Under the pieces are notes generated by a model. It saw nothing but the letters and a program-made list of their open reading frames with translations, was not told the origin of the DNA and ran no database searches. From Altererythrobacter sp. B11 (GTDB taxonomy: Bacteria > Pseudomonadota > Alphaproteobacteria > Sphingomonadales > Sphingomonadaceae), in contig NZ_AP018498.1 in NCBI RefSeq assembly GCF_003569745.1, positions 992,001 through 1,056,000 of the forward strand: a stretch of DNA of 64,000 nucleotides. Direction: 5' to 3'. A program made the translations under genes and the position numbers. Every line of letters starts with the position of its first letter. The stretch's first letter is position 1. Shown one piece after another: positions 1 to 64,000 of this stretch.

Positions 1-803
1 CCGTCGCTGGCGCGGATCGCCTCCCGCATGAGGGCAAGATCGGTGAGGAAGCGATCGAGCATCTCCAGCACCGCGTCGCGATTATGCAGGAACACGTCGC
101 GCCACATGGTCGGATCAGAAGCGGCGATGCGGGTGAAGTCGCGGAAGCCGCCGGCGGAATATTTGATCACCTCGCTGCGGGTGACCTCTTCCAGATCCGA
201 TGCCGTGCCCACGATGGTGTAGGCAATAAGATGCGGGATGTGGCTGGTGACGGCCAGCACCCGGTCGTGATGTTCCGGGTCCATCGTATCCACCGTGGCC
301 CCCAGCGCCTGCCAGAAGGCGACCAGTGCGGCGAGTTTGCCCGCATCCGCGCCTTCCGGCGGGGTGACGATGCACCAACGCTGGTGGAACAGCGTGGCGA
401 AGCCCGCGTCCGGCCCGCTGTCCTCCGTGCCGGCGACGGGATGCGCTGGGATCACGTCATGACCGGGCAGGGCTTCGGCCAGCGCGCGCGAGATCGTGCG
501 CTTGGATGAGCCGACGTCGCTCACCAATGCGTCGGGCGACAGCACCGGGGCGATGAGGCTGGCGACCGAGCCCATGGCGCCCACCGGCACGCACAGGATG
601 ACGAGGTCTGCCCCCGTCACCGCCTCTTCCGCGGTCTCGCAGATGCGGTCCGCCAACTCGCGCTCCGTGGCCCGTTGCCGCACGGCGGGATCGATGTCGT
701 AGCCGGTGCTGGTGATGCCGGGCAGATGCGCGCGTATGGCGAGGCCGATCGAGCCGCCCAGCAGGCCCAGTCCGATGATCGCGACCTTGCGAAAGCTGAC
801 CAT
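1..803 (-). CDS. tyrA: Prephenate dehydrogenase (TyrA family), 3' end cut by window
   Basis: NAD(P)-dependent oxidative decarboxylation of prephenate or arogenate in tyrosine synthesis, cytoplasmic. My translation from the ATG at 803 begins MVSFRKVAIIGLGLLGGSIG, a Rossmann GxGxxG nucleotide-binding start, followed by the family segments DVGSSK (about residue 85) and HPVAGTEDSG (about residue 108). About 267 codons are visible and the gene runs off the left edge. It starts only 5 bp after the hisC stop, so hisC and tyrA are probably one transcript, a pairing common in alphaproteobacteria. Cofactor preference (NAD or NADP) and substrate preference cannot be told from sequence alone. Confidence 0.9.
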   Translation of the reverse strand, partial: MVSFRKVAIIGLGLLGGSIGLAIRAHLPGITSTGYDIDPAVRQRATERELADRICETAEEAVTGADLVILCVPVGAMGSVASLIAPVLSPDALVSDVGSSKRTISRALAEALPGHDVIPAHPVAGTEDSGPDAGFATLFHQRWCIVTPPEGADAGKLAALVAFWQALGATVDTMDPEHHDRVLAVTSHIPHLIAYTIVGTASDLEEVTRSEVIKYSAGGFRDFTRIAASDPTMWRDVFLHNRDAVLEMLDRFLTDLALMREAIRASD

Positions 804-808
804 CTCAG

Positions 809-1936
809 TCACCGGGCCGCCTCCGCCATTTCGCCAAGCGCCGCGGCGATCTCGGCCATCTGCTCGGCGGTGCCGATGGTGATGCGCAGCGCCTGCGGCA
901 GGCCCTGCCCGGGCAGGTGCCGCACCGCATAGCCGCGCTGCGCCAGGCCATCGAGCGCGGTGGAGGCGCTCAGCGCGCCTTCGAACAGCACCAGCACGAA
1001 GTTCGCCTCGCTCGGCACGGCGCGCAGGCCGTGATTGCCCAGCGCCTCTATCCGGGCGGCGAAGCGGGCGCGCTCGGCGTTGTTGTGGGCGCGGGTCCGC
1101 TCGACGAAGTCCTGATCCGCCACGGCGGCGAGGGCGACGGCCTGCGCGCCATTGCCGATGTTGAAGGGCCCGCGGATGCGGTTGAGCGCGGCGATGATCG
1201 CCGGCGCACCGGTGCCCCAGCCCACCCGTTCCCCGGCGAGGCCATAGGCCTTGGAGAAGGTGCGGGTGGCGAGCACATTGGCATGGGCCTGGGCCAGGGC
1301 GATGCCGCCGTCATCCGCTTCCGGCGGGACGTATTCGGCATAGGCCTGATCGATCACCAGCAGCACCTGCGAGGGCAGGCCGGCATGCAGGCGGGCGAGT
1401 TCGGCGCGGGTGAGGAAGGTGCCGGTGGGGTTGTTCGGATTGGCGATGAACACCACCCGCGTCCGCTCCGTCACTGCGGCGAGCAGCGCGTCGACATCGG
1501 TGCCGTAATCCCGGTCGGGCGCTTCCACCGGCTGCGCCCCGCAGCGCCGCGCCGCGATCTCATAGAGCGAGAAGCCGTAGCGGACATAGAGCACGTCGTC
1601 CCCCGGCCCGGCGAAGGCGCTGGCGGCGATGGTCAGCAACTCGCCCGAACCGGTGCCGCAGATGATGCGGGCCGGGTCGATCCCGTGCAGCGCACCGAGT
1701 GCTTCGCGCAGGGCGGTGCTGTCCGGATCCGGATAGAGCGCCGGCGGTACGGCTTCCGCGCGTGCGGCAAGGGCGAGGGGGCTGGTGCCGAGCGGATTTT
1801 CGTTGGCGGAGAGCTTTACCAGCCGGCGCCCGTCCGCTGCCTTGCTCTTGCCCGGAACATAGGCATGGATCGCTTCGATCCAGGGCTTCATCTGCGGGGC
1901 TGCGGGGGCGGCGATGTCGGTCACGGGCGGGCGCAT
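809..1936 (-). CDS. hisC: Histidinol-phosphate aminotransferase
   Basis: Pyridoxal-phosphate aminotransferase of the aspartate-aminotransferase fold, moving the amino group between histidinol phosphate and glutamate. In sphingomonads it may also serve phenylalanine/tyrosine synthesis, which fits its place directly upstream of tyrA. Visible motifs: [10 protein letters not shown] near the N-terminus, the PNNPTG segment, DQAYAEY with the PLP-contacting Asp and Tyr, and [15 protein letters not shown] containing the PLP-binding lysine. I chose the ATG at 1936, giving 375 aa. An upstream ATG at 2005 would run into the divergent metX gene and adds residues unlike the family. The 56-bp divergent gap to metX must hold both promoters. 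Confidence 0.93.
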
Positions 1937-1954
1937 AGCCCCTTGCGGCGGCAA

Positions 1955-1983
1955 TTGACAGCCCGCTTGGCGTCCCCCAATTG
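1955..1983 (+). promoter_or_regulatory. Possible metX promoter with near-leaderless start
   Basis: A perfect TTGACA (1955-1960) is followed after 17 bp by a weak AT-rich hexamer (1978-1983, CAATTG). If used, transcription would begin only a few bases before the metX ATG at 1993, giving almost no 5' leader. This is read by eye; the -10 match is poor. Confidence 0.3.
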
Positions 1984-1992
1984 CCGCTTTCC

Positions 1993-3096
1993 ATGGCCGC
2001 CGCATCCGCCCTCACCAGCAGCAGCATCGAACTTGCCGCCCCGCTGAAGCTCGACAGCGGGCAGCAGCTGGAGAATGTGCGGGTCGCTTACCAGACCTAT
2101 GGCGAGCTCGATGCGGATGCCGGCAACGCCATCCTCGTCTGCCACGCGCTGACCGGGGACCAGCATCTGGCCAATCCGCACCCGATCACCGGCAAGCCCG
2201 GCTGGTGGGAACGGATCGTAGGCCCCGGCCGCCCCCTCGATACCGATCGCTTCCATATCATCTGCTCCAATGTGATCGGCGGCTGCATGGGATCGACCGG
2301 CCCCGCCAGCGATGCGCCCGACGGGCAGCCCTGGGGGATGCGTTTCCCGGTCATCACCATTCGCGACATGGTGCGCGCGCAGATGGCCATGCTGGATGCC
2401 ATGGGGATCGACCGGCTGCATGCGGTGGTGGGCGGATCCATGGGCGGGATGCAGGCGCTGAGCCTGGCCGCCAATTTCCCCGACCGTGCGGCGCGGGTGC
2501 TGGCAATCGCCACCACGGCCCGCCATTCGGCGCAGAACATCGCCTATCACGAGGTGGGGCGGCAGGCGATCATGGCCGACCCGGACTGGCAGGGCGGCGC
2601 CTATCCCGGCAGCGGCCGCGCGCCGGACAAGGGCCTGGCCGTGGCCCGCATGGCCGCGCATATCACCTATCTTTCCGAAGCCGGGCTGACGGAAAAGTTC
2701 GGCCGCCGGCTGCAGGATCGGGAGGCGAAGAGCTTCGGCTTCGATGCCGATTTCCAGGTGGAAAGCTATCTGCGCTACCAGGGGCTGAGCTTCACCGACC
2801 GGTTCGACGCCAATTCCTATCTCTACATCACCCGGGCGACCGATTATTTCGACCTGGCGGAAGAGCATGGCGGGCGGCTGGCGGATGCCTTCGCCGGAAC
2901 GAAGGCTCGCTTCTGCGTGGTCAGCTTCGATACGGACTGGCTGTACCCCACCGCCGAATCGCGCGCCATCGTGCATGCGCTGAACGCCGCGGCGGCACCG
3001 GTCAGCTTCGTGGAGCTGTCCGCCCCCTATGGGCATGACAGCTTCCTGCTGGACGTTCCGGCGCTGGACCGCGTGATCAAGGGCTTCCTGGCATGA
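1993..3096 (+). CDS. metX: Homoserine O-acetyltransferase
   Basis: Alpha/beta-hydrolase-fold acyltransferase that activates homoserine with acetyl-CoA (some family members use succinyl-CoA) in methionine synthesis. The nucleophile Ser149 lies in VVGGSMGG. The acid is the Asp in SFDTDW and the His sits in PYGHDSF near the C-terminus, so the triad is complete. The length of 367 aa is normal for the family. I prefer the ATG at 1993 over an in-frame TTG at 1981. The stop overlaps the metW start by 4 bp (ATGA), the classical metX-metW coupling of alphaproteobacteria in which MetW is needed for full MetX activity. Confidence 0.93.
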
Positions 3097-3686
3097 GCGG
3101 CACGCTGCGCCCCGATCTTGCGGTGATCGCCCGCCACATTCCTGCCGGGGCGCGCATGCTGGATGTCGGCTGCGGCAATGGCGAACTGATGGCCGAGCTG
3201 GCGCATGGCAAGGGCGTGGATGCGCGCGGGATCGAGATCGACCCGGAAGAGGTGGAGCGGGCGGTCGCCCGCGGCCTTTCGGTGATGCAGGGCGATGCCA
3301 ATCGCGAACTGGGCGCCTATCCCGATGACGCCTTCGATTACACCGTGCTGAGCCAGACGCTGCAGACCGCCGAACGGCCCGATTTGATGCTGGACGAATT
3401 GCTGCGCATCGGCCGCAAGGCCTTCGTCAGCTTTCCCAATTTCGCCCATTGGCGGATGCGCTGGGCCTTGCTGTGGAACGGGCGGATGCCGGTGACGCGG
3501 CACCTGCCGGTGACCTGGTACGAAACGCAGAACATCCACCATGTGACGGTGACGGATTTCCGCGAATTGCTGCGCGAGAAGGGCGTGGCCATAGAGCGCA
3601 GCTGGTTCTTCAGCAGCGAGCGCGAGATCAACCCGCTGGGCGCCAATTGGCGGGCCGAATATGCGGTATATCTGCTGAGCCGCTGA
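3093..3686 (+). CDS. metW: Methionine biosynthesis protein MetW
   Basis: Class I methyltransferase-fold partner of MetX, 197 aa. The SAM-site-like motif [12 protein letters not shown] lies near residue 25, followed by the acidic GIEIDPE loop and the family-typical [15 protein letters not shown] segment. Its first codon overlaps the metX stop, so translation is coupled. MetW proteins are known to associate with MetX rather than having an established methyl-transfer reaction of their own. A dispersed repeat starts 26 bp after the stop. Confidence 0.93.
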
Positions 3687-3712
3687 TCCGGAAATTCGCC
3701 TTGTATTTCAAG

Positions 3713-3750
3713 GCGTGGAACACGGTGGAACAGGGTTCATCGCAAAAATT
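3713..3750 (+). repeat. GGAACA-type dispersed intergenic repeat, copy 1
   Basis: A 38-bp element with two spaced GTGGAACA units followed by GGGTTCATCGCAAAAATT. It lies between metW and the EAL gene. Near copies are at 47970-48018 (plus) and 62120-62158 (minus). All three sit outside genes and share the order GGAACA repeats, GGGTTC, an A-rich tail. Confidence 0.65.
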
Positions 3751-3870
3751 CCCATGCCCCCGAATGGCGGGCCTGCTGGACAAGACGGACAGGAGAAAGA
3801 GCGCCCCGATCCTGCGATGGATGGGGTGCTGTAGGGAAGGGTTCCACTGCTTGGTTTGCGTGGTGGCACA

Positions 3871-3974
3871 CTGGATTCCCGCCTGCGCGGGAATGACGAA
3901 AGAGGGGGACGGTTGGTGATCTTCCCCCGACCCTGACCACCACCATCGTCATTCCCGCGCAGGCGGGAATCCAG
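3871..3974. repeat. Pair of inverted 29-bp REP-like palindromes
   Basis: CTGGATTCCCGCCTGCGCGG and its continuation at 3871-3899 recur as a perfect 29-bp reverse complement at 3946-3974. Each arm also has its own small hairpin (TTCCCGC-ctgc-GCGGGAA). The pair lies between the convergent metW and EAL genes and could act as a bidirectional terminator or REP/BIME element. The 296-bp gap 3687-3982 holds only this pair and the GGAACA repeat. Confidence 0.75.
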
Positions 3975-3982
3975 CGCCGGCC

Positions 3983-4741
3983 TCAGATCGCGTCGGTGTT
4001 CAGCTCCGGCAGCATGCCCAGCGCGGGGCGGGCGTACCAATAGCCCTGGTGGTAGCGCACGCCCAGGCGGCGCAGCGTGGCGGCCTCTGCGGCGGTTTCG
4101 ATGCCTTCGGCAATCAGCAGCGTATCGAGTTCGCGGCACATGCCGACCATGGCAGTGACGATCGCCTGCCGCCGGCGGTCGCCATCGATGCCGCGCACCA
4201 GCTGCATGTCCAGCTTGATCTCGTCAGGCACGAAATGGGCGAACATGCCAAGGCCCGAATGGCCCGCGCCGAAATCGTCGATCGCCGTGGCGAAACCGAT
4301 CTGCTTGTAGGTTTCGACGATGGAGGCGACGTGGTCGGGCGAGCCCATCTCCTCGTTCTCGGTGAATTCGAAGATCAGCCGGTCCAGCGGCATGCCGGTG
4401 GCCTGCGCGGTGCGCAGGGTCAGCTGGATGCAGGCCATCGGGGAATAGACGGCATTGGGCAGGAAATTGATCGACAGGCGCGCGTCGCTGCCCATGATCC
4501 CGGCGGCCATGGCGGTTTCGATCGCCTTCACGCGGCAGGCCTGATCGAAGGCATAGCGATTGGTATCGGTGACGCGCGAGAGGATGCTGGCCGCGCCCGC
4601 ACCATCCATGCCGCGAATCAGCGCCTCATAGGCGAAGGGCTGGCCCCGATCCGTGTCCACGATTGGCTGGAACGCCATGGCGAAGGGGGTTTCGAATTCC
4701 GCCCCATCGCGGCAGCCGGTGCAGATTTTGCGCATTGCCAT
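3983..4741 (-). CDS. EAL-domain cyclic di-GMP phosphodiesterase, stand-alone
   Basis: Hydrolyses cyclic di-GMP. The 252-aa protein is essentially one EAL domain. Catalytic signatures are present: YEALIRG, INFLPN, FEFTENE, AIDDFGAG, IKLD, AEGIET and the glutamine of HQGYWY, so it should be active. The N-terminus carries a small Cys pair (ICTGC), also seen in other short EAL proteins. There is no GGDEF, PAS or membrane segment, so any sensory input would come from a partner or from the cysteines. It is monocistronic, with its own upstream AT-rich region (about 4760-4795). Confidence 0.88.
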   Translation of the reverse strand: MAMRKICTGCRDGAEFETPFAMAFQPIVDTDRGQPFAYEALIRGMDGAGAASILSRVTDTNRYAFDQACRVKAIETAMAAGIMGSDARLSINFLPNAVYSPMACIQLTLRTAQATGMPLDRLIFEFTENEEMGSPDHVASIVETYKQIGFATAIDDFGAGHSGLGMFAHFVPDEIKLDMQLVRGIDGDRRRQAIVTAMVGMCRELDTLLIAEGIETAAEAATLRRLGVRYHQGYWYARPALGMLPELNTDAI

Positions 4742-4885
4742 GCGCCCTGATTACAGTCAGCGACTTAAATAGTTGTGAAGATGAAATAATTTTCGGGCCA
4801 GAGCGGAACTCTCGCCTGGAGGCGGCATCGCTGGACATCGATGCCAGCGCCGGCCAAGCTTCCGGATGGTCATCGGGAGAGATTT

Positions 4886-5197
4886 GTGAGCAGCACATTT
4901 GCCCAAGGCACCGTCCATGAGGCCGCCGGCGATCTGCAGTCTGCCGTCGAGGCGGATCCGGAGGTGCTGGCGCTGTGGCAGGCGCTTACGCCGCTGGGGC
5001 GCAATGAATTCATCTGCTGGGTGGAGGATGCGAAGAAGGCGGCCACGCGCGAGCGACGCATCCGGCGCACCTGCGAGGAGTTGTTGGAAGGCAAGAAGCG
5101 GCCGTGCTGCTGGCCGGGCTGTATCCATCGCACGGACAAGGAACCCGGCCGTTGGCAGCAGGCTGTGCTGATCGAGAAGATGGGCAAGCGTCGGTGA
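4886..5197 (+). CDS. YdeI/OmpD-associated (OmdA-like) family protein
   Basis: Small cytoplasmic protein, 103 aa. The segment from about residue 32, LTPLGRNEFICWVEDAKKAA then TRERRIRRTCEELLEGKK, matches the C-terminal helical pattern of OmdA/YdeI proteins, in which an 'R-x-E-x-x-x-W-I-E-x-A-K-x-x-x-T-R-x-R-R-I' string is typical. Residues after it (RPCCWPGC) are Cys-rich and may be an oddity of this lineage. The start is the GTG at 4886 because GGGAGAG lies 5 bases upstream; an ATG at 4841 has no such site. The biochemical role of the family is not established. Confidence 0.65.
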   Translation: MSSTFAQGTVHEAAGDLQSAVEADPEVLALWQALTPLGRNEFICWVEDAKKAATRERRIRRTCEELLEGKKRPCCWPGCIHRTDKEPGRWQQAVLIEKMGKRR

Positions 5198-5221
5198 CCT
5201 GGCCGGCGTATGCCGGTGCTG

Positions 5222-6157
5222 TCAGGCTGCCAGCGTGCCTTCGTTGACGCATAGCACGCTGTCGTCGCGGGCGAGGCTCCACAGGGTGAGGCCGGCGGCG
5301 GCGGCGCGGCTTACCGCCAGGCTGGTGGGCAGTGAGATGGTGACGAGCGCGGTCGCTCCGGCGCGCACGGCCTTCTCCACGATTTCATAGGAACAGCGCG
5401 CGGTGGAGAGGATGAAGCCTTGCGCCGCACCCTGCCGGGCTCCCGCCAGCGCGCCCACCAGCTTGTCCAGCGCATTGTGGCGGCCGACATCCTCGCGCGC
5501 ATGCAGGATCGCGCCATCCATCGTGCAGAAGGCCGCGGCATGGGCGGCGCCCGTGGCGCGGCCGAGCGGCTGGTGATCGCGCAGGGCGGAGAGGGCGGTG
5601 AAGATCGCCTGCGGCTGCAGCGGCGCGTGGGGCGGCACCGGGGGCAGGGGGCGGGCCACCGCCTCCAGATTCTCGATACCGCACAGGCCGCAGCTCGATT
5701 CCGCCACGCGGGCGCGCACGCGATCGGTCAGCTGCTCCACGCCGAGGCCGCTCAGCATGGCGCGCACGATCCAGCCATTCTCCACCTCGGCCACGCCGAT
5801 GTCGGCCAGATCGGCGGGGCTCTTCGCCAGGCCTTCGGTGAGCGCGAAGCCGAGCGCGAAATCTTCCAGATCGCGCGGGCTCGCCATCATCACGGCATAG
5901 GAGAGGCCGTTGAACTCCAACGCCACGGGCGCTTCGGGCACCCATTGGCGGCTGATCGGCCGGCGTTCGCCATCCTTGCGGATTTCCACGGGGTAAGGGC
6001 GGCTTTCCGCGTCGAGCGAGCCGCCCCCAACTTCTGGCGAGCCAACCCCCGCTCGTGGTGAGCCTGTCGAACCACGCGCACCACCGGCACCCGCATCGCC
6101 CGACTCATCCGCCGTGGCCGAAGCCGCGGCAGCATCCGGGCGCGCGGGTTGAGCCAT
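5222..6157 (-). CDS. fdhD: Formate dehydrogenase accessory sulfurtransferase FdhD
   Basis: Transfers sulfur to the molybdenum cofactor so that formate dehydrogenase becomes active. The family CxxC is seen in ESSCGLCGIEN, and AREDVGRHNALDKL and the GxxxSxARCSYEIVEKA-type segment are present. The core resembles normal FdhD from about residue 70 on. The first 55 or so residues are an Ala/Gly/Ser-rich extension without family counterpart, and part of it (RGSTGSPRAG) is encoded by a palindromic repeat. It is the last gene of the C1 array, 2 bp after fdsD, and is the equivalent of fdsC in the Ralstonia fdsGBACD operon. Confidence 0.93.
   Translation of the reverse strand: MAQPARPDAAAASATADESGDAGAGGARGSTGSPRAGVGSPEVGGGSLDAESRPYPVEIRKDGERRPISRQWVPEAPVALEFNGLSYAVMMASPRDLEDFALGFALTEGLAKSPADLADIGVAEVENGWIVRAMLSGLGVEQLTDRVRARVAESSCGLCGIENLEAVARPLPPVPPHAPLQPQAIFTALSALRDHQPLGRATGAAHAAAFCTMDGAILHAREDVGRHNALDKLVGALAGARQGAAQGFILSTARCSYEIVEKAVRAGATALVTISLPTSLAVSRAAAAGLTLWSLARDDSVLCVNEGTLAA
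6055..6076. repeat. REP-like palindrome inside the fdhD coding sequence
   Basis: TGGTGAGCCTGTCGAACCA with flanks: the ends are complementary (TGGT/ACCA) and the core GAGCCTGTCGAA matches the 9839-9906 repeat. It is translated in frame as part of the low-complexity FdhD N-terminus. Confidence 0.5.
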
Positions 6158-6159
6158 GC

Positions 6160-6435
6160 TCAGCCCGCGTCGGAGTGGCCGAGTTCGTCCACCGCGTTGA
6201 ACTCGGTCGCGCGGGTCTGCGGCGGCGGATTGGCACCCGCCGCCAGCTTCTCGATCGCCGCCCGGGCGATGGGCGAAAGCACCGAGTGATCATCGGCGAA
6301 GATCTGGGCCTTCATGCGCGGATCCCAGAACTTGTTGATGTGGTCGGCCGTCGCCAGCACGGCATTGTCATGCCCGATGGCGGCGAAGTTCAAGCCGATC
6401 TGGTCCGCCATGCGGCGGAGCTTGGCGATGCTCAT
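6160..6435 (-). CDS. fdsD: NAD-dependent formate dehydrogenase delta subunit
   Basis: Small subunit (91 aa) of the soluble molybdenum formate dehydrogenase. The segments KLRRMADQIGLNFA, HINKFWDPRMKAQI and LSPIARAAIEKLA are the family signature. The delta subunit has no metal centre; in Ralstonia and Rhodobacter enzymes it is required for stable, active complex. Start and fdsA stop share one base (TAATG), so the two are translationally coupled. The C-terminal 20 residues are family-variable. Confidence 0.9.
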   Translation of the reverse strand: MSIAKLRRMADQIGLNFAAIGHDNAVLATADHINKFWDPRMKAQIFADDHSVLSPIARAAIEKLAAGANPPPQTRATEFNAVDELGHSDAG

Positions 6436-9287
6436 TACTCGGCAGGCTCCATTTCCTCACCCGCGATGCGGCGGGCGCGGGCGGTCAGGTCGGCATATTC
6501 CTCCTGCCACTCGCTCGGGCCGTTGGACGGCGTCACCTGCACCGCGGTCACCTTGTATTCGGGGCAGTTGGTGGCCCAGTCCGAATTGTCGGTGGTGACG
6601 ACATTGGCCTGCGTCATCGGGTGGTGGAAGGTCGTGTAGACCACGCCCGGCGCCACGCGATCGGTCACCTTCACGCGCAGCGTGGTTTCGCCCGCACGGC
6701 TGGCGAGCCGTGCGAAATCGCCATCGCGCAGGCCGCGGTTCTCGGCATCGGTCGGGTGCATCTCCAGCACGTCTTCCTCGTGCCACACCACATTGCCGGT
6801 GCGCCGCGTCTGCGCGCCGACATTGTACTGGCTGAGGATTCGGCCGGTGGTCAGCAGCAGCGGATAGCGCGGCCCCGTCTTCTCGTCCGTCGGCACATAT
6901 TCAGTGACCACGAACTTGCCCTTGCCGCGCACGAAGCCGCCGACATGCATGATCGGCGATCCCTTGGGCGCCTTCTCGTTCACCGGCCACTGCAGCGGTT
7001 CGCCGCTGGACACACGCTCCCACGTCACGCCCGCGAAGGTGGGGGTGAGGCGCGCGATCTCCGCCAGGATTTCGCCCGCGTGGGTGTAGTTCCAGTCGCA
7101 GCCGATGGCATTGGCCAGCATCTGCGTGACCTGCCAGTCCTCATAGCCATTGGCCGGTTCCATCACCTTGCGCACCGGCTGGATGCGCCGTTCCGCATTG
7201 GTGAAGGTGCCTTCCTTCTCGAGGAAGGTGGAACCCGGCAGGAAGACATGCGCGTAATTCGCCGTCTCGTTGAGGAAGAGATCGTGCACGATCACGCAGT
7301 CCATAGCGGCGAGGCCGGCGGCAACGTGATGCGTATCGGGATCGGACTGCAGAATGTCCTCCCCCTGGATGTAGATCGCCTTGAACGTGCCATCCACCGC
7401 GGCATCGAGCATGTTGGGGATGCGCAGGCCCGGTTCGGGATCCAGCCGCACGCCCCAGTCCTTCTCGAACAGCTCGCGCGTCTCGTCCTGCGAGATGTGG
7501 CGATAGCCCGAAAGTTCGTGCGGGAAGCTGCCCATGTCGCAGGCGCCCTGCACATTGTTCTGCCCACGCAGCGGGTTCACGCCCACGCCGCTGCGGCCGA
7601 TGTTGCCGGTGCACATGGCGAGGTTGGCGATCGCCATCACGGTGGAGGAACCCTGCGAATGCTCCGTCACGCCGAGGCCGTAATAGATCGCGCCATTGCC
7701 GCCCGTGGCATATAGCCGCGCGGCCTGCCGCAGCGTTTCCGCCGGCACGCGGGTGACGGATTCGAGGAATTCGGGGCTGTGCCGCTCGTCCGAAACGAAG
7801 CGGGCCCAGTCCTGATACTCGTCCCAGTCGCAGCGTTCGCGGATGAAGTCCTCGTTCGCCAGCCCTTCGGTGACGATCACATGCGCGATGCTGGTCAGCA
7901 CGGCCACATTGGTGCCGGGCTGCAGCGGCAGGTGATGTGCCGCCTGGATATGGGGCGATTTCACCAGGTCGATGCGGCGCGGATCGAGCACGATCATCTT
8001 CGCGCCCTGGCGCAGGCGCTGCTTGATGCGGCTGCCGAACACCGGATGGGCATCGGTGGGATTGGCGCCGATCAGCATGATGACGTCGGCGTCCATCACG
8101 CTATCGAAATCCTGCGTGCCGGCACTGGTGCCGAAGGTGGTCGACAGGCCGTAGCCCGTCGGCGAGTGGCACACGCGGGCGCAGGTATCGACATTGTTGG
8201 CGCCGAAGCCGGCGCGTACCAGCTTCTGCACCAGGAAGGTTTCTTCATTGGTGCAGCGGCTGGAAGTGATGCCGCCCAGCGCGCGGGCGCCGTGCTGGCG
8301 CTTGATCGTGCGCAGCCGCTCGGCCGTGAAATCCAGCGCCTCGTCCCAGCTCACTTCGCGCCACGGCTGGTCGATGCTCTCGCGGATCATCGGCGTGGTG
8401 ACGCGATCCTTGTGATTGGCATAGCCCCAGGCGAAGCGGCCCTTCACGCAGCTGTGGCCGTGATTGGCCTTGCCGTCCTTCCACGGCACCATGCGCACGA
8501 GCTGTTCGCCGCGCATTTCGGCGCGGAAGGTGCAGCCCACGCCGCAATAGGCGCAGGTGGTGACGACGGCACGCTCCGGCTTGCCGATTGCCTTCACGCT
8601 CTTTTCCTGCAGCGTGGCGGTGGGGCAGGCCTGCACGCAGGCGCCGCAGCTGACGCATTCGCTGGACAGGAAATTGTCCGGCGTCTGCCCCGCGCTCACC
8701 ATGGAGGCGAAGCCGCGCCCGTCGATCGTCAGCGCGAAGGTGCCCTGCACCTCGTCACAGGCGCGCACGCAGCGGCTGCAAACGATGCACTTGCTGGGAT
8801 CGAAGTCGAAATAGGGGTTGGAGGTATCGGTCGCCGCGCCGAGATGGTTGGCGCCTTCATAGCCATAGCGCACATCGCGCAGGCCCACGGCGGCGGCCTG
8901 ATCCTGCAGCTCGCAATCATTGTTGGCGGAGCAGGTGAGGCAATCGAGCGGGTGATCGGAGATGTAGAGTTCCATCACGCCCTTGCGCAGCTTTTCCAGC
9001 CGCGGCGTCTGCGTGTGGACATTCATTCCGGGGGCCACCGGGGTGGTGCAGCTGGCCGGCGTGCCGCGCGCGCCGTCGATTTCCACCAGGCACAGGCGGC
9101 AGGAGCCGAAGGCCTTCATGTTGTCCGTCGCGCACAGCTTGGGGATGCTGCCGCCGATCTCCGCGGCGGCGCGCATCACGCTGGTGCCGCGCGGCACGGT
9201 GACCTGGCGTCCGTCGATGGTGAGGCTCACCATCTCATCGGACTTGACCTCGGGCGTCCCGAAATCCTTCTGGCGTTCAAATCCCAT
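6435..9287 (-). CDS. fdsA: NAD-dependent formate dehydrogenase alpha (catalytic, Mo) subunit
   Basis: Oxidises formate to CO2 at a bis-MGD molybdenum centre. Domain order over 950 aa: plant-type [2Fe-2S] (CATDNMKAFGSCRLC), NuoG-like His-Cys site (HPLDCLTCSANNDC), two ferredoxin clusters (CIVCSRCVRAC; CVSCGACVQAC), a further [4Fe-4S] at CAYCGVGC, then the molybdopterin domains. The metal-ligand position is cysteine (DTCARVCHSPT), not selenocysteine. I place the start at 9287 (MGFERQKDFG), overlapping the mobA stop by 11 bp; an alternative ATG is at 9308. Electrons pass to FdsB and FdsG. This is the final step of the formaldehyde-to-CO2 route encoded upstream. Confidence 0.95.
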   Translation of the reverse strand: MGFERQKDFGTPEVKSDEMVSLTIDGRQVTVPRGTSVMRAAAEIGGSIPKLCATDNMKAFGSCRLCLVEIDGARGTPASCTTPVAPGMNVHTQTPRLEKLRKGVMELYISDHPLDCLTCSANNDCELQDQAAAVGLRDVRYGYEGANHLGAATDTSNPYFDFDPSKCIVCSRCVRACDEVQGTFALTIDGRGFASMVSAGQTPDNFLSSECVSCGACVQACPTATLQEKSVKAIGKPERAVVTTCAYCGVGCTFRAEMRGEQLVRMVPWKDGKANHGHSCVKGRFAWGYANHKDRVTTPMIRESIDQPWREVSWDEALDFTAERLRTIKRQHGARALGGITSSRCTNEETFLVQKLVRAGFGANNVDTCARVCHSPTGYGLSTTFGTSAGTQDFDSVMDADVIMLIGANPTDAHPVFGSRIKQRLRQGAKMIVLDPRRIDLVKSPHIQAAHHLPLQPGTNVAVLTSIAHVIVTEGLANEDFIRERCDWDEYQDWARFVSDERHSPEFLESVTRVPAETLRQAARLYATGGNGAIYYGLGVTEHSQGSSTVMAIANLAMCTGNIGRSGVGVNPLRGQNNVQGACDMGSFPHELSGYRHISQDETRELFEKDWGVRLDPEPGLRIPNMLDAAVDGTFKAIYIQGEDILQSDPDTHHVAAGLAAMDCVIVHDLFLNETANYAHVFLPGSTFLEKEGTFTNAERRIQPVRKVMEPANGYEDWQVTQMLANAIGCDWNYTHAGEILAEIARLTPTFAGVTWERVSSGEPLQWPVNEKAPKGSPIMHVGGFVRGKGKFVVTEYVPTDEKTGPRYPLLLTTGRILSQYNVGAQTRRTGNVVWHEEDVLEMHPTDAENRGLRDGDFARLASRAGETTLRVKVTDRVAPGVVYTTFHHPMTQANVVTTDNSDWATNCPEYKVTAVQVTPSNGPSEWQEEYADLTARARRIAGEEMEPAE

Positions 9288-9807
9288 CGTTTCGCTCCAT
9301 CGCGGCAAGATCCGCTGGCGTGTTTATATTCGCAGGTGCGGCCACGCCCTGCACGCTCCGCGCTCCGGCGGATGTGGCGAAGGCTAGCATCGAGTGGCGT
9401 CCTTCACTCTGGAGGATCGCCTCGGCAATCGATGCGGCGTCTGCCTTCCAATGGCCTATAACCGGTTGAGTTGCAAGATAAGCAGGGGCCGGAGACAGCA
9501 GTTCGGGCAGATTTTCGGGCAGGCCGAGTGAATCGACCCCGCAGGTGAGCACCGTCTCGTAGCCTTCGTCCAGCGCGTGGTGCAGGCCCGCCGCGAGTCC
9601 CGCCAGCGGGCCCATGCCCGGGCGCGGCCAGTCGGGGATGCACGGGGCGGGGCCGGCGGCGCGGCCGGCGATCACCACATATTCGCACCAGCCCGAAAGC
9701 GCATCCACCGCGCGCACCAGCAGGCTGCGGCCCTGATACTCGGCCAGCGCCTTGTCGCTGCCGAAGCGGGAGGACAGGCCCCCCGCGAGAACGACGCCGA
9801 GGATCAT
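9277..9807 (-). CDS. mobA: Molybdenum cofactor guanylyltransferase
   Basis: Attaches GMP to molybdopterin to make the MGD cofactor that FdsA needs. The nucleotide-binding signature LAGGLSSRFGSDKA opens the 176-aa protein, followed by PLAGLAAGL and TCGVDS (MobA proteins have a metal-binding Asp here) and the late NINTPADL motif. Its position between fdsB and fdsA is unlike the textbook fdsGBACD order, and its 3' end overlaps fdsA by 11 bp. A dedicated cofactor gene inside the operon suggests matched supply of MGD when the enzyme is made. Confidence 0.9.
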   Translation of the reverse strand: MILGVVLAGGLSSRFGSDKALAEYQGRSLLVRAVDALSGWCEYVVIAGRAAGPAPCIPDWPRPGMGPLAGLAAGLHHALDEGYETVLTCGVDSLGLPENLPELLSPAPAYLATQPVIGHWKADAASIAEAILQSEGRHSMLAFATSAGARSVQGVAAPANINTPADLAAMERNDGI

Positions 9808-9838
9808 GCGGGAAGGGCCTCGGCTGTCGGCGCGTGTG

Positions 9839-9906
9839 CTTCGACAGGCTCAGCACGAGCGGATTGTGCCACGTACCCCGGCCCGCTCATCCTGAGCTTG
9901 TCGAAG
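9839..9906. repeat. Imperfect 15-bp inverted repeat (REP/BIME-like) inside the C1 operon
   Basis: CTTCGACAGGCTCAG at 9839-9853 pairs with CTGAGCTTGTCGAAG at 9892-9906 with a single mismatch across a 38-nt spacer. It occupies the 115-bp gap between fdsB and mobA, the only sizeable gap in the formate dehydrogenase genes. It may stabilise the upstream fdsG-fdsB message or attenuate transcription into mobA-fdsA. Confidence 0.75.
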
Positions 9907-9922
9907 GATGCGCGCGCCACGC

Positions 9923-11473
9923 TCACGCCACGGACTCGTCGCGCGCGGCCTTGGCATCGCGGATGAAATCCTCCGGCCAGTTCCTGAGCGCGCTCATCAC
10001 CGGATAGGGGGTGAAGCCGCCCAGCGCGCAGAGCGAGCCGAACTTCATCGTCTCGCACAGATCGGTCAGCAGGCCGATCTCCTGCTCGGGCAGGCGGCCC
10101 GCATCCTTGGGCGCATTGTGCATCACCGGCGAAAGCTCGATCGTGTCGCGCTTGCGCCCGCCGTGGCGGATGCGGTCGATGATCTCCGCCCCGCGCACCG
10201 CGCCGATGCGGCAGGGCGTGCACTTGCCGCAGCTTTCCGCGGCGCAGAATTCCATGGCGAAGCGGGCCATGGCGCCCATGTCGGCCGTATCGTCGAACAC
10301 GGTGATGCCGGCATGGCCGATCAGCGCATCGGCCGCGGCATAGGCTTCGTAATCGAAGGGGATGTCGAACTGGTCGGGGTGGATATAGGCGCCCAGCGGG
10401 CCGCCCACCTGCACCGCCTTCACCGGCCGGCCGCTCTGCGTGCCGCCGCCCACGTCATACACCAGCTCGCGCAGGGTGATGCCGAAGGCCACTTCATAGA
10501 GGCCGCCCTGCTTCACATTGCCGGCGATCTGGATCGGCATGGTGCCCTTGGACCGGTCCACGCCCAGCCGGGCGTATTCCTCCGCCCCGCCGGCGGCCAT
10601 GATGTGCGGAATGGCGGCCAGGGTCAGCACGTTGTTGACCACCGTGGGATAGCCCATGAAGCCCTGCAGCGCGGGCAGCGGCGGCTTGGCCCGCACTTCG
10701 CCGCGCCGCCCTTCCAGGCTGTTGAGCAGCGAGGTTTCTTCCCCGCAGACATAGGCGCCGGCGCCCATGCGCACTTCCATATGCAGCGGCGCGATGATCG
10801 GCGCTGCGCGGCGGATCGCCTCTTCCAGCTTGGCGATGGCGTGCGGATATTCGCTGCGGGTGTAGATATAGGCGGTCTGCGCCCCCACCGCATAGGCGGC
10901 GATCGCCACCCCTTCGATGAGCTGGAAGGGATCGCCTTCCATCAGCATGCGATCGGCGAAAGTGCCCGAATCGCCCTCGTCCGCGTTGCAGACGACATAT
11001 TTGCGCGGCGCCTGCGCCTCGGCCACGGTGCGCCACTTGATCCCGGCGGGGAAGCCGGCGCCACCACGGCCGCGCAGGCCGGATTCGGTGACTTCGGCGA
11101 TCACGTCCAGCGGAGCCATGCCGCGGGCGCGCTTCCAGCCTTCCCAACCGCCGGTCGCCTCGTAATCGTCGATGCTGGTCGGCCGCGTGCGGCCCGCGCG
11201 GGCGAAGGTCAGTCGCTGCTGCGATGCGATGAAGGGGTGATCGGCCACGGTGCCGATGCGGAGATCGTCCGCCCCGCCGTCCACGATCTCGGCCACGCGG
11301 TCGGGCGTCACCGGGCCCCAGCCCACGCCGTCGATCTCCACCAGCGGTTCCAGCCAGTGCATGCCCCAGCTGGACACGCGCTCCACCTCGCAGCCCTTCT
11401 GTACGAAGGCCTGCGCAACGGCATCGGCCCCACAGGCGAGCGCCAGCGAATCGTCGGAAATGCGCACAATCAT
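9923..11473 (-). CDS. fdsB: NAD-dependent formate dehydrogenase beta subunit (FMN/NAD)
   Basis: NuoF-like diaphorase subunit that passes electrons from the Fe-S chain to NAD+. Of 516 aa, the first 120 form a thioredoxin-like ferredoxin segment. GLRGRGGAGFPAGIKW binds FMN/NAD, NADEGDSGTFADR and YIYTRSEYP follow as in NuoF, and the C-terminal [4Fe-4S] ligands are in ESCGKCTPCRIG plus a later Cys (SLCALGG). The ATG at 11473 overlaps the fdsG stop (ATGA). Residues encoded further upstream in frame are antisense-like and were excluded. Confidence 0.95.
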   Translation of the reverse strand: MIVRISDDSLALACGADAVAQAFVQKGCEVERVSSWGMHWLEPLVEIDGVGWGPVTPDRVAEIVDGGADDLRIGTVADHPFIASQQRLTFARAGRTRPTSIDDYEATGGWEGWKRARGMAPLDVIAEVTESGLRGRGGAGFPAGIKWRTVAEAQAPRKYVVCNADEGDSGTFADRMLMEGDPFQLIEGVAIAAYAVGAQTAYIYTRSEYPHAIAKLEEAIRRAAPIIAPLHMEVRMGAGAYVCGEETSLLNSLEGRRGEVRAKPPLPALQGFMGYPTVVNNVLTLAAIPHIMAAGGAEEYARLGVDRSKGTMPIQIAGNVKQGGLYEVAFGITLRELVYDVGGGTQSGRPVKAVQVGGPLGAYIHPDQFDIPFDYEAYAAADALIGHAGITVFDDTADMGAMARFAMEFCAAESCGKCTPCRIGAVRGAEIIDRIRHGGRKRDTIELSPVMHNAPKDAGRLPEQEIGLLTDLCETMKFGSLCALGGFTPYPVMSALRNWPEDFIRDAKAARDESVA

Positions 11474-11901
11474 CGGGCGTTCTCGATCACTTTGGTGAGC
11501 CCTTCGGCAGTCAGGCGGGCGTGCATGTCGTTGCCGAGGCGCGCGGCCGGCCCGACACTGCACAGGCCCAGGCAATAGACGGTGCTCAGCTTCACGCGGT
11601 CGCCCGCGGCGGCTTCGGCCGCCGGAATCAGCGCTTCCACGCCGCGCGCCTTGCAGGCCTCCGCCCGGCAGATCTGCACTTCGGGGCGCGGATCGGCCTG
11701 CTGGTGGAAATCGTGATAGAAGCTCACCACACCGTGAATATCGGCGCGCGACAGGTTGAGGCCCGCGGCGATCAGCATTTCCGCTTCGGCATCCACGCAG
11801 CCGAATTCCGCCTGCACATCATGCAGGATGGGCAGCAGCGGCCCTTCCTTGGCGCTGTGCTCGACGATGATCTCGCCGATCTTCTGTTCCTTGCCGCTCA
11901 A
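11470..11901 (-). CDS. fdsG: NAD-dependent formate dehydrogenase gamma subunit
   Basis: NuoE-like thioredoxin-fold [2Fe-2S] subunit, 143 aa. Cluster ligands are the Cys pairs in ICRAEACKARG and VYCLGLCSVGPAA. The only upstream start compatible with the conserved N-terminus is a TTG at 11901, which overlaps the fghA stop codon (TTGA), so its translation probably depends on ribosomes finishing fghA. This ties formaldehyde oxidation directly to formate oxidation. Confidence 0.92.
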   Translation of the reverse strand: MSGKEQKIGEIIVEHSAKEGPLLPILHDVQAEFGCVDAEAEMLIAAGLNLSRADIHGVVSFYHDFHQQADPRPEVQICRAEACKARGVEALIPAAEAAAGDRVKLSTVYCLGLCSVGPAARLGNDMHARLTAEGLTKVIENAR

Positions 11902-12734
11902 CCTTTCAGCCTTTCCGCATGCCAGGCGACGTGATCGCCCATGAAGCTCGATATGAAGTAATAGGAATGGTCATAGCCTTCCTGCATCCGGATGGTGGCG
12001 GGTATCTCCGCCTTGCGGCAGGCCGCATCCAGCAGGTGGGTCTTCAACTGTTCGTCCAGGAAATTGTCCGCCCGGCCCTGATCCACCAGCAGATCGGGCA
12101 GGCGCGCGCCATCTTCGATCAGTGCGCAGGCATCGTATTCGCGCCATGCGGCGCGATCGGCGCCGAGATAGCCCGTCAGCGCCTTCTCACCCCAGGGGCA
12201 CTGCATCGGGCTGACGATCGGGGCGAAGGCACTGGTCGACCGGAAGCGGCCCGGATTGCGCAGCGATATGGTCAGCGCGCCATGCCCGCCCATGGAGTGT
12301 CCGAAGATGCCCTGCCGTCCCATGTCCACCGGGAAGGCGTCCGCAATCAGCGCCGGCAATTCCTTCTCGATGTAGGAGCGCATCTGGAAATTGGCCGCCC
12401 ACGGTGCCTGCGTGGCGTCCACATAGAAGCCGGCGCCCTTGCCGAAATCATAGGCCTCGTCATCCGGCACGTCGTCGCCACGCGGGCTGGTGTCGGGCGC
12501 CACCAGGATGATGCCGTGTTCGGCACAGGCCCGGCGGTATTCGCCCTTTTCCATCACATTGGCGTGGGTGCAGGTGAGACCGGAGAGATAGAACAGCACC
12601 GGCAGCTTCGCCCCGGCCGCATGTTCCGGCACGAAGACCGCGAAGGTCATCTCCGTGCCGGTGGCGGCGGAGTGGTGGCGATACACGCCCTGCGTGCCGC
12701 CGAAGCTCCGATTTTCGCTGAGAGTCTCCATCAT
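11898..12734 (-). CDS. fghA: S-formylglutathione hydrolase
   Basis: Esterase D-type serine hydrolase (278 aa) that splits S-formylglutathione, the product of AdhC, into formate and glutathione. Visible: GLTCTHANVMEKGEYRR, APDTSPRG, the nucleophile motif IFGHSMGGHGAL, the Asp in LLVDQGRADNF and the His in EGYDHSYYFI. Two ATGs sit side by side at 12734 and 12731; the preceding GGCAGG does not separate them. It follows the two VOC genes and overlaps fdsG. Confidence 0.95.
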   Translation of the reverse strand: MMETLSENRSFGGTQGVYRHHSAATGTEMTFAVFVPEHAAGAKLPVLFYLSGLTCTHANVMEKGEYRRACAEHGIILVAPDTSPRGDDVPDDEAYDFGKGAGFYVDATQAPWAANFQMRSYIEKELPALIADAFPVDMGRQGIFGHSMGGHGALTISLRNPGRFRSTSAFAPIVSPMQCPWGEKALTGYLGADRAAWREYDACALIEDGARLPDLLVDQGRADNFLDEQLKTHLLDAACRKAEIPATIRMQEGYDHSYYFISSFMGDHVAWHAERLKG

Positions 12735-12750
12735 CACCTGCCGCGAACGA

Positions 12751-13128
12751 TCAATGGCGCATGTGATAGGCGCAGATCTTGTTCCCATCGGGATCGCGCA
12801 GATAGGCGCCGTGCGAATTGTTGGGCGCCGCCTCGCGCGGGCCGGGGCCGCCTTCGTCCGTGCCGCCATTCGCCAGACCGACATCGTGCCATTTGTCCAC
12901 CGTGGCATCGTCCGCCGCGGCGAAGCCGATCGTGCCGCCATTGGCGAAGCAGGCCGATTCGCCGTTAAGCGGCGGGGCGACGATGAAGGTGCCGCCGGGG
13001 CCGGCATAGATCAGGCGGCCTGCTTCCGGCGGGGCCACGTTGGAATAGCCCAGCACGCCCATGGTCGCGTCATAGAACTTGCGCGAACGCTCGATGTCGT
13101 TGCTGCCGAGGAAGACGTGGGTGAACAT
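12751..13128 (-). CDS. VOC-fold (glyoxalase/bleomycin-resistance-like) protein, second of pair
   Basis: 125-aa protein with the paired beta-alpha-beta-beta-beta fold pattern: FTHVFLGSNDIERSRKFYDA at the start and AYLRDPDGNKICAYH at the end, the usual VOC metal-binding or active-site end. It shares layout and many residues with the VOC protein just upstream (13256-13645), so they look like an old tandem duplication. It lies 16 bp before fghA in the formaldehyde operon. The reaction is unknown. A role with glutathione adducts (glyoxalase-like) is inference from context. Confidence 0.85.
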   Translation of the reverse strand: MFTHVFLGSNDIERSRKFYDATMGVLGYSNVAPPEAGRLIYAGPGGTFIVAPPLNGESACFANGGTIGFAAADDATVDKWHDVGLANGGTDEGGPGPREAAPNNSHGAYLRDPDGNKICAYHMRH

Positions 13129-13255
13129 GGGTTAGCCTCTCCAGAATTATCGCGGCTCGCCGACCGCGCCAATCATATAGACGAAATCTTCGCGTTTGCG
13201 AAGGATTGCTGTGCATCCTGCGGCTTCCGGCGTGAATTTTCCAGAAGCCGCCGTG

Positions 13256-13645
13256 TTATTCCGGCTCGTCGTAAACGGCGCAGAGCTTGTTGCCGGTGGG
13301 ATCCCGCAGATAGGCGACCCACACGGCTCGGCCCGTGGCGGGCGAGACGCGGTGCTCCGGATCGCCTTCGCAGCGCGCGCCGCCATGGGCCAGGCCGGCT
13401 TCATGCCATGCCATCAGTGCCTCACGCGAAGGCGCGAAGAAACCGAGCGTGCCGCCGTTCGCATGTGTCGCCTTCTGGCCGTCGATCGGCTTGCCGATGA
13501 TGAACAGGCCTGCGCCCTGCCGATAGATGAACCGGCCCTTCGCATCCGCCTCGCCAGGGCCGATGCCGATTGCCGCAAAGGTCGCATCATAGAAGCGGCG
13601 CGCCTGCTCAGGGTCATCCGCACCGAGGGCGACGTGCCGAAACAT
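13256..13645 (-). CDS. VOC-fold (glyoxalase/bleomycin-resistance-like) protein, first of pair
   Basis: 129 aa, beginning MFRHVALGADDPEQARRFYD and ending VAYLRDPTGNKLCAVYD, with the central HANGGTLGFFAPSREA matching FANGGTIGFAAADDA of its neighbour. The start at 13645 is chosen because the VOC fold begins there. It lies 49 bp downstream of adhC beyond a strong hairpin. The gap of 127 bp to the next VOC gene shows nothing I recognise. Substrate unknown. Confidence 0.85.
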   Translation of the reverse strand: MFRHVALGADDPEQARRFYDATFAAIGIGPGEADAKGRFIYRQGAGLFIIGKPIDGQKATHANGGTLGFFAPSREALMAWHEAGLAHGGARCEGDPEHRVSPATGRAVWVAYLRDPTGNKLCAVYDEPE

Positions 13646-13663
13646 GTTTGCAATTCCTTGTAT

Positions 13664-13686
13664 CGGCCCCGGCTGAGCCGGGGCCG
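13664..13686 (-). terminator. Strong hairpin between adhC and the VOC genes
   Basis: CGGCCCCGGC-tga-GCCGGGGCCG is a perfect 10-bp stem with a 3-nt loop just after the adhC stop. No U-run follows on the minus strand, so it is more likely an mRNA-stabilising or partial-attenuation hairpin than a full terminator. It would lower downstream VOC/fghA/fds expression relative to adhC. Confidence 0.5.
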
Positions 13687-13694
13687 TATGCGGA

Positions 13695-14807
13695 TCAATA
13701 GACGACGACGCTGCGGATGCTTTCGCCCGAATGCATGAGGTCGAAGCCCTTGTTGATCTCTTCCAGCGACAGGACATGGGTGATCATCGGGTCGATCTGG
13801 ATCTTCCCGTTCATGTACCAGTCCACGATCTTCGGCACGTCGGTGCGTCCCTTGGCGCCACCGAAGGCGGTGCCGCGCCAGTTGCGGCCGGTTACCAGCT
13901 GGAACGGGCGGGTGCTGATTTCCTTGCCGGCTTCGGCCACGCCGATGATGATGCTGGTGCCCCAGCCGCGATGGCAGGCTTCCAGCGCGGTGCGCATCAC
14001 TTCGGTGTTGCCGGTGCAGTCGAAAGTGTAGTCCGCGCCGCCGTCGGTCAGCTCCAGGATCTTGGCGATCGTCTCATCGCGGCTCATCCCCTTGGTGTTG
14101 AGGAAGTGGGTCATGCCGAACTTGCGGCCCCACTCCTCGCGATCGGGGTTGATGTCCACGCCGATGATCTTGTCCGCGCCGGCCAGCTTCGCGCCCTGCA
14201 GCACGTTGAGCCCGATGCCGCCCAGGCCGAACACCACCACATTGTCGCCCACCTGCACCTTGGCGGTGTTCACCACCGCGCCCACGCCGGTGGTGACGCC
14301 GCAGCCGATGTAGCAGCTGGTCTGGAACGGTGCGTCCTCGCGGATCTTCGCCACGGCGATTTCCGGCAGGACGGTGAAGTTCGAGAAGGTGGAACAGCCC
14401 ATGTAGTGGAAGATCGGCTGGCCCTTGTAGCTGAAGCGGGTGGTGCCGTCGGGCATCAGGCCCTTGCCCTGCGTGGCGCGGATCGCGGTGCAGAGGTTGG
14501 TCTTGCCCGACAGGCAGCTTTTGCACTTGCGGCATTCGGGCGTGTAGAGCGGGATGACGTGATCGCCCACCGCCACGGAGGTGACGCCGGGGCCCACCTC
14601 GCGCACGATTCCCGCGCCTTCATGGCCCAGGATGCTGGGGAAGATCCCCTCGCTGTCCAGGCCGTCGAGCGTATAGGCATCGGTGTGGCAGATGCCGGTG
14701 GCCATGATTTCCACCAGCACCTCGCCTTCCTTCGGCCCTTCCAGATCGACTTCCACGATCTCGAGCGGTTTCTTGGCTTCGAAGGCTACGGCGGCGCGGG
14801 TCTTCAT
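13695..14807 (-). CDS. adhC: S-(hydroxymethyl)glutathione dehydrogenase / class III alcohol dehydrogenase
   Basis: NAD-dependent oxidation of the formaldehyde-glutathione adduct to S-formylglutathione, the first step of formaldehyde removal. 370 aa, typical zinc ADH: catalytic zinc ligands in GICHTD and GHEGAGIV plus a later Cys (GCGVTTG), structural zinc Cys cluster [17 protein letters not shown], and the NAD fold [20 protein letters not shown]. The start at 14807 ([10 protein letters not shown]) is family-typical. It lies 26 bp downstream of the aromatic transporter gene, so both are probably on one message under the MarR regulator. Confidence 0.96.
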
Positions 14808-14833
14808 CGGTCTGTCTCTCCTGGCAGAATGCG

Positions 14834-16207
14834 TCAGTCTATGGGCTGGCCGGCGGGCAGATCCATGAGGCCCGCCTGCGCATCCGCATCGCTCAGCGGC
14901 ACCAGCCACACCATCACAGCGCCCAGCAGGGCACCCAGGCACATGATGAGCGACACCGTCAGCAGATTGTGGTTGCCCAGCGTGGTGAACAGGAAGCCGG
15001 CGATGATCGGCGAGCCGGCAGCACCGGCGCGGCCGATGCCCAGCACGAAGCCGGTGCCGGTCGCCCTTGCATAGGCCGGGAAGCCGCGCGCGAAGGCGGC
15101 ATAATATCCGACGATGGCAGCGTTGAGGAAGAACATGGTCAGGAAGGCGGCGAAGCGCCAGGCGCCCAGATCGCCATGGCCCATGCCGAACCATGCCACG
15201 GCCACCACGCCCAGCACGCAGGCGGCGATGGTCGGCCGCTTGATGTCGAACTTCTTCAGGAAGATGCCGAAGATGCCCCCGCCGATCGCGCCGCCGATAT
15301 TGGCATAGGTCAGCGTGCTCGCCGCGTCGGGCTGCGAGAAGCCCGTGTCGGCCACGATCTGCACGGCGAACTTCAGGATGTAGTAGAAGGTCAGCGTGTG
15401 GAACATGTAGCCGAAGGCCAGCATCAGCGTGACCGGGCGCAGGCGCGGATTGGCTAGGATGTCCGTCACCTTGGGCTTGTTGGCTTCGTCCGGTGCGGGG
15501 GGCAGGCTGGTGATCGCCGGCTTGCGGAACGCCGCCAGCGAGCGGTTGATCTTCTCCAGCGCCCCCTCGGGGCGGCGGGCCGCGAAATAGGCCGGGGTTT
15601 CGGGCACCAGCAGCATCACCAGCGGGATCATCACCGCCGTCACCGCCGCGCCGAACAGGAACACGGCGCGCCAGTCATAATCCACCAGCAGCCAGCCCTG
15701 CGCGGCAAAGCCGCCGATCACGCCGCCGATGGGATAGCCGATGACATAAAGCGCCATGGCCAGGCTGCGGCTTGCCGTGCTGGATGTTTCCGCGGTCACC
15801 GCATTGGTCGCCGCGAGCATGCCGCCGATGCCGAGGCCGGTGAGCAGGCGCCAGATGGTGAGCGGGGTGACGCCGGTGGCGGAATGGGCAAGATACATGC
15901 CCACCGCCATGATCGCGAGGCACAGCAGCATGGTAGGCTTGCGTCCGTAGCGGTCGGCCGCGCCGCCGAGCAGCAGCGAGCCGAAGCCCATGCCGATCAG
16001 TTCGGCCGAGAGGACGATGCCCAGTTCGGATCGGGGAATGCCCCATTCCTGGGTGATGCCCGGCGCGGCGAAGGCGCTGGACAGCACGTCGAACCCGTCG
16101 AGCGCATTGAGGAAGATCATCAGCACCACGACGATCCATTGGCGCGCGCCCATTGGCGTATCATTGATGACGGAAATCGGGTTCGTGCCCGCGGCCGGTC
16201 CTGCCAT
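14834..16207 (-). CDS. MFS transporter, aromatic acid:H+ symporter (AAHS)-like
   Basis: Inner-membrane uptake carrier, 457 aa with about 12 predicted membrane segments. The first segment carries [14 protein letters not shown], the D-G-x-D type motif of AAHS carriers such as PcaK and BenK, and the loop [14 protein letters not shown] is the MFS signature. These carriers import benzoate-type acids. The exact substrate is not visible; vanillate-type or dimeric lignin acids are plausible given the flanking lignostilbene dioxygenase and MarR genes. It is co-directional with adhC downstream. Confidence 0.85.
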
Positions 16208-16237
16208 GTTGACTGTGTCCTCTCCCTTGGTGCGGCC

Positions 16238-16708
16238 TCAATCGTGGATTCGCGCCAGCATTTCCACCAGTTTTTCCGTTTCGGCCGGGGTAAACCGCGC
16301 CTTGAGCCACGCTTCGTGCTCCGCGATGCAGTGCTTGGCCTCCGCCAGCGCCGCTTTCCCGGCCTCCGTGACGTACAGCGCCTGCTTGCGTCCGTCGCTC
16401 GCCGAGCGTTCCCGCCGCAGGTAATCCCGTTCCTGCAGGCGGTTGACGATGGACATGGTGGTCGCCCGGTCCATCCGCAGCTGCGTGCCGACGTCGATCT
16501 GCGAAATGCCGGGGGTTTCCGCCACCAGCCACAGGCTGGAAACCTGCTTCTGCGTCAGGTCGAGATTGGCGAACGTCTCGGTGAAGTGACGATACACGGC
16601 GCCATGCGCCAGGCGGATGTGGAAGCCGAGGATGTCCTCCAGCCCGTTGAGCGCGCCGTCTTTGCTTTCGATCAATGTCGGCGCGCCGGCCACTCTGCTA
16701 ATCCCCAC
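16238..16708 (-). CDS. MarR-family transcriptional regulator
   Basis: Winged helix-turn-helix regulator, about 156 aa. DNA-binding part: LTQKQVSSLWLVAETPGISQ, then DVGTQLRMDRATTMSIVNRL with wing ERDYLRRERSASDGRKQALY. MarR proteins usually repress a divergent gene and release DNA on binding a phenolic ligand. The start is uncertain between GTG codons at 16708 and 16693 (GTGGGG lies upstream of the latter). It heads the minus-strand C1 array and is divergent from the lignostilbene dioxygenase, so it likely governs both. The ligand is probably an aromatic acid or CoA ester, by inference. Confidence 0.85.
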   Translation of the reverse strand: MGISRVAGAPTLIESKDGALNGLEDILGFHIRLAHGAVYRHFTETFANLDLTQKQVSSLWLVAETPGISQIDVGTQLRMDRATTMSIVNRLQERDYLRRERSASDGRKQALYVTEAGKAALAEAKHCIAEHEAWLKARFTPAETEKLVEMLARIHD

Positions 16709-16720
16709 TGCTCTATCGTC

Positions 16721-16748
16721 TTGTATAATCGTTAGTGAAGCATACAAT
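16721..16748 (+). promoter_or_regulatory. Promoter with overlapping inverted repeat, likely MarR operator
   Basis: TTGTAT (16721-16726) and ATACAA (16742-16747) form an inverted repeat. The same arms fit a -35 (TTGTAT) and, after 16 bp, a -10 (TACAAT, 16743-16748) for the dioxygenase gene. Between them lies TAATCGTTA, a small palindrome of its own. A protein bound here would block the promoter. AAGGAG precedes the ATG at 16771. Confidence 0.55.
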
Positions 16749-16770
16749 CGGGTGCAAGGAGAGGAACCCC

Positions 16771-18252
16771 ATGGCACAATTCCCGGACACGCCAAATTTT
16801 ACCGGCTTCAACACGCCCTCGCGCGTCGAGGCCGATATCAAGGACCTGCAGCACACGGGCACGATTCCGCCCGAGCTGGACGGGGCGTTCTTCCGGGTGC
16901 AGCCCGATCCGCAGTTCCCGCCGATGCTGGGCGACGACATCGCCTTCAACGGCGATGGCATGATCAGCCGCTTCCATTTCCATGACGGCCAGTGCGATTT
17001 CCGCCAGCGCTGGGCGCAGACCGACAAGTGGAAGGCGGAACGCGCCGCCGGCCGCGGCCTCTATGGCAAGTATCGCAATCCGCTGACCGACGATCCTTCG
17101 GTGAAGGGCTCGATCCGCTCCACCGCCAACACCAACGCCTGGATATTCGCCGGCAAGCTGTGGGCGATGAAGGAAGACAGTCCGGCGCTGCTGATGGACC
17201 CGGTGACGATGGAGACCGAGGGGTTCGAGAAGTTCGGCGGCAAGATGACCGGCCAGACCTTCACCGCGCATCCCAAGATCGACCCCCACACCGGCAACAT
17301 GGTGGCGATCGGCTATGCCGCCAGCGGCCTGTGCAGCGAGGATGTGACCTATTACGAGGTGAATCCGGAGGGCGAGCTGGTCCGCGAAGTGTGGTTCAAG
17401 GTGCCCTATTACTGCATGATGCATGATTTCGGCGTCACCGAAGATTACCTCGTGCTGCACATCGTGCCCTCCATCGGCTCGTGGGAGCGGCTGGAGAAGG
17501 GCCTGCCGCACTTCGGCTTCGACACCACAATGCCGGTCTATCTGGGTGTCATCCCCCGCCGCGACGATGTGCGGGACGAGGATATCCGCTGGTTCAAGCG
17601 CGACAATTGCTTCGCCAGCCATGTGCTGAACGCCTGGCAGGAAGGCACGAAGATCCACTTCGTGGTGCCGGAAGCGAAGAACAACATGTTCCCCTTCTTC
17701 CCCGACGTGCACGGTGCGCCGTTCAACGGCGTGGAAGCGATGAGCAAGCTGACCGACTGGGTGGTGGACCTTGCCAGCAATGGCGAGGACTTCGCCGAGA
17801 TCAACCGGCTGACCGACACGGCCAGCGAGTTCCCGCGGATCGACGATCGCTATACTGGCCTCAAGAACCGCTATGGCTGGGGGCTGGAAATGGACATGAG
17901 CCGCCCGAACGAGCTGCGAGGCGGCAGCGCCGGCGGATTCCTGATGAACTGCCTGTTCCTGAAGGACCTGGAAACGGGCGCCGAACAGCATTGGTGGTGC
18001 GGCCCCGTCAGCAGCTTGCAGGAACCCTGCTTCATCCCGCGCAGCAAGGATGCGCCCGAAGGCGATGGCTGGATCGTGATGGTCTGCAACCGGCTGGAAG
18101 ATCACCGCAGCGACCTGCTGCTGTTCGACGCGCTGGATATCGAGAAGGGTCCGATCGCCACGATCCAGGTGCCCATCCGCCTGCGCTTCGGCCTGCACGG
18201 CAATTTCGCCCGCAGCGAGGATATCGGCCTGAAAGTTCCCGAGCCGGCCTGA
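16771..18252 (+). CDS. lsdA: Lignostilbene alpha,beta-dioxygenase (carotenoid-cleavage oxygenase family)
   Basis: Non-heme Fe(II) enzyme that splits the central double bond of 4-hydroxystilbenes such as lignostilbene, giving two aromatic aldehydes (vanillin from lignostilbene). The 493-aa protein has the four-His iron set: His167 (TAHPKID), His218 (MMHDFGV), His284 (ASHVLNAW) and His476 (GLHGNFA). From memory of LsdA work, Phe59, Tyr101 and Lys134 contact the substrate's 4-hydroxyl ring; all three are at the same positions here. That argues for a true stilbene enzyme rather than a carotenoid oxygenase. RBS AAGGAG before ATG 16771. Whether it matches LsdA or LsdD in specificity is open. Confidence 0.9.
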   Translation: MAQFPDTPNFTGFNTPSRVEADIKDLQHTGTIPPELDGAFFRVQPDPQFPPMLGDDIAFNGDGMISRFHFHDGQCDFRQRWAQTDKWKAERAAGRGLYGKYRNPLTDDPSVKGSIRSTANTNAWIFAGKLWAMKEDSPALLMDPVTMETEGFEKFGGKMTGQTFTAHPKIDPHTGNMVAIGYAASGLCSEDVTYYEVNPEGELVREVWFKVPYYCMMHDFGVTEDYLVLHIVPSIGSWERLEKGLPHFGFDTTMPVYLGVIPRRDDVRDEDIRWFKRDNCFASHVLNAWQEGTKIHFVVPEAKNNMFPFFPDVHGAPFNGVEAMSKLTDWVVDLASNGEDFAEINRLTDTASEFPRIDDRYTGLKNRYGWGLEMDMSRPNELRGGSAGGFLMNCLFLKDLETGAEQHWWCGPVSSLQEPCFIPRSKDAPEGDGWIVMVCNRLEDHRSDLLLFDALDIEKGPIATIQVPIRLRFGLHGNFARSEDIGLKVPEPA

Positions 18253-18321
18253 TAGCCGGCTAAGTTCGGGCGGCGCCCGGCAGAGCTTGCGGAGGCGAGC
18301 GGTCCCCGGCCATGGTGGCCC

Positions 18322-19347
18322 GTGGGATTCGCTCGCCTTCTCCTTGCCTGCTGTGTGCTGCTGTGCGGTGCGCCCGCTGTCGCGGGAGAGGCAGCGGCCT
18401 ATCATCCGCCACGCACCGCCTGGGGCGATCCCGATCTTCGCGGCACCTGGCCGATCCAGAACATCAATGATGCCCGAATTCCGCTGGAGCGCTCGGCGGA
18501 GATGGGGGAACGGGCCCGGCTGACGGAGAAGGAATTCGCCGAGCGGGTGGCGCGGGCGGAAAAGTCCGACGGCGAATACGCCAATGACATTCATAATTCC
18601 GGCACGCAGGGCCTCGCGGATTGGCTGCGCCATTCGCGCACCGGCCATCAGACTTCGCTGCTCGTCAGCCCGCCGGACGGGCGGCTGCCGCCGCTGACGC
18701 CGGAGGCCCAGGCGCTGTTCGCGGCCGGCCGGTCGAGCTGGAAGGAGGGGCAGGCCTTCGACTGGGTCAGCGACATGGACGCGTTCGATCGCTGCATCAC
18801 GCGCGGCTTCCCCGCGATGATGCTGCCCAAGCCCTACAACAACGGCCTGCGCATCTTCCAATCACCCGGCTACGTGGTGCTGCAGCTGGAGATGTTCGGC
18901 ACGCGTATCGTTCGGCTGGGGGAGGGCGCCCGCTGGCCCGATCCGGTGCGCGGCTGGTATGGCGACAGCCGCGGCCGCTGGGAAGGCGACACGCTGGTGA
19001 TCGAGACGACCAACATCGTCACTGGCGACGGCGCGAGCCGTGACGTGGCGCATCGGGCGGCCTCTCCCCTGCCGAACCGCAATTTCAGCACGCTGCCGAT
19101 GGGGCCACAGGCGCGCACCACCGAGCGCCTGACCATGACCGGTCCGGATACGATCGCCTACGAGGTCACCTTCAGCGATCCGGCCGTGTTCACCCGGTCG
19201 TGGACGGCGGCCTTCGAATGGACCCGCGACAGTTCCTATCAGATCTACGAATACGCCTGCCACGAGCGGAATGACCATGTGCGCACGCTAATCGAAACCT
19301 CGCGCGCGGCACGGCGTAGCCAGCCTGCTGAGCGCGCTGCCCAATAG
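18322..19347 (+). CDS. Exported protein of unknown function next to lignostilbene dioxygenase
   Basis: 341 aa from a GTG at 18322. The first 21 residues (GFARLLLACCVLLCGAPAVA) form a cleavable signal peptide, so the mature protein is periplasmic. Recognisable blocks are RTAWGDPDLRGTWPIQNIND, a middle DRCITRGFPAMMLPKPYNNG, GWYGDSRGRWEGDTLVIETT and a C-terminal YEYACHERND. The 'D-L-R-G-x-W' start and 'W-E-G-D-T-L-V-I-E-T' block are recurrent in a family of uncharacterised bacterial exported proteins. No catalytic motif is evident. It starts 69 bp after the dioxygenase stop in the same direction, so co-expression is likely. Confidence 0.75.
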   Translation: MGFARLLLACCVLLCGAPAVAGEAAAYHPPRTAWGDPDLRGTWPIQNINDARIPLERSAEMGERARLTEKEFAERVARAEKSDGEYANDIHNSGTQGLADWLRHSRTGHQTSLLVSPPDGRLPPLTPEAQALFAAGRSSWKEGQAFDWVSDMDAFDRCITRGFPAMMLPKPYNNGLRIFQSPGYVVLQLEMFGTRIVRLGEGARWPDPVRGWYGDSRGRWEGDTLVIETTNIVTGDGASRDVAHRAASPLPNRNFSTLPMGPQARTTERLTMTGPDTIAYEVTFSDPAVFTRSWTAAFEWTRDSSYQIYEYACHERNDHVRTLIETSRAARRSQPAERAAQ

Positions 19348-19387
19348 CGGCATTGCCAACGCCGCGCGGCGCAGGCACGAAAGCGCC

Positions 19388-20170
19388 ATGACGAATGATC
19401 GACTGGTTCCGGATTGTTGGCTGTCCGACATGGATGGCGTGCTGGTGCGCGAAGGGGAGGCCGTGCCCGGCGCAGCCGAATTCGTGGCCCGGCTGGTGGA
19501 GAAGCGCCGCCGCTTCCTGCTGCTGACCAACAATTCCATCTGGACCCCGCGCGATCTTGCCGCCCGGCTGGAGCGATCGGGCCTGCATGTGCCGGAGGAA
19601 TCGATCTGGACCAGCGCACTCGCCACGGCCGATTTCCTCAGCCAGCAGACGCCGGGCGGCACGGCCTTCGTGATCGGGGAAGCGGGGCTGACCACCGCGC
19701 TGCACGATGTGGGATACACGCTCACCGATGTGCGGCCGGATTATGTGGTGGTGGGCGAGTTGCGCAGCTATTCCTTCGAAGCGATCACCAAGGCGATCCG
19801 CCTGATCGGCAAGGGATCGCGTTTCATCGCCACCAATCCGGATGTCAGCGGCCCTTCGCCCGACGGGCCGATACCGGCGACCGGCGCGGTGGCCGCGATG
19901 ATCACCGCCGCAACGGGGGCGAAACCCTATTTCGTGGGCAAGCCCAATCCGATGATGTTCCGTTCGGCCATGAACCGCATTCAGGGGCATGCCCAATCCG
20001 CGGTGATGATCGGCGATCGCATGGATACCGACATCGTGGCGGGCATGGAGGCGGGGCTGGAAACGATCTTGGTGCTCACCGGCTCGACCAAGGAAGCGGA
20101 CATCGCCCGCTTCCCCTATCGCCCAAGCCGCGTGCTCGGCTCCATCGCTGAGGTCGTGGACCTGGTGTAG
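19388..20170 (+). CDS. HAD-family (NagD-like, subclass IIA) phosphatase
   Basis: 260 aa. HAD motifs: DMDGVL with nucleophile Asp14, LLTNNS (motif II), the Lys of GKPNPMMF (motif III) and GDRMDTDIVAGMEAG (motif IV). The large C2B cap between motifs II and III is typical of NagD/4-nitrophenylphosphatase proteins that hydrolyse small phosphates such as UMP or phosphoglycolate. The substrate cannot be inferred from sequence. It lies 40 bp after the exported protein gene, same strand. A link to aromatic catabolism is not evident. Confidence 0.9.
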   Translation: MTNDRLVPDCWLSDMDGVLVREGEAVPGAAEFVARLVEKRRRFLLLTNNSIWTPRDLAARLERSGLHVPEESIWTSALATADFLSQQTPGGTAFVIGEAGLTTALHDVGYTLTDVRPDYVVVGELRSYSFEAITKAIRLIGKGSRFIATNPDVSGPSPDGPIPATGAVAAMITAATGAKPYFVGKPNPMMFRSAMNRIQGHAQSAVMIGDRMDTDIVAGMEAGLETILVLTGSTKEADIARFPYRPSRVLGSIAEVVDLV

Positions 20171-20204
20171 CGACGGCGCCGAGCCGGGTGGGGTGGGGCG
20201 GCGC

Positions 20205-21863
20205 TCAGGCCGCCACCGCCTCCTTCGCGTCCGCCAGCACCAGGTCGGCGCCTTTTTCCGCGACCATGATCGTGGGGGCATTGGTGTTGCCGCTGGGGAT
20301 CTTCGGGAAGACCGAAGCGTCGATCACCCGCAGCCCCTCGACGCCGCGCAGCCGCAGCTGCGGATCCAGCGGGAAGCGTTCGTCCCCCATCGCGACCGTG
20401 CCCACCGCGTGATACAGCGTGCCGCCGGCGACCTTGGCATATTCCAGCATCTGGTCGTCCGTTTCGCCGAAGGGATCGCCGGGAACCTTCAGATAGCGCG
20501 CCAGCGCCGGCTGCTGCCAGATCTTGCGGACGAGCTTGAGCTGATCGACCACGCTCTGCCGGTCGATCGGATCGGACAGATAGTTCGGCACGATCCGCGG
20601 CGTTTCCATGCCATCGCGTGACTTGGCGTGAATGGATCCGCGCGATTCCGGCCGCAGCTGGCAGGGGTTGGAGGCCATGCCCGGTTCCTTGTCCAGCCGC
20701 AGACCCTGATATTCGTTGAGATAGGCCAGATCCATGCTGGCCGCCATCACGTGGATCTGGATATCGGGGAAGTCCAGCTCCTCCCGGCTCTTGGCGAAGA
20801 CGCAGCCGTGACCGACCGCGTAGGACAGCAGGCCCTTGCGGCTGACGCCGTATTTGGCGATCTGGCCGAGCAGCTTCACGCCGCGGCTGAGGTGATTGAT
20901 CGAGTGGGCCTCTTCCTTGAGATAGGCCTGGCAGCCGATCATGAAGTGATCCTGCAGGTTCTCGCCCACCATGGGCGATTCATGCACCACTTCGACGCCC
21001 AGTTCCTTCAGCAGGTCGCCCCGGCCCACGCCTGAAATCTCAAGCAGCTTGGGGCTTTCCACCGCGCCTGCCGCCAGGATCACTTCGCGCCGCACCATCA
21101 CCTTGCGCGTCTCGCCGCCCTGGCGAAATTCCACGCCCACGGCCTTCTTGCCTTCGAACAGGAGGCGGGTGGTCATCGCGCGGGTTTCCACCAGCAGGTT
21201 TTCCCGCCCCATGGCCGGGTGGAGGTAGGCAACGGCGGCGGAATGGCGGCGGCCGTTCTTGGCGGTCATCTGGAAGAAACTGACGCCTTCCTGGTTCCCG
21301 TCGTTCAGATCTTCCTTGTAGGGAATGCCCGCTTCCACGCAGGCTTCCACCAGCGCCGCGCTGACCGGATGCTGTTCGGGAAAGTCCGAGACATTGAGCG
21401 GACCGCCCACGCCGTGGAATTCGTTCTCCCCCCGCTCCTGATTCTGGCTCTTGCGGAAATAGGGGAGCACATCGTCCCAGCTCCAGCCGCGGGCGCCCAT
21501 CTGGGCCCAGCCGTCATAATCCGCCGATTGCCCGCGGACATACAGCAGGCCGTTGATGGAGCTCGACCCGCCCAGCACCTTGCCCTTGGGCCATTTGTGC
21601 TTGCGGTTGCCCGACCCCTCGTCGACCTCCGTCTCGTAAAGCCAGTTGACCTTCGGGTCGTTCAGCGTCTTGCCGAAGCCGATGGGGGTGTGGATCATCA
21701 CGTTGGACATGAACTGGCTGGGTTCGCGCAGCGGCCGATCGTCCCCGCCTGCTTCCAGCAGCACCACCTTGAATTCGCCGCTGGCCGTCAGCCGGTTTGC
21801 CAGCACGCAGCCCGCGCTGCCCGCGCCCACGATGACATAGTCCGCATACAGATCCGCTGCCAC
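20205..21863 (-). CDS. GMC-family FAD oxidoreductase, PhcC/PhcD-like candidate
   Basis: FAD-dependent alcohol oxidase or dehydrogenase, 552 aa. N-terminal FAD fold DYVIVGAGSAGCVLANRLT, GMC signature 1 (GKVLGGSSSINGLLYVRG) and the catalytic His/Asn region (GGTLYHAVGT; PSGNTNAPTIM). GTG start at 21863 behind GAGGAG. In Sphingobium SYK-6, GMC proteins PhcC and PhcD oxidise the gamma-alcohol of the lignin phenylcoumaran DCA-C, each for one enantiomer. This gene is divergent from a DUF3237 gene, the family of the next enzymes in that pathway. The same pairing recurs at 34.8-38.1 kb. Family certain, substrate inferred; choline dehydrogenase is a less likely alternative. Confidence 0.9.
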   Translation of the reverse strand: MAADLYADYVIVGAGSAGCVLANRLTASGEFKVVLLEAGGDDRPLREPSQFMSNVMIHTPIGFGKTLNDPKVNWLYETEVDEGSGNRKHKWPKGKVLGGSSSINGLLYVRGQSADYDGWAQMGARGWSWDDVLPYFRKSQNQERGENEFHGVGGPLNVSDFPEQHPVSAALVEACVEAGIPYKEDLNDGNQEGVSFFQMTAKNGRRHSAAVAYLHPAMGRENLLVETRAMTTRLLFEGKKAVGVEFRQGGETRKVMVRREVILAAGAVESPKLLEISGVGRGDLLKELGVEVVHESPMVGENLQDHFMIGCQAYLKEEAHSINHLSRGVKLLGQIAKYGVSRKGLLSYAVGHGCVFAKSREELDFPDIQIHVMAASMDLAYLNEYQGLRLDKEPGMASNPCQLRPESRGSIHAKSRDGMETPRIVPNYLSDPIDRQSVVDQLKLVRKIWQQPALARYLKVPGDPFGETDDQMLEYAKVAGGTLYHAVGTVAMGDERFPLDPQLRLRGVEGLRVIDASVFPKIPSGNTNAPTIMVAEKGADLVLADAKEAVAA

Positions 21864-21974
21864 TTCTTGCTCCTCTCGTCAGTTCCGCGCACGTCAGGCG
21901 CGCGCTTGCTTGCCCAATGCGCCGGGACCATTACCCTGTCCACTTGCATGAAAGCATGGCTGGAGGACGGGACA

Positions 21975-22436
21975 TTGATCAAGCCCAATCTTGAGTTTGT
22001 TTACGAGGCGGGCGGCGATCTCGAACCGCCGCGGGAAATCGGCAAGGTGGTGGATGGCACACGGCGCATCATCCCGATCCTGGCCGGGGGATATGTGAAG
22101 GGGCCGAAGATCAGCGGCCGGCTGATGGGCAATTCGGCGGACTGGCAGCTCACCCGGCACGACGGGGTGACGGTGGCCGACGCCATCTATGCCATTGAAA
22201 CCGATGACGGCGCGCTGATCCAGATCCGCAACAAGGGCCTGCGCCATGGCCCGCCGGAGGTGATGGACCGGCTGCGGCGCGGGGAAGAGGTGGACCCGGC
22301 CGAATATTATTTCCGCACCGTGCCCGAATTCATCGCGCCCGAAGGGCCGTACGACTGGCTCAACAAGTCGATCTTCGTCTGCTCCGGCGCGCGCTATGCC
22401 AGCGGCATCCGCTTGTGGGTGTGGCGCGTCACCTGA
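21975..22436 (+). CDS. DUF3237 protein, PhcF/PhcG-like decarboxylase candidate
   Basis: About 153 aa in a beta-barrel-like DUF3237 (UPF0311) pattern: PNLEFVYEAGGDLEPPREIG, GGYVKGPKISGRLMGNSADW, DAIYAIETDDGALIQIRNKG and a Y-F-R-T-x-P-E-F block. The start is probably TTG 21975 with GGAGG 8 bases upstream; ATG 21948 lacks a site. In SYK-6 the DUF3237 proteins PhcF and PhcG decarboxylate the oxidised phenylcoumaran to a stilbene, as I recall the published work. Divergence from a GMC oxidase gene and nearness to a lignostilbene dioxygenase support the same role here. Most DUF3237 proteins have no known function. Confidence 0.75.
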   Translation: MIKPNLEFVYEAGGDLEPPREIGKVVDGTRRIIPILAGGYVKGPKISGRLMGNSADWQLTRHDGVTVADAIYAIETDDGALIQIRNKGLRHGPPEVMDRLRRGEEVDPAEYYFRTVPEFIAPEGPYDWLNKSIFVCSGARYASGIRLWVWRVT

Positions 22437-22599
22437 GCCGGGGGCATCTGCCGCGATAAACCCTTAATTATCGACTCGCGTCGTATGGCGGTGGAATCGG
22501 GGGGATCGCCCGGCTGGTCTCGAGCCGGCCGGCGTTAGCCCCGTGCTGGCTTTGGGGGCGCAGCATCTCGCGCGTGCCTCCGCTGGGAACGGGGGGTAG

Positions 22600-23874
22600 A
22601 TGGAACGGCGGATCAGTCCCGAAGAGGCACGCCTCGGCATGTATATCTGCGGCTTCGGCGGATCGTGGTTCGATCACCCGTTCTGGCGCGTGCGCTTCGT
22701 GCTGCGCAAGGACAGCGATCTGGAGCGGCTGCAGCAGTCCGGCGTGCCCTATGTGGTGATCGACGATGCGCTGGGGATAGGCCCCGTGGAGCCGGAGCCC
22801 GAGGCTGCGCCCTCACCCGCCGCGGCCCGTCCGCCCAGGAAAATGGCAGCGCCGCGCCGCCTTGCCGAACCCGCGCCTCGCCCGGCTCCTGCCGGGGACT
22901 ATGGCGCCGCGCAACAGGCGGCCGAACGGCGACAGGCGATTGCCCTCGTTTCCCGCTCCAAGAAGGTGATGCGCTATGTCTTCGAAGGCGCGCGGCTGGG
23001 CCGGGCGGTGAAGGTGGCGGAGGTGCTGGATGTGGTGGACGACATCACCCGCTCGGTCGAGCGCGCCCCGCGCACGCTGCTTGACGTGATCCGCCTCAAG
23101 AACCGGGACGAATATACCTATTTCCACTCGGTGGCGGTGTGCACGCTGATGGTCAATTTCGCCCGCCACCTGGGGCTGGGGGAAGAGGAAACACGCGAGC
23201 TGGGGCTGGCGGGCCTACTGCATGACATCGGCAAGATGAGCATTCCCGACGAGGTGCTGAACAAGCCCGACCGCCTGACGGACGAGGAATTCGCCGTGGT
23301 GCGGGCGCATCCGGAGCGCGGGTACAAAATGCTGAGCGAGACGCCGGAGGTAAGCGCCGCGGCGCTCGACGTGTGCCGCCACCATCACGAGAAGATGGAT
23401 GGGCGCGGCTACCCCTATGGCCTCGCGGCGGAGGATATTTCGCGGGCGGCCCGCATGGGGGCAATCTGCGACGTCTATGATGCGCTGACCTCCGACCGGA
23501 TCTACAAGGCTGCCTGGCATCCGTCGGAGGCGCTGGCGGCGATGTGGGGGTGGGAGGACCAGTTCGACCGCGCACTGCTGTTCGCCTTCATGCAGAGCCT
23601 CGCCGTGTTCCCCGAAGGCATGCTGGTGCGGATGCGCAGCAACCGGCTGGCGATCGTGCTGAAGAGCAAGCGACGCAACGCCCGCACCCGCGTACTATGC
23701 TTCTACAACACGTGCGAAGGCAGCTTCATCCCCGCCGAGGAAACGGTGCTTGGCCCCGGCCTCGCCAGCGACAGCATCGTCGCCCCCGCCACGCCCGAGG
23801 AATGGGGCCTGCGCGACTGGGAAGCGATGGCCGCGCGGCTGCTGGGTAGCGACGCCGTGCCGCTGGTGGCCTGA
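22600..23874 (+). CDS. HD-GYP cyclic di-GMP phosphodiesterase with DUF3391 N-terminus
   Basis: 424 aa. The N-terminal DUF3391 part (ISPEEARLGMYICGFGGSWF) is followed by an Ala/Pro-rich linker (about residues 66-105) and an HD-GYP domain: LLHDIGKMSIPDEVLNKP, HPERGYKML, CRHHHEKMDGRGYPYGL and ICDVYDALTSDR. All metal-binding residues are present, so it should hydrolyse cyclic di-GMP. The C-terminus (LVRMRSNRLAIVLKS) is typical for the DUF3391 group. It is cytoplasmic with no membrane segment. It has nothing obvious in common with the aromatic genes around it. The 163-bp gap before it (22437-22599) shows nothing clear. Confidence 0.92.
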   Translation: MERRISPEEARLGMYICGFGGSWFDHPFWRVRFVLRKDSDLERLQQSGVPYVVIDDALGIGPVEPEPEAAPSPAAARPPRKMAAPRRLAEPAPRPAPAGDYGAAQQAAERRQAIALVSRSKKVMRYVFEGARLGRAVKVAEVLDVVDDITRSVERAPRTLLDVIRLKNRDEYTYFHSVAVCTLMVNFARHLGLGEEETRELGLAGLLHDIGKMSIPDEVLNKPDRLTDEEFAVVRAHPERGYKMLSETPEVSAAALDVCRHHHEKMDGRGYPYGLAAEDISRAARMGAICDVYDALTSDRIYKAAWHPSEALAAMWGWEDQFDRALLFAFMQSLAVFPEGMLVRMRSNRLAIVLKSKRRNARTRVLCFYNTCEGSFIPAEETVLGPGLASDSIVAPATPEEWGLRDWEAMAARLLGSDAVPLVA

Positions 23875-23888
23875 GCCCGCCTCCGCGA

Positions 23889-25427
23889 TCAGGAAATCCG
23901 CACGTCGAGCAGGCTCGGCCCGCTTTGTGCCAGGCTCCAGGAGATGGCGGCGTCGAGATCGTCCACCGTATCCACCCGCCGCGCCGGCACGCCCTGCGCT
24001 TCGGCAAGCTGCACGAAGTCCAGCCCGCTGAGATCGCAGCCCGGCACATGGTTCATCCCGAACTCGCCCGCGAAGCCTGTCAATGCGGCATAGGCGGCGT
24101 TGTTGAGGATCACGAAGCTGACATTCGCCGCCTCCGCGCGGGCTGAGAACAGTCCCTGGATGGTGTACATCGCCGCCCCGTCGCCCAGCACGGCGATCAC
24201 CTTGTCCTCCTGGCCCAGCGCCACGCCCACGGCTGCCGGCAGCGAATAGCCCAGGCCGCCGCTGGCGCAGGTGTAGAACCCCCCTTCGCGCGTGATCGGC
24301 AGCGTATCGTGCACGGGCCCGCGGGCCGTGGGTGCCTCTTCCACGATCACCGCCTCTGCCGGGCGCAGCGCGGCAAGGCGGGACAGCACATGCGCGGCGG
24401 TCATCCCCGGCTCCGGCGTGCGCAGCTGGTGGCTTTCGCCGGCGAAGGCGCGCGCGGCAACCCGCCCGGCGAGCGCGTCGAGCCCCGCCGCGACATCGCC
24501 CAGTACGCCATAGCCGCCGGGCAGCGAGGCGAGGTGCTGCGGATCTTCGCTCAGCGCGGCCAGTCGCGCGTGCTCCGGCCAGTGCGGCCCGCTGCCTTCG
24601 ACATGGTAGGTAAAGACCGGGGCACCGGCGACGAGGATCGCATCATGCGGCGCCAGCAGGCCGCGGATCTTGTCCCGCCATGCGGGGAGGAAGCCGGCGA
24701 ATTGCGGATGGTTTTCGGGGAAAGCCTCCCGCGCGGCATAGGGCGCGGCCCACACGCTGGCCCCGCAGCGTTCGGCAAGCCGGATGGCGGCGTCCCAGCC
24801 GTGGCAATTGGCGACGCCGGTGCCCAGCACCAGCGCCGGACGCTCGGCCCCATCCAGCAGCGCGGCCAGTCGCTCGATCCCCGCAGGGTCGGGATAGGTC
24901 CGCAGTGCGAGATCGGGAAGGGCGGGCATTTCGCAATCCCGGTCCCAGTCGTCCACCGGGATGGACACGAACACCGGCCCCATCGGGGGTGTCAGCGCCA
25001 CGGCGAAGGCGCGGGCGAGGGCCAGCGGCACATCCTCCGCCCGGGCAGGCTCCACGGCGAACTTCACATAGGGGCGGGGGAATTCGGTCGGCCGCTCGGC
25101 AAACAGGAAGGGATCATGCGGCAGGATGCTGCGCGCCTGCTGCCCGGCGGTGACCACCACCGGCGCATTGTTCTTGTAGGCGGTGAAGAGGTTGCCCAGC
25201 GAATGGCCCGTGCCGGCGGAGCTGTGCAGGTTCACCAGCGCCGGCCGCCCGCTCGCGCGGGCATAACCATCGGCCATGCCCACCACCACGGCCTCGTTCA
25301 GCCCCATCACATAGGGGAAGGGCATGGCCTTGAGCATCGGCAGTTCGGTGCTGCCGGGATTGCCGAACAGGCGATCCACGCCGAAATGCTGGAAGACTTT
25401 GAAGGCGGCTTCACGGACTGTGGGCAT
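23889..25427 (-). CDS. Thiamine-diphosphate 2-oxoacid decarboxylase, benzoylformate decarboxylase-like
   Basis: 512 aa. The three ThDP-enzyme domains are present: LFGNPGSTELP at the start, the activating Glu45 in LNEAVVVG, LHSSAGTGHS, YHVEGSGP mid-protein and the ThDP/Mg motif VLGDGAAMYTIQGL. Ser26 of GNPGSTE and the His residues of LHSS and TYHVEG correspond to the catalytic Ser26, His70 and His281 of Pseudomonas benzoylformate decarboxylase (MdlC), pointing to an aromatic 2-oxoacid decarboxylase rather than acetolactate synthase. It abuts the MFS gene with no gap in the ligW operon. Possible substrate: an aroyl-formate from a lignin side chain (inference). Confidence 0.82.
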   Translation of the reverse strand: MPTVREAAFKVFQHFGVDRLFGNPGSTELPMLKAMPFPYVMGLNEAVVVGMADGYARASGRPALVNLHSSAGTGHSLGNLFTAYKNNAPVVVTAGQQARSILPHDPFLFAERPTEFPRPYVKFAVEPARAEDVPLALARAFAVALTPPMGPVFVSIPVDDWDRDCEMPALPDLALRTYPDPAGIERLAALLDGAERPALVLGTGVANCHGWDAAIRLAERCGASVWAAPYAAREAFPENHPQFAGFLPAWRDKIRGLLAPHDAILVAGAPVFTYHVEGSGPHWPEHARLAALSEDPQHLASLPGGYGVLGDVAAGLDALAGRVAARAFAGESHQLRTPEPGMTAAHVLSRLAALRPAEAVIVEEAPTARGPVHDTLPITREGGFYTCASGGLGYSLPAAVGVALGQEDKVIAVLGDGAAMYTIQGLFSARAEAANVSFVILNNAAYAALTGFAGEFGMNHVPGCDLSGLDFVQLAEAQGVPARRVDTVDDLDAAISWSLAQSGPSLLDVRIS

Positions 25428-27059
25428 TCAGATGATCTCCCCTCCGGCGCGGGCGCGGTCGAGGATGCTGGCTTCATCCCGGCGCACGCGCGTGAGGATG
25501 AACAGCAGGATGACCACGATCAGCGGCGCCACGATGTTGACCGAGATAATCGCCTGCCCCAGGTCGCCCCCGTTGCGATCGGACACGATCCCCACGAAAT
25601 AGGGGCCGATGCCAAGGCCGAGCAGCGTCATCACGATGGTATAGGTCGAGAAGGTGATGCCCCGCATCCGCGGCAGCACCAGTTCCAGCAATTGGGCGTA
25701 GAGCGGCGGCAGCCAGATGGTGAGGATCAGGCTGTAGAAGGTGAAGCGCAGGTAGAAGCTGCCCGCACTTTCGGCGCTGAAGGTCCAGATGCCGAGCAGC
25801 GGCGACACGCCGAGCGCGAACAGGATCAGCCACACGCGCCCCGAAGCGCCCAGCTTCTTCGTCAGCCAGTCCGTCAGCGGCCCGGCGGCAAGCGGGCCGG
25901 CCATGCCCAGCGCGGCAGAGAGCAGGCCGAACTGCAGCCCGGTCTGCGCCATGGAGAGCCCGTATTCCCGCACCAGGAAGGAGGGGGTGAAGCCCATGAT
26001 GCCGTAGTTGATTGAGGTCTGCAGGCCCCCGACCACCATCAGCAGGACCAGCGAGGGCGACAGCATTACCCGATAGGCGGGCGCATCGGTCAGCTTGAAG
26101 GACTGGAACAGGTTGAGGATCACGAACAGGCCGAAGCCGACGACGAACCACTGCAGCACATGCGGATCGAGCGCGAGGCCCAGCGCATGGACCGGCGGCC
26201 GCGGTGAATAGCTTTGCGCGACGGCCGTCATCGTCGAACAGAAGGCGAGAATGATCGCGAGGCCGATGAGGTTGATCGCCCACTGCCGCGCGCCAGCCTT
26301 GCGGTGCCACAGCATGAACCAGTTGCTGCCCGGCGTCACTGCGCCCAGCACGGCGGCGCTGGCCTTGAAAGGGTGCGGATCGGGGCGGGCGACGATGCCG
26401 TCCATCCTGCCGCGGACCGGCTCGCGCATGCGCCAGATCAGCCAAGCCAGCGGCAGCCCCGGAGCGGCGGCGACGAGGAAGGCGAATTGCCAGCCGGAAA
26501 AGCCCAGCGGCGCACCGCCTGCGGCGTAGCGCGTGTCCCACCATTGGGCCACGACCCCGCCCAGTGTCATGGAGAGGCCGAGGCCCAGCGATACGGCGAT
26601 GCCCATCGCGGCCATGGCGGTGCCGCGCCGTTCCCGCGGGAATTCGTCGAAGATGATGCTGTTCGCGGCGGGCTGGGTGGCGCCTTCCCCGATGCCCACG
26701 CCCAGGCGCGAGACGGCGAGGAGAGTGAAGCCCGAGGCGAACGCCGCGAGCCCTGCCGCCACCGACCAGGCGGCGAGGCAGACCGCCAGCAGGCGGGTGC
26801 GGATCCACCCGTCCACCAGCCGCCCGAGGGGCAGCGAGAACAGCGCGTAGAAGAGGGCGAACACCGTCCCGTAGAGCAGGCCCAGCTCCGCATCGCCGAT
26901 ATTCAAATCGGCACGGATGCTGGGGGCCAGGATCGAGAGGATCTGCCGGTCGAGCAGGCTCATCGCCTGCGCCGCCGAGACCAGGGTCAGGGCATACCAC
27001 CCCGCCCGCGAGACCCTAGGAACCGATCGCGGACTGTCGTCAGCGGCTGTCGTCGCCAT
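25428..27059 (-). CDS. MFS transporter (spinster/phthalate-carrier-like) in the ligW operon
   Basis: 543 aa with about 12 membrane segments. Near the start is SLLDRQILSILAPSIRADL, a 'D-R-x-x-x' motif of MFS carriers that take organic acids, then LPLGRLVDGWIRTRLL and VGIGEGATQPAANSIIFDEF. The central loop is long and soluble. Substrate unknown; an aromatic acid is likely because the gene is flanked by the BFDC-like enzyme (stop and start adjacent) and, 145 bp upstream, the quinone-reductase-like gene. It may be co-transcribed with ligW. Confidence 0.83.
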   Translation of the reverse strand: MATTAADDSPRSVPRVSRAGWYALTLVSAAQAMSLLDRQILSILAPSIRADLNIGDAELGLLYGTVFALFYALFSLPLGRLVDGWIRTRLLAVCLAAWSVAAGLAAFASGFTLLAVSRLGVGIGEGATQPAANSIIFDEFPRERRGTAMAAMGIAVSLGLGLSMTLGGVVAQWWDTRYAAGGAPLGFSGWQFAFLVAAAPGLPLAWLIWRMREPVRGRMDGIVARPDPHPFKASAAVLGAVTPGSNWFMLWHRKAGARQWAINLIGLAIILAFCSTMTAVAQSYSPRPPVHALGLALDPHVLQWFVVGFGLFVILNLFQSFKLTDAPAYRVMLSPSLVLLMVVGGLQTSINYGIMGFTPSFLVREYGLSMAQTGLQFGLLSAALGMAGPLAAGPLTDWLTKKLGASGRVWLILFALGVSPLLGIWTFSAESAGSFYLRFTFYSLILTIWLPPLYAQLLELVLPRMRGITFSTYTIVMTLLGLGIGPYFVGIVSDRNGGDLGQAIISVNIVAPLIVVILLFILTRVRRDEASILDRARAGGEII

Positions 27060-27204
27060 GGTACTTCATTCCCCTCCCAGAGATGCTGCTGCCGAAGGAT
27101 GCGGTAGCAGCAACGCGGCCCGGCACTTGCGATCCGCAGGGCGGCCGGGGCGGCGGCATCCGCTGCACCGGCGGCCTTTGCCCGCAAGCCGCGCGTGTGT
27201 TCCG

Positions 27205-28059
27205 TCAGCGCAGCGCGCGGGCGATGGTTTCGGCGATGGGCGTGGTCGGCCTTCCGGCGAGCCGGCTCAGATCGCCGCTCTCGTCGTGCAGCGCGCCCTT
27301 TGCGGTCAGGGCGCTGGTGCTGGCGAGCATCGCTGCGACGGGCGGCGGCAGGCCGGCACCTTCCAGCACCTTGGCGAATTCGCCCTCGCTCAGATTGCGA
27401 TATTCGACCGGCTTGCCGGCAAGGCGCGAAACCTCTGCAGCGAATTCCGCCATGGTCCAGCTTTCGTCACCCGCCAGTTCGTAAACATCGCCGCCCTTGC
27501 CGCTGACCAGCGCGGCGGCTGCTCCCGCGGCGAAGTCCGCCCGCGCGGCGGAGGAAATCCGGCCTTCGCCGGCCGCACCCAGGATCGCGCCCGTTTCCAG
27601 CGCCTGCCCGAGCCCGCCGGTGTAGTTTTCCGAATACCAGCCGTTGCGCAGGATGTCGTAATTCAGCTTGCTTGCAGCCAGCAGCCGTTCGGTGGCCACA
27701 TGCTCCGGCGCGAGCTGGAGCGGAGAGGCATCACCCTTCAGGATCGAGGTATAGGCGAAATAGGACACGCCGGCCTTTTCCGCTGCGCGGATGACATTGC
27801 CGTGCTGGCGCTCCCGCTCTCCAACGGCGTTGCCGGAGATCAGCAGCAGCCGGTCCACGCCCTGCAGGGCGGCATCGAGCGAGGCCGGATCATCATAGTC
27901 GGCCTGCCGCAGCTGCACGCCCTTGTCGGCGTAGGTGGACAGCTTGCCGGTGTCGCGCGCGAGGGCGACGACATCGGCAGGCTCCACCTTCAGCAGCAGT
28001 TCGTCGAGCACCAGTGTGCCCAGCTTGCCCGTGGCGCCGGTAACGGCATAGGTGGCCAT
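27205..28059 (-). CDS. NmrA-like NAD(P)-binding protein, quinone oxidoreductase 2 (YtfG)-like
   Basis: 284 aa atypical short-chain dehydrogenase with TGATGKLGTLVLDELL at the N-terminus for NAD(P)H binding, LLLISGN, and YFAYTSILKG. There is no classical YxxxK pair. Closest by pattern are QOR2/YtfG proteins that reduce quinones with NADPH. A quinone reductase beside aromatic genes could protect from catechol or methoxyquinone redox cycling, which is inference. It starts 12 bp downstream of ligW and reads in the same direction. Confidence 0.85.
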   Translation of the reverse strand: MATYAVTGATGKLGTLVLDELLLKVEPADVVALARDTGKLSTYADKGVQLRQADYDDPASLDAALQGVDRLLLISGNAVGERERQHGNVIRAAEKAGVSYFAYTSILKGDASPLQLAPEHVATERLLAASKLNYDILRNGWYSENYTGGLGQALETGAILGAAGEGRISSAARADFAAGAAAALVSGKGGDVYELAGDESWTMAEFAAEVSRLAGKPVEYRNLSEGEFAKVLEGAGLPPPVAAMLASTSALTAKGALHDESGDLSRLAGRPTTPIAETIARALR

Positions 28060-28071
28060 GATCGTCCTCTC

Positions 28072-29127
28072 TTACAACTTGAACCAGCGCTCGGCATTGG
28101 TCTGGAAGAACTTCTTCTTCTGCGAGTCGCTGATGTCCATATCGTCCATCCAGCGTACTTCCTCGGGCAGATACTGATAGGGGTAATCCATCGCATACAT
28201 TACGCGATCTTCCCCCATCACCTCGATCATTAGCTTGATCGCCGGCTCGAATGCCATGCCGCTGTTGGTGGCGAGCACATTGTTGCGCAGATAATGGAAC
28301 AGATCGTGCTGCAGCGGCTGCAGGCGCGGATAGCGCTGCGAGCGCACGCCGGCGCGATGCATGTAGTCGTGGCGATAGATCCAGTAGGGGATCGCCTCGC
28401 AGCCGTGGCCCAGCATCATCTGCAGGCCGGGATAGCGATCGAACACGCCGGTGGTCAGCATCCGCAGCCCGTGGAAGCTCGTCTCCACGCCGAAGCCGAA
28501 CACGGCGCCGTCCAGCCCGGCTTCCACCATGCTGCCGATCATGCCGTCGGGCGGACCCTGCGGGTGGATGTAGAGCGGCAGGTCCAGATCGGCGCAGGCG
28601 CGCAGGATCGGGTCGAACTGCTCCTCGTCCAGATAGTGGCCATGCGTGTGGCTGTTCACCTGCACGCCGTGGAAGCCCAGTTCTTCCTTGCCGCGGCGCA
28701 GTTCCTCCGCCGACCATTCCGGATCCTGCGGCGCGATGGCGATCATGCCGTAGAACCGATCGGGATAGCGCTCGCACGCGTCCTTCAACTGGTTGTTGCT
28801 GTTGCGGGCGATGCGCTTCGCTTCCTCGACATCATGCAGCGACTGCACACCGGGGCTGGTCATCGCCAGCACCGCCTTGTCGATGCCGCTGTCGTCCATC
28901 GCTTGGATGCGCAGTTCGCCCAGGTCCAGCAGGCGCTCGCGAATGAAGGTCGTGCGTTCGGAAGGGCTGGTGCCATAAAAGCCCCACAGCGACATGGTGC
29001 CCTTGTCGGCGCGGCCTTCCTTCACCAGCCGCATGATCGCATCCAGCTGTTCCTGCGTGGCGAAGGCTTCTTCCGTGGCGATGCGCAGATAGCCGCGATC
29101 CCCGCCGGTCTTCAGTTCATGTGTCAT
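28072..29127 (-). CDS. ligW: 5-Carboxyvanillate decarboxylase (LigW-type amidohydrolase-superfamily enzyme)
   Basis: Mn2+-dependent decarboxylase that turns 5-carboxyvanillate into vanillate in the catabolism of 5-5 (biphenyl) lignin dimers. The 351-aa sequence is strikingly like SYK-6 LigW as I remember it, from its first residues (MTHELKTGGDRGYLRIATEE) to the end (NAERWFKL). At identical numbering are the metal ligands Glu19, His188 (YIHP) and Asp314 (YAMDYPYQY), His241 (LGHG), and the substrate arginines Arg58 (SPSERTT) and Arg252 (YWIYRHDY). Start ATG 29127. The neighbours are an aldehyde dehydrogenase upstream and a quinone reductase downstream. Gamma-resorcylate decarboxylase is a related but less close alternative. 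Confidence 0.88.
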   Translation of the reverse strand: MTHELKTGGDRGYLRIATEEAFATQEQLDAIMRLVKEGRADKGTMSLWGFYGTSPSERTTFIRERLLDLGELRIQAMDDSGIDKAVLAMTSPGVQSLHDVEEAKRIARNSNNQLKDACERYPDRFYGMIAIAPQDPEWSAEELRRGKEELGFHGVQVNSHTHGHYLDEEQFDPILRACADLDLPLYIHPQGPPDGMIGSMVEAGLDGAVFGFGVETSFHGLRMLTTGVFDRYPGLQMMLGHGCEAIPYWIYRHDYMHRAGVRSQRYPRLQPLQHDLFHYLRNNVLATNSGMAFEPAIKLMIEVMGEDRVMYAMDYPYQYLPEEVRWMDDMDISDSQKKKFFQTNAERWFKL

Positions 29128-29241
29128 GCTTGCCTCGATCTTGCTGCGCATCCCTCGCCGGGCTCGGGATGGCGAATGAATTGCTTCGGGTCGGCGGCGC
29201 GCGCGGGCCGGGCGGTGCCGGCACGCGCGCCGAACGCCCGA

Positions 29242-30672
29242 CTAGGCTTCGTGGACGGTCTTGGTCACCATGCAGGCGAGTACGCCTTCCGGCCCGTCCT
29301 CGCTGCCATGGCCGGACCATTTCACGCCGCCGAAGGGCGCGTCGGCCCCGCCGATCATGTGGCTGTTGATGCCCACCATGCCTGCCTCGATCTCCGTCGC
29401 AAGGCGGCGCTGGCGGCCCGCATCGCCGGTCCAGGCGTAGGCGGCAAGACCATAGGGGAGGCGGTTCGCTTCGGCGATCATGTCCTCTTCGCCCTTGAAG
29501 GGGTTGATGAGGGCGACGGGGCCGAAGGGCTCCTCGTTCATGATTTCTGCGTCCAGCGGGATTTCAGACAGCACGCTGGGCGCATAGAAGAAGCCGCGAT
29601 TGCCGATCCGCTCGCCGCCATGGCCCAGCTTGGCGCCGCGGCTCTTCGCGTCGCCGATCAGGCGGTCCATCGCTTCGGGGCGGCGCGGATTGGCCATGGG
29701 GCCCATCTGCGTGCCGTCCTCCAGCCCGTCGCCCACCTTCACCTTCCTGGCGCGTTCGATGAAGCCGTCGCGGAACCGTTCGAACACATTCTCTTCGACG
29801 ATGAAGCGCGTGGGGCTGACGCAGACCTGGCCGCAATTGCGGTATTTGCCGGCAACGGCGGTATCCAGCGCCTTGTCCAGATCGGCATCACCGAACACCA
29901 GCACCGGGCCATGCCCGCCCAGTTCCATCGTGGTCCGCTGCATGTTGTCCGCCGCCAGCTTGGCGAGATGCTTGCCCACCGCGGTGGAGCCGGTGAAGCT
30001 GAGCTTGCGGATAATCGGGCTGCCGAGCAGGTGGCGGCTCACCTCATCCGGCACGCCGAACACCGCCTGGCCCACTTCCTTGGGCAGGCCCGCGTCGAGC
30101 AGGCACTGCAGCACGGCAAGGGCGCTCGCCGGCGTCTCTTCCGCGCATTTGAGGATCACGGAGCAGCCCGCGGCCACCGGCGCACCCAGCTTGCGGCCGG
30201 GATTGCCGATCGGGAAGTTCCACGGGGCGAAGGCGGCCACGGGCCCGACCGGCTCGTGCCGCACGGTGGAGCGCATGCCTTCCGGGCGCACCAGCTCGCG
30301 GCCGTAGAGGCGGAAGCATTCGCCGGCGTAGAAATTGAACAGGCCGACATTCATCATCACTTCGATGCGGCTTTCGGCCAGCGGCTTGCCCTGTTCCATC
30401 GTGGCGATGCGGGCAATGTCCTCCTGCCGTTCCATCATCAGGCGGGCCGCGCCCTGCAGCACGGCTGCGCGCTGCTGCGGGGTGGACTTGCGCCAGATGC
30501 GGAAGCCCTTCTCCGCCACTTCGAGCGCACGGTCGAGATCGGCCGCTTCGGCCAGCGGCAGCGCGCCGATCGGTTCGCCGGTTACGGGGTTCACCACATC
30601 GAACGTGCGGCGGCCGCCGCCCGATACCTTCTCGCCGTCGATGATCATGTGCAGGCTGGGATATTCGGCCAC
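29242..30672 (-). CDS. NAD(P)-dependent aldehyde dehydrogenase
   Basis: 476 aa of the succinate-semialdehyde/aromatic aldehyde dehydrogenase group. Motifs: FAPWNFPIGNPGRKLG, SFTGSTAVGKHL, catalytic Glu in TMELGGHGPVLVF and catalytic Cys in YRNCGQVCVSPTRF. The GTG at 30672 is used because GAGGAG lies 6 bases upstream; a longer reading to 30696 lacks a site. Placed just ahead of ligW, it may oxidise an aromatic aldehyde (vanillin-type or 5-formyl acids arising from stilbene cleavage) to the acid that LigW or LigM then uses. Substrate is inferred from context only. Confidence 0.88.
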   Translation of the reverse strand: MAEYPSLHMIIDGEKVSGGGRRTFDVVNPVTGEPIGALPLAEAADLDRALEVAEKGFRIWRKSTPQQRAAVLQGAARLMMERQEDIARIATMEQGKPLAESRIEVMMNVGLFNFYAGECFRLYGRELVRPEGMRSTVRHEPVGPVAAFAPWNFPIGNPGRKLGAPVAAGCSVILKCAEETPASALAVLQCLLDAGLPKEVGQAVFGVPDEVSRHLLGSPIIRKLSFTGSTAVGKHLAKLAADNMQRTTMELGGHGPVLVFGDADLDKALDTAVAGKYRNCGQVCVSPTRFIVEENVFERFRDGFIERARKVKVGDGLEDGTQMGPMANPRRPEAMDRLIGDAKSRGAKLGHGGERIGNRGFFYAPSVLSEIPLDAEIMNEEPFGPVALINPFKGEEDMIAEANRLPYGLAAYAWTGDAGRQRRLATEIEAGMVGINSHMIGGADAPFGGVKWSGHGSEDGPEGVLACMVTKTVHEA

Positions 30673-30778
30673 TCGCGGCTCCTCTGCATGTTGCAACTGC
30701 GGGAGCGCGCGTCATGCTCGGCCAGCGCCGCCGGTGCAACACCGGGCCGCACTCGCGGCGAGCCGGACGACTCTCCCA

Positions 30779-30787
30779 TTTCGTATG
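30779..30787. promoter_or_regulatory. TTTCGTATG box upstream of aldehyde dehydrogenase
   Basis: In the 171-bp region between the MFS stop (30844) and the aldehyde dehydrogenase start (30672), TTTCGTATG resembles the TTTCGCATACATGAAA element at 38633 and ATACGAA at 43476. It is a candidate operator for a regulator shared by these genes. The rest of the region has no clear feature. Confidence 0.25.
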
Positions 30788-30843
30788 TTCTGCTTACAAT
30801 CCTGAAACGGACACGGAAAGCTGTCAACGTTCGCGCGGCCCGA

Positions 30844-32256
30844 TCAGAGCCCTTGCGCCTCCAGCCGCTCCACTTCCTCGCGATAGGGGCGGATGGCGCG
30901 CCACATGGAGAAGGTGGCGATCGGCATGAAAACCGCCGCAACGATCAGCAGGGCTTCCCACAATTTGTCGGGATCGCCCACGATCACATCGCTGACCGTG
31001 CCGATCACGAAGCTGCCCATGGCGCCGAAGAAGGTGTACATGAAGAGATAGAGCGCCGTCACCTGCCCCCGCATGGCATTGGGCGCGATGCGCTGGATCG
31101 CTGCATTCTGCGCCGGCGCACCGGCAAGGCCGAAGAAGGCGGTCATCGCCATGCAGCCCAGCGCCAGTTCGCCGCTCGGCATCAGCGGAGCGGCAATGGC
31201 GAACACGGTGGTGCAGGAAAAGATGATCGCCGTGGCGCGGATATTGCCGTCCTTGTGGCGCTTGTTCATCCAGCTGACGAAGATGCCGCCCATCAGCAGG
31301 CCCAGCAGGCTTGCCGTCAGCAGGAGCGGGGCGAGCAGATTGCCGATCTCCGCCTCGCTCCAGCCATAGGTGCGCGCCACGAAGGGCACGCGCCAGGCGG
31401 GCAGGCCCTGGCTTTCGATGGCCGACATGGCGAGGGCGATGAACAGCGGCCAGTACACCGCGCCGCGCGTGTTTATGGCCTTGAGCGCGTCCAGCCCGGT
31501 GAAGGCCAGCAACCGGCGGCCGAGGGGCGCTCCGGCTGGGACCAGCGGCTCTCCCTGCGCCGGATTGCGCCGCGGCGGTTCCTTCACGGTCAGGAACATC
31601 AGGGATGCAACCAGCCCGGGCACGCCGATGATGATGAGGATCCACTGCCAGCTGAAGATCGTCAGCCCGGCGAAGCTGCTCGTCGCGGGCAGCGTGTCGG
31701 TCCAGGCGATCATCCGCCCGCCGCCCCAGGTGCCGAGCGCATTGGCCAGGGTATAGGACAGCTGCATCAGCGCGAAGACCAGCGGGATGCGCATGGGGCG
31801 GAAATAATCCGCCATCATCGAATAGCTGCCCGGCCCGTTCGCCGCGCCGCCCGCGCCCACGAACAGGCGCGAGCCGACCAGCTGGCCGAAGCTTTGCGCC
31901 AGGCCGCCCAGCGCGGTGATCGTGCCGAGCGTGGCGATGCTGGCCGAGAGCACGAATTTGCGCGGATAGAGATCGACCAGCCGGGCGAGGGGGATGCCGA
32001 CGAAGACGAAGGCAACGATGCTCGCAGGCCCGAGCACGAAGCCCAGGGCGCTGTCCGACAGGGCGAAGCTGGCCTTGATCCGCTCCGCCAGCATGGCGAA
32101 CACGGTGGTGTCGAAGAAATTGAGAAAGGTGGAAAAGATGATCACGAACAGCGCGTAGAACCCGGCCTTTTCGCTCGGCCAGGGCGGGGACGCCGCGCCC
32201 GCCGCGGGCTCTTCCTGTTCAGCCACGATGGGCTGGGCACTGGGTGCGATCGCCAT
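30844..32256 (-). CDS. MFS transporter
   Basis: 470 aa, about 12 membrane segments after a 30-residue cytoplasmic Ala/Pro-rich N-terminus. NFFDTTVFAMLAERIKASF in the first segment and VGIPLARLVDLYPRKFVL in the loop mark a spinster-like or sugar-acid/aromatic-acid MFS carrier. It is divergent from the exported NTF2-like gene at 32405 across a 148-bp gap that contains GCCTagtaggAGGC and CCGtcgtaaaaCGG inverted repeats. Third MFS gene of the aromatic block; substrate not known. Confidence 0.82.
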   Translation of the reverse strand: MAIAPSAQPIVAEQEEPAAGAASPPWPSEKAGFYALFVIIFSTFLNFFDTTVFAMLAERIKASFALSDSALGFVLGPASIVAFVFVGIPLARLVDLYPRKFVLSASIATLGTITALGGLAQSFGQLVGSRLFVGAGGAANGPGSYSMMADYFRPMRIPLVFALMQLSYTLANALGTWGGGRMIAWTDTLPATSSFAGLTIFSWQWILIIIGVPGLVASLMFLTVKEPPRRNPAQGEPLVPAGAPLGRRLLAFTGLDALKAINTRGAVYWPLFIALAMSAIESQGLPAWRVPFVARTYGWSEAEIGNLLAPLLLTASLLGLLMGGIFVSWMNKRHKDGNIRATAIIFSCTTVFAIAAPLMPSGELALGCMAMTAFFGLAGAPAQNAAIQRIAPNAMRGQVTALYLFMYTFFGAMGSFVIGTVSDVIVGDPDKLWEALLIVAAVFMPIATFSMWRAIRPYREEVERLEAQGL

Positions 32257-32404
32257 TCCTCATCCTCCGGGCAACCCGCTCCGAGGTGGGCTGCAGCTTC
32301 TTTCCACTTGCCCGCATTTGTAGGTGGTGCCTAGTAGGAGGCGAAATAGAAAAATTGTCGCATTCCGTCGTAAAACGGCGGGTCGGACGGGAGAAGACGA
32401 GACA

Positions 32405-33067
32405 ATGCTTGGCAATCGTTGCGGGCGCGCTTCGGGCACGGCCCGACCCCACCAATCCGTCTTTCGCTTCCGCCGGGCCATCGCCGCCGCGGCGTTTTCC
32501 CTTTGCATCACAGGAGTTTCAGCCATGCCCGCAGCGGCCAGCCCCCAGGACTACAGCGACAGCTATGCGCGGGACCGTGCCGAGATCGAAGATCTCATGG
32601 CGCGCTATCTCTTCGCGATGGATTATAACGACATGGATGCCTATGTCGCGACCTTCACCGAGGATGGCGAGCTGGAATTCGCCAGCGGCACGGCGAAGGG
32701 GCGGGCCGATATCCGCAAGACGGCGCAGGCGTTCAAGGATCGCATCGGCAGCGTCTACAAGGATGTGGACGGCAATCCGGCGGTGCTGCGCCATGTGCTG
32801 GCGCATACGGTGATCCGGGTGGAGGGCGATCGCGCCTGGGCACGCGCCTTCTGGTATGAAATGGCCAATGACGGGCCGCGGAACGCATCCGGCCGCCTGA
32901 CGCCGCAGATCGGCACCTTCGGCATCTACGAGGATGAGCTGGAGAGGGTGGACGGCCACTGGCTATTCTCCAAGCGGCGCATTCTCAACGAATTCCTGCC
33001 CGGCCGCGATTCAGGCTCGGTCAATCCGGTGCAGCAGATGGATGCCGCGGCTGCCGCCACGAAGTAG
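32405..33067 (+). CDS. NTF2/SnoaL-like protein with signal peptide
   Basis: 220 aa. RFRRAIAAAAFSLCITGVSA with a following A-A-A-S forms a signal peptide, so the mature domain (from about residue 48) should be periplasmic. It is a SnoaL-like alpha+beta cone: RAEIEDLMARYLFAMDYNDM, then DAYVATFTEDGELEFASGTA, a central RHVLAHTVIRVEGDRAWAR and GTFGIYEDELERVDGHWLFSK. The NTF2 superfamily includes LdpA, the lyase that removes formaldehyde from beta-1 lignin dimers to make stilbenes. Export would be unusual for that role. It reads into the LigD-like gene 27 bp downstream. Start ATG 32405; ATG 32525 would give a version without signal peptide. Confidence 0.78.
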   Translation: MLGNRCGRASGTARPHQSVFRFRRAIAAAAFSLCITGVSAMPAAASPQDYSDSYARDRAEIEDLMARYLFAMDYNDMDAYVATFTEDGELEFASGTAKGRADIRKTAQAFKDRIGSVYKDVDGNPAVLRHVLAHTVIRVEGDRAWARAFWYEMANDGPRNASGRLTPQIGTFGIYEDELERVDGHWLFSKRRILNEFLPGRDSGSVNPVQQMDAAAAATK

Positions 33068-33094
33068 CGCCGCCGCCAGCGGGAGAAATACGCC

Positions 33095-34015
33095 ATGAAG
33101 GATTTCGCGGGCCGTACCGCATTCGTGACCGGCGGCGCCAACGGTGTCGGTATCGGCATCGTGCGCAACCTGCTGAACGCGGGTTGCAAGGTCGCCATCG
33201 CCGACATTCGCCAGGATGCAATCGATCGCGCACTCGCCTCGCTCGACAATCGCGAGGTCATGGGAATCCGGCTGGATGTGTCGAGCCGGGAAGGTTTCCG
33301 TGAGGCGGCCGATCGGGCCGAGGCGGAACTCGGGCCGGTCAGCCTGCTGTTCAACAACGCCGGCGTGAACCTTTTCCAGTCGATCGAGGATTCGTCTTAC
33401 GACGATTGGGACTGGCTGCTGGGCGTGAACCTCCACGGCGTGATCAACGGCGTGATGACCTTCGCCCCGCGGATGAAGCAGCGGGTGCTGGCGGGGGAGC
33501 AGACGGGCGGACACATTACCAACACCGCCAGCATGGCGAGCTTCGTGGCCGGCGGCATTCCCGGCATCTACAACACCACCAAATTCGCCGTGCGCGGCCT
33601 GTCCTACTCGCTGCGCCATTCGATGTGCGACTATGGTATAGGCGTTTCCGTGGTGCATCCGGGGCTGGTGAAGAGCTACATCTACGCCAGCGACGATGTC
33701 CGGCCGGACGAGCTCAAGCGCGAGATGAAGCCGGTGGATACAGATCATGTGAAGCGCCTGGAGGGCGTGCACGAATTCGGCATGGAGCCCGACGTGATCG
33801 GGGAGCGCATCCTCGACGGCATTCGCGAGAACCGCGCCAACATCTTCACCCATCCTGACCACAAGGAGGAGGTGCGCGAGCTGTTCGACGAGATCCTGAG
33901 CGATTATCGCGACTATCCTCCGGATGCCGGGTTCGACCAGCGTGTGGGGTTCGAGAAGATGCGGCAGGAAAAGTTCAGCGAGACGCGGCGCAAGGCGCGC
34001 GATCTCGCCCGATAG
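33095..34015 (+). CDS. Short-chain dehydrogenase, LigD-like C-alpha dehydrogenase
   Basis: 306 aa, NAD(P)-dependent alcohol oxidation. FVTGGANGVGIGI binds the nucleotide; NNAGV, the Ser of NTASMAS and YNTTK complete the SDR set. The distinctive blocks SSYDDWDWLLGVNLHGVING and CDYGIGVSVVHPGLVKS, and the C-terminal EFGMEPDVIGERI, strongly resemble SYK-6 LigD/LigL/LigN, enzymes that oxidise the C-alpha hydroxyl of beta-aryl-ether lignin dimers. That makes a side-chain alcohol of a lignin-derived compound the best guess. RBS GGGAGAA precedes ATG 33095. No beta-etherase gene is near. Confidence 0.85.
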   Translation: MKDFAGRTAFVTGGANGVGIGIVRNLLNAGCKVAIADIRQDAIDRALASLDNREVMGIRLDVSSREGFREAADRAEAELGPVSLLFNNAGVNLFQSIEDSSYDDWDWLLGVNLHGVINGVMTFAPRMKQRVLAGEQTGGHITNTASMASFVAGGIPGIYNTTKFAVRGLSYSLRHSMCDYGIGVSVVHPGLVKSYIYASDDVRPDELKREMKPVDTDHVKRLEGVHEFGMEPDVIGERILDGIRENRANIFTHPDHKEEVRELFDEILSDYRDYPPDAGFDQRVGFEKMRQEKFSETRRKARDLAR

Positions 34016-34085
34016 GCTGCCGCCGGCGGTCCCTGTCCGCCGCCTGTAGACGCGACTCGCGCGGTGCGGCATGGGGACGGATCAC

Positions 34086-34757
34086 ATGTGGCAGCTCCAT
34101 ACTTTTTCCCTTTGTCCGTTCAGCCGCAAGGTTCGTCTCGCCCTCAGCGAAAAGGGCGTGGGCTATGAGCTTGTGCGGGAATATCCCTGGGATCCGAGCG
34201 AAGGCTTCTTCACGCTGAATCCGGGTGGACGGGTTCCGGTGCTGCGGCTCGACGAGAAGAAGCTCGTGCTGATCGACAGCCAGGCGATCTGCGAATATTT
34301 CGAAGAGACGGTGGATCGCAGCCCGCTGATCCTGGGCACGGCCGCCGGCCGGGCGGAGATCCGCCGCCTCACCGCGATGTTCGACGAACAGTTCTTCGCC
34401 GATGTCACCGGGCCGCTGATGGTCGAAAAGATGAAGAAGCGGCTGGTGCTGCGGCAGCCGCCGGATTCACAGGCGCTGCGGCTGGCCATGCGGCTGGCGC
34501 ATGAGCATCTCGATTATATCGACTGGCTGACGGACACCCGCCGCTGGCTGGCCGGCGCGCAGCTGAGCCTGGCCGATTTCGCCGCGGCGGCGCAGATCTC
34601 CGTCGCCGATTATCTCGGCGGGATCGACTGGTCGGGCCATGAGGGCGCACACAGCTGGTACCGCGTGATGAAAAGCCGCCCCAGCTTCCGGCCGCTGCTG
34701 ACGGAGAAGATGGAAGGCATCCCCCCGCCGCGCCATTATGCCGATGTGAACGCCTGA
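34086..34757 (+). CDS. fzlA: GST-fold protein, FzlA-like
   Basis: 223 aa with N-terminal thioredoxin fold (LHTFSLCPFSRKVRLALSEK, NPGGRVPVL, IDSQAICEYFEE) and an all-helical C-terminal domain. The C-terminal stretch MKSRPSFRPLLTEKMEGIPP followed by HYAD is characteristic of FzlA, the alphaproteobacterial GST-like protein that binds FtsZ at the division site in Caulobacter. It is therefore more likely a cell-division protein than a lignin beta-etherase (LigE/F), despite the neighbouring LigD-like gene. ATG 34086 is preferred (GGGGACGG upstream); ATG 34071 is possible. Confidence 0.8.
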   Translation: MWQLHTFSLCPFSRKVRLALSEKGVGYELVREYPWDPSEGFFTLNPGGRVPVLRLDEKKLVLIDSQAICEYFEETVDRSPLILGTAAGRAEIRRLTAMFDEQFFADVTGPLMVEKMKKRLVLRQPPDSQALRLAMRLAHEHLDYIDWLTDTRRWLAGAQLSLADFAAAAQISVADYLGGIDWSGHEGAHSWYRVMKSRPSFRPLLTEKMEGIPPPRHYADVNA

Positions 34758-34777
34758 CGCGCGCAGGCTGCGCGGCG

Positions 34778-35305
34778 TCAGACCAGCGCGTAATAACGCA
34801 GCAGATTGCCGTCGCTGCGCCGCTCGCCCACGCCGATGAAGACGTGCTTGGTCAGCCAGTCATGCTTGCCCACGGGGCATTCGAAGGTGGGATTGCCGCG
34901 CAGGTAATAGTCTTCATGCGGAACCGGCTCCCCACCGTTGAAGGCCCAGTCGCGCAGGCGCGCCATCGTGTCCGGCTTGCGCCCCCACAGGAAACCCTTG
35001 TTGTTGAGCAGGATGATCGTGCCGTCCTCCTCCTCCAGCAGATAGCGCGCATCGAAGCAGGCAACGTCGTCGGGGCGAAAATAGGCATAGTCCCCGCCCG
35101 ATCCGGGCACGGCCCGCCCGCGGATGTTCGGCCCTTCGAAATGCCCGCCCTGCACCAGCACGGCGGAACGCATGCCGCCATTGGGATGCGGGGCGATGGT
35201 GAACACCTCGGGAAAGGTCAGCCGCACTTCCATCGCGAATTCCATCCGCGGATTGTCCAGCGTGGAGAAGGGCGGCGCGAAGGGGGTGGTGTCGGAGAAT
35301 TGCAT
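34778..35305 (-). CDS. DUF3237 protein, second PhcF/PhcG-like decarboxylase candidate
   Basis: 175 aa. Family blocks: LTFPEVFTIAPHPNGGMRSA, GGHFEGPNIRGRAVPGSGGD, DARYLLEEEDGTIILLNNKG, YYLRGNPTFECPVGKHDWL. It differs clearly from the copy at 21975 and carries a longer N-terminus (about 25 residues). It is the last gene of a minus-strand run starting with a GMC oxidase (38133), with SnoaL-like and SDR genes between, 14 bp after the SDR. If the PhcC/D-PhcF/G model holds, the two DUF3237 proteins would act on opposite enantiomers. The chemistry is known from SYK-6 homologues only. Confidence 0.78.
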   Translation of the reverse strand: MQFSDTTPFAPPFSTLDNPRMEFAMEVRLTFPEVFTIAPHPNGGMRSAVLVQGGHFEGPNIRGRAVPGSGGDYAYFRPDDVACFDARYLLEEEDGTIILLNNKGFLWGRKPDTMARLRDWAFNGGEPVPHEDYYLRGNPTFECPVGKHDWLTKHVFIGVGERRSDGNLLRYYALV

Positions 35306-35319
35306 GGGTGCGGTTCCTT

Positions 35320-36069
35320 TCAACGAAGTTCCAGCAGGCCGCCATCGACGAACAGATTGGCGGCCGTGATGAAGGACGCGTCCTCGCTCGCCAGGAACAG
35401 CACGGCCTTTGCCACTTCGTCGCTTTCGCCCATGCGGTGCATGGGGATGCTCTCGATCATGCGTTGCTTGAGGGTGGCGACATCGGCATCGCTCATGCCC
35501 GGATTGCGATGGAGCAGCGGCGTGTCGATCGGGCCGGGGCTGACCATGTTGAGGCGGATCCCTTCGCCCACCAGCTCCGCGGCGAACACCTTCATCGCCG
35601 CGTAGAGCCCGCCCTTGGCTGCGGCATACACGCCATTGCCCGGCAGCGCGCCATGCGCGCCGATGGAGCCGGTGACCACGATCGCGCCGCCTTTGCTTAT
35701 GATCCGCACCGCCTTCTGCAGCGCGAAGACGCAACCCTTGAGGTTGATCGAATGGGTCTGGTCCCAGCTTTCCGGCGTGATCGCGCGCAGGGGGGCGAAA
35801 CCGCCGACGCCGGCGTTGATATAGAGCACGTCGATGCGGCCATCTTCCGCCTCGATCGCGGAGACCACCGCTTCGCTCGAGGCGATATCGGCGATGTCCG
35901 CGCGGTAGCCCCGGCTGCCGGGAATCGCGGCCACGGCTTCATCGATGGTCTGCTGGTTGCGCCCGGTCAGATGGACCTTGGCCCCTTCCGCCGCCAGCGC
36001 CTTCGCCGTTGCCAGCCCCATGCCGCTGTTGCCGCCCATCACGAGCGCCACCTTGTCCTTGAAACGCAT
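35320..36069 (-). CDS. Short-chain dehydrogenase/reductase (classical)
   Basis: 249 aa. ALVMGGNSGMGLATAKAL binds NAD(P); the catalytic Ser is in VTGSIGAHG and Tyr/Lys in YAAAKGGLY; the C-terminal FVDGGLLELR is usual for this group. NAD versus NADP: a basic TGRN after the second strand suggests NADP. The start at 36069 has AAAGGGG 6 bases upstream; ATG 36075 lies inside the spacer. It is in the GMC-SnoaL-SDR-DUF3237 run, so it probably acts on the same lignin-type substrate. The reaction is unknown. Confidence 0.87.
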   Translation of the reverse strand: MRFKDKVALVMGGNSGMGLATAKALAAEGAKVHLTGRNQQTIDEAVAAIPGSRGYRADIADIASSEAVVSAIEAEDGRIDVLYINAGVGGFAPLRAITPESWDQTHSINLKGCVFALQKAVRIISKGGAIVVTGSIGAHGALPGNGVYAAAKGGLYAAMKVFAAELVGEGIRLNMVSPGPIDTPLLHRNPGMSDADVATLKQRMIESIPMHRMGESDEVAKAVLFLASEDASFITAANLFVDGGLLELR

Positions 36070-36100
36070 TGTCATCCCCTTTTCTGGCGGCAACGTGCGA

Positions 36101-36490
36101 TCAGAACGGCGAGTTCGGATTGGGCCCGCCCTCGATCACATCCTGCATCACATCCCAATGTTCCACGATCCGGCCGTGCTCGATCCGGAAGATGTCGATC
36201 ACGGCCCAGCCGAGGTCGCCCGGCCAGCGGCGGACATGGTAATGCACGGTGACGTGATCGCCATCCACGAAGGCGCGCTTCACATCATGCACCGCCTCCG
36301 GCGTCTGTTCGCGGATCATGTCGAGGAAGGCCTTGAGCGGTTCGCGCCCCGGCTCCACCGACTGGTTGTGCTGGATGTAGTCCGCCGCGATGAAGCGATC
36401 GACGGCGCCGGAATCCATCGGGTTCAGCACGTCGGAAAACAGGCCCATCACCAGATCGAGATTGGCCTGCTCCTCCGCCGTCCGGCTCAT
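36101..36490 (-). CDS. SnoaL/NTF2-like protein (predicted cytoplasmic)
   Basis: 129 aa, cone-shaped NTF2 fold pattern: NLDLVMGLFSDVLNPMDSGA, FIAADYIQHNQSVEPGREPL, then VHYHVRRWPGD and DIFRIEHGRIVEHWDVMQDV. The 'Y-I-Q-H-N' and 'I-V-E-H-W-D' pieces are typical of SnoaL-like polyketide-cyclase relatives with an unknown reaction. It overlaps the upstream GMC gene by ATGA, so it is made together with it. In Novosphingobium, NTF2 proteins LdpA and PcfL remove formaldehyde from lignin dimers; this is one of three candidates in the window. Confidence 0.8.
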   Translation of the reverse strand: MSRTAEEQANLDLVMGLFSDVLNPMDSGAVDRFIAADYIQHNQSVEPGREPLKAFLDMIREQTPEAVHDVKRAFVDGDHVTVHYHVRRWPGDLGWAVIDIFRIEHGRIVEHWDVMQDVIEGGPNPNSPF

Positions 36491-38133
36491 GCCGCGACGC
36501 TTTCGGTCAGCTCCGCCCGCGGCAGGCTGCGCCCGCGGATCAGGTCCGCCGCCTTCTCCCCCACCATGAAGGCGGGGAGATTGGTGTTGCCACCCGGCAC
36601 GGTGGGCATGACCGAACAATCCGCCACGCGCAGGCCCGCCACCCCGATCACCCGCAACTCGCTATCCACCACGGAGCGTTCGCCCATGCCCATCGCACAG
36701 GTACTGGTGGGGTGCTGGGCGACATAGCAGGACGCGCGGATGAAGGCGTCCAGATCCTCGTCGCTCTCCACCTGTGCGCCGGGCGTCCGTTCGGAGGCGA
36801 TCATGTCGGCCATGGGCGGCGTGTTGTAGATGCGGCGGGTGGTGCGGAAGGCGCGGCGCATCTGTTCCCGATCCGCCTCTTCCGCCAGGGTGTTGAGCGT
36901 GACGGAGGCGACATCGCGCGGGTCCGGGCTCTTCAGCTGCACCCAGCCGCGGCTTTCCGGGTGCAGCTGCACCACGCCGGCCCAGAACACATGATCCTGC
37001 ACCGCCCTGATACCCGGGAACCACGGCGCGGCATCGAAGCGGATGGGATTGACCATGATCTGCAGATCCGGCCGGTCGAGATGCGGCGCGGTGCGGATCA
37101 CGACATTGCAGCTGTTCACCTGCGTCGCCATCGAACCGGTGCCGGTGAACATCCAGCGCAGCGTGTTGAGCGCGATCCGGTCCCACCGCAGCTGATTGAG
37201 GAAGGTCACTGGCTCGGCAGCGTTGAATTCGAGCATCGCGCAGGGATGTTCCTGCAGGTTGCGCCCCACGCCCGGGCTGTCATGCAGCATTTCGATCCCG
37301 TGGCTCTTCAGATGCGCCGCCGGGCCGATGCCGCTCAGCATCAGCAGATGGGGCGAATTGTAGCTGCCGCCGGAAAGGATCACCTCGCGCCGGGCGCGCA
37401 CCACCTGCGGCCCGTCCTCGCCTTCGATCTCCACGCCCACGCAGCGGCGCCCCTCGAACACCACGCGCCGCACCAGCACGCCCGAGCGGACATCGAGATT
37501 GCGACGCCCCATCGCGGGCTTGAGATAGGCCGTGGCCCCGCTCACCCGGCGGCCGCGTGCATCCACCGTCTGCTCACCCCGGGCGAAGCCTTCCGGATGG
37601 GCGCCGGCGAGATCCTCCGTGGTGGCGAAGCCCGCCGCTTCCGCCGTCTCCATCATCTGCCGGTGCAGCAGGTGCGGCGAATCGATCGGCCGGATCGCCA
37701 CCGGCCCGGCGCCGCCGTGATAGGTGTCTTCCCCCCGCCAGCTGCTTTCGGACTTGCGGAAATAGGGCAGCACATCGGCATAGGACCAGCCCCGCGCACC
37801 CATCTGCGCCCACTGATCGTAATCCGCCGGATGGCCGCGCATGGCGAACATGCCGTTGATCGAGCCGGAGCCGCCCACCACGCGGCCGCGCGGCAGCGGC
37901 AGCTGGCGCCCGTCCAGATGCGGTTCGGGCTCGGTCATATAGGCCCAGTTGAAGCGCGGATCGGGCATGGCCTTGAGGAAGGCCAGCGGCATCTTGAGAT
38001 AGAGATGTTCGTCGCGGCCGCCGGCCTCCAGCACCAGCACGCTGCTGTGCGGATCCTCGCTCAGCCGCGCGGCCACCACGCAGCCGGCGCTGCCCGCCCC
38101 GACGACGATATAATCATAGCTTGCTTCGGCCAT
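36487..38133 (-). CDS. GMC-family FAD oxidoreductase, second PhcC/PhcD-like candidate
   Basis: 548 aa. FAD-binding YIVVGAGSAGCVVAARLSED, signature GRVVGGSGSINGMFAMRG, and the active-site end VPGGNTNLPAFMVGEKAADL. The catalytic His region reads SCYVAQHPTSTCAMG, where His is kept. It is clearly paralogous to the enzyme at 20205-21863 but divergent. Start ATG 38133 with AAGGGAGAG upstream. It heads a four-gene run with SnoaL-like, SDR and DUF3237 genes. Homologues in SYK-6 (PhcC, PhcD, HpvZ) oxidise gamma-alcohols of lignin dimers or monomers, feeding electrons to ubiquinone. Substrate inferred. Confidence 0.9.
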   Translation of the reverse strand: MAEASYDYIVVGAGSAGCVVAARLSEDPHSSVLVLEAGGRDEHLYLKMPLAFLKAMPDPRFNWAYMTEPEPHLDGRQLPLPRGRVVGGSGSINGMFAMRGHPADYDQWAQMGARGWSYADVLPYFRKSESSWRGEDTYHGGAGPVAIRPIDSPHLLHRQMMETAEAAGFATTEDLAGAHPEGFARGEQTVDARGRRVSGATAYLKPAMGRRNLDVRSGVLVRRVVFEGRRCVGVEIEGEDGPQVVRARREVILSGGSYNSPHLLMLSGIGPAAHLKSHGIEMLHDSPGVGRNLQEHPCAMLEFNAAEPVTFLNQLRWDRIALNTLRWMFTGTGSMATQVNSCNVVIRTAPHLDRPDLQIMVNPIRFDAAPWFPGIRAVQDHVFWAGVVQLHPESRGWVQLKSPDPRDVASVTLNTLAEEADREQMRRAFRTTRRIYNTPPMADMIASERTPGAQVESDEDLDAFIRASCYVAQHPTSTCAMGMGERSVVDSELRVIGVAGLRVADCSVMPTVPGGNTNLPAFMVGEKAADLIRGRSLPRAELTESVAA

Positions 38134-38158
38134 GGCCTTGCTCTCCCTTGCTGCCTTG

Positions 38159-38172
38159 CTAACGGTCGTTAG
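38159..38172. promoter_or_regulatory. Perfect palindrome in divergent promoter, likely operator
   Basis: CTAACGGTCGTTAG has perfect 6-bp arms around GT. It lies in the 67-bp gap between the GMC gene (minus) and the NTF2-like gene (plus), close to both starts. The half-site TCGTTAG also occurs in the MarR/dioxygenase intergenic region (16729-16735). Confidence 0.5.
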
Positions 38173-38200
38173 GATTGCTGGCAAGGAGAGGAAGCCGATC

Positions 38201-38632
38201 ATGTCCACCATCACCCGCCCCGCGGACTATGCCCGCTATGCCGAAGCCTTCAACGCGCGCGATTATGATGCGGTGTTCGATTTCTATTCCGACACGCCGC
38301 GCATGGCCTTCTTCGGCATAGAGATCACCACCCGTCAGCAATTGCGCGATTTCTACGGCTTCCTGCACCAGTACGTGGCGGAGACGATCACCGTGCAGCG
38401 TATCGCGGTGAGCGAAGATCTCTGCGCGGTGGAGGGGCTGATCCGCATCGAAGGCACAGGCGATCTGACGCGGGAGGTGCTGGATGCGCGCGGCATGGGC
38501 CAGTTCTTCCCCATCGCCAAAGGGGAAGTGCAGGAAATGCGGCAATATATCCATTATCATCTGGCGGATGGCCGGATAGAAAGCGTGGGCTGTACGCTGG
38601 TGCCTGAGGCGCTCTCTTCGCACTTGCGTTAA
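38201..38632 (+). CDS. NTF2/SnoaL-like protein (predicted cytoplasmic)
   Basis: 143 aa from ATG 38201 behind AAGGAGAGG. NTF2 fold pattern: ADYARYAEAFNARDYDAVFD, FYSDTPRMAFFGIEITTRQQ, the VEGLIRIEGTGDL strand and QYIHYHLADGRIESVGC. Divergent from the GMC oxidase and sharing its operator palindrome, so the two are likely induced together. Possible lignin-dimer lyase of the LdpA/PcfL kind (inference) or another SnoaL-type isomerase or dehydratase. No conserved catalytic residues can be assigned without a structure. Confidence 0.75.
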   Translation: MSTITRPADYARYAEAFNARDYDAVFDFYSDTPRMAFFGIEITTRQQLRDFYGFLHQYVAETITVQRIAVSEDLCAVEGLIRIEGTGDLTREVLDARGMGQFFPIAKGEVQEMRQYIHYHLADGRIESVGCTLVPEALSSHLR

Positions 38633-38648
38633 TTTCGCATACATGAAA
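38633..38648. promoter_or_regulatory. TTTC-N8-GAAA element upstream of MetE-like gene
   Basis: TTTCGCATACATGAAA, beginning directly after the previous stop, is an imperfect palindrome (TTTC/GAAA ends). ATTCGCAGGTATGAAA at 43451-43466, upstream of metF, matches it at 12 of 16 positions. The IclR gene at 39810 is in the same unit, so this may be its operator. Confidence 0.4.
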
Positions 38649-38679
38649 CAAGCATCCTCGTTCGGAGGAGGATGTTGAA

Positions 38680-39807
38680 GTGATCAAGACCACCCATGTC
38701 GGCAGCCTGCCGCGCGGCGAGGAACTCGTGCCCCTGCTGCTGGCGCGCGACAAGGGCGAGGCTTACGACGCCGCCGAGTTCGACGCCAAGGTGCAGGCGG
38801 CGGTGGACGAAGCCGTGCGCAAGCAGGTGGAGGCGGGCGTCAGCGTCGTCTCCGATGGCGAGCTCGGCAAGGTCGGCTATTCCACCTATATTATCGAGCG
38901 GCTCTCCGGCTTTGGCGGCCACACGCCGCGCAAGCCTGCCATGGATCTGGCGCAGGTGCCGGATCTGGCCAAGAAGCTGTCCCACATCATGGGTGCGCAG
39001 GAATTCACCCGGGCGAGCGCCATCGACAAAGTCACGCTGGTCAATCTGGAACCCTGCCACGAGGATATCCGCCGCTTCGCCAAGGCGCTGGAAAAGCACG
39101 GGAAGGGCGTGGAAGGCTTCCTGAACTCGGCCAGTCCCGGCCTCATCACGGCGTTCCAGCCGAACCAGTATTATCCCAGCCACGAAGCCTATCTGGCCGA
39201 CCTTACGGACGCGATGCGGCCGGAATATGAAGCGATCGTGGAGGCCGGCTTCCAGCTGCAGCTCGATTGCCCCGACCTCGCGATGAGCCGCCACACCGGC
39301 TACCAGGACATGAGCGAGGAGGAGTTCCTCCGCACCATCTCCGCCAATGTGGAGGCGCTGAACGCCGCCACCGCGAATATCGCGCCGGAAAGGCTGCGCA
39401 TGCATGTGTGCTGGGGCAATTACGAAGGCCCGCACGATTTCGACATTCCGCTGGAGAAGATCCTCGACATTGTGCTCGCCGCCCGCCCCTCCACGATCCT
39501 GTTCGAAAGCGCCAATCCGCGGCACGAGCATGAATGGGTGGTGTGGAAGGAAGCCAAGCTGCCCGACGACAAGATCCTGGCCCCGGGCTTCATCGATTCC
39601 TGCTCCAACTACATCGAAACGCCCGAGCTGATCGCCCAGCGGGTGGAGCGCTTCGCGGCATTCGTCGGCAAGGACCGGGTAATCGCCAGCAGCGATTGCG
39701 GCTTCGGCACCTTCGCCGGCTATGGCAAGATCGACCCCGCGGTTGCGTGGAAGAAGCTGGCCAATCTGCGCGCGGGCGCGGATATTGCCGAGGCACGGAT
39801 CGGCTGA
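38680..39807 (+). CDS. Short MetE-like (cobalamin-independent methionine synthase C-terminal domain) protein
   Basis: 375 aa, equal to the C-terminal half of MetE, from a GTG with GGAGGAGG 8 bases upstream. Begins IKTTHVGSLPRGEEL and has the zinc residues: His and Cys in MHVCWGNYEGPH and Cys in SSDCGFGTFAG. Stand-alone MetE-C proteins include core methionine synthases and the epoxyalkane:coenzyme M transferase, so the substrate is open. Beside LigM and metF, it could pass methyl groups from methyl-THF to a thiol, making methionine. The IclR gene follows after 2 bp. It lacks MetE's N-terminal folate-positioning domain. Confidence 0.8.
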   Translation: MIKTTHVGSLPRGEELVPLLLARDKGEAYDAAEFDAKVQAAVDEAVRKQVEAGVSVVSDGELGKVGYSTYIIERLSGFGGHTPRKPAMDLAQVPDLAKKLSHIMGAQEFTRASAIDKVTLVNLEPCHEDIRRFAKALEKHGKGVEGFLNSASPGLITAFQPNQYYPSHEAYLADLTDAMRPEYEAIVEAGFQLQLDCPDLAMSRHTGYQDMSEEEFLRTISANVEALNAATANIAPERLRMHVCWGNYEGPHDFDIPLEKILDIVLAARPSTILFESANPRHEHEWVVWKEAKLPDDKILAPGFIDSCSNYIETPELIAQRVERFAAFVGKDRVIASSDCGFGTFAGYGKIDPAVAWKKLANLRAGADIAEARIG

Positions 39808-39809
39808 CC

Positions 39810-40589
39810 GTGGACAGCGGCGCCGGCATCAGCGGGCATCCCATCCCCGGCCAGTCGAGCCAGGTCAAATCGGCCACGCGCACGCTCGACATCATCGAAT
39901 ATGTCGTGGCGCATGACCGGCCGCTGGTGGCGCAGGAAATCGCCGTGGCACTGGGGATCCCCGTGTCCAGCCTGTCCTACCTGCTGGCCACGCTGGTGGA
40001 CCGCCACTATCTGGTCCGCGAAGGCCGCCGCTATTCCGCCGGGCCGGGGCTGGAGCGGCTGCAGGCCAAGAGCGGCGGCTTCTCCCTGTCGGAACGCGCC
40101 GCGCCGCTGGTGCGAACCCTGCGGGTGCAGCTGAACGAGACGAGCAGCTTCTTCGTGCGCAGCGAATGGGACGTGGAGGCGACCGTCACCGAATCCAGCG
40201 AGCAGGCGCTGCGCTATTCGATCGAGACGGGCAAGCGCATCCCGATGCATGTCATGGCCTCGGGCAAGGCACTGCTGGCGGCGATGAGCGACGAGGAACT
40301 GGATCGCTATTTCGCCGAGAGCCAGCGGGAGCGGCTGACCCCCTCCACCGTCACCGAGGAGGGGCCGCTGCGCGCGCAGCTCGCCCGCATCCGCAAGGAT
40401 GGCTTCGCGATGACCGATGAGGAGCGGAGCCTGGGCATCTGCGGCATTGGCCGCGTGGTCACCATCGGCGGCGAGCCGGTGGGGGCGCTGTCGGTGGCCG
40501 TGCCCAAGGTTCGCTTCGACGATGCGCTGCGGGAACGTGTCTGCGGGCTGCTGGAACGGACCAGCGGCCTGCTGGAATCGGCGGCCTAG
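39810..40589 (+). CDS. IclR-family transcriptional regulator
   Basis: 259 aa. N-terminal winged helix (ATRTLDIIEYVVAHDRPLVA, then QEIAVALGIPVSSLSYLLAT) and a C-terminal ligand-binding domain (SGKALLAAMSDEELDRYFAE, EERSLGICGIGRVV, GALSVAVPKVRF). The GTG at 39810 comes 2 bases after the MetE-like stop, so the two are co-transcribed. IclR proteins such as PcaR and PobR control aromatic catabolism with aromatic or intermediate ligands. It is the likely regulator of the MetE-like gene and perhaps of ligM and metF. Its 3' end overlaps the convergent exported gene by 4 bp. Confidence 0.9.
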   Translation: MDSGAGISGHPIPGQSSQVKSATRTLDIIEYVVAHDRPLVAQEIAVALGIPVSSLSYLLATLVDRHYLVREGRRYSAGPGLERLQAKSGGFSLSERAAPLVRTLRVQLNETSSFFVRSEWDVEATVTESSEQALRYSIETGKRIPMHVMASGKALLAAMSDEELDRYFAESQRERLTPSTVTEEGPLRAQLARIRKDGFAMTDEERSLGICGIGRVVTIGGEPVGALSVAVPKVRFDDALRERVCGLLERTSGLLESAA

Positions 40590-41167
40590 CGGCCCTCCAC
40601 CGCCGGTTCTTCCGCCGGACCCTGCACAGGCTCCTGGGCGGTCGGGGCGTCATCCGCCGGCGGCGCTGCGGAGAATTGCACCAACGCGCCCGGCGTGAGC
40701 GAGTCGGCATCGGCCCGCGTATAGGTCTGTCCCGGGCCCCAGGGGCCGAGCGTGCTCGCCGGATCGCCCCGCACCAGCGGAAGCACCGGAAAGCCGGTGT
40801 CGGCATAAATTGCCTCCGCCGTGTCCGTCCCCGCCACATGGATGCGGAATACGTCGGGCAGCGTGTGCGGGCGGGGGTCCGCGAAGGTCAGCTCCAGCCA
40901 GCCCCCGGTTTCCTTTGTTGCGGTCGCCTCAATCGGCACGGGCGGGCCGACCAGATCAATAAAGCGCACGCCGTCGCTGGCGAAGCGGCGCGGGCGCAGC
41001 CACTGCGCTTTCCAGCTCTCGCCGTCCTTCTCCAGCGCGAAGCCGAAGACGCCGGTGCCCTCCACTTCGAAGATCCACAGGCCTTCAAGCGGATCGCGCG
41101 CTTGTGCGGAGAGGGCCGTCGGCACCGAGAGGATCATCGCGAAGGCGAGCAGCAGGCGTTTCAGCAT
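40586..41167 (-). CDS. Exported protein, unknown function (DUF2147-like hints)
   Basis: 193 aa. The first 23 residues (LKRLLLAFAMILSVPTALSA, then QA) are a signal peptide. The mature part starts DPLEGLWIFEVEGTGVFGFA, a beta-rich lipocalin-like opening as in DUF2147 proteins, and ends in a Pro/Ala/Glu-rich tail (from about 165). It is separated from ligM upstream by a terminator and is probably a lone transcript. No enzymatic motif seen. The link to aromatic catabolism is positional only. Confidence 0.7.
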   Translation of the reverse strand: MLKRLLLAFAMILSVPTALSAQARDPLEGLWIFEVEGTGVFGFALEKDGESWKAQWLRPRRFASDGVRFIDLVGPPVPIEATATKETGGWLELTFADPRPHTLPDVFRIHVAGTDTAEAIYADTGFPVLPLVRGDPASTLGPWGPGQTYTRADADSLTPGALVQFSAAPPADDAPTAQEPVQGPAEEPAVEGR

Positions 41168-41213
41168 GGTTGCAGACTAACCTCGCCGCGGCGCCGCTGA
41201 AAGCGCGATGCGA

Positions 41214-41246
41214 TAAAAAGAAAGGGCGGCCACAGGGCCGCCCTTT
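41214..41246 (-). terminator. Rho-independent terminator downstream of ligM-like gene
   Basis: AAAGGGCGGC-cacagg-GCCGCCCTTT stem (41221-41246), followed on the minus strand by a T-run (the AAAAAG at 41215-41220 read in reverse). It lies 24 bp after the O-demethylase stop. Confidence 0.8.
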
Positions 41247-41269
41247 CAATCTTCGAAGGTGATCGCCGA

Positions 41270-42694
41270 TCAGGCGTTCACGCCCACGCCCTTCTGGCGC
41301 CAGCTGTCCGCATAGGCATCGCGCGCGACTTCCGAATAGGGAACCGGCGAGATGACAGCCTTGATCTCGGTCTGCACATGCGGCTCCACCGTCGGCTTGG
41401 AGGTGCCGCCATTCGGCTCGCCCCACACCAGCGTCACGGTCTTGCCCATTTCCACCTTGTCCGGATCGATCATCGCGAGCGAGAGCATCTTGCCCTCGTT
41501 CGAGGAGTAGCCGATCCAGGTGGACACGCCGATCACTTCGCCGTCCATCTTCACTTCGTCGAACGGGTGCATGGCATAGACCGCGCTCGGGAATTCGAAG
41601 TACTTGGCGCGTTCGCCCTTGGCGAGCACCGAGCTGATGACGCGCATCACGTCTTCATTGTCGAGTGCGAGCGTGACCTTCTGCTTGTGCTTTTCGCCGG
41701 CCATCTTCTCGAGCGCCTCGCGGCCCACGAACTCGTGGTCGAACTTCACGATGTGGCCATAACCGATGTCCCACGGCGTGAGGTAATAACCCTCGATGCT
41801 GTCGGGAACATAGGAACCGCCGATGGAGCACATGCCGGCATAGGACTTGCCCGAAGCCCAGCTGCGGAAATCCTTCATCATCTGGCTGTCGCCGGTGAAG
41901 AAGGCCGGCAGCGGAGAGGGCAGCCAGCCGGATTCCAGCGTGTTGGAGGAATAGGCCCGGCCGCCCACCAGCGTGAGGCCGAAATCCTTGCCCGCTTCGA
42001 CCAGCGCGGCATGCACCGCATGGTAATCCGCCCAGGGGCCGAACAGTTCGTAACCCGGCTGGCCGGCCATGCCGTGGCGCAGGGCGATCACGTCCTTACC
42101 GGCGATGTCGATATGCGCCATGTTGAAGAACTTGAGGTCCGGCGGGGTCTGGCCCATGGCCCGCTCCAGCACCTTCATCGCATTCGGGCCCTGGAGCTGG
42201 AAGCGATAGTTCTTGCGCACGCCGTCGCTGCGCATCGCGGTGCGCTCGTCACGCTCCACGGTCACGTCCCACTTGCTGCCGTCGGGCTTGGGATACTGGG
42301 CGTGGAATTCCACCCACTCGATCGCGGGCGCACGGCCGACCAGCGAGAACTCGTTCTCGGCCAGGTAGAACAGGATCACGTCGCCGATCACATAGCCGTC
42401 CGGCGTCACCGGCACATACTGCTTCGCCTTGTTGACGGTGAAGTTCTTGAAGCTGTTGATGGCGGTGTATTCCAGCAGCTTGAACGCATCGGGGCCGCGC
42501 ACATACAGCTCGACCATGTGGTAGCTCTGGTTGAACAGCACGGCGCTTTCCGCCCATGCGCGCTGTTCGTTGCGCCAGTTGGAATATTCGGCCGGAACGC
42601 CGGGATAGACATTGGGGCCGACCTGCTGGTTGCGCAGGAAATCGACCACATTGTCAACACCGTCCAGCTTCTGCTGCAGGTTTTGTTCACTCAT
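41270..42694 (-). CDS. ligM: Tetrahydrofolate-dependent aromatic O-demethylase (LigM/DesA family)
   Basis: Moves the methoxyl methyl of vanillate (LigM) or syringate (DesA) to tetrahydrofolate, giving protocatechuate or 3-O-methylgallate and 5-methyl-THF. 474 aa, GcvT fold. It tracks LigM along its length: VYPGVPAEYSNWRNEQRAWA, NKAKQYVPVTPDG, FSLVGRAPAIEW with Arg121, LKFFNMAHIDIAGK, RAYSSNTLESGWLPSPLPA with Tyr248 (LigM Tyr247 region) and VKFDHEFVGREALE. The length and these blocks exclude a glycine-cleavage T protein. RBS AGGAGAGG, ATG 42694. LigM versus DesA specificity cannot be settled by eye. The metF and folD genes nearby recycle the methyl group. Confidence 0.88.
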   Translation of the reverse strand: MSEQNLQQKLDGVDNVVDFLRNQQVGPNVYPGVPAEYSNWRNEQRAWAESAVLFNQSYHMVELYVRGPDAFKLLEYTAINSFKNFTVNKAKQYVPVTPDGYVIGDVILFYLAENEFSLVGRAPAIEWVEFHAQYPKPDGSKWDVTVERDERTAMRSDGVRKNYRFQLQGPNAMKVLERAMGQTPPDLKFFNMAHIDIAGKDVIALRHGMAGQPGYELFGPWADYHAVHAALVEAGKDFGLTLVGGRAYSSNTLESGWLPSPLPAFFTGDSQMMKDFRSWASGKSYAGMCSIGGSYVPDSIEGYYLTPWDIGYGHIVKFDHEFVGREALEKMAGEKHKQKVTLALDNEDVMRVISSVLAKGERAKYFEFPSAVYAMHPFDEVKMDGEVIGVSTWIGYSSNEGKMLSLAMIDPDKVEMGKTVTLVWGEPNGGTSKPTVEPHVQTEIKAVISPVPYSEVARDAYADSWRQKGVGVNA

Positions 42695-42722
42695 GGCATT
42701 ACCTCTCCTAGAGGGTTGGGGT

Positions 42723-43427
42723 TCAATCACTGGCCGGCTGTGAAAGCCAGCTGGCGATGGCGGCGTTCACCGCTTCAGGCTCTTCCAGGGGCAGCATGTG
42801 CCCCGCGCCCGGAACGATGACGAGTTCGGAATTAGGGATCGCCGCGGCGATTTCGCGGTGCTGCGCGGGCGGGGCCCAGCCGTCGAGCTCCCCCGTCATC
42901 ACCAGCGTGGGGCAGGCGATCCGCGGCAGCAGATCCGCCACGTCGGGCCGGCCCACCAGCGCGCGGATATGCCGGTCGAACATGTCCTGCCCGGCGTCCA
43001 GCGACATCTGCCGCATCGGCTCGTAAAGTTCTGGCCGGGTGCGATTGGCCTCGGCCACCATGGGCGGCAGCCAGCTGTCCACCAGCGCGGTGAAGCCTTG
43101 GTCATAGCCGATCTGGCGCAGCGCCTCGCGCTTGGCGGGCTCCCCCTCCTTCGTCGGATGGGCGCCGGTGGAGGACAGCGCCAGGCGCCGCACGCGATCC
43201 GGCGCCAGCCGCACCACCTCCAGCGCGACTCGCCCGCCCATCGAATGGCCGAACAGGTCGAATCGGGTGGCGCCCTGCGCATCCGCTTCCGCCAGGACCA
43301 CGCGGGCCATGTCTGCCAGGCTGTCCGCCTCGCCATAGCCGTCGATCGCGCGGGAATCGGGGAATGCCGCGAGCTGGGGCGCGAACATGCGCGCATCACA
43401 GATCAGCCCGGGACAGAAAAACAGCAT
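42723..43427 (-). CDS. Alpha/beta-fold hydrolase upstream of ligM-like gene
   Basis: About 234 aa. The opening FFCPGLICDARMFAPQLAAF has the oxyanion-type turn, FGHSMGGRVALEV carries the nucleophile Ser, the acid Asp lies in TGELDGWAP and His in PGAGHMLPLEEP. The protein resembles small carboxylesterases or meta-cleavage-like hydrolases of the 3-oxoadipate enol-lactonase type. The substrate is unknown. It precedes ligM by 28 bp on the same strand and is divergent from metF. A GTG at 43436 is an alternative start; neither has a convincing ribosome site. Confidence 0.85.
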   Translation of the reverse strand: MLFFCPGLICDARMFAPQLAAFPDSRAIDGYGEADSLADMARVVLAEADAQGATRFDLFGHSMGGRVALEVVRLAPDRVRRLALSSTGAHPTKEGEPAKREALRQIGYDQGFTALVDSWLPPMVAEANRTRPELYEPMRQMSLDAGQDMFDRHIRALVGRPDVADLLPRIACPTLVMTGELDGWAPPAQHREIAAAIPNSELVIVPGAGHMLPLEEPEAVNAAIASWLSQPASD

Positions 43428-43468
43428 CACCCTCACCAGCTTGCTTAGAAATTCGCAGGTATGAAAAA

Positions 43469-43482
43469 TTCGTCTATACGAA
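43469..43482. promoter_or_regulatory. Palindrome in hydrolase/metF divergent promoter
   Basis: TTCGTCTATACGAA: perfect 5-bp arms around CTAT in the 128-bp gap between the hydrolase-ligM unit and metF. A single regulator bound here could control both directions. ATTCGCAGGTATGAAA precedes it at 43451-43466. Confidence 0.45.
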
Positions 43483-43555
43483 GAAATGTGTGTGCGCTAG
43501 GGCCTTTCTGAGACGAGCCGGAGGCCCTACAGGCACCTGCGAGAGGAGAGATTCG

Positions 43556-44431
43556 ATGTCTTACGCCGCTATCCATCCCGATTGGGAAAAGCCCCGCAGC
43601 AACATGGTCGATGGCTATTCGCTGGAGATGACGGCGAAGGAAATCGAAGGCCTGAGGGAAGCGGCCCCGCTGATCCGGCCGGGCACGCAGATCGCAGTGA
43701 CCTTCCTTCCCGGCGAGGAGATGGAGCAGCGGGTGGAAGCCGCGGTGCTGGTGCGCCAGCTGGGCTTCGAACCGATCGTCCACCTGTCCGCCCGCCGGCT
43801 GACGTCCGAAGCGGAGCTGGACAAGTATCTGGCCGACATCACCGGCAAGGCCGGGGTGAAGCGCGTCTTCATTATCGCCGGCGATCCGCCGGAGCCGGAA
43901 GGCCCCTATTCCACCTCGCTGGAAATCATCGAAACGGGCCTGCTCGAAAAGTACGGCATCCAGATCGTGGGCGTGGGCGGCCACCCCGAAGGCCATCCCA
44001 ACAACAGCAAGGACGAGCTGTGGGACTGGATGGAGCGCAAGCTCGCCGCCGTGCGCGCCCATGGTATGACCCCGCTGATCGTCACTCAGTTCGCCTTCGA
44101 CGATGATGCGATCGTGGAATGGGTTGGCGAAATGCGCAGCCGCGGCATCGACGTGCCGGTGCGCCTCGGCGTTCCCGGACCGGCCGGCATCAAGCGCCTG
44201 CTCGGCTTCGCCAAGCGCTGCGGCGTGGGCGCCAGCGCCAGCGTTATGAAGAAATACGGCATTTCGCTGACCAACCTCATCGGCAGCGCGGGGCCGGACA
44301 AGCTGGTCGATTCGCTCGACAAGAAGCTGAGCGATGCCGAACATGGCCGCGTTCGCCTCCACTTCTACCCCTTCGGCGCGCTGACCGCGTCCGCCGAATG
44401 GATCAACAAGTACGACGCCAAGCACAGCTGA
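43556..44431 (+). CDS. metF: 5,10-Methylenetetrahydrofolate reductase
   Basis: FAD-dependent TIM-barrel enzyme interconverting methylene-THF and methyl-THF. 291 aa: VTFLPGEEMEQRV near the N-terminus, RVFIIAGDPPEPEG, VGGHPEGHPNN, LIVTQFAFDDDAIVEW and PVRLGVPGPAGIKRLL. In SYK-6 a metF gene sits with ligM and runs in the oxidative direction, returning the demethylation product methyl-THF to the C1 pool. The same is likely here, next to ligM and before folD. RBS GAGAGGAGAG, ATG 43556. A classical role in methionine synthesis is not excluded. Confidence 0.92.
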   Translation: MSYAAIHPDWEKPRSNMVDGYSLEMTAKEIEGLREAAPLIRPGTQIAVTFLPGEEMEQRVEAAVLVRQLGFEPIVHLSARRLTSEAELDKYLADITGKAGVKRVFIIAGDPPEPEGPYSTSLEIIETGLLEKYGIQIVGVGGHPEGHPNNSKDELWDWMERKLAAVRAHGMTPLIVTQFAFDDDAIVEWVGEMRSRGIDVPVRLGVPGPAGIKRLLGFAKRCGVGASASVMKKYGISLTNLIGSAGPDKLVDSLDKKLSDAEHGRVRLHFYPFGALTASAEWINKYDAKHS

Positions 44432-44527
44432 GCCTGGCGCGGGGCTTCCCGGCACCGGCCCGGCGAGGGGCCGGGCTGCCGGGCAGGCGCCGTGCGGCTC
44501 CGTTCGACAGCTGAGGGGATTCAAGTA

Positions 44528-45454
44528 ATGGCCGAGATTATCGACGGGCGTGCGGTCGCGCGTCAGCTGGACGAGGAAACCAAGGCGCAAGTGGATGCGA
44601 TGGTCGCTGCCGGCCAGCCGCGCCCCGGCCTTGCCGTGGTTCTCGTCGGCGATGACGGCGCGAGCCAGGTCTATGTCCGTCGCAAGATCAAGGGCTGCGA
44701 GAAGGTCGGCATCCGCTCCATCGAACGGCGGCTGCCGGCGGACACCAGCCAGGCAGACCTGCTCTCTGTCGTGGCGGAGCTCAATGCCGATCCCGAAGTG
44801 AACGGCATCCTCGTGCAGGTGCCGCTGCCGGAGCATATCGACACCCGGCTCGTGCTCCGCTCCATCCGTCCGGAAAAGGATGTGGACGGCTTCCACCCGG
44901 TGAATGTCGGCCGGCTCTCCACCGGCACGGGCGGCATCGTCCCCTGTACCCCGCTGGGGGTGATGAAGCTGATCGACACGGTGGTGGACGATCTGACCGG
45001 CCTCGACGCCGTGGTGATCGGCAAGTCCAACATCGTCGGCAAGCCGGTCGCCAATTTGCTGCTCGACCGCGAGGCGACGGTCACCGTCACCCATATCCAT
45101 ACCGAGAACCTGCCGGAGATCGCGCGCAAGGCCGATATCATCGTCGCCGCTGCGGGTGCGCCGGAGCTGGTGAAGGGGTTCTGGGTGAAGGACGGCGCGG
45201 TGATCATCGACGTGGGCATCACCCGCATCATGGGCGAGGACGGCAAGGAGCGGCTCGTGGGCGACGTGGCCTTTGACGAGGTGCAGCACGCCAAGGCCGT
45301 GACTCCCGTCCCCGGCGGCGTCGGCCCGATGACGATCGCCTGCCTGCTGGCCAACACGGTTCAGGCCGCGAAGACCCAGCTGGAGGGCGACGGCGGGGCG
45401 GATGATTACGGCGATGCACCCGACCGCTCCATGTTCAGCGGCACCGCCGCCTGA
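44528..45454 (+). CDS. folD: Bifunctional methylenetetrahydrofolate dehydrogenase/cyclohydrolase
   Basis: Oxidises methylene-THF to methenyl-THF and hydrolyses it to formyl-THF. 308 aa. The catalytic Lys is in YVRRKIKGCEKVG; the NADP site is VVIGKSNIVGKP; PVPGGVGPMTIA ends the domain. About 20 extra C-terminal residues (DYGDAPDRSM...) are unusual. It follows metF by 96 bp (GC-rich dyad, possible hairpin), same strand, so it likely completes the methyl-THF to formyl-THF path. Formyl-THF ligase or hydrolase, needed to release formate to FdsABG, is not in this window. Confidence 0.95.
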   Translation: MAEIIDGRAVARQLDEETKAQVDAMVAAGQPRPGLAVVLVGDDGASQVYVRRKIKGCEKVGIRSIERRLPADTSQADLLSVVAELNADPEVNGILVQVPLPEHIDTRLVLRSIRPEKDVDGFHPVNVGRLSTGTGGIVPCTPLGVMKLIDTVVDDLTGLDAVVIGKSNIVGKPVANLLLDREATVTVTHIHTENLPEIARKADIIVAAAGAPELVKGFWVKDGAVIIDVGITRIMGEDGKERLVGDVAFDEVQHAKAVTPVPGGVGPMTIACLLANTVQAAKTQLEGDGGADDYGDAPDRSMFSGTAA

Positions 45455-45514
45455 AATCGCGTCGGCGGGCGGCGGGGGCTGGCGTCCTCCGCCCGCTTGG
45501 CCTAATCGGCGGCC

Positions 45515-46279
45515 ATGCCGGGCAAGCAAGAGAAGATCTGGACCGCCGCCCTCCTGGTAATCGGTGACGAGATCCTCTCGGGCCGCACGCAGGATCGCAA
45601 CATCGCCCAGGTGGCCAGCTGGCTGCAGGTGCAGGGCATCCGCCTGGCGGAAGTGCGCGTGGTGCCCGATGTGATAGCGCGGATCGCCGATGCGGTGAAC
45701 GCGCTGCGGACGTCCTATGATTACCTCTTCACCACCGGCGGCATCGGCCCCACGCATGACGATATCAGCGTGGACGCGGTGGCCGCGGCACTGGGCGTGC
45801 CGGTGGTGATTCACCCCGAGGCGCGGGCGATTCTGGAAGACTACTACCAGACCCGTGGCGGGCTGAACGAGGCGCGGCTGCGCATGGCGCGGGTGCCGGA
45901 AGGGGCGGAGCTGATCCCCGATCGCATGTCGGGCGCGCCGGGCATCAAGATCGGCAACATCCATATGATGGCCGGCGTCCCCGCCATCGCCGCGCAGATG
46001 CTCGATGCCCTTACCGGAACGCTGGAGGGCGGCGCACCGCTGCTTAGCGACACCGTGGGCGGCTGGATCAAGGAAAGCGAAGTCGCCGATCTGCTGCGCG
46101 AGGTGGAGAAGGCGCATGAAGCCTGCCAGATCGGCAGCTATCCCTTTTTCCGCGAAGGGCGGACGGGTGCCAACTTCGTCATCCGCTCCACCGATGCGGG
46201 CGAACTCGCCCGCTGCATGGACGCGCTGTGCGATGGTCTCGCCGCCAAGGGGCTCGAGTTTACCCGCGGCGGGATCTGA
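45515..46279 (+). CDS. Molybdopterin-binding (CinA N-terminal/MoCF-type) protein
   Basis: 254 aa MoCF_biosynth domain: ALLVIGDEILSGRTQDRNIA at the start, LFTTGGIGPTHDDISVDAVA with the nucleotide loop, PEGAELIPDRMSGAPGIKIG and MMAGVPAIAAQMLDA. These are the marks of the competence/damage-inducible CinA N-terminal domain, but the C-terminal deamidase domain is missing, as in most alphaproteobacterial copies. Function unsettled: possible pyrophosphatase acting on ADP-ribose or nicotinamide nucleotides, or pterin binding. 60 bp after folD, same strand. Confidence 0.85.
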   Translation: MPGKQEKIWTAALLVIGDEILSGRTQDRNIAQVASWLQVQGIRLAEVRVVPDVIARIADAVNALRTSYDYLFTTGGIGPTHDDISVDAVAAALGVPVVIHPEARAILEDYYQTRGGLNEARLRMARVPEGAELIPDRMSGAPGIKIGNIHMMAGVPAIAAQMLDALTGTLEGGAPLLSDTVGGWIKESEVADLLREVEKAHEACQIGSYPFFREGRTGANFVIRSTDAGELARCMDALCDGLAAKGLEFTRGGI

Positions 46280-46367
46280 GGGCACAAGGGCTTGTAGTCG
46301 CAGGCGTCAGGCACCGGCGCTGTGTGCTGGCACGGGCGGGCTGTAGGCAAGCCCTGCCGCAGCGGCT

Positions 46368-46547
46368 CTATTCTTCCTTGTATTCCGGATCGCGGCGGAT
46401 GTCTTCGCGCAGGCGCTCCGCCCCCAATTCCGCCTCGCGGATTTCCCGCTGCGAACTCTGCCGGTTGCGGAAGAAGCCGTAATACATCACCACGATCAGC
46501 AGGATCGGGCCAGCGACGACGGTGAACAGCCACAAGGCTTCGGACAT
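46368..46547 (-). CDS. Small single-pass membrane protein, unknown function
   Basis: 59 aa. One membrane helix (LWLFTVVAGPILLIVVMYYG) is followed by a charged amphipathic tail (RQSSQREIREAELGAERLRE). The start at 46547 has AAGGAG about 9 bases upstream. Charged-tail, single-helix proteins of this kind are common in sphingomonads and have no known role. It lies between the molybdopterin-binding gene (plus) and rplA (minus). Confidence 0.65.
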   Translation of the reverse strand: MSEALWLFTVVAGPILLIVVMYYGFFRNRQSSQREIREAELGAERLREDIRRDPEYKEE

Positions 46548-46600
46548 GGTGAAACTCCTTTCACCTGCCCAACGCATGGCGCGGCCTTTCCTTCCCGACA

Positions 46601-46632
46601 GCAAAAGGCCGGAAGGATCGCTCCTCCCGGCC
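46601..46632 (-). terminator. Terminator of the rplK-rplA unit
   Basis: GGCCGGAAGGA-tcgc-TCCTCCCGGCC stem (one mismatch) with TTTT following on the minus strand (the AAAA at 46603-46606 read in reverse). It lies 28 bp after the rplA stop. Confidence 0.75.
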
Positions 46633-46659
46633 CCTTGGTGATTGCTTGCGGGGAAGGGC

Positions 46660-47358
46660 TCAGGCGCCCTCCACCTCCGTCGTGTCGAGCTTGAGGCCCG
46701 GGCCCATGGTCGAGCTCAGCGAGATGCGACGGACATACTTGCCCTTCGCGCCCGAGGGCTTGGCCTTCACGATGGCGTCGGTCAGCGCCTTGAAGTTCAC
46801 CTTCAGCTGCTCTTCCGTGAAGGAGAGCTTGCCGATGCCCGAATGGATGATGCCCTGCTTCTCCACGCGGAATTCCACCTGGCCGCCCTTCGCATCCTTC
46901 ACCGCCTGGCCCACATTGGGGGTGACGGTGCCCAGCTTCGGGTTCGGCATCAGGCCCTTGGGGCCCAGCAGCTTGCCCAGGCGGCCGACCACGCCCATCA
47001 TGTCGGGCGTCGCAATCACGCGATCGTAATCGAGATTGCCGGCCTGCATGTCTTCCATCAGGTCTTCGGCGCCCACCTTGTCGGCACCCGCATCCAGCGC
47101 TTCCTGCGCCTTCGCGTCCTTGGCGAACACGGCGACCTTGATGTCCTTGCCGGTGCCGGAGGGCAGCGACACCATGCCGCGCACCATCTGGTCCGCATGG
47201 CGCGGATCGACGCCGAGGTTCATCGCGACCTCGACCGTCTCGTCAAACTTCTTGCTGCCCAGATCCTTCAGCAGGGCGAGCGCTTCGTCAAAGCCATAGA
47301 GCTTTTCCGCCTCGACCTTGCCGGCCTGGAACTTCTGCTTCTTCGTCAGCTTCGCCAT
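46660..47358 (-). CDS. rplA: 50S ribosomal protein L1
   Basis: 232 aa, full length for bacterial L1, which builds the mobile L1 stalk at the E site and in many bacteria represses its own operon. [20 protein letters not shown] at the start, [11 protein letters not shown]-type rRNA loop (here [17 protein letters not shown]), [14 protein letters not shown] in domain II and [16 protein letters not shown] at the end. It follows rplK by 4 bp. Unlike most genomes, rplJ and rplL do not follow; the terminator comes next. Confidence 0.98.
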
Positions 47359-47362
47359 GGGT

Positions 47363-47794
47363 TCAGCCCTCCACCACTTCGAGGCCCATCGAGCGGGCAG
47401 AGCCTTCGATGATCTTGGTCGCCTGCTCGATATCGTTGGCGTTCAGATCCTTCATCTTCAGTTCGGCGATCTCGGCGAGCTTGGAGCGCGCGATCTTGCC
47501 GGCCGAAGTCTTGCCCGGCTCCTTGGAGCCCGACTTGAGGTTCGCGGCCTTCTTGATGAGGAAGCTGGCGGGCGGGGTCTTGGTTTCGAAGGTGAAGCTG
47601 CGATCCGCATAGACCGTGATGATCGTGGGGATCGGCATGCTCTTTTCGAGCTCCTGCGTGGCCGCGTTGAAGGCCTTGCAGAATTCCATGATGTTCACGC
47701 CGCGCTGGCCCAGGGCAGGGCCGATCGGCGGCGAGGGATTGGCGGCGCCGGCCGGCACCTGCAGCTTGATATAGCCGGTAATCTTCTTGGCCAT
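47363..47794 (-). CDS. rplK: 50S ribosomal protein L11
   Basis: 143 aa, binds 23S rRNA of the GTPase-associated centre. [38 protein letters not shown] and the C-terminal [13 protein letters not shown] are diagnostic. It normally follows nusG directly; here it is separated from nusG by about 2.2 kb with a DUF6894 gene, a Crp/Fnr gene and repeats, so it needs its own promoter within 47795-48138. Confidence 0.98.
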
Positions 47795-47969
47795 CGCTGG
47801 CCTCCTTTCTCACTGTCGCCCGCCGCCGGAAACGGCAGGCTCATGGTAAGCGGTCAAGCGAGGCACGGATGCCTCTCCCGCACGGGTTCCCGAACTGTCG
47901 CAGGGAAGGCGCGCACATAGCGAATCCGGCCCGAAATGCAAGCGCCCGCCGCCGGCGGCGGGGCCCTCT

Positions 47970-48018
47970 CGCTGGAACACGCTGGAACACCTTGGAACAG
48001 GGTTCATGGCAGAAAAAT
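47970..48018 (+). repeat. GGAACA-type dispersed intergenic repeat, copy 2
   Basis: CGCTGGAACACGCTGGAACA then CCTTGGAACAGGGTTCATGG and CAGAAAAAT: three GGAACA units, one more than the other copies. It lies in the 344-bp gap 47795-48138 upstream of rplK, where any rplK promoter must also be. Nothing else is recognisable in that gap. Confidence 0.65.
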
Positions 48019-48138
48019 CTGCGGCTGGATCAAGGACTTGTGAAGCGGAGGCAGGAAGGGGGAAAGGCAATGTGTCACCCTTTGCGCCATAGCGTCCGGC
48101 GGGGGTGTAGGACACCGCCCAGATGACCGCTGCCCGCC

Positions 48139-48390
48139 CTATCCGTCGCTTTCGCGAATCGTCTCGAAAGCGGCAGTGAAGGGCAGGGTTTCCAGCTCTC
48201 GCCGCGCTTCGTCCATGATCACCGCGCGGCCGCCGAGGTCGAGCCGTCCCTGGCGCATCTCATCTGCCAGCAGGGACCGTATGCCTTCGATCGCGCACAG
48301 CCGGGCATGGGGGAAATCGCGGCATTCCAGCCCCACATGATCTTCGGCAATGCCGGCATGATCGACGACTTCGATGAAGAATCGTGGCAT
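48139..48390 (-). CDS. DUF6894-like small protein
   Basis: 83 aa. MPRFFIEVVDHAGIAEDHVG then LECRDFPHARLCAIEGIRSL follow the DUF6894 pattern: a short beta hairpin with 'P-R-x-F-I-x-V-x-D', a 'G-x-x-x-x-D-x-x-x-A' turn and a C-terminal 'V-I-M-D-E-A-R-R-E-L-x-x-L-P-F'. These small alphaproteobacterial proteins have no known function and often sit near Crp/Fnr or stress regulators, as this one does (divergent from 48498). Confidence 0.75.
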   Translation of the reverse strand: MPRFFIEVVDHAGIAEDHVGLECRDFPHARLCAIEGIRSLLADEMRQGRLDLGGRAVIMDEARRELETLPFTAAFETIRESDG

Positions 48391-48497
48391 ATTGCTACTG
48401 ATTTGAGCACGTTGTCGATCGCCGCGATTGACTTGGTAAGGACGTGCCCAGTAAGTTTACTCCGGGATAAATGGTAAGTGGGAGCCATTAATAGCCC

Positions 48498-49235
48498 ATG
48501 AAGATTCTGCCGCTTTTGCGAAAACTGCAGAATGTTACTGCGCTTACCGATCAAGACGTATTGGCGCTCGATGACGCGGTGCTCCAGATAGATGATCTGC
48601 CCGCCCGGCAGGCGATCATAGCGGAAGGGGAGCGGCCGGCCTGCGTTCACCTGATCCTGGATGGCTGGGCCGCGCGGTGCAAGTTCACGCGGCGGGGTGC
48701 GCGCCAGTTCACCGGTTTCCTTGTTCCCGGCGATTTCTGCGACATGCATATCACCGTCCTCGCCCGCATGGATCATGCGATCGAAACGCTCACCCCATGC
48801 AAGGTGGCGCAGCTTTCGCCGCCGGCGCTCGATCGCCTCACGCGGGAGAACTCCAACCTCTCCCGCGCGCTGTGGTGGAGCACACTGGTGGACGAGGCGG
48901 TGCTGCGGGAATGGGTGGTCAACAACGGCCAGCGCACCGCTTACGAGGCGATCGCCCACATTCTGTGCGAAATGCACATGCGCCTGGACATGGTGGGGCT
49001 GGTGGCAGGCGATGTGCTGTCCTTCCCGCTGACGCAGGAGGATCTGGCCAGTGCCGCGGGGCTGACGGCGGTCCACACCAATCGCGTGCTGCAGAAGCTG
49101 CGCCAGCGCGGCCTGATCGAATTGCGCGAGCGCGTGCTGACCGTGCTGGACCTGCCGGGGCTGGAAGAGGCCGCCGGCTTCGATCGCGGCTATTTCCACC
49201 TCCTGCCGCGGCATGAGGCGGGCGTAGAACGCTAG
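48498..49235 (+). CDS. Crp/Fnr-family transcriptional regulator
   Basis: 245 aa. N-terminal cyclic-nucleotide-binding-fold domain (AIIAEGERPACVHLILDGWA, LVPGDFCDMHI) and a C-terminal helix-turn-helix (FPLTQEDLASAAGLTAVHTN followed by RVLQKLRQRGLIEL). The four N-terminal cysteines of oxygen-sensing FNR are absent, and the cAMP-site glutamate/arginine pattern is not evident, so the effector is unknown. It is divergent from the DUF6894 gene and is one of the genes splitting nusG from rplK. Confidence 0.9.
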   Translation: MKILPLLRKLQNVTALTDQDVLALDDAVLQIDDLPARQAIIAEGERPACVHLILDGWAARCKFTRRGARQFTGFLVPGDFCDMHITVLARMDHAIETLTPCKVAQLSPPALDRLTRENSNLSRALWWSTLVDEAVLREWVVNNGQRTAYEAIAHILCEMHMRLDMVGLVAGDVLSFPLTQEDLASAAGLTAVHTNRVLQKLRQRGLIELRERVLTVLDLPGLEEAAGFDRGYFHLLPRHEAGVER

Positions 49236-49295
49236 GCGGCGTGGACAAATTCCGAGTTTTGTGAAGGGCAGAGAAGGGGTGGAGTGCGGTCATAG

Positions 49296-49423
49296 CCCTC
49301 TCCCCTTCAGGGGAGAGGGTTGGGAGAGGGTTGGGAGAGGGGGAGGGACTGCCCATGCCCCTCTCAACTCCGGCTAGGCGCTCCGCGCCAAGCCTGCGTA
49401 TCTCTCCCCTGAAGGGGAGAGAG
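49296..49423. repeat. CTCTCCCC hairpin cluster with 11-bp tandem repeats
   Basis: CCCTCTCCCC-ttca-GGGGAGAGGG hairpin (49296-49319) runs into GGGAGAGGGTT repeated two and a half times (49311-49341), and a second related hairpin (TCTCTCCCC-tgaa-GGGGAGAGA) lies at 49401-49422. Together they fill most of the 369-bp gap 49236-49604. No gene is evident in the rest of the gap. Confidence 0.75.
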
Positions 49424-49604
49424 GCACCGCCCGCAATGGGGTCGTTTTCGGACGTTTGGGATTTGTCCACGCGCGCATTCGGCAGCGGCAGGCCGCTTTT
49501 TCGGTCTGGTTCGCAGCCGGCTCGTAACGGTTCCACGGCCGCTCCGGACCCTCTGCATCGACTCTAAAGATCGCCGCTGAACTGATGCAATCCGCCTGCG
49601 CAGG

Positions 49605-49892
49605 CTAGGCTTGGCCCGGCAGTTCCGGCAGTGCGCTGATTTCCCAGAAGCTGCCTTCATTGCGGGTGATCAGGCACAGCCGCTTGCCCTCTCGCCACAG
49701 TTCGACCGATTTCGTCCGCGCTTCGCGTTGCGCGATCGTCAGCGCCTCATAGGCGTCGTGGGCTTCGAATTCGATGTCCTTGGCCGGCAGCCCGTCCTCG
49801 CTCTGGAACTTGAGCCGGTAGGTGTTGCAGGCGACACTCCGCGACGCTGCGGAGGGCCGGCGCAGCCTTTCGAAAAACACTCCTCTTCCCAT
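49605..49892 (-). CDS. Conserved small protein of unknown function
   Basis: 95 aa from ATG 49892 with GGAAGGAG upstream. After a basic N-terminus (GRGVFFERLRRPSAASRSV) comes a compact domain: YRLKFQSEDGLPAKDIEFEA, AYEALTIAQREARTKSVELW, REGKRLCLITRNEGSFWEI. The beta-alpha-beta layout and final 'L-W-R-E-G-K-R-L-C-x-I' recall other small sphingomonad proteins of the DUF6894 sort but I cannot place it in a family. It lies downstream of nusG, same strand, past a putative terminator. Confidence 0.65.
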   Translation of the reverse strand: MGRGVFFERLRRPSAASRSVACNTYRLKFQSEDGLPAKDIEFEAHDAYEALTIAQREARTKSVELWREGKRLCLITRNEGSFWEISALPELPGQA

Positions 49893-49960
49893 GGTTTCGC
49901 TCCTTCCGGAGCACAGCATGGCAAGCCGCTGCGAGTCGCAGTGCTGATATTTGTAAAGAA

Positions 49961-49980
49961 CGGCGGAAAATTATCCGCCG
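49961..49980 (-). terminator. Hairpin downstream of nusG
   Basis: CGGCGGA-aaatta-TCCGCCG, a 7-bp stem with 6-nt loop, 30 bp after the nusG stop. On the minus strand it is followed by TTCTTTACAAA, a weak U-rich tail, so it may end the secE-nusG message before rplK. Confidence 0.5.
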
Positions 49981-50010
49981 CGCGGCCGGCGCGGCGGGAC
50001 GCTGCCGTGC

Positions 50011-50547
50011 TTACTTGACGAGTTCGACCTGTTCGAAGTCCAGCTCCACCGGCGTGCCGCGGCCGAAGATGGAGACCGAGACCTTGACCTTCTGCTTGTC
50101 GAAATCGAGCTCTTCCACCACGCCGTTGAAGCTGGCGAAGGGGCCTTCCAGCACCTTGACCTGATCGCCGATCTCGTAATCGACTGAAACCTGCTTCTTG
50201 GGGGCAGCCTTGGCCTCTTCCACTCCGCCGAAATAGCGCGCGGCCTCCTTCTCGGAGATCGGCTGCGGCTTGCCGCCGGCGCCCAGGAAGCCGGTGACCT
50301 TCGGCGTGTTCTTGACCAGGTGATAGACATCATCGGTCATGTTGAGCTTGGCGAGGACATAGCCGGGCATGAACTTGCGTTCGACCTGCACCTTCTTCCC
50401 GCGCTTCACCTCGGTCACCGTTTCGGTCGGCACCTCCACGGCTTCCACGCCTTCGGACAGGCCGAGCCGTTCGGCTTCGGTGATGATCGAATCGCGAACC
50501 TTGCTTTCGAAACCGGAGTAGGCGTGGATGATGTACCAGCGGGCCAT
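50011..50547 (-). CDS. nusG: Transcription termination/antitermination protein NusG
   Basis: 178 aa. NGN domain: RWYIIHAYSGFESKVRDSII and FMPGYVLAKLNMTDDVYHLV; C-terminal KOW domain: YEIGDQVKVLEGPFASFNGV and VSIFGRGTPVELDFEQVELV. It binds RNA polymerase and couples it to the ribosome or Rho. Length and order are normal. 28 bp after secE, same strand. Confidence 0.98.
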   Translation of the reverse strand: MARWYIIHAYSGFESKVRDSIITEAERLGLSEGVEAVEVPTETVTEVKRGKKVQVERKFMPGYVLAKLNMTDDVYHLVKNTPKVTGFLGAGGKPQPISEKEAARYFGGVEEAKAAPKKQVSVDYEIGDQVKVLEGPFASFNGVVEELDFDKQKVKVSVSIFGRGTPVELDFEQVELVK

Positions 50548-50575
50548 GTATCTCTTTCCGTAAATTCTGCGCGCG

Positions 50576-50770
50576 TCAGATCAGCTTGAGCAGCTGCTGC
50601 ACCACGAAGCCGAAGATCGAATCGATCCCGAGGAAGAACACCGCGAGGATCAGCATCATGATCGCCACGAAGATCGCCGTGCGCACGGTCTCCTCGCGGC
50701 TCGGCCACACGACCTTGGAGGCTTCGCTGCGGACCTGCTTGAAGAAATCTGCTGGGCTGACCTTGGCCAT
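50576..50770 (-). CDS. secE: Preprotein translocase subunit SecE
   Basis: 64 aa, the short single-helix form typical of alphaproteobacteria. SPADFFKQVRSEASKVVWPS and REETVRTAIFV form the amphipathic helix with the conserved V-W-P-S, followed by one membrane helix (IMMLILAVFFLGIDSIFGFV). It stabilises SecY in the inner membrane. Start ATG 50770. A 231-bp region upstream (50771-51001) separates it from the divergent symporter gene and should hold its promoter; no clear hexamers stand out. Confidence 0.95.
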   Translation of the reverse strand: MAKVSPADFFKQVRSEASKVVWPSREETVRTAIFVAIMMLILAVFFLGIDSIFGFVVQQLLKLI

Positions 50771-51001
50771 CTCGTCATCGACCTTGCATAATGAACCTTC
50801 ATTTCCGCCATAGGCCCTTCGCCGCCCCGGCTTATGCCGGGAGGGGCTGCGAAGCTCCGATGTCGGAAGACGGCAGGCGATGTAGCGACACAGGTGGAAA
50901 ATGGCAAGCCGCCGGGGGCTTGCGCCGCGAAACAAGGGCTGGCGCCGCGCGCCATGCACCGGTAGCCTCTCCGTCTCTTTGGGGAACAGCGGGGACAGCG
51001 G

Positions 51002-52516
51002 GTGACGGGCGAACAGAGCGGGGCGACCTTTCTCGACCATGTGACGAATGTCTCTGACTTCATCTGGGGTGGCACCTTTGCCGGGCAGGAGGTGCTGCCG
51101 TTCCCGCCCATGGTGATCGTGCTGTTCGGCGTCGGCCTCTACATGATGATCGGCCTGCGGTTCATGCCGATCCTGAAGCTGGGCAGCGCCTTCGGCGGTT
51201 TGTTCGCCAGCCGCAAGGGCAGCGGCGCGGGCGAGATCAGCCCCTTCGCGGCGCTTTCCACCGCGCTTTCGGGGCAGGTCGGCACGGGCAATCTGGCCGG
51301 CGTCGCCACCGCGATCGCGCTGGGCGGGCCGGGCGCGGTGTTCTGGATGTGGATCACGGCCCTCATCGGCATGGCGCTGGCCTTCGCGGAAGGCAGCCTC
51401 GCCATCCGCTATCGCGAACGGACCAGCGACGGCGCCTATCGCGGCGGGCCGATGAGCTACATCATGATCGGCCTCGGCCCGAAATGGACCTGGCTGGCGA
51501 TGGTGTTCTGCCTTGGCACGCTGTTCTCCTCGCTCGTCACCGGCAATTCGATCCAGTCCAACGCGGTGGCGGACGGGCTGAACGAGCTGTTCGGGCTGGA
51601 GGAATGGGCCGGCGGGCTGGTGACGGCCTTCGCCGTGTTCATCGTGATCATCGGCGGCATCCGCTCCATCGGCAATGTGGCGGACAAGATCGTGCCCTTC
51701 ATGGCGGGCGCCTACATCGCCATGGCGGTGGTGGCGATCCTGCTGAACATCCAGGATATTCCTGAAACCTTCAGCCGTATCTTCGCCGGCGCCTTCAACG
51801 CGCAGAGCGCCAGCGGCGGCTTCGTGGGCGCGGCCATGATCATGGCGGTGCGCGCGGGCGTGGCGCGCGGCCTGTTCTCCAACGAGGCGGGGCAGGGCTC
51901 TACCCCCATCGCCCATGCCGTGGCGCAGACGGACGATCCGGCGCTGCAGGGCCGGCTGGCGATGATGGGCACCTTCATCGACACAATCGTGATCTGCACC
52001 ATGACGGCGTTGGTGATCCTGACGGTGGAAGGCGATTTCCACGCCGGCACGGCGGCGGTGAAGCACGCCTGGCAATCGGATCTCACGGGCTTTGCCATGA
52101 CCAGCGGCGCCTTCGCTGCGGCCTTCCCGCTGGCGTTTGGCGGTGTGCCGCTGGGCACGCTGATCGCCGGCGTGGCGCTGATCATGTTCGTGTTCACCAC
52201 GCTGCTCACCTGGTCATACTATGGCGAGCGGGCGATCACCTTCCTCTACGACCGCGTGCCGGGATCGACCCGCGGCGGGGAGAAGCTGCTGCACCGCGCC
52301 TGGCGCGTGCTGTGGTGCCTGGCGATCTTCATCGGCGCGGTGCAGCCGTCGGAAACGGTGTGGCGGCTGGGCGATATCTCCAACGCCACCATGGCATTGC
52401 CAAACCTCTTGGCGCTGGCGCTGCTGTCAGGCGTGGTGTTCCGCCTCGCCCGCGGGGAACGCCGGGCGGGGGCGGACCATACGCAGGTGACGGCGGAAGA
52501 GCCGGACGAATATTGA
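51002..52516 (+). CDS. Alanine or glycine:cation symporter (AGCS family)
   Basis: 504 aa, about 10-11 membrane segments. TALSGQVGTGNLAGVATAIA and GGPGAVFWMWITALIGMALA are the AGCS signature, with YRGGPMSYIMIGLG and SNEAGQGSTPIAHAVAQTDD following, as in Na+/alanine carriers of the AgcS/DagA type. GTG start at 51002. It lies, in reverse orientation, between secE and tRNA-Trp, splitting a pair normally adjacent in the order. Confidence 0.93.
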   Translation: MTGEQSGATFLDHVTNVSDFIWGGTFAGQEVLPFPPMVIVLFGVGLYMMIGLRFMPILKLGSAFGGLFASRKGSGAGEISPFAALSTALSGQVGTGNLAGVATAIALGGPGAVFWMWITALIGMALAFAEGSLAIRYRERTSDGAYRGGPMSYIMIGLGPKWTWLAMVFCLGTLFSSLVTGNSIQSNAVADGLNELFGLEEWAGGLVTAFAVFIVIIGGIRSIGNVADKIVPFMAGAYIAMAVVAILLNIQDIPETFSRIFAGAFNAQSASGGFVGAAMIMAVRAGVARGLFSNEAGQGSTPIAHAVAQTDDPALQGRLAMMGTFIDTIVICTMTALVILTVEGDFHAGTAAVKHAWQSDLTGFAMTSGAFAAAFPLAFGGVPLGTLIAGVALIMFVFTTLLTWSYYGERAITFLYDRVPGSTRGGEKLLHRAWRVLWCLAIFIGAVQPSETVWRLGDISNATMALPNLLALALLSGVVFRLARGERRAGADHTQVTAEEPDEY

Positions 52517-52547
52517 TCCCGGCTCTTCGGGGCACCGGCCCGGCGGC

Positions 52548-52715
52548 TTACCCCCGGCCGAACAGGCGGGCCAGCAGGCCGGGCTGTTCCATCGGCCGGA
52601 TCGGGCCATAGGTGGCATAGCGCAGGCTGGCATCGCGATAGGGACGCGGCATGGTCCAGGAATCGGGGCGGCTACTGCGGAAAGACAGGCTCGACATGGC
52701 GTTGTCCTTGCTCAT
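52548..52715 (-). CDS. Small conserved-looking protein
   Basis: 55 aa, start ATG 52715. It ends in GPIRPMEQPGLLARLFGRG, a tail like the C-terminal 'L-L-A-R-L-F-G' of small sphingomonad proteins. There is no strong ribosome site. It sits downstream of tRNA-Trp, same strand, with no known function. Low-information reading; could be spurious. Confidence 0.45.
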   Translation of the reverse strand: MSKDNAMSSLSFRSSRPDSWTMPRPYRDASLRYATYGPIRPMEQPGLLARLFGRG

Positions 52716-52858
52716 TTGACACGTTCTGCCGCTGAAAACCCACATCCTGCCGTTGCGGTTCCCGCCCTGCGCAGCGCGCGGGCTGAAAACGAATGGAATT
52801 ACGAGGGGTTGAAGTCTCGCCCCGGCGTCGCCCGGTTACACGGGGGCGGGGCGGAAAC

Positions 52859-52934
52859 TGGCAGGAGTGGAGGGACTCGAACCCCCGGCATTCGGTTTTG
52901 GAGACCGACGCTCTACCAACTGAGCTACACTCCT
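52859..52934 (-). tRNA. tRNA-Trp (anticodon CCA)
   Basis: 76 nt with encoded CCA. Acceptor AGGAGTG pairs with CACTCCT; D arm GTAGCTCAGTTGGTAGAGC; anticodon loop CTCCAAA (anticodon CCA); T loop GGTTCGAGTCC; 3' end GCCA. In related genomes this gene is directly upstream of secE; here an inverted symporter gene lies between. Confidence 0.97.
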
Positions 52935-53012
52935 GCAGCAGGGGTGCGCCTCTATCGCCCGCATGCGCGCTTGGCAAGCGACGAGCGGCAGGCCACCTGC
53001 TAGCCTTCGCCC

Positions 53013-53807
53013 ATGCACGCCCCTGCGCAGAGAACCATCCCCCTCGAACTACTGCTGGCCGCCTATCGCAGCGGCATCTTCCCCATGTCCGACAGCCGGG
53101 ATGACGAGGATGTCTATTGGGTGGAGCCGCGCGAGCGGGCGATCCTGCCGCTGGACGGCTTCCGCTGCTCGCGCTCGCTGGCCAAGGCGATCCGGCAGGA
53201 CCGGTTCCGCGTCACCTGCGATGCCGCTTTTGCCGAGGTGATCCACGCCTGCGCCGCGCCGCGCCCCGGCCATCCCGGAACCTGGATCAGCCGCCGCATC
53301 GCCGAGAGCTATCATGCGCTGCACGCGGCGGGCCATGCCCACTCGATCGAATGCTGGCAGGATGGCGAGCTGGTGGGCGGGCTCTATGGCGTGGCCTTCG
53401 ACCGGGTGTTCTGCGGCGAAAGCATGTTCAGCCGGCGCACCGATGCCTCCAAGGTCGCACTCGGCTGGCTGGTCGTGCTGCTGCGGCGAGCGGGCTTCCT
53501 GCTGCTGGATTGCCAGTTCATGACCGAACACCTCGCCTCGCTTGGCGCGGTGGAGATCGAGCGGGACGAATATCTGCGGCTGCTGGCGGAAGCCACCGCC
53601 GCCCCGGCCGCGCAGTCGCTGCCCGAAGCCTATTCCGCGGTGCTGTCTGCCGCTGCCGGCGCTGCCTCTGCGGGCGTGGGCGAGGGGGAAGGCGTGTCCG
53701 TGGGGGAAGGGCTGGCCGAAGGCGCGGCGCGCGGCGCGGCCGATGGGGCCTCTGCCGTTTCCTGCCCCGGGAAGCTCATCGCGCAATCCTTGACCCACAC
53801 GTCATAG
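53013..53807 (+). CDS. aat: Leucyl/phenylalanyl-tRNA-protein transferase with long C-terminal tail
   Basis: Adds Leu or Phe to N-terminal Arg/Lys of proteins, marking them for ClpAP. The normal enzyme spans residues 1 to about 205: LLAAYRSGIFPMSDSRDDED, WVEPRERAILPLDGFRCSRS, GTWISRRIAESYHALH, GLYGVAFDRVFCGESMFSRR and DCQFMTEHLASLGAVEI. Beyond this the sequence is a Gly/Ala/Glu-rich tail of about 60 residues absent from typical Aat. The tail overlaps the opposite-strand DUF2155 gene by 178 bp, so it may have arisen by stop-codon loss. Start ATG 53013. Confidence 0.93.
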   Translation: MHAPAQRTIPLELLLAAYRSGIFPMSDSRDDEDVYWVEPRERAILPLDGFRCSRSLAKAIRQDRFRVTCDAAFAEVIHACAAPRPGHPGTWISRRIAESYHALHAAGHAHSIECWQDGELVGGLYGVAFDRVFCGESMFSRRTDASKVALGWLVVLLRRAGFLLLDCQFMTEHLASLGAVEIERDEYLRLLAEATAAPAAQSLPEAYSAVLSAAAGAASAGVGEGEGVSVGEGLAEGAARGAADGASAVSCPGKLIAQSLTHTS

Positions 53808-54247
53808 ATCGGATGTTCGACCACATTCAGGCTGGGCGAATTCTTGAACAGCCAGCCGGAGAAGATGCGGCGCCATTCGGGCTGCGAATCGGCATCGGGG
53901 CGATCCTGCACCAGCACCTGCACGAAGGCGCCCGTTTCCGGCGGGCTTTCCCACGGCGGCGTCCGCTCGCAGGCTGAAAGCCGCACGACCACATCGCCGA
54001 CCCGGCGCGATTCGCCCGGCTTCAGCGTGATGTCCTGCGTCAGATTGTTGCGCTTGTTCAGCAGGCCCAGCGTGGCGACCCGCTCGGCCATGGGCGTCCC
54101 CACGCCGCTATCCACTGCCGGGGCGGCATCGGGCTTACCGGCCAGCTCTTCCGGCACCACGGTGCTTTCGGGTTCAGGAGCAGGCGCGCCCTTGCCGCAG
54201 GCGGCGAGCGAGAGCAGCAGCGCAGCGCCGGCCGTGGCGCGAATCAC
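53630..54247 (-). CDS. DUF2155 lipoprotein
   Basis: 205 aa. N-terminal lipobox LLLSLAACGKG signals a lipid-anchored protein. The DUF2155 core reads ATLGLLNKRNNLTQDITLKP and ends FSGWLFKNSPSLNVVEHPIY DVWVKDC-type motif (C-terminal W-V-K-D-C with conserved Cys). After it comes a Pro/Ser/Ala/Thr-rich tail (about 38 residues) that is antisense to the aat 3' end. GTG start at 54247 overlaps the NDUFA12 stop (GTGA). Function unknown; such proteins accompany NDUFA12 genes in alphaproteobacteria. Confidence 0.85.
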   Translation of the reverse strand: MIRATAGAALLLSLAACGKGAPAPEPESTVVPEELAGKPDAAPAVDSGVGTPMAERVATLGLLNKRNNLTQDITLKPGESRRVGDVVVRLSACERTPPWESPPETGAFVQVLVQDRPDADSQPEWRRIFSGWLFKNSPSLNVVEHPIYDVWVKDCAMSFPGQETAEAPSAAPRAAPSASPSPTDTPSPSPTPAEAAPAAADSTAE

Positions 54248-54645
54248 CCCTCCGGCGTCCAGGCTTCGTAATCGCCCGTGGCGCGGGCGCGCTTGCCGCC
54301 CTTCTCCAGCGCCCCCGTCGGGCGATAGGCACCCGGCGTGCCGGTGGCGTTGGGGGAATAATCCACCTGCCAGATGCGCGGCGGCGGCAGATGGCTTTCC
54401 GGCAGCTCGTCATAGGAATGATGCAGCCAGCCGTGCCATTCGGATGGCACGCGGCTGGCATCATTGGCGCCGTTGTAGATTACCCAGCGCTGTTCCAGCC
54501 CGCCTGCCGTCTTCCGCTTGGTGGAGCGGTAGTATTTGTTGCCGAGCGAGTCCGTGCCGACATGCTCCCCGTTCATGGAGCTGAACAGCGAGGTGCCGAT
54601 CGTCGCACCGTCCCACCAGGTGAAGATCTTGGAGAGGATTCCCAT
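54244..54645 (-). CDS. NADH:ubiquinone oxidoreductase subunit NDUFA12 family
   Basis: 133 aa accessory subunit of respiratory complex I of the alphaproteobacterial/mitochondrial type (B17.2). ILSKIFTWWDGATIGTSLF, GNKYYRSTKRKTAGGLEQRW, VIYNGANDASRVPSEWHGWL and DYSPNATGTPGAYRP are the family string. It overlaps the DUF2155 gene, as in related genomes. Start ATG 54645. Confidence 0.95.
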   Translation of the reverse strand: MGILSKIFTWWDGATIGTSLFSSMNGEHVGTDSLGNKYYRSTKRKTAGGLEQRWVIYNGANDASRVPSEWHGWLHHSYDELPESHLPPPRIWQVDYSPNATGTPGAYRPTGALEKGGKRARATGDYEAWTPEG

Positions 54646-54695
54646 GCCCCGCGCGTTAGCCGGAAGTGCCAAGCCGGTGCAAGCGTCTGTGCGGT

Positions 54696-55184
54696 CTACC
54701 AGCTCACCGTGTCGCCGGCTTTGATGCCCAGCTGGGCCGCGCGGCCGCCATTCAGCTCCAGCACGGCGACTGCCGGCCCGTCGGAGACGATCGGCTCTTC
54801 CGAAAAGGGCACGGCCTTGGCGGCGATGTTCACGATCTTGTCGTCGGTGCCGATGAAGATGATGTCCAGCGGCAGGATGGTGTCCTTCATCCAGAAGCTC
54901 AGCGTATGGGGCTGGGCATAGGGAAACAGCATCCCTTCGTCCGCGCCCATGGTCTCGCGCTGCATCAGCCCCTGCGCCTGCTGCTGCGGCGTGCGCGCCA
55001 TTTCCACGCGGAAGCGGTGGGTCTTGCCCGATGAGGTGATGGACAGCGGCACCACTTCGAGGCCGGAAATCGGGTGGATCGAAACCTCCGGCACCGGCGC
55101 GGCCGTCTGCTCCGCCGCCTGGGGGGAACAGGCCGGCACCAGCAGCGACAGGGGGAGGAGGGCGGAAAGCAATACGGCGCGCAT
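54696..55184 (-). CDS. DUF192 protein, exported
   Basis: 162 aa. LSALLPLSLLVPAC with following S-P-Q gives a lipobox-like signal (V-P-A-C). DUF192 core: HRFRVEMARTPQQQAQGLMQ, RETMGADEGMLFPYAQP, LSFWMKDTILPLDIIFIG and VAVLELNGGRAAQLGIKAGD. DUF192 domains have no established activity. It lies 4 bp after the recX stop, same strand. Confidence 0.88.
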   Translation of the reverse strand: MRAVLLSALLPLSLLVPACSPQAAEQTAAPVPEVSIHPISGLEVVPLSITSSGKTHRFRVEMARTPQQQAQGLMQRETMGADEGMLFPYAQPHTLSFWMKDTILPLDIIFIGTDDKIVNIAAKAVPFSEEPIVSDGPAVAVLELNGGRAAQLGIKAGDTVSW

Positions 55185-55188
55185 GGGG

Positions 55189-55773
55189 TCAGATCTCTCG
55201 CTCGTCTTCATCATCGGCTTCTGCGGCCCACTGTTCGGCCGCGGCGGCGCTGGGCGCATCCACGATGGCGACCGCGCAATCGGCCCTGTGCCCGGCGCGC
55301 AGCATCGCTGCAATCTGCTTTTCGCGGAGAGCACGGTCAGCCGCACCGCCATCACGGCCGAACGGGCCCAGACGGCGCTTGCGGGCGAGCGCCAGCGCGG
55401 CGTGCCGCTGTGCCGCTTCGCCCGGCGCCGTGTCGGCACGCAGATCGGCGTCGATCCCGGCCGCGCCGAGCGCTTCGCCGATGCGCCGCGGGCCATAGCC
55501 GCGGCGCAGCAGGCTGCCGCTCTTCGCCCGGGCATAGGCTTCATCATCCACATAGCCGAGGCCGGCGTAGCGGCTCACCAGTGCCGGAATATCGGGCGGG
55601 GCTTCCCCCTCCCATCCCCGCTCGCGCAGCTTGCGCGCCAGATAGGCTTCCAGCTTGCCGGTGGAGGTGGCGAAACGGGCCATATAGGACAGCGCCAGAT
55701 CGCGCAGCCGGGCTTCATCCAGCGGCTTTGGCTTGCGTCGCTGGCCGTTGCGTGCTTGTTCATAGCCGCTCAT
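55189..55773 (-). CDS. recX: Regulatory protein RecX
   Basis: 194 aa. RecX modulates RecA filaments. Helical three-repeat pattern: LSYMARFATSTGKLEAYLAR KLRERG-type, GLGYVDDEAYARAKSGSLL, RRGYGPRRIGEALGAAGID and a late AMLRAGH. I use ATG 55773. The first 30 residues are a basic linker. recA is not adjacent. It is divergent from the fatty-acyl-AMP ligase gene across 130 bp. Confidence 0.85.
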   Translation of the reverse strand: MSGYEQARNGQRRKPKPLDEARLRDLALSYMARFATSTGKLEAYLARKLRERGWEGEAPPDIPALVSRYAGLGYVDDEAYARAKSGSLLRRGYGPRRIGEALGAAGIDADLRADTAPGEAAQRHAALALARKRRLGPFGRDGGAADRALREKQIAAMLRAGHRADCAVAIVDAPSAAAAEQWAAEADDEDEREI

Positions 55774-55903
55774 TGGCCATATTCGTGCCACAGTCGTTGA
55801 CAAATGGGAAAGATTATCGCGGGGCCGGTATGCTATCGGCGCCGCTGTATTGTATTGGGAGAGCGCCGCACAGCGCGCAGAAGACGGGTTGCCAGCTGAA
55901 GAT

Positions 55904-57631
55904 ATGACCGAACTCACCCCCACTCCTAATGACTGCCCGCTGCCCCGGCGCCGGGCGGATTTCGCCACTTTCAACGCTGCCGTGGACTATGCCGCCCGAA
56001 GCGAGAAGGGCCTGAATTTCCACGACATGCGCGGGACGCTGACCTGCGTCTATCCCTATCGCCAGATGCGCGAAGATGCGTTGCTGATGGCCCGCCGGCT
56101 GGTTGCCGCCGGGGTCGAAAAGGGCGATCGCGTGGCGCTGATCGCGGAAACGGGGCCGGATTTCGCGGCGCTGTTCTGCGGCGCGGTCTATGCCGGCGCC
56201 TGGCCCGTGCCGCTGCCGCTGCCGACAACCTTCGGCGGCAAGGAAAACTATATCGAGCAGCTGGCGGTGCAGCTGGAAAGCTGCGATCCGAAAGTCCTGC
56301 TCTATCCGGCTGAGATCTCTGAAATGGCCGGTGCCGCCGCCGTGCGGCAGGGTTGCGAAGGCATCGACTGGGAAAGCTTTGCCGAGCGCGAGGCGCCCGA
56401 GGCCGAGCTGCCCGAAGCCCAGCCGGACGACATCTGCTATCTCCAGTATTCCAGCGGATCGACCCGCTTCCCCACCGGCGTGGCGGTGACCCACCGGGCC
56501 CTGCTGCACAATCTCTATGGCCATGCCTCCTCGATGAACATCGGGGAGAATGACCGGGTGGCGAGCTGGCTGCCGTGGTATCACGACATGGGGCTGGTCG
56601 GCTGCTTCCTGTCGCTGATCGCCAATCAGGTGTCGGTGGACTATCTGCGCACCGAACATTTCGCGCGCCGCCCGCTGGCCTGGCTCGATCTCATCAGCCG
56701 CAACCAGGGCAACACGCTCTCCTACTCCCCCACCTTCGGCTATGACATCTGCGCGCGGCGCATTTCCAGCCAGTCGAATGTGGCAGAACGTTTCGACCTG
56801 TCGCGCTGGCGGCTGGCGGGCAATGGCGCGGACATGATCCGGCCCGACGTGATGCAGAATTTCGTCAATGCCTTCGCGCCCGCCGGTTTCCGGGCGAGTG
56901 CCTTCACCCCCAGCTATGGCCTGGCCGAAGCGACGCTGGCCGTGACCGTGATGCCCCCGGGCGAGGGCATCCGCGTGGAACTGGTGGAGGAAGAGCGGCT
57001 GTCGGGATCGAAGCGCGATCTCTCCCGCCCGGCGCGCTATCGCGCGATCGTGAACTGCGGCAAGCCGCTGCCCGATATGGATGTGGAAATCCGCGGGGAA
57101 GGCGGCAAGGCGCGCAAGGACCGGCAGATCGGCAAGGTGTGGTGCCGCGGCCCCAGCGTGATGCATTCCTATTTCCGCAATCCCGAAGCCACCGCCGAAT
57201 GCTTGGTGGATGGCTGGCTGGACACGGGCGACATGGGCTACATGGCCGATGGCTATCTGTTCATCGTCGGCCGGGCGAAGGACATGATCATCATCAACGG
57301 CAAGAACCACTGGCCGCAGGATATCGAATGGGCGGTGGAGCAATTGCCGGGCTTCAACCATGGCGACATCGCCGCCTTCTCCGTCGAGATGGAGAACGGG
57401 GAAGAGGCGCCTGCCGTGCTGGTGCATTGCCGCGTGTCCGACCCGGACGAGCGGATCAGGCTGCGCGACACGATCCGCGACAAGGTGCGCGCGATCACCG
57501 GGATGAATTGCGTGGTCGAACTGGTGCCCCCGCGCACCCTGCCGCGCACCAGCTCGGGCAAGCTCAGCCGCGCCAAGGCCAAGCGGCTGTATCTTTCGGG
57601 CGAGATCGAGCCGCTGAATCTGGCGGCGTAA
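55904..57631 (+). CDS. Fatty-acyl-AMP ligase (AMP-binding family)
   Basis: 575 aa adenylate-forming enzyme: YLQYSSGSTRFPTGVAVTHR, WLPWYHDMGLVGCFLSLI, TPSYGLAEATLAVTVM, DGWLDTGDMGYMADGYLFIV GR and KNHWPQDIEWAVE. The 'P-W-Y-H-D-M-G-L' and 'N-G-K-N-H-W-P' forms are typical of FAALs, which load acyl-AMP on a carrier protein rather than CoA. In sphingomonads and Caulobacter an acyl-activating enzyme of this kind serves sphingolipid synthesis with serine palmitoyltransferase. Here no carrier protein or spt gene is adjacent, so the partner is unknown. ATG 55904. Confidence 0.88.
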   Translation: MTELTPTPNDCPLPRRRADFATFNAAVDYAARSEKGLNFHDMRGTLTCVYPYRQMREDALLMARRLVAAGVEKGDRVALIAETGPDFAALFCGAVYAGAWPVPLPLPTTFGGKENYIEQLAVQLESCDPKVLLYPAEISEMAGAAAVRQGCEGIDWESFAEREAPEAELPEAQPDDICYLQYSSGSTRFPTGVAVTHRALLHNLYGHASSMNIGENDRVASWLPWYHDMGLVGCFLSLIANQVSVDYLRTEHFARRPLAWLDLISRNQGNTLSYSPTFGYDICARRISSQSNVAERFDLSRWRLAGNGADMIRPDVMQNFVNAFAPAGFRASAFTPSYGLAEATLAVTVMPPGEGIRVELVEEERLSGSKRDLSRPARYRAIVNCGKPLPDMDVEIRGEGGKARKDRQIGKVWCRGPSVMHSYFRNPEATAECLVDGWLDTGDMGYMADGYLFIVGRAKDMIIINGKNHWPQDIEWAVEQLPGFNHGDIAAFSVEMENGEEAPAVLVHCRVSDPDERIRLRDTIRDKVRAITGMNCVVELVPPRTLPRTSSGKLSRAKAKRLYLSGEIEPLNLAA

Positions 57632-57664
57632 CCTAACCGGCCGGGCGGCGCCTTGCGGCGTCGC

Positions 57665-58060
57665 TCAGCCCAGCAGCAGCACGCCGAGCACCACCAGCAG
57701 CGCCAGCAGCCCCACGCCCCACACCAGCGTGCGGACCTTGGGCACGCCAGTCCAGTAGAGCGGCAGGTAGATCACCCGCGCGGCCAGCCACACCCAGGCG
57801 GCCGCGGCGCTGACCGGGCCGGCCTTGCCGGCGAGCACCACGCCCAGCAGCGCCGCCACGGCGATGGGGAAGGTCTCCAGGAAATTGCCCCGCGCCCGGT
57901 CCAGCCGGCCGGCGACGTGGTTGAGCGGGGGCAGGTCCTCGTCGCGCGCGCCCATGTTCCATTCGCGGCCATATTGCTGCGTCTTGTAATACCCCGCCAG
58001 CAGCACATGGGCGAGCAGCAGGAGGCAGGCGAGCGCGAGGACAAGCAGTTCGGCAGGCAT
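57665..58060 (-). CDS. MAPEG-family membrane protein
   Basis: 131 aa, four membrane segments. AELLVLALACLLLLAHVLLA opens the protein, then NMGARDEDLPPLNHVAGRLD and ARGNFLETFPIAVAALLGVV, the MAPEG region (R-x-x-x-N-x-x-E-x-x-x) that in eukaryotes binds glutathione. Bacterial members are largely uncharacterised. The start at 58060 has GGGAGA 6 bases upstream; ATG 58066 overlaps the DUF389 stop. Same strand as, and probably co-transcribed with, the DUF389 gene. Confidence 0.85.
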   Translation of the reverse strand: MPAELLVLALACLLLLAHVLLAGYYKTQQYGREWNMGARDEDLPPLNHVAGRLDRARGNFLETFPIAVAALLGVVLAGKAGPVSAAAAWVWLAARVIYLPLYWTGVPKVRTLVWGVGLLALLVVLGVLLLG

Positions 58061-58062
58061 GG

Positions 58063-59619
58063 TCATTCTCCCGTATCGGCGGAGGGGGATTCGTCGGGGG
58101 CGGCCCAGCGCAAAGTCACCTCGCCGTAGCCGGAGCCCTTGGGCCGGGCGATTACCGCCACGCCCTTGGCCGCGAGCGCTGCGCGGACGGCCTCCACCGC
58201 GTCGGTGGGGCCGGAGATCACCACCGGCGCGCCGATCCGCTCCGCCGCCCACACCGTCAGCGCCAGCGCTTCGGCACCGCGGTCGGTCATCGCGTCATCC
58301 TCGAAGGCGATTGGGGGCAGCGGGCGGGCGGGGGGCACGAGCTGCACCGTCCATTCCGGTTCCTGCCCGGAGATGCGGCGCTCCAGCTCGAAATAGGCGC
58401 CGAGGGAGGCGCCATCGAGCGGTTTCGCCCGCACGGTGGCGCGGCGCCGCTCTCGGTCCACCAGCACCTCGCTATCCGGCACGCCGGCCACCAGCGCGAG
58501 CCGCTCGGCCAGTTCCTCCGCCCGCTGCAGATCGGCCTCGCGCTGGGCCTGCACGGCGGCGAGCTGCGCGACTTCGGCCGCCTGCGCATCGGTACCCACG
58601 CGATACTGGGTCAGCTTCACTTCCACCGGCGCGCCGATGCGGCGGCTGGTGGCACGGGCGATCACCCGCTCCGCATCGCTCTTGAGCTCGGGCGTCAGCA
58701 CCGTGGCGGACACCTGGATCGGCTGGGTGTTGTAGTTCACATCGATCTGCGAAAGGCGCGCGCGATCGTCAAAAGCATCGGCCACGGCGGCGTTGATCTG
58801 GCGCGTGGCGTTGGATTCCCAGGCGATCTGGCGCAGCGAAATGCCCAGCGGGATCGCCAGCGCCACGAAGGCGGCGATGATCAACACGGTCTGGAACTGC
58901 GTCTGCCGGTCCGACAGGGTGGTGCGGAAGCCATAGAGCCGCGCCATCACCGCCGCGGTGAAGGCAATCGTCATCAGGTTCGTCACGAACAGCATCAGCG
59001 CGCCGGAGAACACCGTCCAGTTGAAGGTGGCGAGGCCGAAGCCGACCACCGCCAGCGGCGGCATCAGGGCGGTGGCGATGGCCACGCCGACAACCGTGCC
59101 TTCGCGCCCGCGGATCATCGCATAGGCGCCGGCGATGGCCGAAAACAGCGCCACCAGCAGGTCGAACAGATTGGGCTTGGTGCGCGCCGCGATCTCCGAC
59201 GTCACCGTCTGCAGCGGGGAGAGCATCACCACCAGCGCGCAGAAACCGACGGAGAGCAGCGTACCCACCACCAGCGAGCGCGAGGATTGCTTGATCCAGC
59301 GGAAATCGCCGATGGCGAGGCCGAAGCCCGCCCCCATGATCGGCCCCATCAGCGGCGAAAGCAGCATGGCGCCGATCACCACCGCGGGAGAGGAGAGCAG
59401 CAGGCCGAGGATGGCGATCCCCGCGCTCATCGCCAGCATCAGCAGGTAGCGCGCGCTGAGCCCGCATTCCTCTCGTCGGCGGGCGATCACCTCGGCCTGG
59501 TTGACGGTGCCGACCACATCGGTGCGCCACCAATGCAGCCAGCTATAGACCACGTCACGAAAGCCGTTGGTCCCGTTTGCGGGGTCCGTTGCTGTTTCAC
59601 TCACGGCTTCGCTCGCCAC
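58063..59619 (-). CDS. DUF389 multi-pass membrane protein
   Basis: 518 aa. DUF389 covers about residues 40-270 with six membrane helices: AGIAILGLLLSSPAVVIGAM, LLSPLMGPIMGAGFGLAIGD, AIAGAYAMIRGREGTVVGVA, IATALMPPLAVVGFGLATFN. A soluble C-terminal part (from about 275) has a coiled region (VAQLAAVQAQREADLQRAEE) and an alpha/beta tail of the OmpA-periplasmic type. Function unknown; possible transport or stress role. Confidence 0.88.
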   Translation of the reverse strand: MASEAVSETATDPANGTNGFRDVVYSWLHWWRTDVVGTVNQAEVIARRREECGLSARYLLMLAMSAGIAILGLLLSSPAVVIGAMLLSPLMGPIMGAGFGLAIGDFRWIKQSSRSLVVGTLLSVGFCALVVMLSPLQTVTSEIAARTKPNLFDLLVALFSAIAGAYAMIRGREGTVVGVAIATALMPPLAVVGFGLATFNWTVFSGALMLFVTNLMTIAFTAAVMARLYGFRTTLSDRQTQFQTVLIIAAFVALAIPLGISLRQIAWESNATRQINAAVADAFDDRARLSQIDVNYNTQPIQVSATVLTPELKSDAERVIARATSRRIGAPVEVKLTQYRVGTDAQAAEVAQLAAVQAQREADLQRAEELAERLALVAGVPDSEVLVDRERRRATVRAKPLDGASLGAYFELERRISGQEPEWTVQLVPPARPLPPIAFEDDAMTDRGAEALALTVWAAERIGAPVVISGPTDAVEAVRAALAAKGVAVIARPKGSGYGEVTLRWAAPDESPSADTGE

Positions 59620-59739
59620 GCAGGTCGCCTCCCAGTCAAAAGCGCGTTAGACTGGTGGGGTAGCAGGGTGGCGGCGCGCTTGAAATGCGTGTCTTGCATA
59701 TCTAATACAGTGGCATGCGTCCCAAGGGGTCTGACGAGA

Positions 59740-60957
59740 ATGGCAACCAGCACCAATAATGCGACCAAGACGGATCTCGGCCTCGAGCTGACACCGCCCG
59801 ATCCGGTGCCCACCGTCAGCGCGGAAAAGGCCGCCGGCCTCGTGCCGGTGAGCGACGAGAAGAAGACGAAGCTGGACGAGAAGGTGGACAGCTTCGTGGC
59901 CGATCTGGTCTCGCTGGATGCCAATTCGCCCGATTTCGGCAAGAAGGTGGACCAGATCACCAGCATGGGCCGCAAGGAAATTGCGGCCGCCGCCGGCATG
60001 TCCAACCGCTTCCTCGATCGCCCGGTGCGGGCGATGGACAAGGATGAAGGCGTCGGCGCCGATCTGGCCCAGCTGCGCCGCGTGGTGGAGGAACTCGATC
60101 CCGGCAAGCGCGGCAAGCTTTCGGGCACCCGCAAGATCCTGGGCATCATCCCCTGGGGCAACAAGCTGAACGAATATTTCCGCAGCTACCAGAGCGCGCA
60201 GACGCATATCCAGTCCATCCTCTCCAGCCTCGCCAGCGGCAAGGACGAGCTGCTGATGGACAATGCCGCCATCGATGTGGAGCGGCAGAAGCTGTGGGAA
60301 TCCATGGGCAGCCTGGAGCAGATGATCCACATCGCCAAGACGCTGGACGCGCGGCTGGAAGACAAGGCGGCCGAGCTGGACGCGACCGATCCGGCAAAGG
60401 CCAAGGCCATTCGCGAGACGGCGCTGTTCTATGTCCGCCAGCGCACGCAGGATCTGCTGACGCAGATGGCGGTGAGCGTGCAGGGCTATCTCGCGCTCGA
60501 TCTCGTCAAGAAGAACAATGTGGAGCTGGTGAAGGGCGTGGACCGCGCCAGCACCACCACCGTTTCCGCCCTGCGCACCGCGGTGACGGTGGCGGAGGCA
60601 ATGACCAACCAGCGGCTGGTGCTGCAGCAGATCACCTCGCTCAACCAGACCACCGCCAATATCATCGATTCCACCAGCACCATGCTGGCCGACCAGACGG
60701 GCAAGATCCACGAACAGGCCGCCTCCAGCACCATCCCGCTGGAAACGCTGCAGCGCGCCTTCCAGAACATCTATGACACGATGGACAATATCGACAGCTT
60801 CAAGCTGCGCGCGCTGGACAGCATGAAGCAGACGGTCACCACCCTCTCTGCCGAGGTGGAGAAGTCCAAGGGCTATATCGCCCGCGCCGAAGGGCAGTCG
60901 CAGGCGCAGGCCAATATCGCCGCCAGCGAACCGTCGCTGCTGTCGCTGGACAGCTGA
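59740..60957 (+). CDS. telA: TelA-like toxic anion resistance family protein
   Basis: 405 aa, predicted cytoplasmic helical-bundle protein. SFVADLVSLDANSPDFGKKV, the KRGKLSGTRKILGIIPWGNK hinge typical of TelA/KlaA, and long helices (QALRD-type here VSVQGYLALDLVKKNNVELV). TelA proteins protect from tellurite and some antibiotics in certain hosts, though the mechanism is not known. It overlaps the next gene (TGATG), forming a telA-xpaC-like operon. Start ATG 59740 with AAGGGG upstream. Confidence 0.9.
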   Translation: MATSTNNATKTDLGLELTPPDPVPTVSAEKAAGLVPVSDEKKTKLDEKVDSFVADLVSLDANSPDFGKKVDQITSMGRKEIAAAAGMSNRFLDRPVRAMDKDEGVGADLAQLRRVVEELDPGKRGKLSGTRKILGIIPWGNKLNEYFRSYQSAQTHIQSILSSLASGKDELLMDNAAIDVERQKLWESMGSLEQMIHIAKTLDARLEDKAAELDATDPAKAKAIRETALFYVRQRTQDLLTQMAVSVQGYLALDLVKKNNVELVKGVDRASTTTVSALRTAVTVAEAMTNQRLVLQQITSLNQTTANIIDSTSTMLADQTGKIHEQAASSTIPLETLQRAFQNIYDTMDNIDSFKLRALDSMKQTVTTLSAEVEKSKGYIARAEGQSQAQANIAASEPSLLSLDS

Positions 60958-61709
60958 TGGCAGGGGACCTGACCGGCCAGAGCGATCGCATCCTGTCGGA
61001 CGGGCGCGCCCTGGTGCGTGACAACCAGTCCGGCGGGCGGCATCGGCGCGGGCCGATCGGCAAGGGTTCGGCGGAACTGCGCCGCGGCAATCTGATGACG
61101 CGGATCAAGCTGATCGCCGCCGCGCTGTTCACCATCGTGATCGCCGCCTCCGCCGCCGGCATCGCGCTGGACGGGATCGGCTTCACCGGCGTGATGGTCA
61201 CCTTCCTCGCCATTGTGGCGGCGGTGTTCCTGTTCGGCAATTTCCCCAAGGTGAAGGTGCCGCGCCGCGCCGATCTCACCCGCACGCAGGATGCGCGCCA
61301 GCTCGTCGCCCGCACCGAATTGTGGCTGGAACACCAGCGGCCGGCCCTGCCGCCGCCGGCCGTCACTCTGGTGGACCAGATCGGCGTGCAGCTGGATGCG
61401 CTGGGCCTGCAGCTGGACGGGATCGATCCGGCCCATCCGGCGGCAGTGGAAACGCGCAAGCTGGTGGGCGAGCACCTGCCCGAAATGGTGGAGAGCTATC
61501 GCCGGATACCCGCGAACATGCGGCGCGAAGGCGGGGCGGGCGGATCGCCCGACCAGCAATTCGTCGATAGCCTGGGCAAGATCAGCGGAGAGATCGACCG
61601 GGTCACCCGCCAGCTGGCAAGCGGCGCGATCGACGATCTCGCGGTGCGCAGCCGCTATCTCGAATATAAATATGGCGAGGCGATGGAGCCGGCCGGCAAG
61701 GAGGATTGA
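60957..61709 (+). CDS. XpaC-like (5-bromo-4-chloroindolyl phosphate hydrolysis) membrane protein
   Basis: 250 aa. Two adjacent membrane helices (IKLIAAALFTIVIAASAAGI and TGVMVTFLAIVAAVFLFGNF) after a basic N-terminus, then a helical cytoplasmic domain (QDARQLVARTELWLEHQRPA, GEIDRVTRQLASGAIDDLAV). XpaC and TelA genes are commonly paired in bacteria. The name comes from a phenotype, not a proven enzyme. Start overlaps telA; stop overlaps the next gene. Confidence 0.8.
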   Translation: MAGDLTGQSDRILSDGRALVRDNQSGGRHRRGPIGKGSAELRRGNLMTRIKLIAAALFTIVIAASAAGIALDGIGFTGVMVTFLAIVAAVFLFGNFPKVKVPRRADLTRTQDARQLVARTELWLEHQRPALPPPAVTLVDQIGVQLDALGLQLDGIDPAHPAAVETRKLVGEHLPEMVESYRRIPANMRREGGAGGSPDQQFVDSLGKISGEIDRVTRQLASGAIDDLAVRSRYLEYKYGEAMEPAGKED

Positions 61710-62014
61710 TGGAAGTCGCGCTGCCCCACGGGCTGGGCAAGGCCGAGGTCCGCCGCCGGCTGCACGCCAACAGCCATGAAATCGCCGATCACATACCTGG
61801 CGGCTTCGCCGATGTGGCGACCAGCTGGCCGAGCGAGGACCGGATGGCGATGACCATCAACGCCATGGGCCAGACCATCGCCGGCCATGTCGATGTCGAA
61901 GACAGCCGCGTGCTGATGGTGTTCGATCTGCCGCCCGCGCTCGGCTTCCTCAAGCCGCTGATCGAAGCGGCGGTGCGCCAGCAGGGGGACAAGCTGCTCG
62001 CCCCGCCGGAATAG
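61709..62014 (+). CDS. Polyhydroxyalkanoic-acid-system (PHA_gran_rgn-like) small protein
   Basis: 101 aa. EVALPHGLGKAEVRRRLHAN, then NAMGQTIAGHVDVEDSRVLM and LPPALGFLKPLIEAAVRQQG follow the family: a beta-sheet domain of 'L-G-x-x-E-A-x-x-R' start and 'L-P-x-x-L-x-x-L-x-x-x-I-E' end. Named after PHA loci but found widely. ATG 61709 overlaps the XpaC stop (TGATG), third gene of this operon. No PHA synthase is nearby. Confidence 0.75.
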   Translation: MEVALPHGLGKAEVRRRLHANSHEIADHIPGGFADVATSWPSEDRMAMTINAMGQTIAGHVDVEDSRVLMVFDLPPALGFLKPLIEAAVRQQGDKLLAPPE

Positions 62015-62119
62015 CGCCGGGCTTTCCTACTTCCCGCCGGCGGTGCTGGGTGCCGGCATGTCTCTCCGCCCGCTCTCTGCCTCTGCCCAGCCCCGCGCAA
62101 GTTATTGGCTTCGGGGCAG

Positions 62120-62158
62120 AATTTTTGCGCACGAACCCTGTTCCAGCGTGTTCCAGCG
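62120..62158 (-). repeat. GGAACA-type dispersed intergenic repeat, copy 3
   Basis: Reverse strand reads CGCTGGAACACGCTGGAACA followed by GGGTTCGTGCGCAAAAATT. It lies in the 199-bp gap between the small PHA-like gene and msrA, two genes that converge. Nothing else is recognisable in the gap. Confidence 0.65.
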
Positions 62159-62213
62159 GGCGGCGCCGGAACGCTGCCCGCTGAACCGAGATGCCCGCGC
62201 GCGGCAGGCGCCG

Positions 62214-62756
62214 TCAGGCTGCGCTGCCCGCCTTCACCTTGTTCTGGAAGCTCTTGCGCAGCTTCATCAGCTTGGGGGGAATCACCGCCAGGCAATAGGG
62301 GTTCCGCTGGCCTTCGCCCTCCCAATATTCCTGATGGTAATCCTCGGCCGGATACCATTCGGAGGGACCCTCGATCGTGGTCACGGCCATTTCGCCATGC
62401 TCCGCATTCCACCGGCCGATGGCCGCCTCGGCCTCCTGCCGCTGGGCATCGCCAAGTGGGAAGATCGCGCTGCGATATTGCGTGCCCACGTCATTGCCCT
62501 GGCGGTTGAGCTGCGTCGGATCATGCGTGCCCAGGAACACGTCGAGGATCTCCGCATAGGAAATCACCGCCGGGTCATAGGTCACGCGGATCGCCTCGGC
62601 ATGGCCGGTAGAGCCGCTGCACACCTGCTTGTAGGTGGGATCGGCCACGGTGCCGCCGATATAGCCGCTTTCCACTTCGCTGACGCCGACCACGTCGCGA
62701 AACACGGCCTCTGTGCACCAGAAGCACCCACCGGCCAGGATCGCCTGTTCGCTCAT
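62214..62756 (-). CDS. msrA: Peptide-methionine (S)-S-oxide reductase
   Basis: 180 aa. Repairs oxidised methionine. Active-site GCFWCTEAVF, then SGYIGGTVADPTYKQVCSGS TGHAE and YRSAIF, PAEDYHQEYW: complete MsrA. A second Cys in the VCSGST piece and no C-terminal Cys-rich resolving tail is a known variant. Cytoplasmic. Convergent with the small PHA-like gene. Confidence 0.96.
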   Translation of the reverse strand: MSEQAILAGGCFWCTEAVFRDVVGVSEVESGYIGGTVADPTYKQVCSGSTGHAEAIRVTYDPAVISYAEILDVFLGTHDPTQLNRQGNDVGTQYRSAIFPLGDAQRQEAEAAIGRWNAEHGEMAVTTIEGPSEWYPAEDYHQEYWEGEGQRNPYCLAVIPPKLMKLRKSFQNKVKAGSAA

Positions 62757-62857
62757 CTCTCAATCTCCTTCCCCGGCAAGATGGGGGCCTGCAAGCCGCT
62801 TGTCATCCCGCCCGGCTACCCTAGTCTGGCACGGGAAAGCAGGCAGGGAGTGTTGCG

Positions 62858-63676
62858 ATGAAAAGGGTGATCTGGGCGGCGGTGGCCGCGGTGAGCATGG
62901 TGGTGCCGATGGCGGCGCAGGCGCAGGATACGCTGGACGGCGTGCTGGCCGATGCGCGCCGCGCCGAAGACGCCCCACGCGATCGCTATCGCCATCCGAG
63001 GGAGACGCTGGAATTCTTCCAGGTGGAACCCGGCATGACGGTGGCCGATTACCTGCCGGCCGGCGGCTGGTACACGCGCATCCTGGTCCCCTATCTGGGG
63101 CCGCAGGGGCGTTACATCGCCATCGGGCCCGATGTCAGCGCCATGGAAGAGCGAATGCGCAATTACATGGGCGGGCTGGCGGAGAAATTCCCCGCGAGCA
63201 CGGCGAAGTGGAACCTGCCGGCGGAAGGGCCGGAGATCACTGCTTTCAACATGGATGCCTATCCCGAAGCCCTTGATGGCACGGTGGACCGGGTGCTGAT
63301 CTTCCGGGAAATGCACAACCAGTTCCGCTTCGGCTGGTTGCATGACGATCTGCTCAAGATCCGCCGCATGCTCAAGCCCGGCGGGATGGTGGGTCTCACC
63401 GATCATCGCGCATCGGAGGATGCGCCCTTTTCGATGACCGACGGCAACAAGGGCTATCTGCGCCAGAGCGACGTGATCGCGCTGATGGACGCCTATGGCT
63501 TCGATCTGGTGGCGGAGAGCGAGATCAACGCCAATCCGAAGGACACCAAGGATTACGAGCGCGGGGTGTGGGCGCTGCCGCCCGGCCTTTCCGGCGCCAC
63601 GGATGCGACGCGGCCGAAGCTGGAAGCGATCGGCGAAAGCGACCGGATGACGCTGCTGTTCCGCAAGCGGCCGTGA
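62858..63676 (+). CDS. Exported class I methyltransferase-like protein
   Basis: 272 aa. RVIWAAVAAVSMVVPMAAQA is a signal peptide (A-Q-A cleavage), so the mature protein is periplasmic. The remainder looks like a SAM methyltransferase: VADYLPAGGWYTRILVPYLG in place of the usual E-x-G-x-G-x-G, YIAIGPDVSAMEERMRNYM, DRVLIFREMHNQFRFGWLHD and KPGGMVGLTDHRASEDAP. The degenerate GxGxG and the export signal argue against ordinary SAM chemistry. Similar exported proteins are widespread in proteobacteria; function unknown. Confidence 0.8.
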   Translation: MKRVIWAAVAAVSMVVPMAAQAQDTLDGVLADARRAEDAPRDRYRHPRETLEFFQVEPGMTVADYLPAGGWYTRILVPYLGPQGRYIAIGPDVSAMEERMRNYMGGLAEKFPASTAKWNLPAEGPEITAFNMDAYPEALDGTVDRVLIFREMHNQFRFGWLHDDLLKIRRMLKPGGMVGLTDHRASEDAPFSMTDGNKGYLRQSDVIALMDAYGFDLVAESEINANPKDTKDYERGVWALPPGLSGATDATRPKLEAIGESDRMTLLFRKRP

Positions 63677-63737
63677 TCCTGCGCGTGGGCGGCGGCACCT
63701 CTGGACTTGGCGCCATGGCGATCATACTTCCCCGCGC

Positions 63738-64000
63738 ATGAGCACACTTACCGTCGCCGCGCTGCAACTGGCGCTGGGCTCGCAGGACGAGCAGGAGAAC
63801 ATCGCCGCCGTGTCCGCGCTGGTGGAGGAGGCCGCCGGGCGCGGCGCGCAGGTGATCCTGCCGCCCGAGCTCTTCTCCGGCCCCTATTTCTGCCAGGCGG
63901 AGGAGGAGGCGCTGTTTGCTCTCGCCCGCCCCACCGCGCAGCATCCCTCGGTCGTGGCGATGCAGCGGCTGGCCAAGGCGCTGGGCGTGGCGATCCCGAC
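63738..64000 (+). CDS. aguB: N-carbamoylputrescine amidase (nitrilase superfamily), 3' end cut by window
   Basis: Hydrolyses N-carbamoylputrescine to putrescine in the arginine-decarboxylase polyamine route. Only 87 codons are visible: TLTVAALQLALGSQDEQENI and VILPPELFSGPYFCQAEEEA, where the Glu of PPELF is the nitrilase-superfamily acid and GPYFCQ is the AguB form. The catalytic Lys and Cys lie beyond the window. Start ATG 63738 (MSTLTVAALQ). Confidence 0.85.
   Translation, partial: MSTLTVAALQLALGSQDEQENIAAVSALVEEAAGRGAQVILPPELFSGPYFCQAEEEALFALARPTAQHPSVVAMQRLAKALGVAIP

Follow-up and report, generated by a model that had tools for sequence, protein, structure and literature searches.

The window studied here is a stretch of 64,000 nucleotides from Altererythrobacter sp. 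B11, annotated over about 11-43 kb. Occurrence among relatives is given for a named set of loci, the best 80 of 566 LigW matches, which therefore leans to close relatives, and for a family set of 24 loci (two of them without LigW) drawn evenly from a larger group. As the initial annotation had described, five co-directional genes are present on the minus strand at 23889-30672. The most upstream gene (29242..30672) encodes a FerD-type aldehyde dehydrogenase, a predicted 5-formylferulate dehydrogenase (Pfam PF00171 Aldedh, 495.7 bits; best NCBIfam match a succinate-semialdehyde dehydrogenase subfamily, under the cut-off at 432.5 vs 646.35). It starts with GTG at 30672, with GAGGAG upstream, and its product is 77% identical to the aldehyde dehydrogenase directly upstream of LigW in SYK-6 (locus L150). 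The position of that SYK-6 gene matches the place of ferD SLG_12800, which adjoins ligW2 SLG_12810 in the table of PMC12997858. The following gene (28072..29151) encodes a LigW/LigW2-type decarboxylase, which is 71% identical to the SYK-6 protein at L150. Its closest solved relatives are the 5-carboxyvanillate decarboxylases 4inf and 4qrn (phmmer 2.4e-165 to 4inf; next 4icm, 2.3e-62), and in the alignment its D322 is the retained Asp that is Asn in 4qs5.

Downstream of ligW lie genes for an NmrA-family NAD(P)H reductase (27205..28059; PF13460/PF05368), an MFS carrier (MFS1; 25428..27059; PF07690) and a ThDP enzyme of the benzoylformate decarboxylase (BFD) family (23889..25427; NCBIfam NF005485, 640.5 bits, cut-off 493). 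The NmrA protein is QOR2/ytfG-like (best PDB match ytfG 2zcu, 2.7e-84), and its gene was found in 22 of the 80 named-set loci; an assignment as phenylcoumaran benzylic ether reductase was rejected, its best PDB relatives being ytfG and triphenylmethane reductase. From ferD to the ThDP gene the intergenic gaps are 90, 12, 145 and 0 bp. A consensus scan of 23700-32500 for sigma-70-like sites, which is uninformative as weak evidence only, returned none against 1.0 expected by shuffling. Upstream of ferD, on the same strand, lies the gene for a second MFS carrier (MFS2; 30844..32256; PF07690), a homologue of which, at 45% identity or more, is present in 59 of the 80 named-set loci.

The surroundings of the run, which the initial annotation had left out, include lsdD among further beta-5 genes, at about 2-12 kb from the operon. 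A lignostilbene dioxygenase of LsdD type is encoded on the plus strand at 16735..18252 (NF053778, 869.1 bits, cut-off 800) and is 78% identical to the LSD of the SYK-6 ligW2 region. Between this gene and the run are an HpvZ-like GMC oxidoreductase (20205..21863, minus strand; PF00732/PF05199) and a DUF3237 protein (21948..22436, plus strand; PF11578, 145.4 bits) whose domain is that of PinX (related to the PhcF/PhcG decarboxylases) and which is 73% identical to the DUF3237 protein beside lsdD in SYK-6. The GMC protein is likewise 73% identical to its SYK-6 counterpart, encoded just after LigW and an MFS gene; this is the place that hpvZ (SLG_12830) occupies in the SYK-6 table, and an assignment as PhcC was dropped. 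On the other side of the run lie a SnoaL/NTF2-like protein (32324..33067, plus strand; PF13577), a short-chain dehydrogenase (33095..34015, plus strand; PF00106), a second DUF3237 protein (34778..35305, minus strand; PF11578, 115.9 bits) and a PhcC/PhcD-like GMC oxidoreductase (36487..38133, minus strand; PF00732/PF05199). For N. aromaticivorans, the table of PMC12997858 places ligO/ligN (Saro_0793/0794) near the pcfL-ferD genes.

Candidates for ring opening are this second GMC protein, 54% and 47% identical to the GMC pair of the phcCD-like locus in SYK-6, where an LSD gene and a tandem pair of DUF3237 genes also lie, and the two DUF3237 proteins, which reach just 34-42% to that tandem (phcFG-like) pair. 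The second of these is 75% and 69% identical to two SYK-6 DUF3237 proteins, against 42% and 39% for the tandem pair. In one relative (L193), an NTF2-like protein between MFS2 and ferD was called PcfL by place and kind. No such PcfL-place protein was found at the B11 locus, the best match in the genome reaching 40% identity (G000:C1:267649), and the SnoaL protein was rejected as PcfL because it is merely 28% identical, over 152 residues, to the PcfL-place protein of a relative. The ORFs at 6621, 7779, 9908, 15884, 18322, 38629, 40586 and 43445 had no Pfam match; some of these are probably read in the wrong frame.

The lsdD, ferD and ligW homologues thus share one neighbourhood (16735-30672) that is syntenic with the SYK-6 locus. 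The ferD-ligW run of B11 is a bacterial gene set already known for completing the degradation of a common lignin dimer, here with an extra, conserved BFD-type gene at its end.

Published beta-5 chemistry and the supply of FerD and LigW

In the beta-5 (phenylcoumaran) route, as described in PMC11323797 and PMC12997858, LsdD gives 5-formylferulate, FerD oxidises this aldehyde and LigW decarboxylates 5-carboxyferulate to ferulate. The FerD and LigW reactions were established in N. aromaticivorans, whose FerD also oxidises vanillin, through gene deletions and assays of the enzymes, and are likewise reported for SYK-6. By analogy, LsdD of B11 would split the stilbene into vanillin and 5-formylferulate, FerD would convert the latter to 5-carboxyferulate, and LigW would release ferulate.

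The suggestion in the initial annotation that LigW does not serve the LigZ/LigY biphenyl route, and that a phenylcoumaran may be its source, probably holds, given the work on N. aromaticivorans FerD and LigW and the absence of ligX, ligY and ligZ for this species from the review table in PMC12997858. Phenylcoumaran supply of FerD and LigW is, however, already published and not new. Within B11, ten PF04909 matches were obtained in the search for ligY. None of the five compared with the PDB (the window LigW, the LigJ-like L001, the LigW-type L006, the LigW-like L007, and L004) was closest to LigY; of three others read, L003 is 53% identical to L006, and L002 and L008 resemble 4-sulfomuconolactone hydrolase under its cut-off. 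The search for ligZ, made through protein-family models, gave six PF02900 matches in the genome, one of them compared with the PDB and none of the six named LigZ by NCBIfam.

Two further proposals fared less well. LigW had been proposed to make vanillate from 5-carboxyvanillate; by analogy with the published enzymes, its main product in B11 is probably ferulate from 5-carboxyferulate. The ThDP enzyme had also been proposed to supply the aldehyde dehydrogenase, but a need for it is not supported: the published LsdD/FerD/LigW chemistry gives the aldehyde a known source, an LsdD homologue lies in the window, and in SYK-6, as in many relatives, the ferD-ligW locus contains no ThDP gene.

Use of ferulate requires ferB. 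The B11 genome has a ferB homologue (69% identity) that clears the threshold of the p-hydroxycinnamoyl-CoA hydratase/lyase model.

Linkage of the ThDP gene to ligW

A ThDP homologue of at least 60% identity (E <= 1e-160) was found in 34 of 397 Sphingomonadaceae genomes, a count that leaves out nine homologues at 53-57% identity, and in 31 of the 34 no more than 6 kb separates it from ligW (Fisher test without correction for kinship: odds ratio 187, p 1e-29). This linkage spans ten genus groups. Wherever both genes were present, the ThDP gene was downstream of LigW on the same strand (22/22 family-set and 36/36 named-set loci; the sets overlap), with MFS1 upstream of it in 21 and 31 of these loci, respectively. 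Since order and strand are kept throughout, the run does not reflect chance, and the ThDP gene is no chance neighbour of ligW. The LigW-linked ThDP proteins form one clade (98/100). One of the nine more distant homologues, that of G317 (53%), belongs to another clade and also adjoins LigW, LsdD and DUF3237 genes.

The association is nonetheless partial: a ThDP protein at 45% identity or more is encoded in just 36 of the 80 named-set loci, and many ferD-ligW loci are without it. The gene is thus a conserved accessory of the ferD-ligW operon in part of the sphingomonads. In two strains (L168 and L171) the ligW-ThDP operon has no ferD and includes genes for a carrier of its own and for a probable TonB receptor. 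The second of these, Sphingomonas sp. AR_OL41, also has a ferD-ligW-lsdD locus without the ThDP gene (L166), so that a second ligW is paired with it. In the three genomes with the ThDP gene but no close ligW (none at E <= 1e-120 for G212, or at E <= 1e-60 for G045 and G182), it lies beside ferD (G212) or, in two members of one genus (G045 and G182), beside another aldehyde dehydrogenase gene and an MFS carrier gene. For the G182 aldehyde dehydrogenase the top-scoring models are those of succinate-semialdehyde dehydrogenase, just under a cut-off (608.8 vs 646.35), and for the carrier it is an aromatic acid/H+ symport model, also under the cut-off (288.6 vs 418.55), so an aromatic substrate is not assured there. 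The contexts read in three of 20 plasmid records with a ThDP match were a Paraburkholderia plasmid with an aldehyde dehydrogenase and an MFS carrier but no LigW, a Rhizorhabdus plasmid with these two and a TonB receptor, again without LigW, and a Novosphingobium plasmid where the neighbour of a 55% homologue is a ring-hydroxylating dioxygenase rather than an aldehyde dehydrogenase. SYK-6 encodes a 51% homologue near desA and ferB/ferA-like genes.

The ThDP enzyme and its proposed role

The catalytic pattern of BFD noted in the initial annotation was confirmed. In addition to the NF005485 match, the alignment shows equivalents of S26, E47, H70 and H281, the catalytic residues of P. putida BFD, both in the B11 enzyme and in all 58 ThDP proteins aligned. 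The pocket has changed across this set: in the B11 protein, nine of 17 counted positions differ from P. putida BFD (L109F, V113E, D114R, N117E, N374E, T377P, F397T, W463G and L476C; R114 is R112 in its own numbering), while the aromatic-pocket residues A460, L461 and F464 are retained, as is C398. T377P and F397T, which are natural in the B11 enzyme, are among the changes of the laboratory BFD mutant 4mpp. Because the pocket differs from that of P. putida BFD, membership of the family does not reveal the substrate. The predicted fold matches BFD entries with a TM of about 0.8 (mean pLDDT 78.8), but the parts aligned with active-site loops of BFD (69-80, 94-100 and 104-119) have values under 50, too low for a reading of the pocket. 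Among the matches listed from the openly licensed PMC literature, no title or abstract places such a gene in a sphingomonad lignin setting, and no assay, transcript or mutant for the enzyme was found in that literature.

The protein is most likely an aroylformate decarboxylase supplying aldehydes to FerD and LigW, a role that has comparative support. We consider it somewhat probable that the run provides the lower part of a beta-5 cluster, in which the ThDP enzyme acts as an accessory aroylformate decarboxylase feeding FerD and LigW. It would convert arylglyoxylates from lignin side chains to aldehydes, which would pass to FerD and, if an ortho-carboxylate results, to LigW; candidate substrates include 4-hydroxy-3-methoxybenzoylformate and a ring-5 arylglyoxylate. 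The enzyme would thus be an added aldehyde inlet, not the sole source. In favour of this reading are the synteny with SYK-6, the ferB homologue, the ThDP-LigW linkage and the single clade, the second ligW of AR_OL41, the neighbouring aldehyde dehydrogenases in contexts without LigW, the retained catalytic residues, and the activities reported for RHA1 BFD and for FerD on vanillin. Against it stand the many ferD-ligW loci that lack the gene, the ferD-less operons of L168 and L171, the model scores in G182, the dioxygenase neighbour on the Novosphingobium plasmid and the altered pocket; moreover, no gene adjoining the operon is an obvious maker of arylglyoxylates, a Pfam scan of 30 ORFs of the window having matched no FMN alpha-hydroxyacid dehydrogenase. 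That it is instead the main source, with the main flow running from aroylformate through aldehyde and acid to vanillate via 5-carboxyvanillate, is improbable: gene order and the tight ThDP-LigW linkage would fit, as would the LigW-ThDP operons of L168 and L171 with their own carrier and probable receptor, but the LsdD homologue in the same window yields an aldehyde, the ThDP gene is missing from the locus in SYK-6 and many relatives, and N. aromaticivorans LigW acts on 5-carboxyferulate. A more general salvage of aryl-C2 compounds is a real, if less than even, prospect. Here vanilloylformate and its relatives would be converted to vanillin and passed to FerD or other aldehyde dehydrogenases, the link with LigW reflecting lignin co-regulation only. 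There are precedents in RHA1, Pf-5 and LLC-1, and the reported oxidation of vanillin by FerD, the LigW-free contexts in G045 and G182 and the setting of the SYK-6 homologue agree with it. Linkage to ligW in 31 of 34 genomes argues against it, as do the retention of LigW rather than FerD beside the ThDP gene in L168 and L171 and the separate ligW that AR_OL41 keeps for it.

The gene could also be an unrelated passenger at the operon end or serve aliphatic 2-oxoacids. Over half of the named-set loci lack it, the neighbouring enzyme in G182 resembles succinate-semialdehyde dehydrogenase, and P377 and T397 are as in 4mpp; set against the strand, order and proximity kept over ten genus groups, the other-clade ThDP gene beside LigW in G317 and the retained aromatic-pocket residues, this has little probability. 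The BFD family also catalyses carboligation, and formolase variants of BFD were among the structure matches. A carboligase or lyase acting on lignin-derived acyloins or diketones is nevertheless very improbable, because the decarboxylase residues S26, H70 and H281 are retained in 58 of 58 proteins and the available parts of the beta-5 accounts (PMC11323797, PMC12997858) name neither an acyloin nor a diketone as intermediate.

An extension of the favoured accessory role, which we regard as rather unlikely, is that the ThDP enzyme marks a second beta-5 way that keeps Cgamma, through decarboxylation of a ring-5 arylglyoxylate. Ring opening of the Cgamma-carboxylate without decarboxylation would give a 2,3-diarylacrylate, LSD-type cleavage of which would yield vanillin together with 5-(carboxycarbonyl)ferulate or its vanillate analogue. 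Decarboxylation by the ThDP enzyme would then give 5-formylferulate or -vanillate for FerD and LigW, and the E113/R114/E117 loop of its clade (P. putida numbering) would bind the second carboxylate. If true, this would be a direct cause of the ThDP-LigW linkage. The expectation that ThDP genes are commoner without PcfL was not clearly borne out in the 67 of 80 named-set loci that span at least 19 kb (13 dropped): a PcfL-place protein occurs in 18/34 loci with ThDP and 22/33 others, and an HpvZ-like GMC in 12/34 and 6/33, respectively. A related idea, in which ThDP accompanies Cgamma oxidation by the Phc route and does not occur together with PcfL, is unsupported by these counts.

Conversion of lignin to single products is one aim of work on the beta-5 pathway, whose gene set comes from SYK-6 and N. 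aromaticivorans. In other sphingomonads, a conserved ThDP gene in the ferD-ligW operon that is absent from the SYK-6 region points to lignin-derived substrates that the textbook route may miss. As a single enzyme of soluble type it can be assayed directly, so that the question could be settled quickly.

Relation to known systems

The B11 locus has the same neighbourhood as the ferD-ligW2-hpvZ-lsdD region of SYK-6 (SLG_12800-12860), with identities of 59% for MFS2, 77% for FerD, 71% for LigW, 61% for MFS1, 73% for both GMC and DUF3237 proteins and 78% for LSD. The 21 kb SYK-6 locus differs in having neither the ThDP nor the NmrA gene. In N. aromaticivorans DSM 12444, FerD, LigW and LsdD types occur together as in B11 (pcfL-ferD-ligW-lsdD being Saro_0796, 0797, 0799 and 0802 in the table of PMC12997858); the B11 locus, in contrast, is without a PcfL-place protein. 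It also has the BFD-type gene attached.

For the ThDP enzyme itself, P. putida MdlC (1bfd) has the fold and catalytic residues in common with the B11 protein, while the pocket is different. Also comparable are the bzf cluster of Pseudomonas sp. LLC-1, described as BFD, an MFS carrier, an aromatic aldehyde dehydrogenase and a porin, and the 4-hydroxybenzoylformate pathway with a BFD-family enzyme in R. jostii RHA1 and P. fluorescens Pf-5 (Wei 2019); the RHA1 BFD is reported to convert 4-hydroxy-3-methoxybenzoylformate to vanillin. The contexts in G045 and G182 and on the Paraburkholderia and Rhizorhabdus plasmids resemble the bzf cluster. These systems share a BFD-family enzyme with B11, but no LigW is described there in the available parts of the sources, and the solved enzymes of this comparison are distant from the B11 protein (6qsi, 338.9 bits; 7orx, 322.4 bits; 35-38% identity in the structure alignment).

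A five-gene run ending in a ThDP enzyme

All five genes that the initial annotation had assigned to one strand were found on the minus strand at 23889-30672: an ALDH, LigW, an NmrA/QOR2-type reductase, an MFS carrier (25428-27059) and a benzoylformate decarboxylase (BFD)-type ThDP enzyme (23889-25427). The ALDH gene has a GTG start at 30672 with a GAGGAG site, the MFS stop abuts the ThDP start, LigW and NmrA are separated by 12 bp, and the remaining two gaps are 90 and 145 bp. With 640.5 bits, the ThDP protein exceeded the 493-bit cut-off of the NCBIfam benzoylformate decarboxylase model. LigW was nearest to the 5-carboxyvanillate decarboxylase 4inf/4qrn, and the NmrA protein to ytfG and triphenylmethane reductase. 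The top NCBIfam model for the ALDH was a succinate-semialdehyde dehydrogenase subfamily, scoring below its cut-off; synteny, together with 77% identity to its SYK-6 counterpart, underlies the putative assignment to the FerD type.

Alignment of 58 distinct ThDP proteins showed no variation at the positions matching S26, E47, H70, H281, A460, L461 and F464 of P. putida BFD. Pocket positions 109 (F), 114 (R), 117 (E) and 374 (E) were fixed in 58 of 58, while position 113 was E in 56, 377 was P in 55, 463 was G in 41, 476 was C in 37, and 397 was T in 42, S in 14 and A in 2. Since the former residues are invariant and these pocket positions changed, the protein probably keeps decarboxylase chemistry in a pocket that, by alignment, differs from that of P. 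putida BFD. T377P and F397T also occur together in the laboratory mutant 4mpp, the purpose of which we did not find in print, so that substrate preference may be altered, even towards aliphatic compounds. A structure model matched BFD entries with a TM of ~0.8, with unreliable stretches aligned to the active-site loops.

Linkage of the ThDP gene to LigW

Among 397 Sphingomonadaceae genomes, 43 had a ThDP match (E <= 1e-160) and 50 a LigW match (E <= 1e-120). LigW lay within 6 kb for 31 of the 34 ThDP matches of at least 60% identity (Fisher p 1e-29, kinship ignored); LigW at E <= 1e-120 was absent from the other three genomes (G212, G182 and G045). The ThDP gene was downstream of LigW on the same strand in 22/22 loci carrying both in an evenly drawn set (24 loci, two without LigW), and in 36/36 such loci in an overlapping set, the best 80 of 566 LigW matches. 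This latter set had ThDP in 36/80 loci and FerD in 78/80. In a 59-row tree, where three rows including that of P. putida had long branches, 47 ThDP proteins formed one supported group (98/100): LigW-linked genes encode 44 of them, and the other three come from the genomes without LigW. The LigW matches of G066, G103 and G315 each contain one in-frame stop codon, the remainder being well conserved.

Two loci, L168 (Novosphingobium sp. SG707) and L171 (Sphingomonas sp. AR_OL41), carry an MFS carrier, LigW and ThDP without FerD, plus two genes assigned by visual inspection to a TetR-type regulator and to a TonB receptor; the top model for the L168 carrier was aromatic acid/H+ symport, below cut-off. 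Because a second AR_OL41 locus, L166, reads ferD-ligW-MFS1-DUF3237-lsdD without ThDP, the ThDP gene in this strain accompanies its own ligW copy. In G317, a member of the other ThDP group (53%) stands beside LigW (64%), LsdD (67%) and a DUF3237 protein.

Candidate substrates of the ThDP enzyme

In the mechanism proposed for this strain, LsdD, FerD and LigW would act as in its relatives, and the ThDP enzyme would be an aroylformate decarboxylase passing its product aldehyde to FerD. The initial annotation had placed ThDP and ALDH in one series leading to LigW; the pairing has comparative support, but ThDP as the feed into 5-carboxyvanillate is unsupported as stated. In genomes without LigW, ThDP stands beside a 73% FerD (G212) or, in G045 and G182 (one genus), accompanies an MFS carrier and an ALDH that shares 41% identity with FerD. 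Three of 20 plasmid records of homologues below 60% were examined: ThDP is adjoined by ALDH and MFS in Paraburkholderia sprentiae, by ALDH, TonB receptor and MFS in Rhizorhabdus wittichii, and by a ring-hydroxylating dioxygenase, with no ALDH, in Novosphingobium sp. EMRT-2. The reported bzf cluster of Pseudomonas LLC-1 combines BFD, MFS carrier, ALDH and porin (PMC7760541), and the BFD of RHA1 reportedly forms vanillin from 4-hydroxy-3-methoxybenzoylformate (PMC9811514).

Vanilloylformate as the substrate would fit the ALDH-only neighbourhoods and the reported vanillin activity of FerD (PMC11323797). With a ring-5 arylglyoxylate as substrate, the linkage to LigW would be accounted for; the avoidance that it predicts of loci with a PcfL-type (NTF2-like) protein beside ferD was not clearly seen in 67 of the best 80 of 566 loci, those of at least 19 kb. 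That the ThDP enzyme is an unrelated passenger, or acts on aliphatic 2-oxoacids, we consider improbable, if slightly less so because the ALDH beside it in G182 resembles succinate-semialdehyde dehydrogenase. The top models of that ALDH, all below cut-off, speak against a surely aromatic role there; the G182 carrier had aromatic acid/H+ symport as its top model, also below cut-off.

SYK-6 (C1 ~2.688 Mb) has a BFD-family gene, 51% identical and also above the NCBIfam BFD cut-off. It is bordered by zinc-alcohol-dehydrogenase-like genes on one side and a beta-keto-acid-cleavage-like gene on the other, with desA and ferB/ferA-like genes near.

Surroundings and the known beta-5 region

According to deletion and enzyme data for N. 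aromaticivorans (PMC11323797), stilbene cleavage by LsdD yields vanillin and 5-formylferulate, after which FerD oxidizes the latter to 5-carboxyferulate and LigW decarboxylates this to ferulate; the same chemistry is reported for SYK-6. As the table of PMC12997858 gives no ligX, ligY or ligZ homologues for N. aromaticivorans, this beta-5 route is an already known source of 5-carboxylated rings without LigZ/LigY, and the initial suggestion of a phenylcoumaran origin was right in kind. The genome (single contig, 3.84 Mb) has a ferB homologue (69% identity). Outside the window it carries three more LigW-family paralogues (L003, L006, L007); L006 is nearest to the 5-carboxyvanillate decarboxylase 4icm and has a LigB-type dioxygenase gene ~1 kb away and a ferB homologue at ~6 kb. 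As to the ring-opening step, no protein occupies the PcfL place at the window locus; one elsewhere in the genome (C1 267649-268338), adjoining L007, is 40% identical to the PcfL-place protein of a relative and perhaps LdpA-like.

GMC oxidoreductases and DUF3237 proteins, two of each, flank the operon, and a lignostilbene dioxygenase (16735-18252) scored 869.1 bits on the LSD-alpha model (cut-off 800). Also bearing on ring opening, one GMC protein (36487-38133, minus strand) shares 54% identity with a GMC protein of a SYK-6 locus resembling phcCD-lsdB-phcFG; PhcC and PhcD are described as GMC oxidoreductases (PMC8191317). A DUF3237 protein (34778-35305, minus strand) shares 75% and 69% identity with two members of this family that SYK-6 encodes at a distance from phcFG. 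The gene for the second of these maps to 763 kb, roughly the position expected for pinX (SLG_07290) by tag number, making a lignan (pinoresinol-type) role possible; PinX, with a DUF3237 domain, is given as 42% identical to PhcG and 38% to PhcF (PMC12607616). Also present are an O-demethylase (41270-42730, minus strand) above both the DesA (841.1 vs 800) and LigM (592.5 vs 580) cut-offs, near an IclR-type regulator gene (39534-40589, plus strand), and an FzlA-like GST (34071-34757, plus strand; 247.7 bits vs cut-off 300) with homologues of at least 45% in 33 of the best 80 of 566 LigW loci. An MFS carrier (14834-16207) and MarR-type regulator (16238-16795), both on the minus strand, are 51% and 56% identical to a pair downstream of ThDP in G234.

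The ThDP family, the operon and the FerD/LigW chemistry are already known. A conserved BFD-type gene attached to ferD-ligW did not come up among the literature matches listed, and the words 'thiamine' and 'benzoylformate' are both absent from the main text of the two main beta-5 papers. The SYK-6 region, included in the best 80 as L150 (NC_015976), reads MFS2 (59% to the window carrier at 30844-32256), FerD (77%), LigW (71%), MFS1 (61%), GMC (73%), DUF3237 (73%) and LSD (78%), in agreement with the tabulated ferD (SLG_12800), ligW2 (SLG_12810), hpvZ (SLG_12830) and lsdD (SLG_12860) (PMC12997858). Judged by this order and these identities, the operon is thus the syntenic counterpart of the known beta-5 region, with the NmrA and ThDP genes added.
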